Positions 1 through 64,000 of a stretch of 64,000 nucleotides of DNA are shown piece by piece. Below the pieces are notes generated by a model that did not search any database, was not told where the DNA came from, and saw nothing but the letters and a program-made list of their open reading frames with translations. A program made the translations under genes and the position numbers. Source of the stretch: Ceratodon purpureus. Its lineage: Eukaryota; Streptophyta; Bryopsida; Pseudoditrichales; Ditrichaceae. The stretch spans positions 4,877,669 through 4,941,668 of the forward strand of contig CM026432.1 of assembly GCA_014871385.1 (NCBI GenBank), written 5' to 3'. Each line of letters opens with the position of its first letter. Position 1 is the first letter of the stretch.

Positions 1-1256
1 ATCTTGATTTTGTAAATAGGCCTCTTTATACCAAATGATGGCTTTTGTCAAAAAATTATGTGGTTTGAGGGTCCTTAAATATTAATATAACTCAAAATAA
101 AATCATCTAAATAAGGTTTGCAAATTTTTACGTCTTTTGGTGCCAAAATTTTAAACTACTATGATGTCATAATTAGTCACTTTTATGATAAACATGGTGA
201 TAGATCATTACATACTAAAAATCAGACATAGTAAATTATTGTAGCATTTTTCTAAACAAAAATGTTAGAAGAAAGGCCAAGTTGTCTTTTAATTCATGAA
301 GGTACTAGAGGTGTATATCCAAAACACTCAAACTTCTTGACTTTCAAAATTTACAGCTTAATAACCAGCATAATTTCTTTGATGTAAAGTCTTTTGTGTT
401 AAAAAATAGTATTTATCATCTTTTTGCATCTTTGTAAATGTTCTCTACAAATTCACAATAATATAGAAGATGCATGAGGAGCTTGACTTAATTTCTAAAA
501 CTCTTTTTCTAGATATTTTAATTTCAAGAGCTATAAGTATAAAAATCTTCGAATTGAAGTATAATAGAATTAGGTAATCACTTCTACTAAGAATCTTCAT
601 TAAAGTCACAAAGTATTATGGCTTAGACTAACATTATCAACATAAGAATAATATGGCCCTTTTAATACCTTTGGTACATCGAGACAATTTTCTTATAGTT
701 TTGTGTATATTTTCACGATAAGCACATTTTAATGTGCATTCATTTTTTTCTTCTTGATCATAGAAATTTTCAAGTTTAAATAATTTTAAAAAGTTCATAT
801 TAAAACAATGCAAATCAATATACACTAGATAGTGTAGTAACCTATTGGCTATAGCAAATCATTAGTATTTTTGGCACCTAAGCACAATCATTCTATAAGC
901 AATCACAAAACTATTATTGCACTTTTAAAATATGTGAAGACCTCATGAAAGGTTCATTGGTAATAATACTTGTACTATTTATTGTAATGATTGACATTAT
1001 TCAATCAATAGATATTCATATTAAAATATTTTAATATAAAAAGGTTAATTGGTAATAATAGTTCCACTATATTTTATTGGTATTTATTATTGCTGATGGC
1101 AAAAAATTCATTGCAGGGATTTTTTTTATAACATCCAGCAATTTCATTTTGTCACTAGGGTACATCATTATAGTTGTGTGATTTGCAAGAAGTTGATCAT
1201 CAATTTGCCATCTTAGCTCACGAGGCATGTTTGAGCTGCAAAGCTTGTTTTGGCTG
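1..1256. other. AT-rich stretch, no gene seen
   Basis: Very AT-rich sequence. The only open frames are short and low-complexity. No RNA gene, clear repeat or conserved protein was recognised. Confidence 0.5.
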
Positions 1257-1463
1257 TCATCCAATGGAAGGGACACCAGCAACAGTACCATTGGGATTGA
1301 CATCAAGCCAAACGCGATCAAGTCTGAAGTCTTGGATCCGCATGAAGCCCTTGGGCCCATATATGACAGTTACACCAAGGTAGTCTTCAGTAATTTTACT
1401 GATGGCTGCTTTGTAATCCTTCCCAACCAATTCTGGCCATCCTGGGTTTAGCCCTGAGATCAT
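1257..1463 (-). CDS. potato inhibitor I-like serine proteinase inhibitor
   Basis: Translation from the ATG at 1463 gives 68 residues. It starts MISGLNPGWPELVGKD and ends DVNPNGTVAGVPSIG before TGA. The WPELVGK start, the FRLDRVWLDVN strand and the final VP-x-IG are the hallmarks of potato inhibitor I (family I13), small proteins that block subtilisin- and chymotrypsin-like proteases. The length is normal for a mature inhibitor. The reactive-loop region reads VTVIYGPKGFMRIQDF, and the P1 residue cannot be set with confidence. No signal peptide is in the same exon. Family members are often secreted or vacuolar, and a splice acceptor (ATCTCAG) lies just after the ATG, so an upstream signal-peptide exon is possible. 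A second, more divergent copy lies about 0.5 kb upstream on the same strand. Confidence 0.6.
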   Translation of the reverse strand: MISGLNPGWPELVGKDYKAAISKITEDYLGVTVIYGPKGFMRIQDFRLDRVWLDVNPNGTVAGVPSIG

Positions 1464-1843
1464 CAAAGGCAATTTTATTTATTTTTATCAATTTGTGTTT
1501 GATTGTAAGCCTCAGGTGTGGATTTTGGTTAAATCATTCTGTGTTGTGTTATCATATGCCATATTTCAATGATAAGAATTGTAAGAATTTGTTGCTATAT
1601 CCATGTTATCAGAATTGAAACTAAGAATTTATTGCTATATCGATGGTAAACCTTTGAATTTGTAAATCAAAATTGTATTCATAATTATAAAATACCTACA
1701 TTATGTAATGCCGGTGTTTTTACTTAAATATAACCATTTAGGATGGTTATGAATGCAAGGGTATTGAGAATGGCCATTTGCAGCAAGATGGAGTATGTAA
1801 AGCGAAGATGTGTTGTTATCATTTGAAACCCTAATTTTGTGAA

Positions 1844-1962
1844 TGCTCTCTACCTCTCTCTACTCCCTCTTTTTTCTCTCTACTCCCTCTTTTTTCTCTC
1901 TACCTCTCTCTACTCCCTCTTTTTTCTCTCTCTTATCACGCCCTCTCTTTTTCTCTCTCCTG
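1844..1962. repeat. CT-rich microsatellite/minisatellite
   Basis: Imperfect repeats of CTCTACTCCCTCTTTTTT and CTCTCTAC between the two inhibitor-like ORFs. Nothing else was seen in the gap 1464-1985. Confidence 0.8.
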
Positions 1963-1985
1963 TAACATGTGAGTGAAACCACTTT

Positions 1986-2291
1986 TCATGTGATGCATGG
2001 AATAACTCCCCTCCGTCCGGCTACATGATCAAGAACTACAGGTTTATATATGAGAATTATAGACATACTATTAGGATGCCAGGTGCCCCGTTTTGGAATT
2101 TCATACACAGCACCACCATCTCCATCCACATAGAGCCAGACATCTGAGGTACTCCCGGGGTTAGGAGGTGGCACCCCTGAGCTTGGTGGCTGAACAAATA
2201 CATTCTCCACCAGTCCATCCTTCTTCAGGTTCAGAAGGGCATCCTCAAGTGTGGCATGTAGAAGCTCTGGCCATGCATCCTTCTCATGCCC
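1986..2291 (-). CDS. divergent potato inhibitor I-like ORF (3' exon)
   Basis: Reading from a likely acceptor (GTGGCACAG, exon from 2291), the frame gives HEKDAWPELLHATLEDALL, then a proline-rich loop, then DVWLYVDGDGGAVYEIPKRG and a 30-residue tail to a stop. The WPEL start, the helix, the VWLYVDGDG strand and the closing IP-x-RG follow the order of inhibitor I. The loop is longer and proline-rich (PPSSGVPPPNPGS) and the C-terminus is extended, so inhibition is doubtful. No ATG starts this frame, which suggests a 3' exon whose 5' exon I could not identify. It sits in the same orientation as the copy at 1257-1463, consistent with an old tandem duplication. Confidence 0.4.
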   Translation of the reverse strand, partial: GHEKDAWPELLHATLEDALLNLKKDGLVENVFVQPPSSGVPPPNPGSTSDVWLYVDGDGGAVYEIPKRGTWHPNSMSIILIYKPVVLDHVAGRRGVIPCIT

Positions 2292-2366
2292 TGTGCCACA
2301 ACATTGGTAAACCCCATTACTTTGCACCTTGAGATAATATGAAAGCAAGTATTTTTTGCCTAGCAC

Positions 2367-3340
2367 TAAGTATTATGAATTTAATGAAGTAAGGCTCCAC
2401 AAAGCCTAGCACACCCCAGTTGGTGAATTATGAAGACACTATCAATATTATAAATTTCATGACAGTAAGGGCTTCCAAAATTCAAATCCACCACACATCA
2501 TGTGACATTTTGTGGAGCACACCACTAAGTACCTACCATCATCTGAAAATCTGGATATTGTAAGCTTTCTGTAGTTTTAAGGCATAACAATGAATATCAA
2601 TTTGCCATGATTGATGAAGAATAACCTTGAAGGTGAAAGAGGCCGTAAACACTGCAAGTTGACATTGTGGACCATGTCAATGCATATGCAACAAATATTG
2701 TCCACCTTTGAGGCAGCAGCATTGTATCCATGGATTTGGTATTAAATTTTGAACATGATTGAAATTGAAGGCTAAGAGAGAAGATGTTTTTTTCTATTCA
2801 CCAGGACCATGACAAATGAGAAATAAGCAGTTCAAGACCTGATTAATGTTTCAAAAGGAAGGTCACTATACAACAACACAATGTTTCCTTTGAGGGGACT
2901 GTATTAGGGGGTTTAGACATTCAGATATTGCTTATGTCTTGGCTGGTTTTGAAATAAGGTAAAGAGACATGCCCAAATTTCAGATGTGCACAGGTGGGGT
3001 GTTGATTTTTCTTTTTGAGCGCTCCACAAAGGTGGTAGAAGAGCAGCGCTAAAAAAAACAAAATTTTCCCCATGCCTATGATTTATACAAATTTTGCAAG
3101 TAAACCTCATAGAGTGACCATTAATCAATCATAGGGTACGTGGATTATCCATAGGTTGGATTCCTAAATCTGCAAAGTTAATGATTTAAAACAGCGTACA
3201 CAAACCCCTTGACAACAATCCAAAATTGCCCCAAAAATAATCACAAGAGCGGGTAATCTCGTGAGGGCGGTGGGGTTTCACAACTGTCGGGGTGTGGAAA
3301 GGTGCCCCTTGTAGGCTCAAATCCTATGCAAGTGAAGTAG
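2367..3340. other. no gene recognised
   Basis: Mixed-composition DNA with only short, unrelated open frames. No repeat or RNA gene was recognised. Confidence 0.4.
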
Positions 3341-3499
3341 CGGACCCAACATGTGTGGCTCCTATAGCAACACAGCTACATATCCGGATCTGCTCACCTG
3401 AGTGCCAATCCGGCCCATTTGATGGCCAAAATTGGACAAAAGGACCCTAGATCCTCCCCACCCTTGTACTCATAGTCGCTTCCGTCCAATGGGTTGGTT

Positions 3500-3730
3500 C
3501 TGGTACTTGTGGCCTTCTTCCTCGCAACCGTTGCGCTCCTCCTTGTTGCCTTCACGCTCCTCCTTCTTGCTTTCGCGCTCCACCTTCTTGCCTTCGCGCT
3601 CCACCTCGCAGCCTCCGCACTCATGTCGCAATCTCGGAGCTCCACCTCGCAGCATGCACGCTCCAGTTCGCAGCCTCCGCGCTCCACCTCGCAGCCAAAG
3701 CGCTGCCGCGACGCTCTATCACTCTGCCAT
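3500..3730. repeat. degenerate CTCC(T/A)CCTCGC-type minisatellite
   Basis: A run of imperfect units of about 12-27 bp built from GCGCTCC(A/T)CCT(C/T)GCAGCC and CTTCTTGCCTTCGCGCTCC. It is open in several frames on both strands, which is why long low-complexity ORFs appear here. I see no real gene. Confidence 0.6.
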
Positions 3731-3986
3731 ACATCAGTGCGCTCCATCTCCCTCACCTGCATCAACGTGCTCATACCTTCTCGCACCTCTATGCTGGATG
3801 TGCTTGTTCTCCTCAGTGAAGAACCTGTACGGTGGAGCTGGTGGATAGAAGGCTCCCACATGCGAATTCAAATAAGGTGGGAAGACTCCTGGAGTGTGCA
3901 TCCATGGATATGAGAATGGAGGAGGTCACAGTGCTTGAGGTGCATCTACTGGAGGCGCCTACGATGGCTGCAGTGGCTCTACCCTC

Positions 3987-4232
3987 TCACTTCAATGCCC
4001 CCTTCTTACTCCAAGAGATTTTCTGGTTTGTATCTCCATCTTCTTCTGTTGTTTTTTCCTTACTCATTCTTGTGCGCGCTCTTCCTTCAATCTTTGCTAT
4101 TTTTCTTTTCAGTGCCTTCCGTTGCTCTTTAGTAGCTTCTTTGTCTTCTTTCTTCTTCTTTGCAGCTGTAGCTATGGCCTCTTTTTTTGCTAAAACTTCT
4201 TTTAAACTAGTAACATAATCCCTTGATGTCAT
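3987..4232 (-). pseudogene. lysine-rich C-terminal fragment, probably of the pogo-like transposase
   Basis: An 81-residue frame starting MTSRDYVTSLKEVLAKKEA, followed by a charged stretch rich in Lys and Glu (AAKKKKEDKEATKEQRKALKRK). Plant pogo/Tigger-like transposases commonly end with such a basic coiled region. It lies downstream of, and in the same orientation as, the decayed transposase at 5929-7090, so I assign it tentatively to that element. It could also be an unrelated low-complexity ORF. Confidence 0.35.
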
Positions 4233-4843
4233 GATTATGCTACTTGTGTAGTCTAGAAGAGGTTGCTGCCTTCTTCTTTTTTTAGCAGAAATAATCTATT
4301 TAGCAATGAGAGGAAGTTATCAACGCTTTGCTTATTTCCCTCATGGCATTGTGCTCAAAATTCTGGATCTATGGTAATATGTTGGTCATTCAAATCATAG
4401 TTGCTTTCTTCTCCATTTTACACATCTACATATTAATATCTTGTAGGTGCTTGTCTTGCTGTTTCATCTTGCCTCATATCAGTCCCCCATGTTCCGGATT
4501 CTAAGCCCTCCTTGCCCCCCCTTGTGTTTTGCAGATTGGCTACACAGGAATTGCCTCCTCATCTGCCAACATTTGGCGTTGAAGAGTCGGAGTTGGCTCC
4601 GCTCCAGTGGCTTCGCTGCCCCGTACGCCTAATCAGTTGGCTGCGGTGTCAAGGAGCAGGTCATCCTTGCGGCCATGTTGTTCATCTTCGTCACCGTCTT
4701 CATCCGCCTGATCGTCGCAGCCCAATTATGCTCCCCCTTCTGTGCAACTTTGTTGCAGCCCTGGTATGCTCCCGCTCATTAATGCGTCCTTGTCGCGGCC
4801 CCACCTTTCTTCATATTTCTAGCCATGATGATCTTCTTGGTCG

Positions 4844-5583
4844 GGTGTTAGCATGGTAAAGTAGACCAGTAATTGCAATGTGTGATCACTAGAAAGTGAA
4901 TATGAAGTGTGCTGTTTTTTGAAGCTCTAAGCTGATTTTGAGCATTTTGGTGTAGTTTTTGAGCATTTTAGTCACTTTTTAGGGTGTCACGAGGTATCTA
5001 ATAAGCAACTTCACAAAAAGAACATCTTCAATTGATACTTAATTTGACCACTAGTTCTAAATCATGAAAATAAACTTTTCCAAAGTTTTGATTTCTTCAT
5101 TTGGGGCCCTCTATTGTCTTTAGAGGATGTTTTTTCCAATTTGAAAAACAATGTTCGGTGAAAAAAAACTCACTAAAAGTACCGCAGAAGTGACCCTCTT
5201 AAAAAACATCCTTGCCACACTTTTGGAACCCTAAACCAATTGATGAGTATATGAATTGACTATTTTAGAATACCTCTTAAACATACACAGGGCCCCTCAT
5301 CATCAAAAGTGATTTTTAGATAGTTTTTGATTCTTTTCTAGCCACTTTTTCAAATGGTCACATTCACTTTGCTTGGACTTAAAGCCCTCATACAATAACT
5401 TAAAAGTGTCTACTTTGCATGAAACTTTTCCAAGTTGTACAAAAACAAGTTGAGAATCTATATTAGCAAAAAAATTTGACTTCAATTACATTTTTCCATC
5501 ACTTTTGCATAATTTTAGCAAAAGGGCTGAAATTGACAAATAGTTAACCACTTTTTTGGTACACTTTACCATGCTTACACCCG
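4844..5583. mobile_element. non-autonomous TIR element, copy 1
   Basis: Inverted ends GGGTGTTAGCATGGTAAAGT and, from the other side, GGGTGTAAGCATGGTAAAGT bound about 740 bp without coding capacity. Much of the interior (4890-5290) recurs inverted at 46.08-46.49 kb, showing a dispersed family. It splits the GC-richer DNA between the two pogo-like pieces. Confidence 0.6.
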
Positions 5584-5928
5584 GTCCTAATCACCATCGC
5601 CGACTCCCTTGTCTTCATCGCGTAGTTGTGGTCCCGGCCCTCCTCAATGGCAACTGCTTTGCGGCACTAAGCTGGCTGCAGTCTGCGCGCGCCTTCGCTA
5701 CACAACTGTAATCCGAGCTAGACTCGCCCCTACATGCCGCCAATGACCGGATTTGCACTCCTAGTCTGGCCCCTCCTCACTCATTTTTTAACTCCCGACT
5801 GCCCCGACCTTCCCACTCCTCACATGCGGCACTCGAATCTCCTTCATTTGAGCTTTCCCTATTAGAAAATTCACAACCCTCCTACCCCTCCTCGAAACCT
5901 ACTCTAGGATTTTTGCAGCGACTGCTTG

Positions 5929-7090
5929 CTAATTTAGTGGCCAAATGCCTGTTTTTTGAAACCCTGACTTGATGAACATTGCAGTCAGGGATTTCTCAGA
6001 TGTCCATTCACAGAGGTCAATTTTTTCTACCTTCTTGCTCTTGTATGTTAAAAGTCGAGCAATCTTTAATTTGTCTAAATGCAGTCTTAAAAGATTTAAA
6101 ACATGATACATTCAAGGATTGTAGGGCATGGGATGTATGGCTAGGTAAGGAAATGATACCTAAACCCGAGTTCATGGCAACTGCAACTACTTCCAAGTTA
6201 ACATGTGAATTATGTCCATCTAAAATTAGCAAGTGCATGTTAGTGTTGTCAATTCCTGTTGTTTTCTTTAAAATGCCAATGAAATGTGACATCCGGGATT
6301 CAAACACCCACTTAGTCATCTATGCGGTAGGTTGTATGGCTATGACAGCATCCGACTCACAGTTTTGGATGTAGTCTTGAAGAAAGTAAGTTCCTTTCTA
6401 AATATAGAAGTTAGGGATTTTTCCTCCTACAGCATTGATACAAGAGAGGATAGACAGATGCTCACGTTGGTTTGGCTCTATGATGTAGACAGACTTGCTA
6501 TCTAATTTAGCTAACACTGTTGCCCCTCCACATCTCCCTACATGTACACGACTCTTATCATAGTTTCAAATGTGAGAGGATGGATAGTTGAAGTTGTTAT
6601 AAAACTCCTGCAGGTTAGAGCAAAGGGTTGCTGCATTGTAGGACATAATCCCCTAGGGCCTCCCCATCTCTAAGGGCTAACTTTTCCTAGACACTAGATC
6701 TGGATGTCTAAGTTTAAAGCTTCTAAGCCATGACTTTCCAGGGACCCCATTGTGACTCCATGTTGTTTCTCTTGTTTGTGTTGCCATTGCCACTTTTATT
6801 CTAAATTGCCTTGAAGTCAATGGGTGTCCTAGATCTTACATCTTAAAGCAATAATCCCGTAAATCCCCTTCATCCTCTTTACTTAACGATGTATTTGTTT
6901 TCCTCTTCCTCCTGATCACTCTGCCATATAGATGATCTCTCAAAGAGGTATAAGGGATTCCAAAGGTACGTGGAGCAACCCTTACCTTCATACTCTGATA
7001 TGTGACTGCATCCATAGCTTGTTTTAATGCTGCATCTGTCGAGTTCCCTTGTTTTTTCAATGCACCCCTTCCTTGTGAGCTTCTGGTCAC
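5929..7090 (-). pseudogene. decayed pogo/Tigger-like (Tc1/mariner superfamily) transposase
   Basis: Conserved pieces occur in the right order on the minus strand. First is a psq-type helix-turn-helix (ALKQAMDAV then FGIPYTSLRDHLYGR, 6836-7090). A Tc5/CENP-B-type second HTH (GVPGKSWLRSFKLRHPDL) follows. Then comes the DDE core with LLILDGHNSHVNLEVV and LPSHTSHALQSLNVSCF (6017-6319), and the family's closing block SGFQKTGIWPLN (5929-6111). Stops and frame changes separate the pieces, and there is an intron-like donor (AAGAT/GTAAGA) after the first HTH. No intact reading frame remains. TIRs were not identified. Confidence 0.75.
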
Positions 7091-7099
7091 TCATACAAT

Positions 7100-8160
7100 G
7101 TTAGTTGGAGCTGATTGAGTAGCTTGGAAGGGAGCTATCATGGTCTCTACATGTCTCACTCTAAAATCGAACTAAGTTTGACTTCTCTCCCCCCATGTAG
7201 ATGCACATCTTAATCCCACTTTCCTAGGTCTATCGCTTTTCACACTCAAAGTTTGTGATATGTTTTGTTGTCCTCCACTTGCAATAGAGTTGACATTGAG
7301 AGTGGGGTTAGAAATTCTATATCTACTCCTCTCTTGTTGCAATTGAGCCATGTGGTTATCAAAGCCTAATCCCCCTCTTTGCCCACTCTTAAATGAAAAT
7401 TGCCCTCCTACAACATACACTTGAGTTTCTGGAATTTCCTCACTACTCTAAAAGCATTCACTGTCCTCTACAAAGGTGTCAATGACTACTCAAATAACCT
7501 CCAATGTCCACTCTAAACTCCACTCTATTTGCAACACTAAAACCACCATGGTTCCTCACAAACACAAGCACTCATGCATGTAAATATGTCCTTCTTGGAT
7601 TGCAATTAAAACCATACTACCACAACAAGCCATCTTTTTACAAGCCTAAATCCACCCCCCTTTATTACAAAATTAGCCCACTTTGGAGGTTATTTTTTGA
7701 ACTAACAAATTCTTAAATATATCCCAACTACCCCTCCCCTCCTCTCCTTCATGAACTCTGAAATACATTTTTTCATCCAAACAAATGCTCATCTCCACCC
7801 TGTTGTACCCCTAAAACTGGCCTATGAACAATAAAAGCACCCTAGAGGGCGCTTTTGTAAATCCCTTTGAGTAGGTCAATAGACCGTGCTCTAGATCCTA
7901 GGGGGCAGCATTTGGACCCGGGCAAGAATCAGTCTCTTTACCTAAGGTATGATCCAAAAGTCATGTGGTTGAAGGCATTGAGAGCAGCAAAGTTGTTTTA
8001 GTCAAATCTTTGTTTTTCGAACCAGGGCAATAATCCACGCAAATTGGTACGATGGAAGAAGGAAGAGGAAGGAAAAAAGAAGAAAAAACGCAATACATAG
8101 AACATCGCCTTATATCCACAAATACAATTTGTACCCAACAGTAGTGGAAATGATGAACAC
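7100..8160. other. no confident gene
   Basis: Open frames here, including an 82-residue minus-strand frame at 7172-7420 rich in Gln, Ser and Gly, match nothing I recognise. The stretch may belong to the N-terminal side of the pogo-like element. Confidence 0.3.
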
Positions 8161-8165
8161 AAACT

Positions 8166-8214
8166 AGTGACCAATTACACCAAAAAATCAAACTTTTTGG
8201 TGTAATTGGTCACT
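8166..8214. repeat. perfect 21 bp-arm hairpin
   Basis: AGTGACCAATTACACCAAAAA is followed 7 bases later by its exact reverse complement. Transcripts of either strand would fold into a tight stem-loop. It may be the remnant of a small palindromic element or a foldback MITE. Confidence 0.75.
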
Positions 8215-8543
8215 GGTTGGTGTTCATCTTTGGTGTATTTGCATTCATTAGCCTCAACTAGGGTGCCAAGAGCCCAAGTTCCATAGGGGTAGCAAACATC
8301 TTGTTGCTCAAGGCAACCGAACAAGACATAGTGAAGTAGCAAAAACAAAGTGGCCACTTGTCTACTTTGAAATTTGGAAGTCATTTCCATCTTGCCAAAC
8401 TTGCACTCTTCCCCCCTCAAATTGGTCTTGTGCCCTAAAATATGGTCCCTCCTGCTCAATTTAGCCAATGCTTTGTTGTGCACTATGTTCCAATTTCTAA
8501 GTACTTCAATGCAATGGTTCATTGTTGCCTTCTCGGCATCCAA
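8175..8543 (-). CDS. hypothetical ORF, 122 codons
   Basis: An open frame beginning MDAEKATMNHCIEVLRNWN and ending in the hairpin arm (TNYTKKFDFLV). It has a mixed composition and a short hydrophobic run (ATLFLLLHYVLFG). I recognise no domain. Its 3' end overlaps the hairpin at 8166-8214, which argues against a conserved gene. It may be a chance ORF. Confidence 0.15.
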   Translation of the reverse strand: MDAEKATMNHCIEVLRNWNIVHNKALAKLSRRDHILGHKTNLRGEECKFGKMEMTSKFQSRQVATLFLLLHYVLFGCLEQQDVCYPYGTWALGTLVEANECKYTKDEHQPVTNYTKKFDFLV

Positions 8544-9181
8544 CGGAGTTATTTTACTTTAATTATGCATTATTTTTGTCCAAGTTTATTGGTGTTGTTG
8601 TCAGAGCATAGTTTTGGGTGAGGGAGAGTGTACACTGGGTGGCTACATTTATAGGTTTGGAACTTTGAAAGGTGGCAATGACAGAAATTGGTGCAAGAAA
8701 GAGAGGTTAGTGGATCATGGACAGCGTTTTTTTTAGTCCTACATGTTCAGAAGCCTAGGTGGCTCCAATAATATTTGTTGCACCAAGACTGTGGCGAAAT
8801 TTTTAAATAGGGAGACAAAGTCAGCTGGCTCGAGTGTTCGATTCAGAGGCAAATACCTGGCTTCATTGGCTATTTTGAACATAATAACAAATGACTGTGG
8901 GCGACAAATTTTCTTTTCATGAAACTATTACTGGCGATAAAGCCTTCTATTAACAAGAGAATCTGGCATCTCTCTCTAGAAATACTTAGGAAAATATCAC
9001 AACAGTTCAACAATCAAACATGCTCACAACTTCCATAATATTGTTCAAAGTTATCAGAGAGAAGAAATTGTTCAAAATGAGAGCATGAGAGATTCAAAGT
9101 TCATGACAGTCTAGCTGTGGTATAGAAAAATCATCATACATGACATTAATCGCCTTCCCTGCAGTTGCTGCTACACTAAGA

Positions 9182-9296
9182 GTCACCGCAACAGACACCA
9201 TAAGCACCACAACAGACACCGCAACCAGCAACACTAAGCACCGCAACAGACACCACAACCAGCAACACTAAGCACCGCAACAGACACCCTAAGCTG
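9182..9296. repeat. CACCGCAACAGACACC tandem repeat
   Basis: About four imperfect units built from CACCGCAACAGACACC and ACCAGCAACACTAAG. Confidence 0.7.
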
Positions 9297-9882
9297 CCCA
9301 TTGCACCCGTTGAGTCCCCCCAAGCTCGAAACTCAGCTCCTCCAAACTCCAAAACACCAATCCAATTCCGGGAATTCATAACACCTGCCAATAAACCAAT
9401 CACATTTTTATCTCAAAAACTATCATCAACTACCCCGAGAGCTCAAATTCAACTCACGCCACATCAATCCTACATCAGTTCACTCAAAGACCAGCCATCC
9501 CAGAACTCCATACCACCTTTAACTCATTCTGGTACGTGGATATTGAAATACTTACTTTCGGAAGCAAAATATACATTTGTCAATGTCGGAATGGAACCAG
9601 ACTAAAACTCTTGGCTACGTTGACGTTACATGACTTTCCAAACAAAGAGCGTGAAAATGTATTGAAAACCTTTACCCACCTCCTTAACATACAAGATTAC
9701 ATATGTGACACATGATCAATGCGCAACTTGATATACACGCATGCAATAATTCAATTCAAGCGCAAGAACTCACAGCTCAATAAACCCTAAGTACAGAACA
9801 ATCAATTGAAGCAAAAATGAAACTCTTATTAAGCTCAAGAAACTTACAAGTGACCACAACATTCCGCCAATTGAAGCATACA

Positions 9883-9992
9883 CAAAGTGAAATAGTGCTC
9901 ACGAGTCACTGCTTGCAAACAGCATACAAACAGCCACTACCTCCAAACACCATACACAAACTGAAATAGTGCTCACGAGTCACTGCTTGCAT
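9883..9992. repeat. direct repeat, about 40 bp, two copies
   Basis: CATACACAAA(G/C)TGAAATAGTG followed by CTCACGAGTCACTGCTTGCA occurs twice, about 67 bp apart. Confidence 0.8.
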
Positions 9993-11389
9993 GAACGTCA
10001 GTATGCGGCAATTTGTTTTGTAACTCACTTGTAGTCTGAGCATCGCCAATTTGCCATAGCTGAGTACTGCGATTTCTCATGGTCCTGACTCCTCATCGAT
10101 GAGAAAATCTGACTGTTGCATTCTCACTCTCCTCCCCGCTCAATTCCTTCGTTTGAAACTTCATGAGTCAGGATCAAGGCACTTGGACAATGACCCGCAG
10201 AGTTGTTGTATCTGCACACTGATTTGTGAATTTGTGAATCTTCGAAACCCTAGATTAGGATCACAGTTGGGTACGCACAATATTGTTTTCAAGTTCAGGA
10301 AATCTCAAGAACATCTTTACACAATGCTTTCCACTCAAGCTATGGTACAGAAGGTGGCATATGAGGTATAGAAAAAGAGTAGAATCTGTGGGAAACGGAA
10401 ATCACAGCAATTTGTAATACTATCTTCAAGGCACAACTATCGAGTGGCGACTAAACAACAATTTGTGAAGTCCCAAAAGAGAAATTGGCGACTTGAACCC
10501 TCAGACTGTAAAGCAATATGGCGAAAGGAGTGGCTGAGATGGGAGAAACCCTGGCGACTTGTCATTGAGAGATCGTGGCGGTTCACAGAAAGTGGCGCCA
10601 ACGACGTGGGGGAAAGTAACAGCTTGCTCCAACGCCTGGCGACGGGAGCCTCACGATCAGGTGATACCTGGCTCCCACCATCAGACGGTTAACAAATTAC
10701 TGGCGACAAAAAATATAAATTGTTCATTTATTTCCCATTGGTGAGAGAACCCAGCCTTGCCATGTCAAAAATTGGCTTTTTGTCGCCAGTAAAAAAAATG
10801 TTGATCATGGGCCTTGGTGATTTATGGAATGAGCACAAGTACATCATCATAGATACATTTATATTTAGCAATAATATTGTTTGTCTTCCTCACTGACTTC
10901 TTTGCTTCAAGTATTGTGATTCTGCTCTTATGGCATTAGTCTTGGTTTGGTTCAAGGTAAGTTCTTAATTTGCATCATTTGCCAAGGTGGGAGCAATGGT
11001 CTCTCAAGTTTTGGATTAACAAAAGAAGCATGCTCAAGAAACACTTCCCACTTTGTATTATACTAAGGTCTTTGATTCTCAGAGGGAGGTTCTTGCGTTG
11101 TCAAGGCCGTGTAAGTTTGACACAAAAATTCTTTCTCTAGTTTGTCTGATAGGCCTGATAGCTTGATGCGACTTGCTTGTGTTGTGTCATTTAAGGATGC
11201 CTCCGAAGATTTGAGAGAAGAAGGGAGCGATGGGAGCACAAATTTTAAGCCTTGTGACGTAGGTTCAAGGGTCTTGGATTCAAAGCCAATGGTACCGCAT
11301 ATTAAAGTTGGGAAGAAAGTGGCATGTCATCTTTTCTTTTCTAGTCTGATCTTGTTGTTACCTGCTTTGGAGGTCAAGGATAAGAGTTT

Positions 11390-11600
11390 CTTCAAAAGAA
11401 GCTGTCAAAACTATGTGCAGAAGTTTCAATCCTCTTGGGCACATAGTTGCGGAGATAGTGAAGTGTACAATTTGTACAAGGATTGAGAAGCAGGCCATTA
11501 TCATTTGCATGGAAAAAGACCATCTAAACAAACACGCTTGCTGGAAGTGTACATATGGAATCAAGACAACGGAAAGAGTGATGAAAAGAAATTAGTATCA
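11390..11600 (+). pseudogene. zinc-finger fragment, possibly from a hAT-like transposase
   Basis: One frame reads KCTICTRIEKQAIIICMEKD followed by HLNKH, i.e. C-x2-C and a KDHLxKH spacing typical of BED-like fingers at the start of transposon proteins. The preceding sequence that fits (YVQKFQSSWAH) is in another frame, so the piece is broken. The large MULE is inserted just downstream. Confidence 0.3.
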
Positions 11601-11650
11601 TGTCCGCTAGAAAAAAATAGTTCAAAAATAAAAGGATGTTTGCACCCTTG

Positions 11651-11660
11651 GGGCCTAACA
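11651..11660. repeat. left target-site duplication of large MULE
   Basis: GGGCCTAACA, identical to the 10 bp at 29259-29268. MULEs typically duplicate 8-11 bp on insertion. Confidence 0.9.
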
Positions 11661-11738
11661 GAGGGAAGCTTGTACGTGAGCGGAGAGCGCAGAGCGGAGA
11701 GCGGTGAGCGCAGATTTGGAGAGCGGAGAGCACAGAAT
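11661..11738 (+). repeat. left TIR of large MULE
   Basis: Begins GAGGGAAGCTTGTACGTGAG and continues with GAGCGGAGAGCG-type repeats to CACAGAAT. It contains one extra GAGCGGAGA relative to the right TIR. Further in, GACCCTATGACCGTGGAA (about 11851) matches GACCCTATAACCGTGGAA inside the right end, so the homology extends to about 200 bp. Confidence 0.9.
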
Positions 11739-12159
11739 GGGGGACAGAACCTAAAAATAGCAACTTTTTTACTAAAAATAAATTATAAAATTAGAAGATC
11801 CGAATATTCTTAGTGTATTTTTGGAAAAATACTAATTTTAGTAATTTTATTGACCCTATGACCGTGGAATAATTACAGTGTTTTCATTGAATTTGTAGTT
11901 CGTTTTCTCTTTTTTTTGATGATTAATTTTTTAACGTGCACCAATTACTATGCTCCAGCTCCTTCTAACTAGTTTAGGCATACATTAATTCCCTTTATCT
12001 CCTCAAATTTATATGCAAATTACCGCATAAAATGTATTGGTATTAAAGTTCTTAAGAGGGATAAAGTAACATTTAATATCGTAACAATTTCTTAACATTG
12101 TTAGAAATCATCCGCCATGGTCTACATGGTTTATTTTTTTTATTCTTCATATTAACTTC

Positions 12160-12720
12160 CATTACTCTATCTATCTTTCCTTTCCTTTAATTCTCTTTCA
12201 TTTTCTTTTCTCTTTCATTTTATTCTCTCTTTCATTTTATTTTTCCTTTCATTTTATTTTCTTGTTCCTTTTATTTTCTCTTTCATTTTATTCTCTCTTT
12301 CATTTTTTTTTCTTTCATTTTATTTTCCTTTTCATTTTATTCTCTCTTTCATTTTCTTGTCTCCTTCATTATAATTTCTCTTTCATTTTATTCTCTCTTT
12401 CATTTTTTTTTTCTTTCATTTTATTTTCCTTTTCATTTTATTCTCTCTTTCATTTTATTGTCTCATTCATTTTATTTTCTCATTCATTTTATTTTCTCAT
12501 TCATTTTATTTTCTCATTCATATTATTTTCTCATTCATTTTATTTTCTCTTTCATTTTATTTTCTCTTTGATTTTATTTTGTCTTTCATTTTATTTTCTC
12601 TTTCATTTCCTTAGAGGCCTTCATATTATTTTCAACCTTAATATTTATTTTTGCTTTTTTTCCTTTTAGCTTTTATAAATTTTTTTTATTTTTTTTTATT
12701 ATTTTTTAATTTTAAAAGCT
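12160..12720. repeat. T-rich TTTCATTTTATTYTC tandem array
   Basis: Several dozen imperfect copies of a roughly 15 bp T-rich unit, ending in poly-T. It is open in one frame as a Phe/Ser-rich pseudo-protein with no biological meaning. Confidence 0.85.
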
Positions 12721-12828
12721 AAATGACTTCTGCCCAACCTTCATCCTTTTCCATTCAGTTGAGGAAGATGCAACTTTCAAATGAATGAAAATCCGATTTT
12801 CAAGGGCGCCAAGCATCTCCTTCAGGGA

Positions 12829-12836
12829 TATTTAAG
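12829..12836 (+). promoter_or_regulatory. TATA-like box TATTTAAG upstream of left ORF
   Basis: TATTTAAG lies 78 bp before the ATG at 12914. The same octamer occurs 60 bp before the methyltransferase ATG, suggesting a shared core promoter type within the element. Confidence 0.4.
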
Positions 12837-12913
12837 ATAAGAGTAGGGAATGTCTCAGCCTCTTTTGTGTTGGTGTTTTGTGAAGCTCTTTTCCGTAGTG
12901 CGGGACAACAGCT

Positions 12914-13366
12914 ATGGAAGACGTCAGAGATATTGTTGTTTCACTTGCTGACGATGTTTGTCCATTTCAACCATATGTTGAGGTGGACGACGAAGAAGAG
13001 GTGATGGGCAACAGCCAAGGGCGTCCTTCGACAAGGGATGTTGACGTACAACCGGATGTAAGAGCTGACCCTCCACGTTCAGAAAATTCGGATGAAATCA
13101 GAGTGCTAGAGAAGGACGCAGATGTGCCTTTGCAACCACATGCCTACTCGAAGGTTGGAAAGATCCCAAGGGGAACCTATTCCAGGGAATCAATTAATCG
13201 GAGGCGGGGAGGTGGGCCATTGCTGAAACGATCATTCCAAGGACATTTGCCAAGTGTGGGAACGAAAGTGAATGCGAATGTAGTTTCTCCTGTAGTACAG
13301 TCAGCGGCTGGCAGTCCTGCTGATAGTGTAGTGGGCAACCCTAAACGTGTTAGGTTCGAAGATTAG
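12914..13366 (+). CDS. element-encoded hypothetical protein (left ORF)
   Basis: A single-exon ORF of 150 codons starting MEDVRDIVVSLADDVCPFQP and ending GNPKRVRFED. The N-terminal third is acidic (VEVDDEEEV). The middle carries a basic patch (YSRESINRRRGGGPLLKR) and the end a KRVRF motif that could act in nuclear import. I recognise no domain. A TATA-like box precedes it and an AATAAA (about 13399) follows. It is convergent with the transposase gene, whose stop is 255 bp away. The position recalls the second gene of other MULEs, but there is no visible similarity to MURB. It could be an accessory factor. Confidence 0.55.
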   Translation: MEDVRDIVVSLADDVCPFQPYVEVDDEEEVMGNSQGRPSTRDVDVQPDVRADPPRSENSDEIRVLEKDADVPLQPHAYSKVGKIPRGTYSRESINRRRGGGPLLKRSFQGHLPSVGTKVNANVVSPVVQSAAGSPADSVVGNPKRVRFED

Positions 13367-13620
13367 GACATCTAATAACAAGTATATGTTTGCCTTAATA
13401 AAGGGTACATGTCAGGGGATACGAGGTATATAGTGCACTTCTTCAAGATAGAATGTATTGAAATAGAATGCAATCAATGTGAACGCCAAAGCCTTTAATA
13501 TAATGAAAAAGTCAATACAGCTACTCAATAGCTGACTTAGTATATGGTATATTACTAAAATCATTCACTACGTGACAAATGGCCATTGTGGAAATGGAAG
13601 TTCTAAAGTAGGAGGGCTAC

Positions 13621-16600
13621 CTACTTCTTCGCCAAGGGGTGACGCAAGATTCCACCCTCTAAGAGTAGCTTGACCTCGTTGAAGCTGAAGGTAGGCGCAT
13701 GGATGAAAAGCTCCGCTTCGGGATCACGGTTGCAGACCTTCAAGAATATGTAGTATAGGTGCTTACAATACGCGAACTGAGTCTTCCCACGGAACGTAGT
13801 CATTGTCTTCTTGAATGCTGGGCAAGTGCAACCAGGGTAAGAACTGATGGTAATCTGGTACCGTGTGATGTGAGGAGCGACGCCGGAATCCAGCCCAATG
13901 ATGCAACCGTGGCCCGGCTCAGGTATCATGGTGATGGAACGGAGGCGCGCTTTAAGAGATTCGGAGGAGCCCATGGAGAGTCGCTGCGCTTGATTGGGAC
14001 GAGTAGCAGTGCGCTTCACCATCTTGCCGTCTCTCTTCCCTGGGTAGCGGTCAGCGTCTGCAGGGACTGGCACTGAGCTGAGATTTGCAGGAGGCGGGGC
14101 TGAGGAGAAGAGGCGTCTTGGGGAGACCGGTTTCTTCTGCGGAAGTTGAAAGCCCGCTGCTTCGAGGGCAAGAATCTCAGTAAGTTTTAGGTTAGTACCT
14201 AGTTTCACTGGCCACACCTCTGGAATGGAGGGGAATTCCTGGTCCTTTGAGTAGTGTGCTACCCACTTGCGCTTAGAGCCTTTCACGCAACGCTCAATAT
14301 CGTCGGAGCAGAAGAAGAACTCAGTCTTCTCCACTAGGTTCCTGCGATAGTTAGTCCAGAGCCCAGTGTAGGTCGGTGCAGCTGTGGAATGGGGCCCTCT
14401 GACGATTCTCTCAGTGCACTTCTTCTTCGTTTCAGCTCTTTGGGCCCAGCAGCACTTCGCAGAAAGTTTGTGTAGTCTCGAAATGTGCCACTCCTTCACG
14501 TCCACCTTGGTTTCTTCAACCGCGTTGACATGGCGAATGCCGCCCTTGTTCACTGGTGAAGGTAAAGGGGAATCAACTTCCAGGGCAGGAGGTTGCGTAC
14601 ATTGTACCTCGGTGTCGTGTTCAGAGTCGTCTTCCACAATGACGGGCATCTGCATAGGGCGAGCCCTGACGGCACGTCTTGGGCCTCTTGGGCGTGAGAA
14701 GTTGGTCTTATCCGGGCGATGAGACTCTTCGTCAGCTCCGATAAGGACGTCGGCTTTTCGCTTCTGTGAACCGAAGACTTCCGCTCCTGGCATGATAGGC
14801 TGACGGGTGCAGAACTCATCCGCGCCTGGCATATCGAGCATGGGCTTGTCGAGCAGTGTAGGATTTCCCCATTTCTTCGCGTTGCGTTCCGCCATCCGGA
14901 GTCTGAGTTCCTTCTTGGACGGTCCTGTTCCGCCGACGTCACCTTTGAGGAATTGGTAGTAGTTAACAACTTGAAGAAAAGCCCGAACGAAATCGTCCAC
15001 GGTAGCAACGTAGAGGTCGTTCCCGTTGTTTCCAGAAGCCTGGAGCCACTTGTTGTGAACTGTTTCGGCGAGGTTACAGGTGGGCATCTCTGTGAGTTCT
15101 TCTTCCGTGAATTTCTGCAATTTTGACAGTAGGTGCCATTAGATTCACGGATTAGAGTTTTGTAGGTTAGGGCTAGGAAACGAGTATGAAAAACATCAAA
15201 ACAGAGTTCAGAGATAATACCTCGGTCATGAATCCCCCCCATTGGCGGAAGCGGTGGTGCCAGAATGACAGCCACTGATCGAGTTTGATGAGCCCGCTTT
15301 CGCCAACGACCCCGGTGGATGCCCACCATGCACGCAACGCGTGGTACAGAGTTTCCGCCTCTGCCATGCTGGTTGCATTCTTGTACTGAGTGCACATCTT
15401 CTTGTGCTGTTCCCAGAGTTCTTCGGGGAAGTGCTTCTGCGTATACGCCACCATGTTCTGAGTCCAGTGGAACAAGCACGACCTCTCCCGGTCCTCCATT
15501 GGGTCTTCTTTGTTGCCATTGCCGTAAAGGATTCGCACTGCATTCCAATTCGCCTGTGCGTTATCCGCCATGAACCCCTTGAAGTTCGGCGCTGCAACGC
15601 CATTGATCTCCATGACCAGGTTCAGGTTTTTCCAGAAGACGAGCTGGGCGTCCGTGTCCTCGGACTGCATGTCGCAAGTGGCGATTGTCATCACGCGGCA
15701 GTAGGTGGCGTCGTAGACATGGCACGCCATCGTCGACCAATCTTTTACGCGTTTAACATGGTCGAACATGATCCATGCGTTCTCCAAATCGCCACCAGCT
15801 TGCATACGGCTGACCAAGTCGACACCACTGCCCGGCCCGACCTCCGACATCTTGAAGACAAAGACTTTGTCACGCATAGATCCCTGACCAGGAAACCTAT
15901 TCTCCTGGACATACGCCCAGAGACTGTTACCACGGAGCTTGGTGATACCGTCCATGATTCCGTACCTTACGAATTTTTTGAAGGTGGCGACTTTGTTGCG
16001 GATGTTGGGCGACGCCATGTCTTTGCATCGATCCAGAACAGGAACCAGCTCCTCCATCGTCAGCTTCCTCGGTGGTGCATCCTCGGGCTGTAGAAGGTAG
16101 CTCCCGATGAGGAGTTTGCTCGCCTCGAGGACAACGGCGCTCTTTGTTGCTTTGTTGTTCATCTCTACCTGCTCTTCTATTAAGCTACTAATCTCTGCTT
16201 TAGAGTCTCTGTAGTCTCCTACTTTCACTGGATGATCATGTGTTCCAATGTGAATACAAGCTCTAGTCTGATTCGGTTTGCCCACAACGTAATAAATCTT
16301 AGCCTCGCATGAAGCTACACATGATGGAGGTTCTTTACATACCTTGCACACTAGCGTGGAGTCAGATGGAGGAGGCTGATCCATGAGAAAAGCTTGCAGG
16401 GTACAGCCTTCGAACTCAGTCTCGTTAACCTCGAAGATCTTCGGAACACGCTTCAGGAAGTCACACTCCTTGTTGCTGCAGCGGAGCCATCCGACGCAGG
16501 TGGAACTTCGAAAAGAGAGTCCGAGGTCGTTTTTGATGTTTGTTGTGATGGTCTTGGTCCACAAGTGTCCGTCGTATCGTTTGTCCATTCCCTGCATTGA

Positions 16601-17386
16601 CTTGGCCGCGAGCTTAGAGGATCCTGCAGCAGCTGGGGGCAACTCAAAAAGAACCGGACCATCGAACTTCGCAGGCAAGTACTCAACTCTCTCGAGTCTA
16701 ATAGTGGAATAGTCTATCTTTTTCAAAATGTTTTTTGACCCACGTGTCTTAGCTAGCTGTTTAAGGAGGGGGACAATGCTAACTGTGACCTGGGACAATG
16801 GAGGAGAGACATTGGAAGGAGGAGCATCTGCGTGGACCTTAGGCACGAACTTGACGGGACTGACTTCGTCATCAGAAGAGAGAGATATGACGGTCGAAGG
16901 AGGTTTCTCTACATCTGAAGTCTCGGTACCAGGCTCGACTTTGACTTTGACATCACGAGGTAAGGGAGTCTGAATTGTGCAAGTAGAAGAGCGACGGGGG
17001 GTGAGGATCTCAGTGGATGCAGCCATAAGAGAATCAGTAAGACCATAGACTCTATAGGATCCAGGGAGGAGTCTCCACTGTAACATATTGTTTTCATCTC
17101 TCACTGAAGGTTGCCCAAGGGTGTGGGTAACCTCCATAGTAACGTCATCAAAGATTTCCTCCTCTATACTGATCGAATCCTCACGGAAATGGAATCTGAG
17201 ACTCAGGCGAAGAGAAGAAACTGTAGCTAGACCATCGTCATCTACGCGAAACCTAAGAGGGATGCCCATGCCTTGGGCGTACAGACAGACCATCCCCATA
17301 TTCGCAGGCAACTCAGGCAAGAAGGGAGAAGTGTGACTGTACTGGCGAAGCAATATTGCGAGAGCAAAGTGAGAGGAATGATGCAT
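13621..17386 (-). CDS. MULE transposase with WRKY/GCM-like finger and SWIM domain
   Basis: Two exons: 17386-15221 and 15114-13621, with a 106 bp GT-AG intron (donor GAG/GTATTA, acceptor TTGCAG/AAA, phase 0). The product is 1,219 residues. Residues 1-270 are an unrecognised N-terminus with an acidic, serine-rich linker (about 155-180). Residues about 285-390 form a WRKY/GCM1-like zinc finger (C297, C303, C308, later Cys pairs, and H383-D-H385). The DDE core has D559 in VYDATYC, D608 in FMADNAQ, the MULE C-x2-H motif (C637-LF-H640), and E676 or E678 in SMAEAETLY. After a linker with further conserved Cys (FFFCSDDIERC), the SWIM finger is C1151-x-C1153...C1172-x-H1174. These are the parts of a MuDR/MULE transposase that binds TIRs and cuts and joins DNA in the nucleus. 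An alternative start is M30. It is divergent from the methyltransferase gene. No stops interrupt it. Confidence 0.85.
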
Positions 17387-17922
17387 CGCTGTTGATCATT
17401 ATATTCAGGTCGAAATGTCCATGTGAACAGGTGGAGAATGATTCATTCTGTTACGTAACGAATGTACGATTTAAGAGGGACGGCTCTAACTATTTGGAAT
17501 ATGACTTTTTGCTGGCCGAAGTATAGCAGGTAAGATATTAATAACTGTACTTTAATAATTTCAATCGTGGCGCAGATTCTATTAGTTATAAAGTTTGGTA
17601 AGATTGGATTGCGCCGTCTTTAAAATTCTACATTTAAATCAGTGAATATAAAAAGGAGCATGCTTTCAAGTGCTTGATTCTAATCTTTTAATTTAGAGTG
17701 TGCTTGGATTTCGACTATATATTTAAAGGTTAATATTTTAAATTACGCTTCACAATAGAACTGTTATGGATATTTTTAATATAAAGAGTGTATATAAAAA
17801 GTGTTAAGATGCTATATGAATTTAGGGTTGTATCCAAATAGTTGTTCCTTATAGGTATTTAAGCGGGACGGAAGTTCTTCAGAGAGTCTTTTTGTGAGAG
17901 AGTCAGTCCTTTGGTAAGACAC
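17387..17922. promoter_or_regulatory. divergent promoter region between the two element genes
   Basis: 536 bp, AT-rich. A 14 bp motif, TTTAAG(A/C)GGGACGG, occurs at 17470 and again at 17858, about 390 bp apart. The second copy overlaps the octamer TATTTAAG (17856-17863). TATATAAAAA lies at 17791. These are candidates for shared control elements of the divergent pair. Confidence 0.45.
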
Positions 17923-20900
17923 ATGAAGCAGAGTGGAGGGCCATCTCCCTCCACTTATGTCACTCCTAAACCTAGACGAAAACGAGGTGTTACAGATTTT
18001 ACGGATAGAAGAGCGAGGAAGAGGAGAGAGTCACGTAAGAAGGTAGAATTTAAACCTGACCATGTGAGTGCTCCTGTGAAAACGAGAGGATCAGGTTTGC
18101 CTGTAGCTTTAAAGTTCTGTAGCATTCGTAAACTTATTCTAGACTCTATAGTGGAGGAGGAGGAACAGATTTTAGAGAACACCGTTTCCAAAAATCTCGA
18201 GGAGGAACAGGAGGTACTCTTATGTGGAGTTGATGGTCAAGCCATGACGGAAGAATTTGTTTTTAATTGTAGTCAAAGAGTGGAGACCCCGCAGCCGTCA
18301 ATCGAATTCAATGACTCTTTGACGGGGGAGACGGCTTCTCAATCAGCTCTTAATTTTAACACTGATAAGGTAAGTATGTATAGACCATCTTTATTACTGT
18401 GGATCATTTAAATTAATTCAGTATTGTGAAGAGAAGAAGCGATACTATATACCGAATTGAAATAGTTTTAGAAGAAATTGCGAAGGATCAAATGGAACTC
18501 AGAAAATTGCCTGACAGCTGAAATTTCTTTTTCAAATGAACATAGAGTAACCAGAGGATAAGGGTGGTCGGGGAGTCAAGTGAGCATCTCATTCTCGTGG
18601 CGAGAAGGGCGAGGGAAGGAATTCTCAAGGCTGGTGAAGGGGGCTTAGCGATGGCGGCACGGGAGGCGGGTGAGCTCGGGCGAGGCGTGGAGGAGGGAGA
18701 TATGCCTGTGGGAGGAGGCGCGGCCGGTATGGGCGAGGAGCCACTTGAGCTTGCAGAGCTTGGGGGAGATGGAGGGCTCGGGATCGGAGCTGGAGATGAG
18801 AGCGAGCCAGCAGAGGGGGCCGAAGCTACTGAGGAGGACCCAGCTGATGACGACGACGAGGTTTCTCCCTAAACCCGCAGCTCTTGATGTGACATTCGGT
18901 TCTGTTTGAAATGTTGGATTTATTCGGCCGTACGGCAATGATTGGGGTAATGGGTCGTACAACTGTACTTGGATTCGGGTTTTGGGATTCGGGTTTTCGG
19001 ATTCCGAGAATGTGTGTAGATAGTGGATTGGGTTTTGGGATTGGAGGTTGCGGGTTTTGGGATTTGGAGCATGGGAAGTTCGGGTTTTGAGATTCGGGTT
19101 TGTGGGGATTCGGGTTGATTGTGTTAGTGAATGGGTCGATTTGGATTGGTGGTTCTCTACTTGAATGCTCGCTTGCTTTTGGGGTGTGGGTACTTGGTGG
19201 AGGGCACTTGGGGTGTGGGTTGCGGATTTTTGGTCTGTGGTTTGGGGTTATGTTGGTAAGCATTGTATTAGATGGGTTTCGCTCATCTGCAGCTGCTTGC
19301 GGCTGAGTGGATAGCATGCTCAAATGCTGTTGGGATTGTGGAGGCCATGCCTTCGGGCGGAATTCTTGAAGCTTTTTTTTCATAGTACTGCTGTTGACCA
19401 GTAGCATTAATGTCTGCTCTCGGGATTGCGGAGGCCCTGCCTTCACGTTTGCTCTCGGCAATGTGTCCAGATCGGAGTGCTGCTGCTGAGCATTTGGGAT
19501 GGTCTTGTGCCGATTCATTTGGGATGGCCACATCTTGTTAGTCGAGCTAGTACTGAAGTGAGCAGAGTGCACCTCATTCAGTCGTTGCTGCTGCCTGGGC
19601 TGCTGTCATGGGAAGGCTGCTGCCTTGGGAAGGCTTTTTATTTTGAATTTTTGATAATTAAAAAAATATAAAAAACCCCAAACCTACTGTCGTTGACGAC
19701 AGTAGGGCGGGGGCGTGGGGGTTGCTTTGGGGATTGTGTCCATTGAATGGGATTTTGTCATTCAGTCGCTGCTGGTGACTTGGGCTGAATTGCTTGGAAA
19801 TGCTTTGTGTTCTTTGAATTCTTGATTGTTTTTATTAACTTTTTAAAGGTTTTGATTGATATTGGGCAGCGGGAGGTGGTATTTCATTCTGAAATTAAAT
19901 TGCAATTTGTCGAGGTACGCATAGTGGAGAGCAGCGAGTCATAGTATCTGAGTACTAGAATCCATTCAAAGGTTGGGAGGTTGCTCTTGAGGTGTACAGC
20001 CGGGACCGATCTACATGTAATTGATGATAGTTTGAGCATTTGTTTTTTTTAAAAACTTATTTTAACAATTAAGAAAACCCGAGGCCTACTGTCGTCAACG
20101 ACAGTAGGCCGAGGGCATGCGTATGATTTTGGGGATTCTTGCTTTGATTGTTTTTTTAAAATCCGCAAGCCTACTGTCGTTGACGACAGTAGGCCGGGAG
20201 AGGAATATTGAATTTGGGGATTTTGGAATGTATTTTTTTTTATTTCATTTGAATTCATTTTCTGGAATGTCAACCCGGGAATGCTCACATTATATGAATT
20301 AGAATGTAATCATTATTGAGTTTTTTTGGAATTTGTTTTGTTTTTTTTTTTAAATTTTCAAAAAAAAAAAATCCGCAAGCCTACTGTCGTTGACGACAGT
20401 AGGCCGGGGGAGGAATATTGAATTTGGGGATTTTGCAATGTATTTTTTTTATATTTCATTTGAATTCATTTTCTGGAATGTCAACCCGGGAATGCTCACA
20501 TTATATGAATTAGAATGTAATCATTATTGAGTTTTTTTGGAATTTGTTTTGTTTTTTTTTTTTAATTTTCAAAAATAAAAAATCCGCAAGCCTACTGTCG
20601 TTGACGACAGTAGGCCGGGGGAGGAATATTGAATTTGGGGATTTTGTTATGGTTTTTTTTTTTATTATATTTGATGACATTTTGTTTAATGAGAATGCAC
20701 TTTTTTCCAAGTATTATCAAGTAAATGTGAATATTATGGAGTTTTTAGGTATTTATAGGTATTTCTGGGATTTAAAGGTATTTATATTACTATTTTCAGA
20801 AAATTAAAAATCCGCAAGCCTACTGTCGTCAACGACAGTAGGCCGGGGGAGGGGTATTGAATTTGGGGATTTTGGAATGTATTTTTTTTTATTTCATTTG

Positions 20901-23900
20901 AATTCATTTTCTGGAATGTCAACCCATGAATGCTCACATTATATGAATTAGAATGTAATCATTATTGAGTTTTTTTGGAATTTGTTTTGTTTTTTTTTTT
21001 TTAATTTTGAAAAAATAAAAATCCGCAAGCCTACTGTCGTTGACGACAGTAGGCCGGGGGAGGAATATTGAATTTGGGGATTTTGCAAGAATTTATTTTT
21101 TATTTCATTTGAATTCATTTTCTGGAATGTGTATGCATGAATGCTCATATTGTATCAATTAGAATGTGAACGTTATTGAGTTTTTTTGGAATTTGTTTTG
21201 TTTTTTTTTTTAAATTTTCAAAAAATAAAAATCCGCAAGCCTACTGTCGTTGACGACAGTAGGCCGGGGGAGGAATATTGAATTTGGGGATTTTGCATTG
21301 TATTTTTTTTTATTTCATTTGAATTCATTTTCTGGAATGTCAACCCGTGAATGCTCACATTATATGAATTAGAATGTAATGATTATTGAGTTTTTTTGAA
21401 ATTTGTTTTGTTTTTTTATTTTAATTTTCAAAAAAGAAAAATCCGCAAGCCTACTGTCGTTGACGACAGTAGGCCGGGGGAGGAATATTGAATTTGGGGA
21501 TTTTGGAATGTATTTTTTTTTATTTCATTTGAATTCATTTTCTGGAATGTCAACCCGTGAATGCTCACATTATATGAATTAGAATGTAATGATTATTGAG
21601 TTTTTTTGAAATTTGTTTTGTAATTTTTTTTTAATTTTCAAAAAAGAAAAATCCGCAAGCCTACTGTCGTTGACGACAGTAGGCCGGGGGAGGAATATTG
21701 AATTTGGGGATTTTGGAATGCATTTTTTTTTATTTCATTTGAATTCATTTTCTGGAATGTCAACCCGTGAATGCTCACATTATATGAATTAGAATGTAAT
21801 GATTATTGAGTTTTTTTGAAATTTGTTTTGTAATTTTTTTTTAATTTTCAAAAAAGAAAAATCCGCAAGCCTACTGTCGTTGACGACAGTAGGCCGGGGG
21901 AGGAATATTGAATTTGGGGATTTTGGAATGCATTTTTTTTTATTTCATTTGAATTCATTTTCTGGAATGTCAACCCGTGAATGCTCACATTATATGAATT
22001 AGAATGTAATGATTATTGAGTTTTTTTGAAATTTGTTTTGTAATTTTTTTTTAATTTTCAAAAAAGAAAAATCCGCAAGCCTACTGTCGTTGACGACAGT
22101 AGGCCGGGGGAGGAATATTGAATTTGGGGATTTTGGAATGTATTTTTTTTTATTTCATTTGAATTCATTTTCTGGAATGTCAACCCGGGAATGCTCACAT
22201 TATATGAATTAGAATGTAATGATTATTGAGTTTTTTTGAAATTTGTTTTGTAATTTTTTTTTAATTTTCAAAAAAGAAAAATCCGCAAGCCTACTGTCGT
22301 TGACGACAGTAGGCCGGGGGAGGAATATTGAATTTGGGGATTTTGGAATGTATTTTTTTTTATTTCATTTGAATTCATTTTCTGGAATGTCAACCCGGGA
22401 ATGCTCACATTATATGAATTAGAATGTTATGATTATTGAGTTTTTTTGAAATTTGTTTTGTTTTTTTTTTTTAATTTTCAAAAAAAAAAAATCCGCAAGC
22501 CTACTGTCGTTGACGACAGTAGGCCGGGGGAGGGGTATTAAGTTTTTGGATTTTTCAATGGTTTTTTTTTTCCTTTTCTTTGCTGCCATTTTGTTAAATA
22601 GGATTGCACTTCTGCTCACATAATATTAATAAATATGGGAACTTCAGTGCGGTTTTTTAAGTATTTACTTTGTAATGTTTTTTCATTTTCAAAAATTAAA
22701 AATCCGCAAGCCTAATTATGCTCACAAAGTCTTCATGAGATGTCTTGATACTTTGATTAGTTTTATAGTTTTTCCTGAAAGGCTTCTTGAGGTTCTGGTT
22801 TTTTTATTCATAGTTCATGATTTATTCTAATAATTGTAACATTGTTTGCGATTAAGGACTCTGATGGAGATCAACTTGGTAGCGAACGTCAAGACCCGAC
22901 GCCAGCAGAAACTGAGGTATTTCATTCAATCTACAACTTATATTAATTTTTTATGTTCATGATTTTTAATTCTATTCGCCCTCTTCCCTTCTTTGTTTCC
23001 TACTCTTTGAATAATGGAAGTTAATCCTCTCTTCATTTCTCCTACTCTAGGTATCATCCGATGCTCCTGAGATGTCCGCCACCTCCCCCATTTCTGTGAT
23101 CAATGTTTCCGATCTTTCGGATTCATTTGATCAGTACTACTGTACCTGTGATGTAGCCAACCCTGTAGGTGTGGAAAGTGGACCTCTCGAGGTCCACTCT
23201 CCACAGTACATGCCTACCTCGCCAGTGTACATGCCTACCTCTCCAGTGTACATGCCTACATCCCCTGTGTATGAGCCAACCTCCCCGGGCTATATGCCCA
23301 CGTCTCCTCCACAGAGCTCCCCGCCGATGTCTCCACCCTCTCCTTCCTCGCCGATTAGAGTCAGGAGGCCAGCCCATGTGGTCTTTGCTCTGCCGGCTAT
23401 TCTGCCGTGCCCTGTCCAACAGACCAGGCGATTTTGGAGGAGGCGCCGTCACTGGAACTGTAGACAGTCTAAGGAGTACTATAGTCGGTCCTCACGTAGA
23501 TAGTTTTATCAATCACAGATGATGATTGAGTTGTTAAAAGAGAGATGACAGTATGAAGATATATTGTTACTTTCTTTTACACACTTGTCTACTTTGCATG
23601 ACTTCCTTCGATTGTGCTTGTTCTCCTAATTTGCGCACCTTCTGGCAGGTTACGCAAACACAAGATGTGTTGGTGAAACCATCTTGTCCGATAAACTTGA
23701 AGACTGCCACAGAAGGGGAATTGGAACATCAAACCAAATTCAAGGTGAACACCAACGCCGTCATCAACAAGCTTAGGATCAAGCCATCGCAGAAGTCCCG
23801 AATGTCGGTACCCCTGTGCAGGATGATCCCAATGGCAAAGGTCAGACCAGTGGGCGAAGTGGGTGTGCAGCATTTGGAGCGGGAGTTCGTGAAGGGGTAT

Positions 23901-26900
23901 AGAGATGGCGACCGCGTTATGTACGTCTCCATGTACAACAACGAAGAGCAGACACGAGATGTTACGGATGAGGTCATGGGTAAATGGAGCCCATTGTGGA
24001 GGGACGCGAATGATGCATTTGAATCTGAGCTTCTAAATGACGAGGACTGGTCGCAATTCTCGGGGAAGATGTTTTTTGTCTGGGAAGGTAACCATCGCCT
24101 CTCAGCATGGCTTCGTCATATCAACAGGCATCATGCAGACGACCCGTCATGGCACATATCTGTGAACTGCATAGTACTCGATCCCCGTGGCCATGTTGGC
24201 AATCTTCTTCACGCAATGCATGACATCAACTGGTAAGTACTTGTTTCTTTTCTCCTGTTTTTCATTTCTTACTTTATCTCGTCTCTTTTATTCATCATAC
24301 GTATTTTGGTTTCTTTTCAGGTCTACTGAGAATGACCACGTCAAGAGTAATCTCCCAGCAAAACTATTTCGAATCCGCTCTTTTGGAATGATGAAGCTTG
24401 AGGAATTCAAAGACCTCCTCAGTCCTGAAGAGTATGACGCATGTTTGAAGAACAAGCCACCTAATCCCTCCTGGTTTCCCTTGACAACTAAAGTTTTCAT
24501 CGCATTTCTGTACCGAGTAAGTCCTACCTCTTCTCTATATTTGCTTCTTGATCTTAAATACTCGTGGAATTTCCTAAGTCTGAATTATCTTTCTACAGCG
24601 GGAACTCGCAGCGGCCTCCGATGAAGCAGCAAATGCCTACCGCATGAAGACACCCGAGGATGAGCAGTCTGCAAGTGCAGTTTGGGATGTCATGAATGAA
24701 GCATCAGAGAGAATGGTCGAAGCCATCAAGAAGAAGGACTTTACCAAGTACTTGGCCATTGCAAATCCCAAGAATGGTGACGACTTCCTCAATGAGGTGA
24801 GTCACTGATCATTGTTCAATTCACAATTTCGTACGACTTCATTAATTTTTGTATTTATCTTTTTCAAACTTCCTTGCTTCTTGCAGATTAATCGCCATTT
24901 CAGTCTCAACAATAAGCCTGAGATGTCAGTCGATAAGCTTCAGAAGGTTGTTCCTGCGGCCGTTGAGCCCAAATACAAGGCTCGTTGGTTGAAGTGGTGG
25001 AACTCATCCCCGACTGCTCGAACATCTTACAGATTTCTGCCATCTGAATTCAAAGACACCGAATTCGACCCATGGTTGAACAAAGCTTCATTCTGGGCAG
25101 GGGTAATTTCCATTAAAAATTTCTTTCGATTTCCTTGTTCCTTTATTTTTTTAACTGTATTTCTTCTTCGCTGCTACTTATATGATTTTTTAATTACAGT
25201 TGGAGGAAGCCGTCATCCACGAAGTCGAGAACATATTCAAGTCTGAGAACCTCGAAATCAATTGGATGGCATTTCCTGATGTCCAACAGCCGGGCGATTT
25301 TGTCGAGAGTTCACGTATTCTATTGTGGGACAAGGCCTTCCCTACGTTCATTGGAAAAAAAGCTGAGAAGCACTTCGACAAGAAGTCCAACTTCGCTAAA
25401 TTCCCTGGAACCGCTCAAGTTGTCAAGCGGGTTATTTACCGGTACATTACCAAACTTAATCGCATTTCCATTTCATAGTTGTCATTGTAATTGTTTCTTA
25501 TACTTACCTCCTTTGTGTCTTCCCATAGGTACTTCAAGCGAGAGCTTCTATTGAAGGGGGCCATCAGCGTTCAGCAACTCCCCATGTACTTCAAGCTTTG
25601 GACGCAGACAACCTCGGACCAGTGTATCTATTCTCCCCAGCAGATAAAAAGGTACAAAGCTGCTCACCTGGACGCTGGATGCTGGTATCTTGATTGTATT
25701 GGTGGTTTCACTATTGACTCCGAGGCGGAAGTCAAGATGCTGCACGATGGAGGTGCGGCTGTCGTGGAGGACTCCGTGGATGATGCAGAACGTCCTGAAG
25801 GAGATCAGGATCAGTCTTCTGCTCCTCCACCGAAGAGAGGGAGAGGAAGACGACTGAAATCTCTGGGTTCTCGGTCAGAGGCATCACAGCAAACTGGTGC
25901 GGAGTCTTCCGCGCCACCTGAGAAGGCACCACAGCCCTCTCCGGGTATTGTCGTTACGAACCCTTCTCCAGCTTCTTCGCCGGCTCCTTCATCGATCAGT
26001 GCTTCGGAGATCACCAGAGGTCTCCTTCAGCAGAGGAAGGCCAAACTATATCCTCAACCAACTTCTTCCGCTGGAGCTTCGATTTCCACACATGTTTCCG
26101 TCTTCAACTCATCTGTGGATTCCATGTTACGGCGAAATAGGAGACAGGAGAGAAAAGGTGGCGACCCGGATTGGATCAAGACTCAAGACTTCATTCGCAA
26201 GGTTTGTTCCTATATTTTGACATTAATGGATTCTGCCACCTCTACTCGCTATGTAGTTACTAACTCTGCTTTCTTGTTTCCTCAAGTTTGGAGCAGGCCG
26301 CGAAAACATAGTTGGGGACCGGTGCAAACAAGAGGACCATCTGGGAGTCGACTTGATCATTGCCGACATCCCTGAGAATCTTCCCGTCCCATCCGTTTCC
26401 GTTCCCCCCACGAGTATTCCGCCTTGGAACTCTCGCTACAAGGATTATTTGTACGACATCTTCCATTTTGCAGATGATTTCTTGCAGAAAGATGGTGCCA
26501 TCTGCCTCATCTACAACACTGATCAGAAGCTGGCTGAGGATATCGAGGTAGAAGCTGCTGGTGGTGGATACGTGCTGTTCAAGGACTGGTGGGGTGTCAA
26601 TGTACTCGGCCTGACTTCTCCTACGAACCCCGAGAACTTGGTACTTTTCCTAAACATGCCCTTCTCTTCGCTTACTGATAACCCTTCCGCTTAATTTTAC
26701 TCACTAGTTCTGCTTGACTGCAGACTATGCGGTTCTGGATTCGCGTCTACGTTCGTAGTGGCAGTACTTTCTCCTTCCAGACGAAGAAGGAAGACCTGAT
26801 ACATGGGCTCCTCAACATTACCGAGAGTGATGCCATTTTCAACTTCACCGATGCCGAATCCCAGCTCATGAATGGGGAGGTGCCGTGGAGAGGCCCAAGG

Positions 26901-27602
26901 GAGAAATCCCCTGAGATGATGCAGAACATCATTGAGGAGCTGTCCAAGCCCGGCGACATAGTCCTTGACTGGAATGCTGGGACAGGTATCTCTCTTACAT
27001 ATCTCTGCTTCATTTTTCCTCTCGTTCTTTCCAAAGTTTCTCATTTCTCTGTTTCTCTTCGATTTTCAGGGGCCTCCATCAAGGCCGCCCAGGCTGTTGG
27101 TCGTCACATTCTCGCTTTTGAGGAGGACGAAGCCATATTCAACGCCCTTCTCAAACCATCCGCCATGGGCCCTCCTAAACATCCAAGGCCGGCAGCAACA
27201 GGCGAAGCGCCTCCAAAGAGAGCAAGACCTGACAAGTGGTGTAAGTCTTCTATTCTTTGTTCAAATTATGCAATCAGTACTTCTCTTTCCACCTCTACGT
27301 ACAAGATCTAACCACAATCGGTTCTCTATTGCAGAGTAGTTTCTGCATCACCGCCACGTGTGCCAAGAGCAGTGTCCACTCCATCGTGGCGTCTTCAATC
27401 CAGCCCGATTCAGCCTTTCATACTTCCGGACTACGCAGAGGGCTTAGCACAGGCGTTTCAATCTGGAGCCATTACATATGTTCCTAGTCGGCCAACTACT
27501 TTTGATCCCAGGGCCCTTCAATTTGTCGATGACGAGGCGGTAGAAGGAGATACGGAGTCATCTAGTTCTGAGAGTGAAAGTAGTGACTGTAGCATGTTGT
27601 GA
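17923..27602 (+). CDS. CTD-like heptads + ParB-like domain + N4/N6 DNA methyltransferase-like protein
   Basis: Exons: 17923-18369, 22857-22916, 23051-about 23400/23500 (donor unresolved), 23649-24232, 24321-24516, 24599-24796, 24887-25102, 25200-25441, 25529-26201, 26287-26640, 26724-26985, 27070-27240, 27337-27602. Apart from that one donor, all junctions are GT-AG and keep phase. The product is about 1,360 residues. Exon 1 encodes a basic N-terminus (KPRRKRG, RRARKRRESRKK). Exon 3 has five CTD-like heptads (residues about 222-256). Exon 4 shows a ParB-like fold with KVRPVGEV and FFVWEGNHRLSAWLRH. Exon 9 is a Ser/Pro-rich linker. Exon 10 has DLIIADIPEN, the place of methylase motif IV (DPPY). 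Exons 11-12 have EKSPEMMQNIIEELSKPGD then IVLDWNAGTG (motif I, usually D-x-F-x-G-x-G). IV-before-I order is the beta class. Both motifs deviate from consensus, so catalysis is uncertain; it may act as a DNA-binding or scaffold protein. The tail is acidic and serine-rich. ParB-methylase fusions are typical of phages and bacteria. Confidence 0.8.
18560..18890. other. GC-rich island inside intron 1, possible captured gene fragment
   Basis: About 330 bp of GC-rich DNA in an AT-rich intron, open on both strands. The minus frame reads GRNLVVVISWVLLSSFGPLC, a membrane-like stretch. MULEs often capture host gene pieces (Pack-MULE behaviour). I cannot name a source. Confidence 0.3.
18960..19290. repeat. 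degenerate GGATTCGGGTTTT repeat in intron 1
   Basis: Roughly ten imperfect copies of GGATTCGGGTTTTGG. A similar (CGGGTTTTG)n tract occurs at 57245-57390 in the second element. Confidence 0.65.
19683..22730. repeat. array of 14 palindromes, mostly in 210 bp tandem units
   Basis: Each palindrome has arms CCTACTGTCGT and ACGACAGTAGG around a 2-base centre. Starts: 19683, 20085, 20170, 20380, 20591, 20819, 21030, 21240, 21450, 21660, 21870, 22080, 22290, 22500. From 21030 on the period is exactly 210 bp. Copies at 20085 and 20819 have the centre CA instead of TG, i.e. they are inverted. Between palindromes lies an AT-rich spacer (GGAATATTGAATTTGGGGAT and on). A broken copy ends the array near 22700. 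The array fills most of the methyltransferase gene's intron 1. Confidence 0.95.
23207..23311 (+). other. coding heptad repeat resembling the RNA polymerase II CTD
   Basis: Five in-frame 21 bp units encode YMPTSPV x3, YEPTSPG and YMPTSPP, followed by Ser-Pro-rich sequence. The Pol II CTD consensus is YSPTSPS. Y1, P3, T4, S5 and P6 are kept, while position 2 is Met or Glu rather than Ser. Confidence 0.9.
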
Positions 27603-28115
27603 GGTTGAAGGAGGCTTCGGTCTATTGTTGTTTTCATTTGATTTGATTTGATTTAATTGGAGTTCATTGGGTAATCCTTCGTCTACTCTACTTCCCTGAA
27701 CCTAAACTTGTTATAATTCTCATGTCCAATTTGTCTCCGTGTTTGTAAAGGATGAAATGTCACAACTGTAATGCTCAAAATATAATATGAAGAATGAAAT
27801 GTTACAAAAGAAAGTCTCAAATGTAATATTGTGCTGTTATTTATATTTTACTCATTCAAAATCCCACATTTGCATAGCCATGTTACCTATTCTTCACTTG
27901 GTGTACATCTTGGTTTCGGCTACTCCATTATTGTACACGAACTCTGAAATATTCCACGGACTTTTAAGACCATTTCTTTTAGTTCGTTTTTCTTTTATTA
28001 TTTCTAGAATCATCTATATTATCTAAAACCATCATGCTGGAATACTCGTATCTAGATCCAATGAATGACCAAATCTTAAGAATTGTATTCGAACACCCCA
28101 CTAGACTTCACTGTA
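27603..28115. other. 3' flank of methyltransferase gene, no further gene
   Basis: AT-rich DNA with polyadenylation-like AT stretches (about 27780) and no coding sequence recognised. Confidence 0.5.
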
Positions 28116-28487
28116 CTAGTCCTTCGAAGGATATACAGTCCAACTCTTGTCCATATCAAACCAGCAAGTTTCGCCATCCGATATGATCACTTCGGGCAGC
28201 TGAACAACTGGATTCTCATCGACGATCGATAGCAAGGGATACGGGATTAGGGATAACTCCATAATACGGAGAAGCTCATTGGTACAAAGCACTGTCCAAC
28301 GCCATTCACCTTCACGAACATGGAGGCTTCCGATGTGCCTAAACGGTGGCAGGTCCATGCCTCGATCCCTGGCGCGCTCCACCTCCAGCAGCCACGGCCG
28401 CAGCTCCTCATAACTCGCCGGTGCCTTTGGGGGCAAACCTACAGCCGCTCTCGTCCTCCTGGATCTCGCATTACACACCTTCGGCAT
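28116..28487 (-). CDS. element-encoded hypothetical protein (right ORF)
   Basis: From the ATG at 28487: 123 residues, MPKVCNARSRRTRAAVGLPP to SWTVYPSKD. The N-terminus is basic. The body has EELRPWLLEVERARDRGMD, then a well-folded-looking stretch (VREGEWRWTVLCTNELLRIM) and an acidic end. The frame stays open upstream to 28715, so an exon may start earlier (for example at SLPVTFEDYKNSV). I recognise no domain. It has clear coding character (GC-rich, mixed composition) unlike its surroundings. It could be an accessory protein of the element or a captured host gene fragment. Confidence 0.5.
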   Translation of the reverse strand: MPKVCNARSRRTRAAVGLPPKAPASYEELRPWLLEVERARDRGMDLPPFRHIGSLHVREGEWRWTVLCTNELLRIMELSLIPYPLLSIVDENPVVQLPEVIISDGETCWFDMDKSWTVYPSKD

Positions 28488-29188
28488 CGCGCAACACACT
28501 GAATTCTTGTAGTCTTCAAACGTTACAGGCAAGCTTGCAGATTGACATCCCCGAACTCCTACGCTACCTTCGCATACAGCACAGCATGCCAAGGACTGTG
28601 TCACTATCCTAATACACCTCCTAGAGACAAGCTCAAGAAACCAAGAGTGACCTCCTTCTCTGGAACCCAGCTTACCAAGTGTTGTTTCATGATGAAAATC
28701 TCCTACTTGTATCACTCAAATGAAGATGCTTTGCAACCTAGGAAGAGAGAGTAATCTTCGATGAAGACAAGGACTCTGACAAGGTATATCTTGGTTTCAG
28801 CAGTTAAGATAATATACACGAATTTTGAAATATTCCAGGAAGTTTTCAAACCTTGCCTCCTTTACGTTCTTTGAGATTTGTTTTTTCCCTTGTGAATTTA
28901 CATAATCCTATGAAGGAATTATTTGTTTGATCTAAAACTCAACGCCTGATCATTGTATCTTGCCTAAACCCATGACAAATCTAAAGAAATGTATGCATGA
29001 CGTCATCATGACATCAGCCCTAATTTGTATCTTTGAGAATAAACGTAATAAATTCTTACCAGAGATAATCTCTAATTTCCACGGTAATATACTCTTTTTC
29101 TAAAAAAAGTGTCAAAAATTAGCCTTAATTTAGTAATTTTCCACGGTTATAGGGTCTACTTTGCTTTTGAAAATTTTCCTAATTCTCA

Positions 29189-29258
29189 ATTCTGTGCTCT
29201 CCATTCTGCGCTCACCGCTCTCCGCTCTACGCTCTCCGCTCACGTACGAACTTTCCCC
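29189..29258 (-). repeat. right TIR of large MULE
   Basis: The reverse complement begins GGGGAAAGTTCGTACGTGAG and matches the left TIR through CACAGAAT. Confidence 0.9.
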
Positions 29259-29268
29259 GGGCCTAACA
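29259..29268. repeat. right target-site duplication of large MULE
   Basis: GGGCCTAACA, identical to 11651-11660. Confidence 0.9.
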
Positions 29269-32028
29269 TGGTTATTGACATCCTTCAGAAGGGAAATCCA
29301 CCTACGGGGCTTAAAATATGAGAGAGATTTGTTTTAATTTTTCTTGGCCGACTATTCAAGGACTACTCTGTTGCTATGCGGTTCTTTGAATTTCTATACA
29401 TTTCTTGTTCCAAGAAACATTGGTGCTTGTCATTGGTGTAGTATATGGCAGAGGCAATGCATCATGTTTTTTGAATAGAAGCAAACCCTTTTTTACTTGC
29501 TGCTCGTTTTATTGCAATGTTTGTTGATGAGGGGACTCTCTGGATAATGCCTCTTGGATTTTAATTCATACATATACAGTTCTCAATAATATTAGAGTGA
29601 ATTTGTAATTGGTGATAGAAAGAGTTATTGCTACTGGATGGCAAGTTCCGACTATGTCACGAAAGTGATAATGGTGGCTATTTTAAGGCCATGATGCCTT
29701 ACTCATGAGCATGCCATGAGAGGCTTTTGTCGTTCGATGCTCATAGTCACTTTATTATCCAAAGCTGAAGATACGGTATTACTATCTAGATCGCAGAAAT
29801 ATACCTCAAACTCATAGGTGTTCATTGCCTAGCTCATCCCACAAACTGGGCGATATAGGCCATGTCCGGTACTCATCTTATAGCCTGAAATGAGGTTTGT
29901 TTCTAGAATGTTTACAAATTATTTTTGAAGTCATCTAAGAGGCACTTGAAGTTCATAAAAGTAGATGAAATTATGGAAACAATAGGAAGGCTTAATGATG
30001 TAGGTTTGTGAAGGCTTTACTGGCCAATCTAACTAATATAAAAACCCTCTTTGACTTGGCATCTCATACCGCTCATTAAAATAATTGATTGCATGATGCA
30101 CTTTGGGCAACCCAAAGCGTGTATATTTGTAATTTTGCAGGAGCCTTTCGAAACATATTTTTTGAAGTGTAAATTGTATATTTCATTTTTATTTCAAATG
30201 GTTGAATTGGTAAAAAGGGTCTTATGGATGGACCCCCTCCCACGTCATAGATATTAGATGAAATTTCTTAAGTTTGGATGAAAAATGAAGATTGGATTGA
30301 ATTATTTTATGTAGATGAAAATAGATTTTGGATGAAAACTAAGCTATGGATGATAATTGTCATTTGGATGAAAATAATTAGCCAAGCGGACATGCATTAG
30401 CCTCTACTTGGGCCATAGTCTTTGAAATTTTGACCAATTCTGTACCATTCCAAATTTGGGTTTGAACTCAAAAACTTTAGGATTTTTAAAATTTAGGATG
30501 CTTGTAAGGATTAACAAAGAATGGACCTATATTCTTTTTTGAAAACATTTCAAAAATCCCCACAGCACCAAGACATCACTTGGTTTGATGTGCCTTATTT
30601 GTAGAATCAGGTCAAATATAGAGATGTCACGCACATAATCTTTGATTATATTTAGTCAAGATGACAAGGAGAAAATTTAGAGTCTCAAAGCTTTAAAGAT
30701 AGCAAAAAACAATTGTTGTGATATCAAAATTTACGTCTACATTTTGAAATTTAAGCACTTCAAAGTTTAAATTCTATTCCTAAATAGTTTTTAGTATAAT
30801 AAATATCATAAATAAACATGGACACATTCTAAAATAACATTGAAACAAAAATGTTCTCATGAAAATATATGAATATGTTCGTAAATAGTCTTATGAAATC
30901 ATTATTGTGGTCCAAATTGTAGAGAGAGAGAAACCACAATCTCCAAAGGAGACCGGCGTGAAATAAGTGTCTGCTCAATCCACCCCAATCCAATGCCCAC
31001 ATGACAAAGGTATGAAAGTAAAGATCTACTCCCCTTTTTCGAGAATAAACACTTTTGTTACAAGTAACTAGTAACAATAAATAATAGTAGTAAGCTCTTA
31101 AAACATATGAAAATGTGCCCTTGGACACCAAGCAACGAGCTCATTGTTAGTAGGTGAGCGTTTGTGTTATATAATTGGTCCAGGTTCAAACCCTATTAAT
31201 TTTAATCGATTAGATGTGAGGGACGAAGTGGCTTAGTCCAAATTATACATAGAACTAGACCTAGAACTAGACCTCCTTTATAAAGAAATGCTTTTCCTAC
31301 CCTTGTATACATTGATTACACTTCTATTAAACTTCTACTACAGTAAAAATGACTCTATTCCAAACTAAACCAAAAAACTTTATGATGCTCAAATTTACAA
31401 TTATGAACAAAAGACGCCATGCCAATGCTACACGTCAAAAATACGGCAACCATAAGTTCCCGATGAGAGTAACATTCTTATTGAAACAATGTGAAATTTC
31501 AATTTTTACACGTTCTTTGCAAAAGCTGATTAATCCATGTAGAAATTAGGCTAGAGACTGAGGAGTAAGATGGCCACAAGAAATACTTGTTGATGATTAG
31601 AAATTGTATAAGATTACAGGAAATTTGGAGAAGGTGACGTTGTTCTTTTGGTGGATTGAAGTTGGGATTGACATTGAGGTGACCAAATTTCTGGAGACTT
31701 TCAAAGTTGCATTAGGGCACGCATTTCACAGTCTTGGTGTTTTCACACCCTCTGGGTTGTGTGGGTTTAGTTGGTGGTGAGCTGAGAAAGCAGCTCTGCG
31801 GGTTTAGGTCCAGATGTTCTGGTGCCCCACCTCCGAGAGAGCGTGACAGCCGGGTGGGCCTCCGCCGGGTTTCACCAAGGTATTCTTGGTGAAGGTAACT
31901 TCTGTACTGTACGTGTATTCTCAGCGTTGGTGTCTGCGTGGTGCGAGGTGGAACATGGGGGTTCGTCGATGCCTGCCTTCGCCTGCTGCGGCTGGGCTGT
32001 CAGAGTTGATACCCGGATCACAGCACAT
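29269..32028. other. no gene recognised
   Basis: AT-rich, with short frames only. A GC-richer patch at 31800-32020 lies directly upstream of the tRNA gene, but I see no coding pattern in it. Confidence 0.4.
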
Positions 32029-32099
32029 GCACCGGTGGTCTAGTGGTAGAATAGTACCCTGCCACGGTACAGACCCGGGTTCGATTCCCGGCCGGTGCA
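32029..32099 (+). tRNA. trnG-GCC: tRNA-Gly (anticodon GCC)
   Basis: 71 nt without intron. Acceptor arms GCACCGG and CCGGTGC pair perfectly. The A box is TGGTCTAGTGGT, the anticodon loop is CTGCCAC (GCC), and the B box GGTTCGATTCC is intact. No CCA is encoded, as expected for a eukaryotic nuclear tRNA. Confidence 0.97.
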
Positions 32100-32664
32100 T
32101 CGCTTTTTCACCCTTTTATCAACCACAAGTCCATGTCACCCCTTTTGTCTTAAAAATAGAAAGCTAGTCCAACAAATTTCACATAAGACAGCCACCAAAT
32201 GTGGGAGAAACTTGAAATTGTTTCTCAAGGTTTCAATCACTCAAAGTGTCAATCAAACATTTGAACCCCCTTGTCGTTAATAATGTCCACTCTTCACTCA
32301 ATATCTTTCCACAAAGATGCCATAAACACATGTTAGTTATTGTTAATATGTAAGTGAGAAGTTCTAATGTTGTAGAGACCCGAGTTCAATTGCAAGTCGG
32401 AGTATGGTAAATAGGTGGACAAACAATGGTAGTTAAAGTACAAATACTTTGATGGCTCTCAAAAGCTAAATTTGGTGTAACAAGATGTATTGTCAATAGC
32501 AATTAGAATATTCACAAAGTATATTCACCAAAAAGAATAGCTTCATGATTTCCAAAAATATATGACATAGTCTAATTGAATTTGATTCTATGACGAATAA
32601 AATCGTTTGTTTTTATCCAATGCATTCTAATGAATGCAACATGTAGTGTCAGACTGTGTCACTG

Positions 32665-33030
32665 AAGCTCTCACACATGTAGAAGATACTTATGCTTGAT
32701 ACAAAATAGATGGCTAGGGTGAGTAATTGAAGCTTGAATTAGATTTTCACACATGTGGTACGTACTTCCATTTGATACAAAATATACGGGCAGACTTAGA
32801 TACAACAGCTTGGTTGATTTCACACATGTAAGGCGGTAACTAATACTGATGTTTGATTTAGGTTTCACATATGTGATGGATAATTGTACTTGACACTCAA
32901 GCTCGATTCAAATTACGCACATGTGGCAAACACTTGTACTTAATACAAAATGCATGGTTAGGTTGCAAAACATTAAGTGCTTTTAGATAGACTTACACAA
33001 GTGGTAGATATTTACACTTGACACTATTTA
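32665..33030. repeat. degenerate tandem repeat with TCACACATGT motif
   Basis: About six diverged units of 60-100 bp, each with T(C/T)ACACATGTGGTA followed by ACTTGATACAAAAT. The rest of 32100-34157 shows no gene. Confidence 0.6.
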
Positions 33031-34157
33031 AAGTTTAGTTTGGACTCTGCTTATTTTGTTTGTGTGGTCTAATGGAACTTGATGAATTACCTTTTTTCTG
33101 CTTAGTTTAATTGAAATAGGCCAAAAGTATAGGCATATTCAACTAACATTGTGAAACCTCTTCAAATGACTATGTTCATACCTTAGTGCAGCTTAACACT
33201 CAATGAAGAGATAAACAATGGAGATTGAGCCATAGAAACAAAAGGTGAGAATAAATCTATCCATTTTTTATTTTGTTTTTGGGAAGCATGCCAACGTTGG
33301 TGCTTTATCTTTAGTGAACAAATACCTCCTCTCATTTTAATGTGATTGGTGTTCTAAGTGTCCAATTTGGTATACAAAGGGAGCCGTGTTTTTAATAACA
33401 TGTATTTTGGGTTTGCACTCTTGGATAGTCTAGGATGTTGATTTTGATTCAATGTATTTAGTTACGTTTTTGATTGGTGAAGTATTTGACACTATTTGAG
33501 TAAGTTTTTCAAGAAATTTAAGGAGTTGACTTTTAGTTCTTGGACTAGTTAGTTATGATGGTGCACCATTGTGCTATATGATCGAAAATGGTGTTGGTGT
33601 CTGTATATTATTTGATTTTTCGGAGCTAAGTGGTGGTGATGTTCTTGAATAGATTGTAGATGATGGATGGATTAAAATGTTTATGTTATTTAATTTGTAA
33701 TCTAGATGTGAATACTGATTTTGAAATGAGTTCTTTGATGGGAATGTGACGTAGCTTAGTTTTAGAGTTTTGGCTGGTGAAGAGAACCATTATATCTTTT
33801 GCAGAGTTTGATAATGAGAAGATTTGTAGCTATGGTTCTTTGTAATTATTGGTGCGGATCAATATTTATGAAATGTATAAATAATGATTGTAGTGATTGT
33901 CCAAAAGTTGAAAAAGACATATAAAGTAAAAGGTAGAAACTTGACGTTTCATCTTCATTTTATATTTAGTATCAATCTAGTTATTTCTAGAAACTTCTTC
34001 CTGGAATTGTTACAAATGAAAATATTGTAAGAACTAATGGCTTTCATTAAGATTTTGCAAAACGAAACAGCTAATAAACTTCTTTTATTTTTTTATAAGT
34101 ATATGTTTATAATGTGTCTACACATTGCGAAAAAAGTTGAGAATATTTTCTGCAACA

Positions 34158-35016
34158 TTAACCCCTAAAGTTCTGAGGGTATTTTTCATCAAAACTGCCT
34201 CAAAACAGCCCCTCTTCAAAGCAAGGTGGATTTTGCAAACTTGGGGTCTTTTTTAGAACATCTAACCGTAAGATCTTGTAGCTAACTTCTATGTCTACAT
34301 ATCCACCAAATCTCACACAATTATTCTTCACCAATTGCAAGATCGTAACGTTCAAAGTAGAAAAACAAGTTTTTTTTCCATGCAAAAAAAGGGGACAGCA
34401 GAGTTTTGAAGGCCCAAAAAACCATTTTTTTGAATTATGGATTTTGGGGGTTTTGATGCACGTCAAAGAAGACTGAGTTAGCTAATTGTAATAAGAAAAT
34501 AATATTCAAAAAAGTTGTGGAAAGTTGCCAAAAAAAACATTTTCCGCTAGGGGGTATACTGAAATTCACAAACAAAGGCCGTTCTTGGACAATAAAAATA
34601 GCATATGAAAACAATTCGGATTAAAAATCCGAACGGTGGGAACATGATCTACTGCCTTCTCTATAAATAGAGATTTTTATTTTTGAAAAATATCAAAATC
34701 TCAATTTTTGGTGGAATTTCAAAGTTTCGTCTTTGGGCAGATTTTGGCAGTTTTGGGCAGTTTTGGGCAGAATTTGCTGCATTCACAGTGGCTTAGAAAA
34801 ATTCAGTAGCTGCCCAACGAGCAGCGTTTGACACTTAAACCTTCATAACTTTTGATCCCGATGTTGGAATTGAAAAATAAAATTACCCCCACGAAGATCT
34901 CCGAACGGCCCACCTTCAACAAAAATTTCAGAAAATCCTGATATAAATTGTATTCATAGGTACATGCCCAAATTCCAAAAAAGCCCAAATGTGGCAGATT
35001 GTCCTTTAGGGGTTAA
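34158..35016. mobile_element. TTAA-flanked MITE, copy 1 (piggyBac-like ends)
   Basis: TTAACCCCTAAAGTTCT at the left is matched inverted by CCTTTAGGGGTTAA at the right. The TTAA at both ends fits a TTAA target duplication with termini CCCCTAAAG, as in piggyBac. There is no transposase. The interior is related to the elements at 49512-50417 and 51882-52828. Confidence 0.6.
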
Positions 35017-37041
35017 TTTAATATTTAATCTGCAAATAACCGTTGTTCGAATCTTTTGAAACGTAAAATAAAATTTCGTTCTTAGATATTGCGTCCTCTA
35101 CAACAAACTGTTATTTTAATATTGAAGTGCGATAATATTTTTCACTGCTCCACACTCTGTTGACAAAGGACCAATCTATGCAACTATCATCTGTCTGGTG
35201 TCCATTGATGTAGTAGGTACTGAGTTGATCACACACAAAGAGAGCATGTTCAATACAAAGACTATCATTTTAATCCAACTGCAATAGAAACTTCAGAAAA
35301 TTATAGACAGTTGCCTGGACATTGGAGCTGCCAAATGAAAGATGAACTGTACATACAACAGTCTCTTTACACATACGCGATCATTCTCGTGCAGGAAGGA
35401 ATTTGGAAAGGGAGATGGGTTACTGTACTGGTCATATCACCGCTTGGTGCAGTACAGTTTCCAAATCAGTTCATGAACGCCTTTGAATCTCGCGACTACA
35501 CTTTCGATCCCCAGGCTACCCTACCAGCATGCCATTACTATACTTGGGAATACTGACGCTGTGGCCAAAGCAATTAGTCTATCTCTTTGGTCTTGACGGT
35601 GAAGACGACGAAACGATGATATCGACGGCTCTGACTGGCGATGGTGGGCACCAGAGAAGGGCTCAGATCCTGTGGGGTAAAGGATCTCCAAGCGCGCCAC
35701 TTGACTCTTGAGCATACGGAAGTTGATGCAGGGGCAGGGCGCCGCTTTGGAATGATGGATGAGTGAATCACACAAAAGTCGCTACCATCTGGATGCACCA
35801 CTTCATCAGGGACCACTGGTAGCTAACTGGGATCGATGTCGCTTTATCCTCGACGTGGGCACCGTCACTCGTCATGCCAGCTCCTGAAGGTGTTGAATTT
35901 CTCATCTCTTGAATCCTTCATTGGTTGAGATGAATGTTCGTGATGTAACTCATTAGTTGCGGCGCTAGAAGCACGCCGTTCTCTGTTGCGATTCATGTGC
36001 TCTCTGTTATGGAAAAAAACCGACGCCGCTCTCACGCTTGTCCGGTAAAACCGGTCTGTGCGAAGCACTACAGTAGCGGGGCAGTTTTTGGGCCGTGGTG
36101 TCGGTGTTGTTGAATTTGGGTGGGGGCGTGTAAGTCAGTGCTCTAGCGCGTCTGTTGCTTTGAAGTGGGTTCGAAGTCTTGTTTCTTGTCCGTATTCTTC
36201 TGTTTCCGGCACTGTAGGTAGTTTGTAACGGTCTACGAGGGCTTTAGCTAGTAGTTGCAGGTGAAAGCATGCAAACTTTAGCTAGATGCTGCTTGCAAAG
36301 GTTTGTGGTACCCATGGTTTCTTGCTGGGTGAGAGGTTCGAGCAATGCTGGCTATCTGTAGTTCGAAATCATTATCACAGTGCGAGGTTACGTTTCTGTG
36401 ATTGATATTGTTATGGACAGATGGCTGAGTTAGGGTGGTGAATCTGTGAGGCTGAATAAGACGACTTTGTCGGAATGAGGATGCGGATTGTCTGGTTCAT
36501 TCGGTTGCCTTCGCATTCCGACCTCCCGAAGCTGTTTGTGTGGTGCACTCTACAGTTGATTCACTTCTGAAAGTTTCTCATGAATTGTGTGATTCATTAT
36601 CTGTTTGGATCCAAGGGTGCTATAAACTTACACGTCTCTCTGAATCTGGACAGAACAGTCTAGTACCGAGGTAGTTGCCTGTGAAGAAGTCAATTAAAAC
36701 TGTAGCGCTGCAGCTGACGATCATGGTGGTAAGTAGGTAGCTGAGGAGTCGACATTGACGTCGCTCTCATTGTAACTACTTCTGCCTTTCCGAGGGACTT
36801 TTGTTTTCTTGGGGCAAGATGTTTTATAAGCAGATACGTCCCAGCTATCACTACTGGCATTCGGCCACCTGTAGAACAAGAGTTCCAGCTTTGACGTTTA
36901 ATGACGTTGAGGACTTAGTAATGACCTCAATTGGAGAGCTAATCTTAACATATACCACCTTGTTATCAGTGCAGCGCTAACACTAGAGCTGCTGGTACAC
37001 TTTGATTGTTTAGTATTAACCTTCTGCAATCAATTATTGCA
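35017..37041. other. upstream region of the K+ channel gene
   Basis: About 2 kb with moderate GC content. Several 60-80 codon frames occur on both strands (35311-36068) without recognisable domains. It probably holds the promoter and 5' leader of the channel gene. Confidence 0.4.
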
Positions 37042-40000
37042 ATGAAGAGTTATTTTAAGATGGGTAGCAAACTCCTGGAGTGGCTGGGGATGACGAAGCC
37101 GCTTCAGAGGAAAGCCTCGTCCACAAGCAGCGATATGTTGGTTCATGCTTACAGCAGCGGGATATTACCTGGTCTTGGGAGCAGAGCTAGCCTCAGCAGC
37201 CGCAACATTGTCCTCAACAAATATGTCATTAACCCTCATAATCCTCGGTACAGGTAAATCATTTACAGATCCGGTCTCAATCCAGTTTGTTTGGACTAAG
37301 TATACTACCTTGTAATTGCAACAAAGTTCTTGGTATTGTAAGTTGATTTAGCGGTCTAGACTTGATATTTAATGCCATGACGCAGTTAGCAAATCTAAAT
37401 AATGTATATTGGTTATGATCAACTTGCAGGTTATGGTGTAACTGGTTGATTGTGCTAGTATTTTACTCGGCATGGGTATCACCCTTTGAATTTGGATTCT
37501 TGGAGAATCCACGCGGTGCCCTTCTAGCTTGCGACATGGTTGTCAACGGCTTCTTTGCAATAGACATCATTCTGACATTCTTCGTTGCATACATGGACCC
37601 GACTACATTCTTGATGGTGGACAGCCTCAAAACCATAGCCATCCGGTAAGCATGCCAAGTATGAGTTTCACCCTTTGGAGTTAGGATTGTGCACGTTTGG
37701 ATGCTACACGGTCATTTATCATATCCAAACTTCCAGGATCAATGTCTGAGACTAGTCATTGAACTCGGCTGCTTTAACCTTACCCTAATCCGAAATGTGG
37801 GTGTGGTAGTTACTTGTCAAGCACATGGTTCGTTCTGGACGTTGCATCAACCGTTCCTTTTGAAGTCGTAGCCTTCATACTCACAGGAAAATATGGCCAA
37901 GGATTCGCGTTCAGTCTGATTAATATGCTACGTCTCTGGCGCTTGCGGCGCGTCAGTGCCATGTTTGCAAGGTATTATCTGACAGCTCATCACCAAATTA
38001 GTACATTCTGGACGACTTTAATTGAAGGAATGTTTAAGAATAATTTCTGTTATTAATCCTCAAAACTGGGGACTTTCTTGCAGGATTGAGAAGAATGTGC
38101 GCTTCAGCTATTTTTGGACCCGGTGCATCAAACTATTCCTGGTGAGTCTCTTAATTACTAAATTGGTCGCAAATTGAATGGGAAAGACGTACTGAAATAC
38201 GTCGCTGAAGATTCGAGTGAATCGAATTTGCGAGATTGTTGATTCTCTGAAGCTTTGAGAGTAAGTTTTGGTAATTGTTGTCGATTTGTAGGTGACGATA
38301 TTCGTGTGCCATTGTGCCGCGTGCTTCATCTACCTGCTGGCAGCCCGGCACCCAGAGAGCAAAGAGGCAGATACATGGCTGGGTAATGTTTTGCCTAATT
38401 TCCGAGACGAGTCGCTCTGGACTCGCTATGTGACGAGTGTGTATTGGGCCGTCACCACTCTAACCACCACTGGCTATGGCGATATCCACCCGGTCAACCA
38501 GGGCGAGATGGTGTACGACATCTTCTTTATGCTGTTGAACTTAGCCCTCACGGCCTACATCATCGGCAACATGACCAATCTTATCACTCGGCTCACGGCC
38601 CGCACCCGAGGCTATGTAAGCCACCTCCATTTAGGATATGCACGGATGGTTTGATTTCATCTTCCTGCATTTGGAATTGGGAGTGATATCGTTGTGGCTT
38701 TGATGATGCAGCGTGATTCTGTGCAAGCAGTGACCGACTTCGCCCACCGTAATCAGTTACCCGCTAGGCTGCATGAGCAGATGTTAGCCCACATGCAGCT
38801 GAAGTTCAAGACGGATAGCTTGCAGCAGCAAGGCACCATGGCAATTTTGCCCAAGGCCATACGCTCCTCACTAGCACAGCACTTGTTTCTCAAAACGGTG
38901 GAGAAAGTTTACCTCTTCCAAGGCACTTCCTATAACTTCCTCACCCAGTTGGTACGTCTGATCACCTGTTTCTAAATCGTAGTACGTTCTGCACTTAATT
39001 TGAACCGACTTTCTGGACTGATTGATCAATGAGGTGGTGTTGGAACAGGTCACTGAAATGAAGGCCGAGTATTTCCCTCCTCGTGAGGAGATCATCCTTT
39101 TCAACGAGGCGCCTTCCGAGTTCTACATCGTTGTCAATGGCTCAGTTGTGAGTGCTCGTTCCATGCTCCACAAATCTCCAGGAATCAGTTTCTGTTTTTT
39201 GGGAATGTTTGGACATATTCACATATCTGAGCCTCGGTTTCAATGGAAATGGTCATAATGGTGGTTGCAGGACGTTTTGATTAAGAAGGACTCATTCGAA
39301 CAAATTTTGTTCACGGCGCACTCAGGGGATGTGATAGGCGAGATTGGTGTTCTCTGTTACATGCCACAGCCATTCACTGTGCGAAGCAGAAAATTGTCAC
39401 AACTTCTGCGTATCGACCGCACTGTGTTCATGAGCGTGGTGCAGTCTTTTCAGGAAGATGGCCAAAGAATTGTGGACAATTTGCTACAGGTAGAAACATA
39501 TCCAACGCCGTAACTTACCCATGTTGGAGATGCGATCTAATCAAGAAAATCAAATTGATGTTGTGGACCTGTGGCGCAGCGATTGCGAGAGTCAGACGAT
39601 CCCCGGTTTGAGGAGCTGTCGGCCGAAATTGAGGTTCTTCTTACTGATGGCAGCGACATGACCCTTAGCTTGTGTTCTTTAGCTGCCTATGGAAATGCAG
39701 AGGCTATGGAGGAACAGCTGAAGGAAGGTGCAGATCCTAACAAAGCAGATTACTGTGGTCGAACGCCTCTGGTACGGTAGCGCCATTCCTCACTAACCCG
39801 CTACACTGCAATTGATAAATCTGAGATGTCTTGTAGCAGTTACTTACTTTGGATTGCGGTGGTTGTAACTAGCTCATTGCGTCCACGAAGGGTCACCTCG
39901 AGTGCGTGAAGCTTCTCTTGGAGCACAAAGCAGAGGCTAACAAAGCAGGTACGTTGATGTACAAGACGTCGAGACAGGCTTACAACGTTACAGAGTTGCA

Positions 40001-41499
40001 CTAATCTGTCTTCCAGTTCCGAAGAGAACTGACTGGGCATCAGTTGTATAACATATACAGATGAGTATCTTACGAGTATCATTTAGTTACTAGTTGTGAA
40101 GTGGAAGTACTGCACTCTCCGTGATGTTTTACGATGTAATATTCTCTTGAACAGCTTTTTTGTTGTGTTTCTGAGCTCCTGAAACATGTACTATGGCGTG
40201 AGTGCAGATGTGGACGGGAAGGTTCCATTAGCAGAAGCCTTGATTGCTCGTGACCCCGCTACGGTGAAGCTCCTTTGGGAAAACGGGGCTACGTTGCAGA
40301 ATGCAAACAGGGGACAGCTGCTTGGGCAGGCTGTGCAAGATTGCAATGTAGAGCTCATCGAGGACTATTTGGAATACGGCGCAGACATAGACGAAGGGGA
40401 TGATGAGGGGCTCACTCCTCTGCACATTGCTGTGCTACATGGACTACCAGCCATGGCGAAGTTTCTGATTTCTAAAGGCGCAAATCCTAATAAGGCCACC
40501 GAAGGCATCCCAACGCCTCTTGAGCTAGCTGAACAGAGCAACGCGAATCCAGAGCTGGCAAAGCTGCGCGCGCAGCTGTTGAAGACACCCGTAGCTGCAT
40601 TGAACGACGACAAATTCAGAGAAGAGTTAAGTCGAAGTGATGATTCGATTCACCCTGCAACACCGCCGGAGACGTCACCCTTTGGGAGTGGCAATGACAT
40701 CACCAGTGACGCAGGTGCTCTTCCACGCACAAAGAAAACACTCAGCGTTGGGTTTCAGATTTCTCAGGTACCATACGCTAAACCCTAAACCCTAGGTGAA
40801 CCATAAGTACGAAACAATTTCGCGTGATTTGCTGATGATTCTGAAGCTAACATGAACTCTGTGGACATTGGCAGCCGCAGTCACCGACCCGGCTCAAGAG
40901 ATTTAACCTGAGTCGAAGCCGTCACGAGCACCCTGCAATCAACAGTCTGATGCAGAAGCAATCACCTCGAGGGCGGCGTGCGAGCTCCATCAAGAGACAC
41001 AAAACTCTGCACGCCAACCCTTGGGGTCGGCAGCGGGGCCTTGAAGGAGATACCAATGCAATCAGTGGATCGCAGCCTCATTCAGACTCAACTCCACCGG
41101 AATTTTCAGCAGCTCCCAAGCGTGTGACAATCCATCCTCACCATCCGCACAGCAAGGAAGCCTTCTCATGTGTAGTTGGAAAGCTCGTCATGTTGCCCCA
41201 GTCCATCGACGAGCTCCTTCAAATTGCAAGTAAGTGCTTAGTCTAAAATCACCGCCTGAGCATCAATGATGAAAGTCGTCATACAAAGTCACGAGCACCA
41301 TAGACTTGATCGACTGAACTCACCGTGTAACGTGGTTGCAGACACGAAATTCCAGGATTTGCATGCAACTAGAGTGATGAATAGAGAAGCAGCAGAGATT
41401 GACGATGTGAGCGTGATCAGAGACAACGAGCACTTGTTTGTAGTTGTCGATAACCGGGTGCATCTTGAATCACAACTTGGTAATATTCCTCTACTGTAG
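37042..41499 (+). CDS. AKT1: AKT-type Shaker K+ channel (inward rectifier family)
   Basis: Thirteen exons: 37042-37253, 37430-37645, 37810-37971, 38084-38141, 38292-38615, 38712-38951, 39049-39147, 39271-39489, 39580-39771, 39873-39948, 40208-40767, 40875-41229, 41342-41499. All introns are GT-AG with consistent phase, giving 956 residues. Six plasma-membrane segments: S1 begins [21 protein letters not shown]4 has [14 protein letters not shown], and the pore has [10 protein letters not shown] (GYGD at 277-280, the K+ selectivity filter). A C-linker and cyclic-nucleotide-binding domain follow (about 325-510), then about five ankyrin repeats (525-700, for example [20 protein letters not shown]) and a C-terminal KHA domain ([14 protein letters not shown], about 870-950). 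This domain order is that of plant AKT channels for K+ uptake. It is slightly longer than Arabidopsis AKT1 because of the spacer between ankyrin and KHA domains. The start is the first ATG in frame with exon 1. No defects are seen. Confidence 0.93.
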
Positions 41500-42359
41500 C
41501 TTAACCCTTTACACACCATCTTTTGCAGTTAGAGTGCTCAGATCTGAATTAGATTGATTGCAGAGATGACTGGACATAGAATTTAGGAGTTCGATGTGTG
41601 TTTGGTGTGTTTGTCTTGAGGGAAATTGCTCATGGAGTTGGTTTTGATGCCTTGCTTCGCAGGATTCGATGCAGGCGAGTTGATTGCAAACTTGGAATCG
41701 ATTATCACAGTTTTGTCCTCTGCGAAGTCCTAGCATGGTTTGCAGTTGCAGGGTGTGAACTTCTGTAATTAATATGGGAGCTGGGAGCAACAGGTTGCTT
41801 GCCACATTCTGTACTGATACGGCTATGATTAGTGAAATTGAAGAGAATGCTAGTCGGAGCTCAATTCTTAGGGTACTGAATTCAGATGTACTGCATAGAG
41901 GTGCACTGATTTTCAAAGTGACCTTGAACATTATTTGAAATTTTGTAAGTAACTTCTTAGCACGGAATATCGTAACTTGAAGTTCTTCTCTTGGAAGCAA
42001 ATGAAAGAAGATTCATTGCAGAGAAGGAAAAATACACACCCTCATCGGACAAGGTCCGGGGCGCAAGTTACCAAATGACCTTGAAGTTGTTCTTGGCATC
42101 GTGTGGGAAAAGAATTATGGTCTGTAACTGTAAGAGGACGCGGTCCATTACCGTGCTGACTACGAGTTTCAAATGATCAAATTTTCTTGGCTAACATGCG
42201 ATGATATCGTACTAGATGTATACACCAGTTGAATTATGTGCTGGAGAGAAGTGTTCACGAGAGTGAACACTTAATGCAGTTTATTCAACAGAACATCTAT
42301 TCACCGTATCAACTATGACGGAGGCTAAATGCACAAGCTGGCCCTCTACACCTACTGAT

Positions 42360-43597
42360 TTACCTCAGGTCCTCCATTTCACTCTTCAGTGTCAAAGACT
42401 TGCCCACAGTTACCAGCTCAAGAAGCTGCAGGAGTGCCATGTAGCTGGTGTTTGTCCTTTCTTTAGGCTTGCACACTCCAAAGTGGTCCTCGCTCACACT
42501 GTAAAACGTTTTGTAGCCGTGTCGTGCCGAGGCCTCCTCCACCACCATAGCACTGATCCCATACTGCAAAAACATGGCACACGTCTGACAAATCACTGAC
42601 CAAATACCAGTCCAGCAGTACAATGTACACACGGATTACACATCAACCAACTTTTCTAGAAAATGAGGTGTTTGTGGCACCACCCTTTCCAAGTGACTAT
42701 TATCGACTTTGACTCTGACAGAAAAGTGGAGAACCGAAAAAATTCGGCTCGATTGTTGCTTACAAATTCTGTTACATGAGTTTCTGCAACTACTACAAAC
42801 TCCCATTTGCCGGCAAATTCCTCTGCTGCAATTTGCTTGAATTGCGAATTGAGGCGGCCGAGTTCTTTGTTGATGACCCCAAGTAGGCGAACCATCTCCC
42901 CCATGTTGGGCACCTTTGCAGCCGTATCAGCTAATTTGGCCCCATCGTGGGGTGTGGCATAAAAGAGAAATCCTCCTATGTTTTGGAGGAAATTCTGAAA
43001 CTTCAAATCATTGCGGAACTTTCCTTGTGCTTTGCAAACTATCTCCTTCACCATTAGCCCCCCTAGGCTGTGGGCGACAAACACAACCGGGCAGTTTTTG
43101 TGTTGACCTACTTTGGCCATTCCAACCATCTCCTGCACCAGAGTCTCTCCCACCACGTATGCATCCATCAATCCCTGTTTATTTGTCCTCCACGCAGAGG
43201 AATCATACGAGAGGGACAATATGCGAGCTCGAGGTAACTCGTCTCCCAGCCATGCCTTTGGCCAAAAGATTTCAGTGCCATCTTCGTCCTTGACTCCAGC
43301 AATCCAAGTTCTCCAAAATGCATCTTTGTAATCAGAGAATTGGAGGCCGTGTACGAACACTATCTCAATCTCAGGGGGCCCCGCTTTAGGCTCACTCAGG
43401 GAATACACACGATCGCTGATCTGCACATGCTCATTCATGCAAGACGTTCAGAGTTGAGAGTTTAGGGATTTTGTTTTATGCACAATTAAGACGATAGTGT
43501 CCACTAAAGTTTGGTATGTACTCACCTTCTTGATGCCATCAGGCATAGCAGGCTCGGCGCCCGCACCAGGCAGCATAGTACTCCATGACACCCCCAT
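42360..43597 (-). CDS. SERAC1-like alpha/beta hydrolase
   Basis: Exons on the minus strand: 43597-43526, 43420-42764, 42563-42360; all junctions are GT-AG and phase 0. The product is about 310 residues. IEIVFVHGLQFSDYKDAFW gives the oxyanion HG (48-49). VVFVAHSLGGLMVKEIV holds the nucleophile elbow with Ser142. SVSEDHFGVCKP holds the likely catalytic His (about 270). Related proteins are SERAC1-like lipases/esterases and the hydrolase domain of plant HNL (hydrolase-NBS-LRR) proteins. Here a stop at 42360 and an AATAAA near 42286 end the gene, so no NBS-LRR follows. A further 5' exon near 44386-44480 (donor GAAG/GTATGT) is possible, probably untranslated. The inner ATG at 43438 would need the first intron retained. 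It is convergent with the K+ channel gene. Confidence 0.75.
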
Positions 43598-43599
43598 CC

Positions 43600-44520
43600 T
43601 AGTTGCCACACTCCTAGTCAGACTGGGAAAATGAAATACAGTGCACGAAGGATAAGAATTATGATCATTGGTAAAGCACACCTTTAGGGTAACTTACGAT
43701 GCTTCAGATTTTAGTTATCTTGCCATGTTTGGTACTAACTACCTGTATTAAAGAGCTCAAAGACTTCAAATAACAGCTGATTTCTATTCAATCTTGGTGC
43801 ACTAATTTCGATCAAAGGAAAGAGAGAGCACTAAAAAGAAAAGGACAACACTACTGTAAACTCTTGTTACAGATAATCTGTTGTCTTGTTATCCACGACT
43901 CAGTAACGTATCCAGTGTAACGGATACATCAAGAATATAAGTGCATCCTGAATAAATATTTTGACCTTAAGTACGATCGATGTAACACTACAGTTTATCA
44001 CAACATATCTATCCTAGTACTAGGCTTACACACGTAATGTTGTAAAATTTAAGTCAGACTGTCTTAGACATATTCTAAAATGAGTCCACACTGGGTACCA
44101 TTGAGAGCTGGCGTGCTCAAGAAAGTTATCCAGTCCATAATATGATTTTTTGGTCTTGCCTCTCACGATGATCCTGAAGCGGCTAGTTCAGTTAAGCCGC
44201 TAGTAGTGGATACATGAGTGAGCGTGCTACACAAGTGGACAGCATGTCGAAAATGTGCGTTGAGTAATCAGTAATGACAAGAACTAGTGGGTTAATTGTC
44301 CATAGAAATGGCATGCTCCTCGATCGAAACAGTAACGACCTGCATCTGAGAAACTAAGAAAAGTACATACCTTCACACTGGGTTTCGATCTCTCTTCGAC
44401 CCTGCTCCGACTTCAGAATGCCAACTCGGAGCAGCCTCTGCAGACAGAGAAGCAAAGAAACGAAGTGAACAAGATTGCCTTCAGCCTTCACGACTTGCAG
44501 GTGAATTAGATAGTGTCTAT
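43600..44520. other. 5' flank of the hydrolase gene
   Basis: No independent gene was seen. A possible 5' leader exon on the minus strand ends at the donor near 44386. Confidence 0.35.
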
Positions 44521-44523
44521 GCA

Positions 44524-44606
44524 AAGTCGTACAGACTTTGTAAAAACTTGTACAGACTTTGTAAAAACTTGTACAGACTTTGTAAAAACTCGTACAGACT
44601 TTGCAG
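44524..44606. repeat. 20-21 bp tandem repeat, four copies
   Basis: The unit CTTGTACAGACTTTGTAAAA is repeated four times with few changes. Confidence 0.9.
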
Positions 44607-44775
44607 AGTTTACGAGAGGGATAGACTTATATTAGAGGAATGGCGCGTAAGTTTTGGAGTCAAGTTGCAGGCAAGAATAGTGTTTGTCAGAGGTGTTCCA
44701 GTATGATTTAATGTTTGTGGAGGTATACAGTATGGTAACTTGCAGGTTGCAGGGCGGCTTGCGCCGATGAAATTG

Positions 44776-45191
44776 TAAGGTAGAATCACCTTAAACCGTG
44801 CGAATAAGAGATTCAGCATGGTTGTGGACCTCGTGTGTACTGTTTGTAATTTTTCCTGGATGGGGAAACAGGAGGGAGAGTGAATGCAAAAATTTCCAGA
44901 ATTAAATAGCAAAAATTGAATTTACTACAAATTTTTGAAGTCAAAAGTGTACATGACCTTAAAGTGATCAGTAGACTCTCCTTTTGTGGCGCTCACGCAT
45001 GTAGCTAAAACCGTGCAAATAGAGTTAATGAACCATGAATCTATAAACCAACCACCTCCCTACACGTGTCCATATCGAGTCACTATTTATGAAATTGCTG
45101 TGCACGCAATAAGGTCCATGCCATGGGCGGCACAGGGGCGGTCTACCCTGTGCTTCTGGGGGGCCGCACGGTTTAAGGTGATTCTACCTTA
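44776..45191. mobile_element. MITE, TAAGGTAGAA family, copy 1
   Basis: A perfect 26 bp inverted repeat (TAAGGTAGAATCACCTTAAA at the left end) bounds 416 bp without coding capacity. Confidence 0.85.
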
Positions 45192-45294
45192 ATAGATGAC
45201 TGTATCACCACTTGCTTGCTCCCGATTGCAAAACTCACACAGCACAATAGGCCAGCAGACCCGGATCATTTGTAAAGGTATCCAATATTTGACT

Positions 45295-45708
45295 TAAGGT
45301 AGAAGCACCTAAAACCAACAACTTAAGGATTTTGAGCCTTTTTTTTCAGGGTTATTTTTGGGTGTAATTTTCACCTGTAGAAAAATAGGTTTCTCATAGA
45401 ATGTAATTTTTTTCAAAATTTTCTTCCCAATATTGAAATAGATACAAATTTTTAAACACAAAAGTACTTCGTGACCCAAAACTGATCTGTAGACTTTTCC
45501 AATTGTCACACTTAGTTGGTACTAATTTCCACTCATGAGTGTATTCAAAACCACTAGCTTTTTGAAGTTTTTTGAGTGTTTTGATTGGTCAGTTTGAATT
45601 GAGTGGTCTGACAAGTTCAGCCAAGTTGCAGTTCAGCGAAGTTGCGGTTCTGGGGACATCTACAGGTTGGATCTGGGGGTGCTACTGGTTTTAGGTGCTT
45701 CTACCTTA
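45295..45708. mobile_element. MITE, TAAGGTAGAA family, copy 2
   Basis: Inverted ends TAAGGTAGAAGCACCTAAAA bound 414 bp. The interior aligns with copy 1 (for example GATC(A/T)GTAGACT near the middle). It lies only 103 bp from copy 1 in the same orientation. Confidence 0.85.
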
Positions 45709-45787
45709 GATACCATGAGTTTTTGATTAAACGTAATAGTATTTCCTTGTTTCATATAGCTAATAGATATAGTCCAAGAGTTTGGTA

Positions 45788-46530
45788 GGGGAGGGAAGCA
45801 CAATAAAGTGAACCACAAAAGTGCTTATCTTTTTTCCAATTTCAGCCCCTTCTGTAAAGACTAGAGAAAGTGGGATTTACGTTATGTTGATGCAAAATTA
45901 AGTTTGGGATACGGAAAGTAGACATGATCTTCTTCAACTTCCCAAATTTGTGGAAGAAGATGTTGAGTTTACAATGGAAAACGGAGACGTCAAAGTCAGG
46001 CAAAGTGAATGGTTGTCATTCGGAAAAGTGAACATAACGGTTTAGAGTTTTGTCCAAAATCCTTTTTAATTTCGTGGTGCACTCTATATGTTTAAGAAGT
46101 ATTCTAAAATAGTCAATTAATATACTCATTGATTGGTTTAGGGTTCCAAAAGTACCGCAAGGATACTTTTTAAGAGGGTCACTTCCACGGTACTTTTTGT
46201 GCGTTTTTTTTCACCGAACATTGTTTTTCAAATTGAAAAAAACATCCTCTAAAGACAATAGATGGCTCCAAATGAAGAAATTAAGACTTTGGAAAAGTTC
46301 ATTTTCATGAATTAGAACTAGTGGTCAAATTAAGTTTGAATTGAAGATGTTATGTTTATGAAGATGTATATAAGATACCTTATGACACCCTAGAAAGTGA
46401 CTTAAATGCTCAAAAACTACACCAAAATGCTCAAAATCAGCTTTGAGCCTTAAAAAACAGCATACTTCATATTCACTTGTTGGTGGTCACATTTTGCACT
46501 TTGTGGTCCACTTTATTGTGCTCTCCCCCT
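45788..46530. mobile_element. non-autonomous TIR element, copy 2
   Basis: AGCACAATAAAGTG(A/G)ACCACAAA is present inverted at both ends, about 743 bp apart. The interior (46085-46485) is the reverse complement of 4890-5290 in copy 1. Its right end lies 24 bp from the start of the Harbinger element. Confidence 0.65.
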
Positions 46531-46795
46531 AGGCTCTCCGTATTTGGTGTATAAGAGCATTTCCAATGGGACGCGCCAACAGTCCTCTCCAACGGCCATG
46601 GCACATCCATGCTCTTTTCTTTACCCAATCGGAGCTGCGTCAACGAACTGGAGCAAAGCGGCCACTTCAAAGAGTGATACGGGCACTGCAAATTTCTCAT
46701 TTTTTTTGTGGCTCTCTATCCCTTTCCTCTTCCATTTCGGTCTAATCCGGGTTGCTTGACTAAGTGGAGAATCTACTAGTGAAGATAAACAATTA

Positions 46796-47695
46796 TGGCA
46801 ACACGTGGCCGTATTAAGGGTCGGCAATGCGGGCCAGATGAAGCAGAAGGTGCCGCAATCGCACTAGAGAAGAGAAAGAAGGGAAAACTTTTGTTTTGGA
46901 AGAGGAGAGACAATTGTAGTGTAGCCTCTTGCTTATGTCGCAAGATTCCGTAGTAAGGAATGGTCAATGTAGTGTTGCATTTTGGAAACACATACACGAG
47001 CTTTATGATAAGAATAAGCCGTGTGGATTTAAACCATCACAAGATTTAGAGTTGAAGTGGAGTCTTAACAAATTGTTTAAGCACAAGGTTAGCAAATTTA
47101 TAGGAATGTATCAACAAATTGTTGGCTTAAATCAATTAAGAAAAACCTTGGAAAACATTTTGAGAGACGCCTTGGAGTTGTGTAGAGAGAAATCCTCCAA
47201 AGGTATAGAATTTTTGTATTTGTATTGTTGGTATTTAGTGGAAAATGTGCCTAGGTGGGATCAAGGGCTCACACACATAGTTGCCTGCACAATGCTTTTG
47301 CCAATAAGTTATTTCTTGGATGTGAGGTGCAATCCAAATTAAAGCAAATGGACACACGAGCGCCACCACCGACCGAAATGCCTCCAGCATGTGGTAACGC
47401 ATGCTATGGAGGAGGCCACCGGCCCCAAGGAAATCGATTTACAAAAGAAGATTTGAAGCGTTTGAAGGTGGACAAGGCTGCATAGCACCGGATAGCAACT
47501 GCGAACTAGAAGATGGCAATAGCGGCCGAGAGAAAGGCGGTAGATTTGGAAGACTACAATCTACTGATGTTGTTCACGTGTTCAAACTCCGAAGTTACCT
47601 TAGTTGATGCTCAAGAATACTTTCAATTTTGGCGTGCCTTAGAGCTTAGAAAATGGAGAAAAAAATTACAAGAACAAGAAAAGCAAGACTAAGCC
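46796..47695 (+). pseudogene. Harbinger Myb-like / NAM-associated accessory protein remnant
   Basis: The best piece (46929-47342) reads VAFWKHIHELYDKNKPCGF, then DLELKWSLNKLFKHKVSKFI, GMYQQIVGL and LYCWYLVENVPRWD. This is the pattern of the Myb/SANT-like proteins paired with plant Harbinger transposases (RW..I...V.KF.G.Y...HCW..L...P+W). Later frames (47515-47695) give a lysine/glutamine-rich end. Frame changes and stops break it into at least three pieces. Confidence 0.6.
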
Positions 47696-48276
47696 AAAGC
47701 ATATTTGCGGCACAATAGTAGCATTTGTACCAGAGTCACTTGTCAACCGAAGTGGAGCAAGGGGACGAGCAATCACTACAACACTAGCATTTACAACCCC
47801 GAGATCCTATGCTTCTTTTTTACTTGTACGCCAACTCTTATGACGATTTGCGTGGCTAGTATATCAATGGTAAAAACCAGCAACGCCTTCACAGTAAAGT
47901 CAAATTTTGGCAATGCAGTGGTGACGACCGTGACATTAACGGGCATGGCCAACCAACTTTCAGTGATGATTTTGAAGAAGATGATGAGCAAGACCAGGCC
48001 CTAATGATGGAGATCACAGCAAAGAAAATTCTCAATAAGGAGATTCCGACAATTTTGCCTAGGAAAATTTATAGCATATTAGAAATTCATAGTAAGAAAA
48101 TTGGAGTAGGAGCAAATCATAGCTCCAATTCACACCCAAACAGACCGTGTCTTCAAGCATGTGGAGTAGGTTGTCAGCACCTGGCCATCATCCACATACT
48201 TTGAAGACATCAGATACTAATTTTTGCAGATCCTAAGTGTTTGGGGTGGCCAAAAAATCAATCCAAGTCCTACCTC

Positions 48277-48570
48277 TCACATCCATGATTGTAAGAAACA
48301 AAGATTGCTGCATCCTAAAATGACAATGAAAAATGTCAAGACCAAATATAAGATTTTCAGAGAAAAATTGTTGATCATTCTCTGCTTCCAATTACCATGC
48401 CTCCTGTCTCTCAACAAATTTGGGCCTCTTCCAAGTTGTGATCTAGTGTGTATCAATCTAGGCAATTCATCTGGTTTTGCTAGAGACTCCGCTACCATTC
48501 TAAACATACACTCATCGTCATTATCAACCATTTTTCCTTGAAATACTATCAATCCATTTTCTCCAAGCAT
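48277..48570 (-). pseudogene. Harbinger transposase N-terminal fragment
   Basis: The 97-codon frame contains LLRDRRHGNWKQRMINNFSL, matching the start of plant Harbinger transposases (I.RDR..A..RL..DYF). The DDE core is not present in readable form. Confidence 0.5.
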
Positions 48571-49511
48571 CCATTGCAGTAGATATTACACATAAAAAAT
48601 AATGATTTTAAACCCAAATAATGCTCTGGCTAGACAAGGCATGCTTACAAAGAAGATTTGCAAAACAAAGCTTCATAAAAGGGAAGAAGGCGACCGACAA
48701 CGTGACCCGTGTGGAGGATCCTAATGCCACCTAGTCCTCAAACTTTTGGCTGAGAATGAAGCCGCGCCATCCATTGCGTGTGCGGATGGGGCATTAGGAG
48801 AAATGTGGGGTCTTCAAAAGGCCTTGTAAGACAGCCCGAAGGTAGATGAACTTGCTGCCCATGCATGCCTCCCTAAGTAATCTCATTGGTGGATATCCTG
48901 CCCTCTGACAGCGTCATAAGCAACTGTCCAATGGGGTGACAGCAGTGGCACACGCCGTCGCTGGCAGCGATTGGCTAGACCCACAAAATTCAATGTTGGC
49001 AACATGTGGCACCATTCGTGCCAGTGGATAAAGTACACGGGCTAGGCCAAATTTTTAGGCAGGTGGGAAACCCAAAGGCCTTTTGAAGACCCCAGATTTC
49101 CCCTAGTGACTAAGCCTCACCAACTACTATCACTGTAAACTCAACTCTTGACGAGCTCTCCGATGGCTAGCTGGTTCGTCCCAATGGTGCGCCACGATGG
49201 AGATGCTCTAAGTACTTGGTGGTCTCTAAATTCAATATAAATTAGTTTTTTTATCATTCCATCTTTAAAAATTAGTTTTGTTCAAATTTAGAGACCACCA
49301 AGTTCTTATACAACAAATGAAATTGTGTAAAAACAATGTAACAAATCTTTGAAGAATTTGAGAAGAAAATATTTCATTTTAAATAGAATATTATGAGGCA
49401 ATCATCTTAGTTACTTGTATAAAAAAATCTCAAAGGTAGTTGGTAGGTGTACCAAATTTTTTGGAGCTAATCATGATAAAGGAAAAATGATTTAGAAGAG
49501 TTAAATTTTTT

Positions 49512-50417
49512 TTAACCTCTAGGGTTCCTTGATTGTGTTTTACCAAAAAACGCTCTAAAATTGTCATTTCTAATGTAAAAAGCATGAATTACTAAAAATT
49601 TATAACTGTAAGATCTTTGATAAGATTATTGTAGTATATATCTCAATAAATTTCATCATAATCAACCGTAGAAGATTATAACGATTGAAATTTGAAAACA
49701 AATTTTTTGACAAGATTTTTGACTAGGTTGACACACTCTAACTTTTTTTTTAATAGGTTTTTTACATTATGGATTTTGGAGGTTTTGATGCATGACAAAG
49801 ACAACTAAGTTAGGAAATTATATAAAAATATTACACACAAAAGACAAGTATAGCATGTTTAAAATAATATTTTTATTATTGTTCAATATACAAGAGTGCT
49901 AATTCATAGTTCTTTTCTAGAAATTCTATTATTTCATAAAGTCCTAATCCAAACTGTCAAAGTAAAGATTGATGTCCATCATTTAAGTGAAAAAAGGCAA
50001 AACCTAAAAATCCAAATTTTCTAACTTTTATGAAAGAAAGAATTTTTTTTTCAGTACATTGCCCAAAATGGTGAGAAAACTTTGAACTTTTGTGGAGTGA
50101 ACATTTTGTATCGAAAGTAGTTTCTTTTTAGAAATCTCAAAGATGACAACAATGATTATTTATAGAAATAATCTCAAAGGTAACAAATGTACTTAGCATG
50201 GCTGCCAAATTGCCCACTGAACAGAAAATTCCACTTTGGGTACCATAGCTATTTTTTAAAATATGCAATTAAAAAAAGAAAACATTCCCTCAAAGTTCTT
50301 GTTATGGCCTACATTCACAAAAAGTTTCAACTTAACAAATATCTAAAATTGTCATCACATGTACGTGCCCAAAATTTAAAATAGCCCATTCTAGAACAAT
50401 TGCCCTTTAGAGATTAA
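49512..50417. mobile_element. TTAA-flanked MITE, copy 2
   Basis: Left end TTAACCTCTAGGG and inverted right end TTAATCTCTAAAGGGC. The interior shares GGTTTTGATGCAYGWCAAAG with the copy at 34158-35016. About 906 bp, no coding capacity. Confidence 0.5.
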
Positions 50418-51594
50418 CCCCCAAATGCCTGAGCCTATGACCACGGAAATAGACTTTGACTTTGGATGCTCTGTTTTTCCACTACAAATAATGTGAAATA
50501 TGGATTTTTAATTTTTCATAGATAGATACACATGTAATCTACAAGCAATAATTTTTTCCAAATTAATGGTTTTATTGTGTAATTATTATAAATTTTCCAA
50601 TCAAAACAAACAAAGAAAATCCATATCAAATATGGATTATATCAAAAAATTACAAAATATTTACCATAGATGTATATGACAACTAAAAACCTTAAACTGG
50701 TTACCATGCTCAAAAATTATGTTTTAATCCAAAAATATGATGAAAAAACCTAAAACCGTGGAAAATCAAGAAACAGCCACGGTTTTACCCCTTCATCTTA
50801 TACCACCTATAAATCACTCAATTTTAGGTATTTTTCAAAATTTCAAATTAGACTGGAAAGTATATTTGTTAAGCTACATTTCATTAGCCTACCTCAAATG
50901 CAAAAAAGGTCATCCCAGTAGTCAAAATTGCGTTTCAGCTGTCTGTTTTAAGGAATTTTTGAATACACACACGGTATTGACGTTTTGGACTTTAGGGAGG
51001 CACCAAAATTCATGAAATCATCATTTTGAGGATTCATTAATGAGGTTAGATAGATCTCCATAACTTTTCAACATGAAAAAAAAATGGATGAAAAATTGTC
51101 ATTTGGATGAAAGTTATGGAACTTGGAAAAGTGAGATCGACCAGTTTTTGGTCGTTTAGGCGTTTAGGGGTTAAGAAGTCTAATGCAAAAAAAATAAGAC
51201 TCCAGCTAAACTCTTGTAATTCTATACGTCCACAATCTTCAAAAATCATATTTAAAATTGATACTATAGGTACATGCTTGATGATTGTTTTATAGAATGA
51301 ACAAAAGACCTTTAAGCATTAACTCTTCAACCTCTAAATCATCTTAAGTTCCATAGTAGCATAGTTAGGTTGTTTATTTACAATTTTTTACCTAAGAGTA
51401 AGGTACCACTTATCTCTTTTAATAGTAGTCCAAGTTGTTCAATATAAAGAGCTCATTAGATACAATTATGAATAAATTTTCCAAATGAATTTATAAAAAA
51501 TAAAGAAAATTTGTAGAATTTAAAGTAATTATACTTGTGAAAATAAACTGGTCTTTTTGGAAACAACTACTTTTTGGTGCTACTATACCTAGTA
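50418..51594. other. AT-rich repeats, no gene
   Basis: Contains a short hairpin around 50752-50788 (TAAAACCGTGG ... CCACGGTTTTA) and a fragment ending GTTTAGGGGTTAAG (about 51170) that resembles one end of the TTAA MITE family. Confidence 0.4.
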
Positions 51595-51842
51595 CTCCCT
51601 CCGTCTCACTAAAAGAGTGGTAAAATAATCTGTCTAAAAAAAAGAGTGGTTTCTAAATTTGGCAAAATTATTTCTAAATTTGGTCAAATTGATTCTAAAA
51701 TTGGCAACTTGTTTCTAAATTTGGCCAATGTGTCTAAATTTGGCAACTTATTTCTAAATTTGGCTAACTTGTTTCTAAATTTAGAACTGCCCTTAAATCT
51801 GCTATTTTTAGCAAATCCTGATCTTTTAGTGAGACGAGGGAG
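51595..51842. mobile_element. Stowaway-like MITE (Tc1/mariner)
   Basis: CTCCCTCCGTCTCAC and its inverted copy bound 248 bp, with TA on both sides. The interior is a tandem array of TTTCTAAATTTGGC. Confidence 0.85.
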
Positions 51843-51853
51843 TACTAGCCAAC

Positions 51854-53184
51854 TAAGGTCGAGGCACCTAAAACTGACCAGTTAACCCCTAAAGGTCCAG
51901 GAAACCCGATTTGGATTTTTGCTATTTCGGGCAGCCTAGCTGAAAAGGTTAAAAGTAATATTTTTGCCTAATATTTTTATTGGATGCTCCCTTTACCGCA
52001 AGGTGTACGTGGTAAAATTTTCAAAGTCAAATTCCAATTTTAGAACCTTCATCTAAAATTTTAGGTTTCACACTTTCAAGCCCAAAATGGGCAGTTTAAA
52101 ATTAGGGTTTTTTTTCATTTTTTTTTTAAAAGTATGTTCATAACCAAATCATTACTCAAAATTCAAAGTGATCCAAGCCAAAAAGTTTACCAATTTTACA
52201 AGGGCAGCCTCCAAAAATTACATGAACAAGCTTCAAAGTGTTCTGTAATTTTACAATTTTTCCTTTCAAAAATTGTCAAAATTTGAGATTTAGGAAATTT
52301 TCAATTTTTTTTCCTTCCAAAATTTACAAACTCGTAGATGTAACTTTTCACTGTTAACTTTTTTTCCAAACCAAAAACATTTAATGTTATTTAAGTTTGA
52401 CCATATTGACAATTTTGTACCTGCTTTTGGAAAATAATTTGCATGAAGGCCAAAAAATCAAAATAAGTCTTCAAAATTTTGCATGGAGGTGCCCAACTTA
52501 GTTACCTACATATAAAAAATATGAGAAAAATGTTTGGGGTAACAATCATCAAGTCTTCCTTGGCACCATTTGGACTATGCCTTTCGAGGAAAACCCAAAA
52601 AAAAAAAAAAACAGTAAACTTTGAACGTTATAATCTCACAAATGGTAAAGATCCAACAATTGAAATTTGACATGGTGTTAGTGCAAGTAGTTAGGTTGAA
52701 GATCTTACGGTTGGAAATACTAGAAAAGCAAATTTTATTGGAAACTTACATCAATTTTTATACGGTGGTCAAAATCTGCAGTTTTTAGTTTTGGAAGTGC
52801 CAAAACACCTTGGACCTTTAGGGGTTAAGAAATTGGAGGTGTACAAGTCCAGGGAGATTTTTCCTTCAAAGGGAAATAGGTTTAACAAGGAATGCAACTT
52901 TAAATTTCATGATTACTTCAATATTTAATTTATTATGAATTTTTAAAGCCATTTTTTTGTAATACATGCAAGTAATATGTAGGCCTACTTAAACCGACTA
53001 CCATGACACCATAACTTGATCATTGTACTTTTACTAGAATATTTTCATATGAATCCCTTCCCATCAATCATGCTTGATATTTCTTCTAGATTTTCCAATA
53101 TTTTAAATTTGAAAACCTGTCGGAAATGGAGAAGTTTACTAATTAATTATAGGTACCCGGTCGACTATGGGTACCTCAACCTTA
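51854..53184. mobile_element. possible TIR element with a TTAA MITE nested inside
   Basis: TAAGGTCGAGGCACC at the left and, inverted at the right, TAAGGTTGAGGTACCC. The ends resemble the TAAGGTAGAA family. The interior is largely the element at 51882-52828. Confidence 0.4.
51882..52828. mobile_element. TTAA-flanked MITE, copy 3
   Basis: TTAACCCCTAAAGGTCCA at the left, TGGACCTTTAGGGGTTAA at the right. 947 bp, no transposase. Distantly related in its interior to copies 1 and 2. Confidence 0.65.
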
Positions 53185-53269
53185 AGTGTATGGTACTAAT
53201 GGAAAACATGATTGTTGCAACCAATCACTCGTGAACTACCTTTTTCCTATGCACTTGTGCTTCATACTA

Positions 53270-53281
53270 CTTGCATTACCA
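53270..53281. repeat. left target-site duplication of second MULE
   Basis: CTTGCATTACCA, repeated at 58718-58729. Confidence 0.8.
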
Positions 53282-53646
53282 GTGAAGCTATCTTGTGAGC
53301 AGCGAGCGGGAGCAGAGAGCAGTGGAGGCGTTTTTGACGAATTTTTTTTTTTTTTTTTTTGAAAAACGCTTCGTTTTTTGACAAGTTTTTGGAAATTTTG
53401 GGAATTTTTTACGAAATAGGAGAGAAATTACTAAAATTAGTAAAGGACCTATCACCGTGGATTTTCGTGGTTTTTAGGATATTTTTGTTTAAAAATTCTA
53501 AATATAGAAGTTAAAAAAACTGATCATATATACACTGATTTTATTGAAATGAAGATCGGTTTAAAATGATTTTTTACCCTATTTTAACGAAATTTACTAA
53601 AATTTTTAATATTAGTTTTTTTTAAATAGAAAAAATTTGATGCGTT

Positions 53647-53838
53647 GGAGGTGTATCTCGGATCCGAGAGTCCCCTTGGCTATGCCTTAAGGGGACCTTC
53701 GGATCCGAGATACACCTCCAGAACATCGAATTTTTTCCTAAGGACATAGTTGGATTTGCAATGCTGGAGGTGTATCTCGGATCCGAGAGTCCATTTGGCT
53801 CTGCCTGAAGGGGACCCTCGGATCCAAAATACACCTCC
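53647..53838. repeat. two tandem long hairpins with TCTCGGATCCGAGA cores
   Basis: Hairpin 1 (53647-53719) and hairpin 2 (53766-53838) each have arms of about 31 bp starting GGAGGTGTATCTCGGATCCG. They repeat with a period of 119 bp. The overlapping open frames are artefacts. Confidence 0.9.
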
Positions 53839-54116
53839 AGAGGACAAACATTCAAGTAAACTCAATGATATGTTGTTGAGTTTTATCACCGGAAAATTGG
53901 AGTTATTTGTCATAGGGAAGAAGGATAGAGAGAGATTTCTATTTTATTGTCGAAAAAAACTCACCTAATTTGATTGTATATAATGGCATACAAAAATATC
54001 ATCTTTATTTTTCGTAGTTCAAATCAAGACAAATCCAATCCAGAACAAAACACTGCTGATATAGTAACCTATTGTCCACTAGGAGGCTACTTGTACGTTA
54101 TAAACTGAATAATTCT

Positions 54117-55493
54117 TCAAAAGGCACCCATTCGTTTGAGGATTTCCATAACCTCGTTGAAACTCTAACTCGGAGCGTGCATGAAGGAGTCTTCTTTAGG
54201 ATCCATCTTGCACATGTATCGAATAACATAATAAATATATTTGCAGTATTTCCATTGCTTGTTTTTCCCTAGATTCTCCGAAAGCATCTTGATGAAATCT
54301 AGGCAAGTGCATTCCGGAAAGCAGCCAATGGTGATGCGGTATAGCTAGCCCCTTCCCGTGTTAAAGGTAACAACACAACCATATCCAGGATACATAATAG
54401 TTGTTATCCCTGTAATAACGCAATGGTCCATGACAGCGGCGCTTTCCCACTTGTTACAATGCTCCACAGTTGGAGCATCAGAGTTCCTGCGAATGGAATA
54501 CCCACCTCGGAGCGTAGGTGTGCATTAGGATCCGCTTGTGCCTTGAAATGGTATCTCAGAAGAGGCTAGTTTGAATTTGCTTGGAATTGGCGGCGTGGTG
54601 ATAGAGCGCCACACTATTGCCATTGGAAACCCGCTTCTTCCAGGGAGAGTACCTCCTGTCGAGTGAGATTGGTTCCTATTTTGACTGGCCATACCATAGG
54701 AATTTCCACCCAATCCACAACAAATGACTTAGGACCCTCCTTCACGCATTGGTTGATATCATCAGAGCAGAACCAAAACTCTGCTACAGTCAAGCGTCTG
54801 GTGTAATAATCCTTCTTGTGTCCGGAATATGTAGGCGTCGCTATACCCCGAGCTTCCTTGGAGATCTTAGCGTTGCACTTCGTACGAGTCTGCGCCTGAA
54901 GTGCTTGACATTTTCGTTCGGATCAATTTGAAAGGCGAGCAATGTGCCACTCGAATGGATCGCACTCCGACTCCTGAACGGACGTGGTGTGCTGTACACG
55001 ACACGTTGGATCCGAAAGAGCCTCCTGGATCGGCCACCCGCGCCCTTGTTGATTGAGTCCCCATCGTAGGGATGGAAAAATTGACCTTATCAGAGCAATG
55101 AAAGTCATGGGTTGAACTAGGAGGAAGATCAAGCTTCCTCTTCATAGAGCCGAAAATCTCTACTCCTTCAAGTCCCTTCTCCTTCGTTAACACGTCTCCA
55201 GCTCCGAAATACGCCTTCATTGCCTCAGCTATCATTTCCGGGTCTAAGCTCCGCTGTACTTGACGGAGGCAGAGCTCTGCCTTGTCTAGTCCTTTGCCTC
55301 CCCTCCCTCCCTTTAGATACCTTCTATATTGAGTGATCTCCATAAACGCTTGCATTATGTCGTCCACAATTGTAGCGTATAGACATTCGCCCGTGTTTCG
55401 GGACTGTTGAAGCCACTTGTTATGTATAGTCTCTCTTAGGTTGCACGACGGCATGTCCACTCTCTTGTCCAGCGATAGGTTTTGTATAGGCAA
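54117..55493 (-). pseudogene. SWIM-exon remnant of the MULE transposase
   Basis: Homologous along its length to exon 2 of the gene at 13621-17386. MPSCNLRETIHNKWLQQSRN matches MPTCNLAETVHNKWLQASGN. FWFCSDDINQCVKEG matches FFFCSDDIERCVKGS. VWPVKIGTNL and EEAGFQ are also shared. The SWIM region reads ECTCLDF...YCKYIYYV, so the zinc-binding His of C-x-H is Tyr here. HAPS-SFNEV near the end matches HAPTFSFNEV. Several stops and frame changes interrupt it, and the exon carrying the DDE core is not found upstream. Confidence 0.8.
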
Positions 55494-56530
55494 TCAAGAG
55501 AATGCGTGTGATATAATATCATGTAGAAAATCTTTGTGTCTATTATCAACATCAAGAACATATAACAACATACTTTAAATATCATCACACTTAAGATACC
55601 TTCACACTTCTAAAGATCTAAAATCATTTATGGCATTATTCCATTGAAATCCAAAGGCCACCTTCATCTCCACTATTTTTCAAAAATATTTACAAGACTT
55701 GATTCCTTCTTAGATTCCAAGAACATTTCTATTCAATTCAAAATTCAATACATATAACCTTTGGTGGATCACTAAAACCTTTGGTGGATCGCCAGGTCAT
55801 TTTATTCATTCATATAATTTTATTTGTTAAAAATGTGCATCTTTTTTGTTAAAAATATGCATCCTCAAAAGGGCTCTCGGATCCGAAAGTCCCTTGAGGT
55901 GGGACTCCATTTTGCTCATAGTTTAGAATCTGGATGAAAAAAATGACCTAATTTTTTTTTTCTTCAAGATATGGCTTGTTATATGTTTTTGGAAAGCTCT
56001 CACTGTTAAGGCTTTCCAATGGTATATTACAATAGATATTTGGGAAAAAAATCTCCATGTGTAGTGCTTATTTTTAAAATACAGGTGTTGGCATATGCCT
56101 CTACATCCCCTCATTTATTTTAAAATAGGCACTACACATGGAGATTTTTTCCAAATATATATTCTAATTGCTGATTTTCCTCATACAATTCAAGATTCGT
56201 CATTTCCGGTCATGATTAGTGGTCTCTAGAGAATAATTCATGCTGTGTCCAGGGTACTTTCGGATCCGAGAGTCCATATGGGGGGGCTGATTTTCTTCAA
56301 GCATTTAGAGATTCGTCATTTCGGGTACTAATTACTGTTCTCTAGAGAATAATTCATGTTGTGTCGAGGGTACTTTCGGATCCGAGAGTGCATAAAGGGG
56401 GGATTGATTTTTCCTCAAGTATTTTGAATTTCCTCGTTCTCGCTAATAATTTGAGGCCTCTAGAGAAAAATTCATGGTGTGTCGAGGGTACTTTCGGATC
56501 CGAGAGTGCAAATTTGGGGGGCTAATTTCT
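55494..56530. repeat. spacer with 117 bp tandem repeats carrying TCGGATCCGA
   Basis: Three units of about 117 bp (palindromes at 56260, 56377, 56494) share CTCTAGAGAATAATTCATG and end GGGTACTTTCGGATCCGAGA. A further copy lies at 55877. A separate inverted repeat (GCACTACACATGGAGATTTT) lies around 56050-56150. The array separates the two divergent remnants, similar to its place near the 5' end of the methyltransferase gene in the large element. Confidence 0.85.
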
Positions 56531-56539
56531 GCAGATCTT

Positions 56540-58170
56540 GTTGGTTTTGTTGCAACTAGAGGAAGAAGCAGGAAAGCTGTACTCCAATATCATCAAAGAA
56601 GACGGTCTTTAGATTCCTCAACCGGGCTTCCAGGGTGTCATAATTGACATTCAGAAGTTTGTTCTTGTCGGAAGCCAGATAATCTGGAAGAAAGGCTACC
56701 CGGAAATACTTGGGAAGGGAGGAAAATTCAACAAGCAGAAGGAGTTTCTAGAGTAGTAGAAGACCAAGGAAGCTGTGTGCACGGTTGTGGTGAGATACTT
56801 TCACCAGGAATTGTTGAAGAAAGAGGCAATTATAGAAGACGGAAAGGGAGAAGGAGGAATCAAAGAGACGGAAGGAAGAGAAGCAAATTTGCATCAGCCA
56901 AGCCAAGAAGGTGGAGAAAATGGGCTTGAAGAAAGCCGCCGAGGTTGAAGGTATTTCATCCTCTCGTAGTAGCATGCCTTCTGATAGTATTCACGGGACA
57001 TCTAGCTTGCCTTCGCAATCTGTCTACACTATAAAGACTCAGAATCTGGAACATGAGTGTGCGGATGTTCTTATACTGAATGAGAGCACCACGAGTATCT
57101 TGGACGAGTTCAATGATATCAAGATGCATGATGACGACACGAAGCCGCCACTGTATTCGAAGATTCTGAAGTTTGTCCAAGAACACCAAGGACGTAAGTC
57201 TCGTGCATACAAGGGGCAAACGTCATCAGGTTGCATGGACTTCATTATTAATGTTAGTTTCGGGTTGTGTTGTGTTAGTTTTGGGTTGTGTTGTGTTGGT
57301 CTCGGGTTTTGATTTCGGGTTTTGATCTCATGCTTTGGTCTCGTGTTTTGATCTGGAGCCGAAGAGATTTTTTGGTCTCGGATTTTGTTCCATTGTTACT
57401 ATTTCATTGTTTGATTTTATTTCTCAAGCATTATTTTGATGTGGATGTTGTCTTTGTGCAGTGCCTATTATTTTCCGCGACCCTAACAAGTAGTATGTTT
57501 TCTAAATTCTTGACACACATTTTTTTTTATAATGCCTTCATTCCTTGCGCGGGTTTCAGTAATGACACTCTGTAAATAATTCTTATTTGAAAATCTACAT
57601 GTCTTTGATCTAATCTGATTAATTGTTTTCACTTGTAGATTCCAGGAGTTTTCTTTTCCACACACCACCATGGTGCTCACGCAGGCTCAGCGACGGAAGC
57701 TAAGGTTGGAGTTTCTCTAGACTTGGACCTCCTTGCTAGAGTTGCAACAAAGAACATTCCCCCAAAGACTCCTTCATCTACACCAGAGAAGGAAGTACCT
57801 GCCTCAGAGGTGGCTCCAGTCCCTCAGCCTTTCGACTATCTTCGTGATGCAGGAGTAGACCTTGGAGGCTGTGACGATGTTCTCACCATCGAAGTGGTTG
57901 AAGTGAGGAACACCAACTATTATGTTGAAGTTCCCCACTCACACCATGGAAACGCAAAGTCCAAGGATCCATGGGGGTTGGATGTCCATGGCACCCCAGG
58001 TGATGACTACAACTCCGCTGGTTTGGATGAGTTTTTTGGCGGCCAGATCGACTACACGAACTACCCTCCTCCATTATCGGCCCATACCCCCTGAGCATAC
58101 GATGAAGCCTCCTCAATCGATGAAGGAGCCTCGGACTCGACCAATGGTTAGGGTGATAGTGAGGATATCC
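56540..58170 (+). pseudogene. remnant of the ParB/methyltransferase partner gene
   Basis: 56560-56830 reads LEEEAGKLYSNIIKEDGL, GYPEILGKGGKFNKQKEF and VVRYFHQELLKKEAI. This aligns with exons 8-9 of the large element's gene (LEEAVIHEVENIFKSENLEI, AFPTFIGKKAEKHFDKKSNF, IYRYFKRELLLKGAI). A second open piece (56911-57190) ends at a good donor (GACG/TAAGTC region). An exon-like piece from the acceptor at 57638 (57639-58094) gives a Pro-rich segment and AGLDEFFGGQIDYTNYPPP, which resembles EGLAQAFQSGAITYVPSRP near the end of the first gene. An acidic tail follows past a stop. ParB and methylase motifs were not found. Confidence 0.6.
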
Positions 58171-58717
58171 CTATTTACATAAGAGATAGTGATACTTTTG
58201 ATAGTGAGGGTTTTCATATGCATTGAGATCAATTCTAGGCCTGTATTTCAGATTTCGTGTGTTCTTTAGATTTTTTACTTAGATATACCTTGATATCGTA
58301 GCGCATACTATATGAGCATGTATGTTGAACTGCATTTTATATAGTATTAATCTTAGACCGTATCTATATATGGATAGAGTAGATGGTCATTTATTCACAT
58401 CATCTATTGTGACCTATTTTTGTAAATTACTGGTGTAATTAAATTCAGTAGCCGTTGCAACAATTTTTTGAATTTGGATTTGTTTTTTCTTTGAATTTAA
58501 TTACATTTGGTTTGAGGTCTTTCTGTCGAAAGAATATTCCTAGAATCTTCATAGATTTTATCCTAAATATTCTCTAAAGATTCTCTAAAGATTCCGCGGT
58601 ATTACACACTGTATTATTTTGCGAAGAAAAAAAATCGGAAAAAAAATCAAAAAAATCAAAAAAATCGAAAAAAAAATTCAGTGCACCCTGCTCGCTGCTC
58701 ACAAGATAGCATTCCTG

Positions 58718-58729
58718 CTTGCATTACCA
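58718..58729. repeat. right target-site duplication of second MULE
   Basis: CTTGCATTACCA, identical to 53270-53281. Confidence 0.8.
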
Positions 58730-58822
58730 AAGTTGGAGAAGTAGAGAAAATATGAAGTATGTCTTCAATAAATCATTGACCTTTAAAATCATGATTAAGA
58801 TTATCAATTAAGTTCAAGTAAG

Positions 58823-58941
58823 TGATGCGGTCATACCAAGGCTACTACACCAAATCCCATCAGAACTCTGAAGTTAAGCGCCTTTGGGCCGGAATAGTAC
58901 TGGAATGGGTGACCTCCTGGGAAGTCCCGGTGCTGCATCCA
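58823..58941 (+). rRNA. 5S rRNA-like sequence (single, diverged)
   Basis: 119 nt colinear with plant 5S rRNA: GCGGTCATACCA near the 5' end, CCCATCAGAACTCTGAAGTT, AAGTTAAGCGCC (box A), AGTACTGGAATGGGTGACCT (intermediate element and box C) and CCTGGGAAGTCCC near the 3' end. The terminal stem GATGC/GCATC still pairs. Differences from the usual plant sequence, the lack of a T-run just downstream and its isolation suggest a dispersed copy or pseudogene, or the head of a 5S-derived SINE. Confidence 0.8.
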
Positions 58942-59323
58942 TTTGGATTGGGGGTAGATCGAACAGACACTTAATTCACTTCGGTTTCCTCCGGAGACCG
59001 TAGTTTTTTTCTCTCTCTCTAAGTTCAGGTAATCAATCACTAAAATACTATACTGCAATTTGACATTTTTAATAATCCCAATTGTCTTAACTTGAACAAA
59101 TCTGGTTTCAATGACAGCAACGCCTACCACAAACAGTCATGATATATTTTATTGCTGAAATGTACATTGAACTGTATTTAGTTGGAACGGTTGACAGACA
59201 ACGAGTACATGATGAAGCCGATGATTCAGAGGCTGTGCAACATTTTACAGATACATCTCTCACAGGTAGATCATGACTGGGAAATGATCCATGCTTTGCC
59301 AAGTCTTTAATATATACTCCTTA

Positions 59324-59951
59324 GAGCATCCCCAATCGTACACCAGGGTTGTCATAATGGACGGACATGGGCAAAATTTCCGGACACGGACGGACGGACG
59401 GACGGACCGGTCGGTCCGGGATGAAAATCGGACATATTCTATGAATATTTCCAATTTTTTTCTCAAATATGCTCGAATATGCTCGAATATGCTCGAATAT
59501 GCTTGAATATTCTCTTATGGACCGGACATGACCCTTAACGGACGGACGGTCCGGTCCTTATGTCCCATGAACAACCCTGTCGTACACTATACAGCCTCCC
59601 TCTAAACAAAATCTATCTTTTGACTGACCTAAAATTAGACATTGAAATTACCATCATTAGAAGCGGATTAAAGTAAACGTGAGATATTTTCTCAAAATAT
59701 AGAGGGAGTGTGGAAGGATCTCTCCATTTTTAAGCAAGATTTGGCGTGCTCCCTCTAAAATTTGAAAATGTGGTTTTTTCAATGGGACATTTCACCTTTG
59801 TCAAATTTTTACAATTTTTTTTTCTTAAGAAATATCTCACGTTTACTTTAATGCGCTTCTAATGATGGTAATTTCAATGTCTAATTTTAGGTCAATCAAA
59901 AGATAGATTTGATTTAGAGGGAGGCTGTATAGTGTACGATTGGGGATGCTC
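59324..59951. mobile_element. long-TIR MITE with GAGCATCCCCAATCG ends
   Basis: Both ends carry GAGCATCCCCAATCGTACAC in inverted orientation. The inverted homology continues inward for over 100 bp (for example GAAATTACCATCATTAGAAG). It is flanked by TTA and TAA, so a Harbinger-type TWA or a TA target is likely. A hAT MITE is inserted in its left arm. Confidence 0.8.
59344..59579. mobile_element. hAT-like MITE nested in the long-TIR MITE
   Basis: 236 bp with ends CAGGGTTGT(T)CAT in inverted orientation and a perfect 8 bp duplication TCGTACAC (59336-59343 and 59580-59587), the hAT signature. It contains GGAC and AATATGCTCG short tandem repeats. Confidence 0.85.
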
Positions 59952-61700
59952 TAATACTTTACACATGAAAAGGGGCATGAAATGAACATGCTGAACTAGC
60001 GATGTAAAGCAATCGCATGACATAGTACCAGTGAACAGGAAGCATTTGGGTTACGGGTAGATCAGTATTCATCCTTGCTCTTGAGAAATTATTCGGTTTG
60101 AGATGAAGCTTGTTTGGTCAGGGTCGAAGCCTGGCCATTTTCTCCAGTTCATTTCCTAGCTTTTCTATCCCTTTTGGTAGTTTTCAAACCAAGTCAATCA
60201 CCTCAATTTAACAAAGAAGTATCAAGTTTTTCTTTTGGATTCCAAACAACAGAAGGGCATATATGGTTCACATCAAATCAAAAAACTATAATAAACAAAG
60301 TGCCACAAACAATATACGTCAATAGCAGAATCTTCATTCACCCTCGAATGAATTTTTCTTTTTTGGGAAAAATAAGGTTTGTCTCCCAAAATTTTAATTT
60401 TTTAGTTTTAGCTTTTTTAAAAAGAAAAAAAAAACTAAAATAGCATTAGATGGATTAAAAATAGACAAATATCATATACTATATATGTTCATATTTTTGT
60501 CTTTCCATCTTAAAAAATTTTAATTTTTTTTGTTTTCTTTTTTAAAATTATTTATGAACAAACCTGCTATTGAATGTATGGTAACAAAATATAAACAAAA
60601 TTCACCGAACGAGGACCTTCAACATTGAAGTTTATTAAGGTCTCTTAGGAGGATGGATTGAATTGGTTGATATAGATGTTAGTAAGAAAGAAGTTGTGAG
60701 CAAATGAATAATAGAAAGGAGGCTTACATTGAGGGAGAAGGGTAGGAAACTCTTTAGAAAATTAAAAATAAACCCTCATCCATGTCCAAACAAAAACTAT
60801 TCATACCTTTGAAAGTTTGAGATAGCCTGAAGACACGAATCCACGGACCACGATCATAGGACCATCTTAGGACCACTTCACACTATAACCAACTTAGATA
60901 ACAAAAGGTTGTCTATTAGAATAGTAGGCCACATGAAAGCTAAAGTCTAAAGTTTTTAGCTGGAAAAATAAATTAAAATATATAAAGGCCTTTTCATGAA
61001 TTGAATATTTGAAAATTCATGAAAATTTGAAGAGAAATTAAAAAATATTAAAAAGTAAAAGGTACACACTAATGGAGAACATATGGATATCATTTCAACT
61101 ATATAATTGTGGTGACAAAACATTTATGATAAATTGAAATTCAACTTATTTTCGAAACAACAGACTCCAGAGGTAGACTAGTGCCGATAAGTGTCAACAG
61201 TTAATCAATAAAATATGGTGCAAGGATTGTGGAGCATGACCAATCCTTCTAAGTTCATTGTAACATATTTCAATAAAATCTATAAAACAAACACTGAAGT
61301 TCACTGCTCCTCAAAGTCCATTAATTAATGATCGTCTTCTATAGAAGATGTACATCAATGTAAGAAACGGCATTTAGAAATTACTGGAACATAATGTGCC
61401 AGAACCCAACTAGCGAACTAATTAGTCTAAATCCGCAGGAGCCTTTATTTGATCAGCTAATACATACACCAAGGCACTAATCCATACACTTAAGCCCACT
61501 ATACTACACTAGTCCAACTACTATCCCATGTACGTGACGAATTAGAAGCCTTGAACAACTAAATTCAGAATGCTGATTTATATATCATGATCTAGTAAGC
61601 ATGAGTATGTATTTCTAGTGACATATCCAGGCATGCTCCGAGACCATGTAGCTGTATTTCAAATTGATCCACAAGTTTCGATTGCATCTGAATGCAAAAA
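59952..61700. other. AT-rich stretch, no gene recognised
   Basis: Only low-complexity frames. No TIR element was identified. Confidence 0.4.
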
Positions 61701-61725
61701 ATGTGATCAACCAGATTGGAAAGTG

Positions 61726-62196
61726 CTAGAACCACTTCCGTCCGCAGAAGGCACAGGGTATCTCTTTGCAGACATGAGGTGGATCAGGATGCGAGATGGG
61801 AGCGGCGTCCACAATTGCTGCGAGAATTGCCGACTCCAGTAAGTAGACGTACTGAATCTGAAGAGCCGAGTTGCAGGACTTCTCATGAAAATATGTAACT
61901 GCAGATACATAAGCTGCAAGTGAAGACTCACTTGGAGGCTGTGGAGGGGAAGGAGGCTGTGGAGGAGAATCAGGCTGTGGAGGGGAATCGGGCTTCTTGG
62001 GATTGCACCTGGGGCAGTCTTTCCCAATGCAATGATGATCACCCGGTGTTGGCGGCGTTGGATCTGGACGAGAGATTGGTGCAACTAGCTTCCAACTCAG
62101 AGTCGAACAGTCGCATCCAAGGTGGCAAGTATGAGGTGCAGCTGGGGCAACGTCTGGGTTGCCGAAAACATGCGGGAGATGCAACAGTTGCAACAT
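61726..62196 (-). CDS. hypothetical proline/cysteine-rich protein, two exons
   Basis: Two minus-strand exons join in phase: up to 62196-61932 and 61817-61726, with a 114 bp GT-AG intron (donor CCAA/GTGAGT, acceptor CTCGCAG). The first ends in a proline-rich stretch (DSPPQPDSPPQPPSPPQPP). A module is repeated: APISRPDP...C-x4-C-x2-C (CIGKDCPRC) in exon A and APISHPDP...C-x4-C-x2-C (CKEIPCAFC) in exon B. The protein ends GRKWF. Such a layout suggests a secreted or wall-associated peptide, or a small zinc-binding protein. The true 5' end is unknown; an upstream exon with a signal peptide (62458-62739) is on the same strand. Confidence 0.4.
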   Translation of the reverse strand: MLQLLHLPHVFGNPDVAPAAPHTCHLGCDCSTLSWKLVAPISRPDPTPPTPGDHHCIGKDCPRCNPKKPDSPPQPDSPPQPPSPPQPPSESSLAAYVSAVTYFHEKSCNSALQIQYVYLLESAILAAIVDAAPISHPDPPHVCKEIPCAFCGRKWF

Positions 62197-62457
62197 CGTG
62201 ATATGTGGATCCTTGATGATCGCTACAGAGATACTCGACGGCCCTTGTCAAGGGAAGCGAACGTTAAGGCTGAGAATACTCGAACAGATCACGCTTTAGA
62301 GCTGAATTATGACTCAGAGTTCCAGCGGCATGAGATCAGTCGAAACAGTGGAGATGAAGCTCTGAGTTTAGGATTGCTGCAGTCCAAGTTATATACGGGA
62401 CTTTGCTCATATATTAATTAATAGTTCAAGGTTACCAGTAGTTGAAAATCAGCTCAC

Positions 62458-62739
62458 CCTGCAAGAACACAATTCCGAATTGTTTTCCCACATTGCCAGA
62501 CCTTCACACAGAGGTCGAGACATCTTTTGGAATACCTTACGTTCTTTTTTCAACAATAAAGTTGGATTAATCATAATATTGTCAAATGTGAAGCTAAATT
62601 CACAAAAGGGAGCACAACATGGGCTATACCAGTCTACAGATGGGCTATACTTGTCGCAGACTAATAGCCGTAGTCCTGAAAGAAGTATCAAATATGCAGT
62701 GAAAGTCAAGGCCAGATACTGCCAAATGGTCATCACCAT
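62458..62739 (-). CDS. possible signal-peptide exon of a cysteine-rich secreted protein
   Basis: From the ATG at 62739: MVMTIWQYLALTFTAYLILL, a clear hydrophobic leader, then CDKYSPSVDWYSPCCAPFCEF, with further Cys near the end (NNSELCSCR). A donor (GTGAGC) follows at 62457. It may be the first exon of the gene continuing at 62196, but the joining acceptor was not resolved. No family recognised. Confidence 0.3.
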
Positions 62740-64000
62740 ATATATATGAATCAGGTATTATGGATCAAGCGGCGTTGATCCTAATGTGAACGTTCCAGCT
62801 ACAAGGTTTTAAGACTTCGAAAATCCTTTAAAAGTGATTTTAGTTCATATATAATTTTGTCATTAGTCTTTCTTCAAACCAGACCTACAACCACACTTTT
62901 CCACCTCTTCAAAAACCAGTGTTTCCCCTCCTGTTACCTTCAGACACCAGACCAAAAAAAGTTACAATCACAAATTCACAATTCATCAAAACGTCTGGTT
63001 CAGATTGTGGTTGTCAAAAAGTTGACCGTAAATATATATTCAACACCAATTATAGGATTTAATCCGCATAGTGACCAAACAATTTCATCCAGACTTAACG
63101 GTTCGATGCTTGTTGACCTGGAGGATATGTATCACCTATCCTTATGTTTTTAATGTACCACAGACCACTTCAGTTAATCTTAAGTAAAAAATACTAAGGT
63201 GCGTGCTTCTACTTTGAGAAACACCTGAATCTTTGGAGCGAGAATTATCATCATTCTCGAGGAATTTTTCCAGCTCCTTTCCTACAGGTTTGAAAAACAC
63301 GTCCTGACCTTTGCAATTGGCGTCTCGACCCCACTTGTTACAAAAAATCCCCAGACGATGTAAGGGGAAGATTGTAGTAAAGGACCAGCGTACAGACTCA
63401 CGTGTTCATATCAATGAGTCAATGACCGCCGGTAACCTCTACCGACACACTGCTCAAATTTACTCGGCGACCCATCTTCCGTGGCATCTGGCACCAGAAG
63501 ATTTATAGATCAGGGGACTAGAACAGCAAGATGATCTGCAACACCACTCTCTCGAGATTGCTGCAACACCAACGTGACCCTTAATCAAAGAAAGCAGGAA
63601 AGAACTCCAACACCGTGTCGACATCATACATAGCAAAGTTTAACCGGGCCCCCAGCAAACCATGTAACCATGCAATCGTGAAGAAAATTAGTGCCATGGC
63701 AGTGGAGAACTGGATATTTTGCGTGTCTCATTTGTCTTCGATTCGTCGCAATTGCAACAGCTCAGTTCCCTACGCCCTCTTGCCTGGCAAAGTGCACCTT
63801 TCCCTTCGGCAGTACAGTGAAACCACTTCGAAGTGCGTGATAGTTTTATTCTTTTCTAATTTTTATCAAAATAGTCGGTAGCGAAGTCAAGGTTGAATGT
63901 CGGAGGCAGGTAAAGTCACTGGTTGTATTTTAAAAAAGGTTTTTGGTGGTATGTCGAAGCGAACTTGGTAATTGTTGTTAAAAATGTGAATCCTCACTAC
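62740..64000. other. no confident gene
   Basis: A 38-codon minus-strand ORF at 63581-63697 (MALIFFTIAWLHGLLGARLN to FFPAFFD) starts in a good context and looks like a signal peptide, but nothing supports it further. The rest shows only short frames. Confidence 0.3.

Follow-up and report, generated by a model that had tools for sequence, protein, structure and literature searches.

The question raised by this locus, which lies in a 64 kb stretch of Ceratodon purpureus DNA (the window), is why a 17.6 kb transposon (element 1, positions 11661–29258) should carry a second gene with a methylase-like C-terminus (the partner gene) beside its transposase, and what the product of that gene might do for the element. 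A prior sequence-only reading had proposed exact ends, and these were borne out by a 10-bp target-site duplication (TSD) directly outside the terminal inverted repeats (TIRs) on both sides (Table 1), the arms at 11663–11714 and 29205–29256 being complementary at 92% over 52 nt. When up to three mismatches were allowed, the window contained two occurrences of an 18-mer from the TIR, one at either end of the element (expected 0.00 from 100 shuffles), and an exact search of viral contigs with the same 18-mer returned 0 matches. Chance 10-mer matches within 7 offsets arose in 18 of 400,000 random position-pair draws, draws less than 50 bp apart being scored as no match. The divergent placement of the transposase and a 13-exon gene inside these ends was likewise upheld by the reading frames, the 13 exons being those of a splice model, and the two further ORFs noted near the termini were both present; neither gave a Pfam match up to E = 1 or an NCBIfam match up to E = 10.

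Table 1. Positions within the window of the features of elements 1 and 2.
Feature	Position	Strand	Remarks
Element 1, left TSD GGGCCTAACA	11651..11660	+	exact match to 29259-29268; abuts 11661
Element 1, left TIR	11661..11714	+	mostly 7-bp GAGCGGA repeats
Small ORF, 150 aa, without family	12914..13366	+	near left end
MULE-type transposase, 1219 aa	13621..17386	-	two exons (17386-15221, 15114-13624); open, one intron
Partner gene, 1332 aa	17923..27602	+	13 modelled exons; ParB-motif region and N6_N4-methylase-like C-terminus
14 palindromes CCTACTGTCGT(TG/CA)ACGACAGTAGG	19683..22523	+	partner-gene intron 1
Five RNA polymerase II CTD-like heptads (YxPTSPx)	23207..23311	+	exon 3
Exon 4 with ParB-like motif WEGNHRLSAW	23649..24232	+	WDGNHRHFAW in L018
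Methylase core	26287..27240	+	DIPENLPVP (motif IV position), PWRGPREKS, DWNAGTGAS (motif I)
Small ORF, 123 aa, without family	28116..28487	-	near right end
Element 1, right TIR	29205..29258	-	pairs with left TIR
Element 1, right TSD GGGCCTAACA	29259..29268	+	exact match to left copy; abuts 29258
Element 2, left TSD CTTGCATTACC	53270..53280	+	11 bp
Element 2, decayed, 5437 bp	53281..58717		CTATCTTGTGAGCAGCGAGC inverted near both ends; own TSD and TIRs
Palindromes of element 2	53656..56505	+	7 exact TCGGATCCGA and one with 1 mismatch
Transposase remnant of element 2	54135..55484	-	frameshifted, with stops
Partner-gene remnant of element 2	56586..56831	+	with stops
Element 2, right TSD CTTGCATTACC	58718..58728	+	11 bp

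The transposase frame of element 1 extends over 1219 aa without a stop, and its intron position is common to a homologue (L006) found in G001, a 4.8 Mb cyanobacterial bin with a eukaryotic contaminant that also contains two homologues of the partner gene (L018 and L019). Residues D559, D608 and E739 plus a CLFH segment (CxxH), whose roles were assigned by eye, are conserved in L006, as is a C-terminal signature, CxCx18CxH at aa 1151, that is consistent with the earlier description of the transposase as SWIM-type. No Mutator profile scored above its cut-off with the window transposase or with L006: the sole Pfam match of the former was to MELT_2 (E = 0.27), and the latter matched PF00872 (Transposase_mut) at E = 0.038 and 13.3 bits (cut-off 21), adjacent to a plainly chance match at E = 0.07. 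AlphaFold2 applied to the single-exon transposase core returned a mean pLDDT of 47, and short peptide patterns, whose reach is confined to close relatives, detected no relatives of the transposase in viral contigs. The putative assignment to the MULEs is a structural one, resting on TSD length, TIRs, the SWIM signature, the D-D-E layout and the CxxH. The TSDs, which lie outside the TIRs, measure 10 bp in element 1 and 11 bp in element 2, a decayed relative in the same window whose TIRs comprise a 20-bp perfect inverted core; both lengths fall in the 8–11 bp range of MULEs, many of which also share the SWIM finger (PMC6446971).

Whether the partner gene belongs to such elements at all was considered with the aid of element 2. 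The sequence-only reading had been made to depend on a further copy with both genes between TIRs, and element 2, with TIRs and an 11-bp TSD of its own, retains remnants of both in the divergent order of element 1. The transposase remnant scored 114, 103 and 81 bits against a best value of 25.4 for 100 shuffled queries, and the partner remnant 40 bits (E = 2e-6) against a corresponding best of 26.6. Capture of host sequences is frequent in MULEs (PMC13317346), and the partner could by that token be a passenger, a host gene that a single MULE copy acquired fortuitously in a Pack-MULE-like manner; this reading is judged to have a very nearly negligible probability, because the strongly diverged element 2 has a remnant in the same order and because the modelled coding sequence is open across 13 exons, not a gene fragment. 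The splice model itself, which was derived from sequence rather than RNA and in which the exon 3 donor site is uncertain, includes only one stop, the terminal one.

The homologues from G001 provided a second line of evidence. A cyanobacterial origin for these copies was rejected, both on account of intron-like gaps with splice-type ends and because matches (E ≤ 1e-10) occurred in 1 of 386 sampled cyanobacterial genomes, namely G001 itself. Comparison of L018 with L019 over 813 codons gave a dN/dS of 0.078 (bootstrap 0.054–0.108), an estimate by which the partner gene is under purifying selection in another eukaryote. Outside the window, the transposase and the partner gene were not found on one contig.

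At the level of domain family, the methyltransferase claim was sustained, since the C-terminus of the partner matched the Pfam N6_N4 DNA methylase profile (PF01555; E = 1e-8, 35.9 bits, curated cut-off 26.7) and the same domain was matched by PHROGs methylase families; L018 scored 23.0 bits with PF01555, below that cut-off. A phage search with nearly the whole partner query matched 57 records, the best 20 of the 57 all falling in the C-terminal methylase part. The methylase part alone was used in a separate plasmid search, the N-terminal and central part yielded no plasmid match up to E = 1, and no relatives of the partner protein were detected in viral contigs with short peptide patterns reaching close relatives only. 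The C-terminal domain resembles bacterial and phage N6_N4 amino-methylases such as CcrMI and DpnA in motif I and the stretch preceding it, but differs in having D[IV]PE in place of DPPY and in forming part of a much longer intron-bearing protein. Among eukaryotic transposons, those of the DIRS type also encode a DNA methylase-like domain, although they are retroelements with a tyrosine recombinase and an unrelated architecture.

These matches, the conservation of motif I (D..A[GS]TGAS) and of PWRG[PA]REKS across partner-gene copies, and the purifying selection would all suit a functional amino-methylase of DNA that deposits 4mC or 6mA on the element as a protective or identifying mark, as would the DIPYN of the N6_N4 protein in one unverified phage record, which likewise departs from DPPY. 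Such an activity is nevertheless considered unlikely, given that the catalytic [DNS]PP[YFW] motif is absent from all three copies covering the position (DIPE, DVPE and DVPE), each with glutamate in place of tyrosine, and that bdelloid N4CMT is inactive once the Ser and Tyr of its SPPY are replaced (PMC8885841). Because D[IV]PE stands where DPPY is expected, enzymatic methylation is doubtful and is not to be assumed; glutamate at the catalytic tyrosine position favours instead a domain that probably binds SAM or has a structural role and is not a normal N4/N6 methylase. N4CMT offers a parallel as a bacterial amino-methylase that entered a eukaryotic genome and has a role relating to transposons, but differs in having a chromodomain and an active SPPY, and in the portion of its description drawn upon here it is not presented as transposon-carried (PMC8885841).

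The ParB label fared less well, and was a part of the sequence-only reading that profiles did not confirm, whereas the element, its exact ends, the gene pair and the methylase domain family all stood. A G-x-[HR]-R-x-x-A motif, which we take to be ParB-like, is present in both copies covering the region (GNHRLSAW and GNHRHFAW). ParB proteins bind palindromic parS sites and hydrolyse CTP. No ParB family match was obtained in Pfam, NCBIfam, PHROGs or PDB sequences; hhalign of the region with one plasmid ParB gave a probability of 0.2%, that control itself reaching only E = 0.006 with ParB_N; PF02195 was present in 0 of 2 phage records; and a plasmid ParB had no relatives in viral contigs. With a mean AlphaFold2 pLDDT of 35 for the ParB-motif exon alone, the label is a motif-level guess drawn from one conserved motif, the profiles being negative. 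In the CTD-like heptads of exon 3, 9 of 9 inferred changes in the Y, P, T, S and P codons are third-position synonymous; such heptads were not found in L018, whose sequence extends approximately 750 bp upstream of its ParB-motif match.

Palindromes repeat in the non-coding DNA beside the partner gene, and their kind differs between members of the family (CCTACTGTCGTTGACGACAGTAGG versus TCTCGGATCCGAGA, one for each subfamily). Those of element 1 are 24 bp long with a centre of TG in 12 and CA in 2, and their 22 arm bases are identical in 14/14 copies. In element 2, four sites lie at 53656–53827 and four at 55875–56505; all seven exact occurrences of TCGGATCCGA in the window are within this element, and the longer TCTCGGATCCGAGA is exact at two of its eight sites. 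G001 contains exactly three copies of TCTCGGATCCGAGA (reversed control 0), all upstream of the ParB-motif exon on the contig carrying the L018 partner gene (C58), and yielded 0 matches to the element 1 palindrome at up to three mismatches (reversed control 1 per strand). L018 is the only foreign copy able to show palindromes, because L019 stops short of the upstream region. The element 2 transposase remnant, with identities of 58%, 61% and 48% to the G001 transposase and 41%, 41% and 34% to that of element 1, is nearer to the former, and the kind of palindrome therefore goes with transposase kinship; the short partner remnant shows no such preference, scoring 38.9 bits (28%) with L018 and 40.4 bits (34%) with element 1.

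It is conceivable that the palindromes, rather than being binding sites, arose as by-products of the turnover of tandem repeats, of conversion driven by hairpins or of the insertion of small palindromes, and that the protein acts elsewhere: most element 1 copies are carried on a 210-bp tandem unit, a strong hairpin (z −5.4) results when one such unit is folded in single-stranded form as DNA, and the two CA centres fit the same account. Even so, the palindromes at 19683 and 20085, outlying copies whose 40-bp flanks are only 68–75% identical to the reference unit (gapped; random 40-mers 48%), have perfect arms, and element 2 and L018, in the DNA of different organisms, repeat a palindrome with a common core in non-coding DNA, so that this origin is rated as distinctly improbable. 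As a counterpoint to palindromes being binding sites, recombination could maintain those that are situated in tandem repeats.

A role for the partner resembling that of mudrB, as a co-factor of transposition or integration instead of an anti-silencing or transcription factor, has precedent in the second ORF beside the MULE transposase, such a further ORF or insert being found in MuDR (mudrA/mudrB), Mutyl (mutB), MULE-Solanaceae_1 and MULE-Cc (PMC6446971). It is compatible with the recurrence of the gene pair in element 2 and with the location of 4 of the 8 element 2 palindromes near the left end, but none of the 14 element 1 palindromes is at the termini, and we regard it with considerable doubt. 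The terms 'ParB', 'methylase' and 'methyltransferase' have 0 occurrences in the main text of that source (PMC6446971), and among the matches listed from the open-access full-text literature, judged on title and start of abstract, a MULE with a ParB-methylase partner was not found as the topic of a paper.

The explanation preferred here, to which we attach roughly even confidence, is that of an autonomous cut-and-paste MULE-type family with two divergent genes, the partner serving as a self-recognition DNA-binding regulator of its own subfamily's palindromes. The partner would be descended from a bacterial ParB-like/amino-methylase protein and would bind these palindromes as candidate sites; binding would mark or open the chromatin of the element and thereby promote transcription and transposition, with the CTD-like heptads perhaps attracting RNA polymerase II-associated factors. 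That relatives have the same ingredients hints that elements of this kind may be able to recognise their own DNA and exert control over it. The resemblance to the VANC system of VANDAL MULEs would be a function-level analogy assembled from different parts, VANC being, to our knowledge, neither a methylase nor a ParB-motif protein. The motif arrays to which VANC binds lie in non-coding DNA, whether intronic, intergenic or terminal, and their motifs differ between families, and in Hiun of Arabidopsis a MULE with an accessory gene likewise has its family-specific motif in tandem in intronic and intergenic element DNA; those motifs, however, are of 8–9 bp in one orientation, unlike the palindromes of 10 to 30 bp recorded here (PMC5735166). 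In one review VANDALs are classed as non-TIR MULEs (PMC13317346), whereas the present elements have TIRs.

More tentatively, and with less than even confidence, a bacterial partition-like module may have been adopted, in which a ParB-motif region, a re-purposed methylase and, in the window copy at least, a CTD mimic co-diverged with parS-like arrays to provide private self-recognition and anti-silencing or transcription for each subfamily. If so, the VANC strategy would have been invented independently from prokaryotic parts. Transposon-encoded anti-silencing in plants is known from few examples, VANC among them, and a second, unrelated system of protein and palindrome would illustrate the evolution of private recognition codes in selfish DNA. 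With two palindromes and two subfamilies, protein–site co-evolution would become testable, and a sequence-specific plant chromatin tool might be obtained; the D[IV]PE change presents a natural case of a methylase-like domain that is strongly selected without the canonical catalytic motif.

The sequence-only reading had claimed exact ends for the 17.6 kb MULE-type transposon (element 1), and these were borne out by the target site duplication (TSD) on both sides and by the terminal inverted repeat (TIR) arms, the bulk of which consists of 7-bp GAGCGGA repeats. An 18-mer from the TIR occurs at two sites in the 64 kb, one per element end, against 0.00 in 100 shuffles. The transposase, encoded on the minus strand in two exons (1219 aa, without a stop), carries residues D559, D608 and E739 together with CLFH and a SWIM signature, the roles of which were assigned by eye; profile evidence for the MULE assignment consisted of a single match, below threshold, to a homologue of this protein.

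Coordinates of the principal features (window positions; TSD, target site duplication; TIR, terminal inverted repeat)
Feature	Position	Strand	Detail
Element 1 TSD GGGCCTAACA	11651-11660 and 29259-29268		
Element 1 TIR arms	11663-11714 and 29205-29256		52 nt, 92% complementary
Partner gene	17923-27602	divergent from transposase	13 exons, 1332 aa, single terminal stop (splice model)
Element 1 palindrome CCTACTGTCGT(TG/CA)ACGACAGTAGG	19683-22523		14 copies
Element 2	53281-58717		bounded by CTTGCATTACC at 53270-53280 and 58718-58728
Element 2 transposase remnant	54135-55484	minus	stops present
Element 2 partner-gene remnant	56586-56831	plus, divergent from transposase remnant	34% identity to element 1, 40 bits

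A subterminal motif, GACCCTATNACCGTGGAA, is present exactly at both ends of element 1 (11852-11869 and 29139-29156), and the left end of element 2 has it with three mismatches (53445-53462); further three-mismatch matches lie at 29077, 50431 and 50746 (expected over all, 0.21), the last two of which may mark another relic. Some 0.5 kb inward of the left end of element 1 is a 17-bp minisatellite, TTCTCTTTCATTTTATT (~25 copies, 12191-12608), and its small right-end ORF lies between 69-bp direct repeats that are 74% identical (27903-27971 and 28784-28852).

Another copy carrying both genes, for which the earlier reading had proposed a search, was located in the same window as the decayed element 2, in which remnants of transposase and partner gene are divergent, the 20-mer CTATCTTGTGAGCAGCGAGC stands in inverted orientation close to both ends, and the ends themselves can be aligned with those of element 1. 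The transposase remnant is 39%, 41% and 32% identical to that of element 1 in three segments, and shuffled-query controls for the two remnants (100 trials each) gave maxima of 25.4 and 26.6 bits. Because element 2 retains both remnants, the gene pair is not limited to a single copy, and the kinship of the two elements is an old one. A 5S rRNA gene (58823-58941, 103 bits) lies ~95 bp beyond the right TSD of element 2. The window also holds a tRNA-Gly, a weak potato-inhibitor-like ORF (E=0.0013, under the cut-off) and a 460-bp inverted duplication, 87% identical, with its halves 41 kb apart (4857-5316 and 46056-46515), which is probably another repeat family. The 5S rRNA gene, the tRNA-Gly and the inhibitor-like ORF are compatible with plant DNA without proving that origin.

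A scan of genome contigs with the transposase alignment returned a single locus, in the cyanobacterial bin AVDCRST_MAG81, where two open reading frames cover the homologue from aa 41 to 1208, a GTAAGT..CAG intron is placed as in the window transposase, and the first exon is 46% identical to that of the window. Partner-gene homologues (L018 and L019) occupy two contigs of the same bin. Exons 4 to 12 of the window gene are separated by eight introns; in L018 five of these are matched to within a few residues and three are missing. Only this bin, among the 386 cyanobacterial genomes sampled, matched at E<=1e-10, for transposase and partner gene alike; the natural reading of these sequences is that all three loci are a eukaryotic contaminant. 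The bin's intron-bearing, transposon-type contigs are eukaryotic by all signs, and the public record is probably contaminated. Its transposase and partner gene sit on separate short contigs, linkage being seen in the window only. Over 813 codons, L018 and L019 differ with dN 0.025 and dS 0.318, a ratio of 0.078 (bootstrap 0.054-0.108) from a simple Nei-Gojobori count over five exon segments, excluding the ParB-motif exon missing from L019. The partner protein is thus functionally maintained in the organism behind these contigs, be it as part of a transposon or as a domesticated gene.

In the window, partner-gene exons 1 and 2 are split by a 4487-bp intron, and the donor of exon 3 is uncertain in the splice model. 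The nine exons at 23649-27240 have a GC content of 0.505 (0.54/0.41/0.56 at codon positions 1/2/3), and the eight introns among them 0.335. Positive GC skew in the long intron (0.28-0.35 at 18001-22000) is the highest among the 2-kb steps of the window. Exon 3 encodes the CTD-like heptads YMPTSPV YMPTSPV YMPTSPV YEPTSPG YMPTSPP; the nine changes inferred in the codons for Y, P, T, S and P are all third-position and synonymous, whereas those at heptad positions 2 and 7 replace the residue. This speaks for translation of the exon in the heptad frame and for maintenance of the pattern. A six-frame reading of L018, which has ~750 bp ahead of its ParB-motif match, contained no such heptads, and L019 begins further downstream than this region.

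The product had been read as a ParB-methyltransferase: the methylase domain stood, with a C-terminal Pfam match to N6_N4_Mtase (E=1e-8) and CcrMI as the closest solved relative by sequence (E=0.0017), and ParB membership gained support from none of the profile tests. PWRG[PA]REKS and a motif I of D..A[GS]TGAS are common to the window protein, L018 and L019, and at the DPPY position (motif IV) the window protein reads DIPENLPVP and both homologues DVPEDLPVP. Since the window and L018 proteins are only 28.6% identical over the methylase motif region (143/500 aligned residues), D[IV]PE has been conserved across a long divergence and is not a recent lesion; the motif IV change makes an active methylase less likely.

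Each element carries its own palindrome. That of element 1 has 22 arm bases identical in 14/14 copies and a centre of TG in 12 and CA in two; with up to three mismatches its 14 window matches (expected 0.00) are confined to the tabulated interval. The CA-centred, reverse-complement copies lie at 20083-20110 and 20818-20843; the flanks of the second run the same way as elsewhere, as though the palindrome alone had been flipped on the spot. For most copies within the repeat core the flanks agree at 88-100%, so that young duplication accounts for much of their likeness. The 40-bp flanks of the outlying palindromes at 19683 and 20085 are 68-75% identical to the reference unit (gapped; random 40-mers, 48%), and in repeat family D4 the other units are 62-74% identical to the outermost across 101 nt.

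Element 2 contains TCGGATCCGA exactly seven times and once with a mismatch, four copies being close to its left end and four between the two gene remnants; every window match falls inside the element (exact 7/7; with one mismatch 9/9; window expectation 0.83). The longer TCTCGGATCCGAGA is exact at two of these sites and within two mismatches at seven. In L018, TCTCGGATCCGAGA occurs exactly three times, each time as part of a longer palindrome that is perfect or nearly so, and a fourth copy has decayed; all lie in a ~370-bp stretch at the end of the contig, about 380-730 bp ahead of the ParB-motif match; L019 stops short of this region. In the whole bin the 14-mer has three sites and the 18-mer, with up to three mismatches, four, all on the L018 contig (reversed controls, 0 and 1), and a search there for the element 1 palindrome gave no match. 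The shared palindrome goes with closer transposase kinship, the element 2 remnant being 58%, 61% and 48% identical to the bin's transposase and, in the parallel comparison, 41%, 41% and 34% identical to that of element 1; the partner-gene remnant (28% to L018, 34% to element 1) is too short to decide kinship.

As described for VANDAL MULEs (PMC5735166), VANC proteins bind short repeated motifs in intron, intergenic and terminal non-coding DNA, they bring about loss of DNA methylation, and the motif varies from family to family. The present family is similar in layout and built of other parts. By analogy with that layout, we infer that the partner protein may be a self-recognition regulator, which would act in the direction of anti-silencing or activation.
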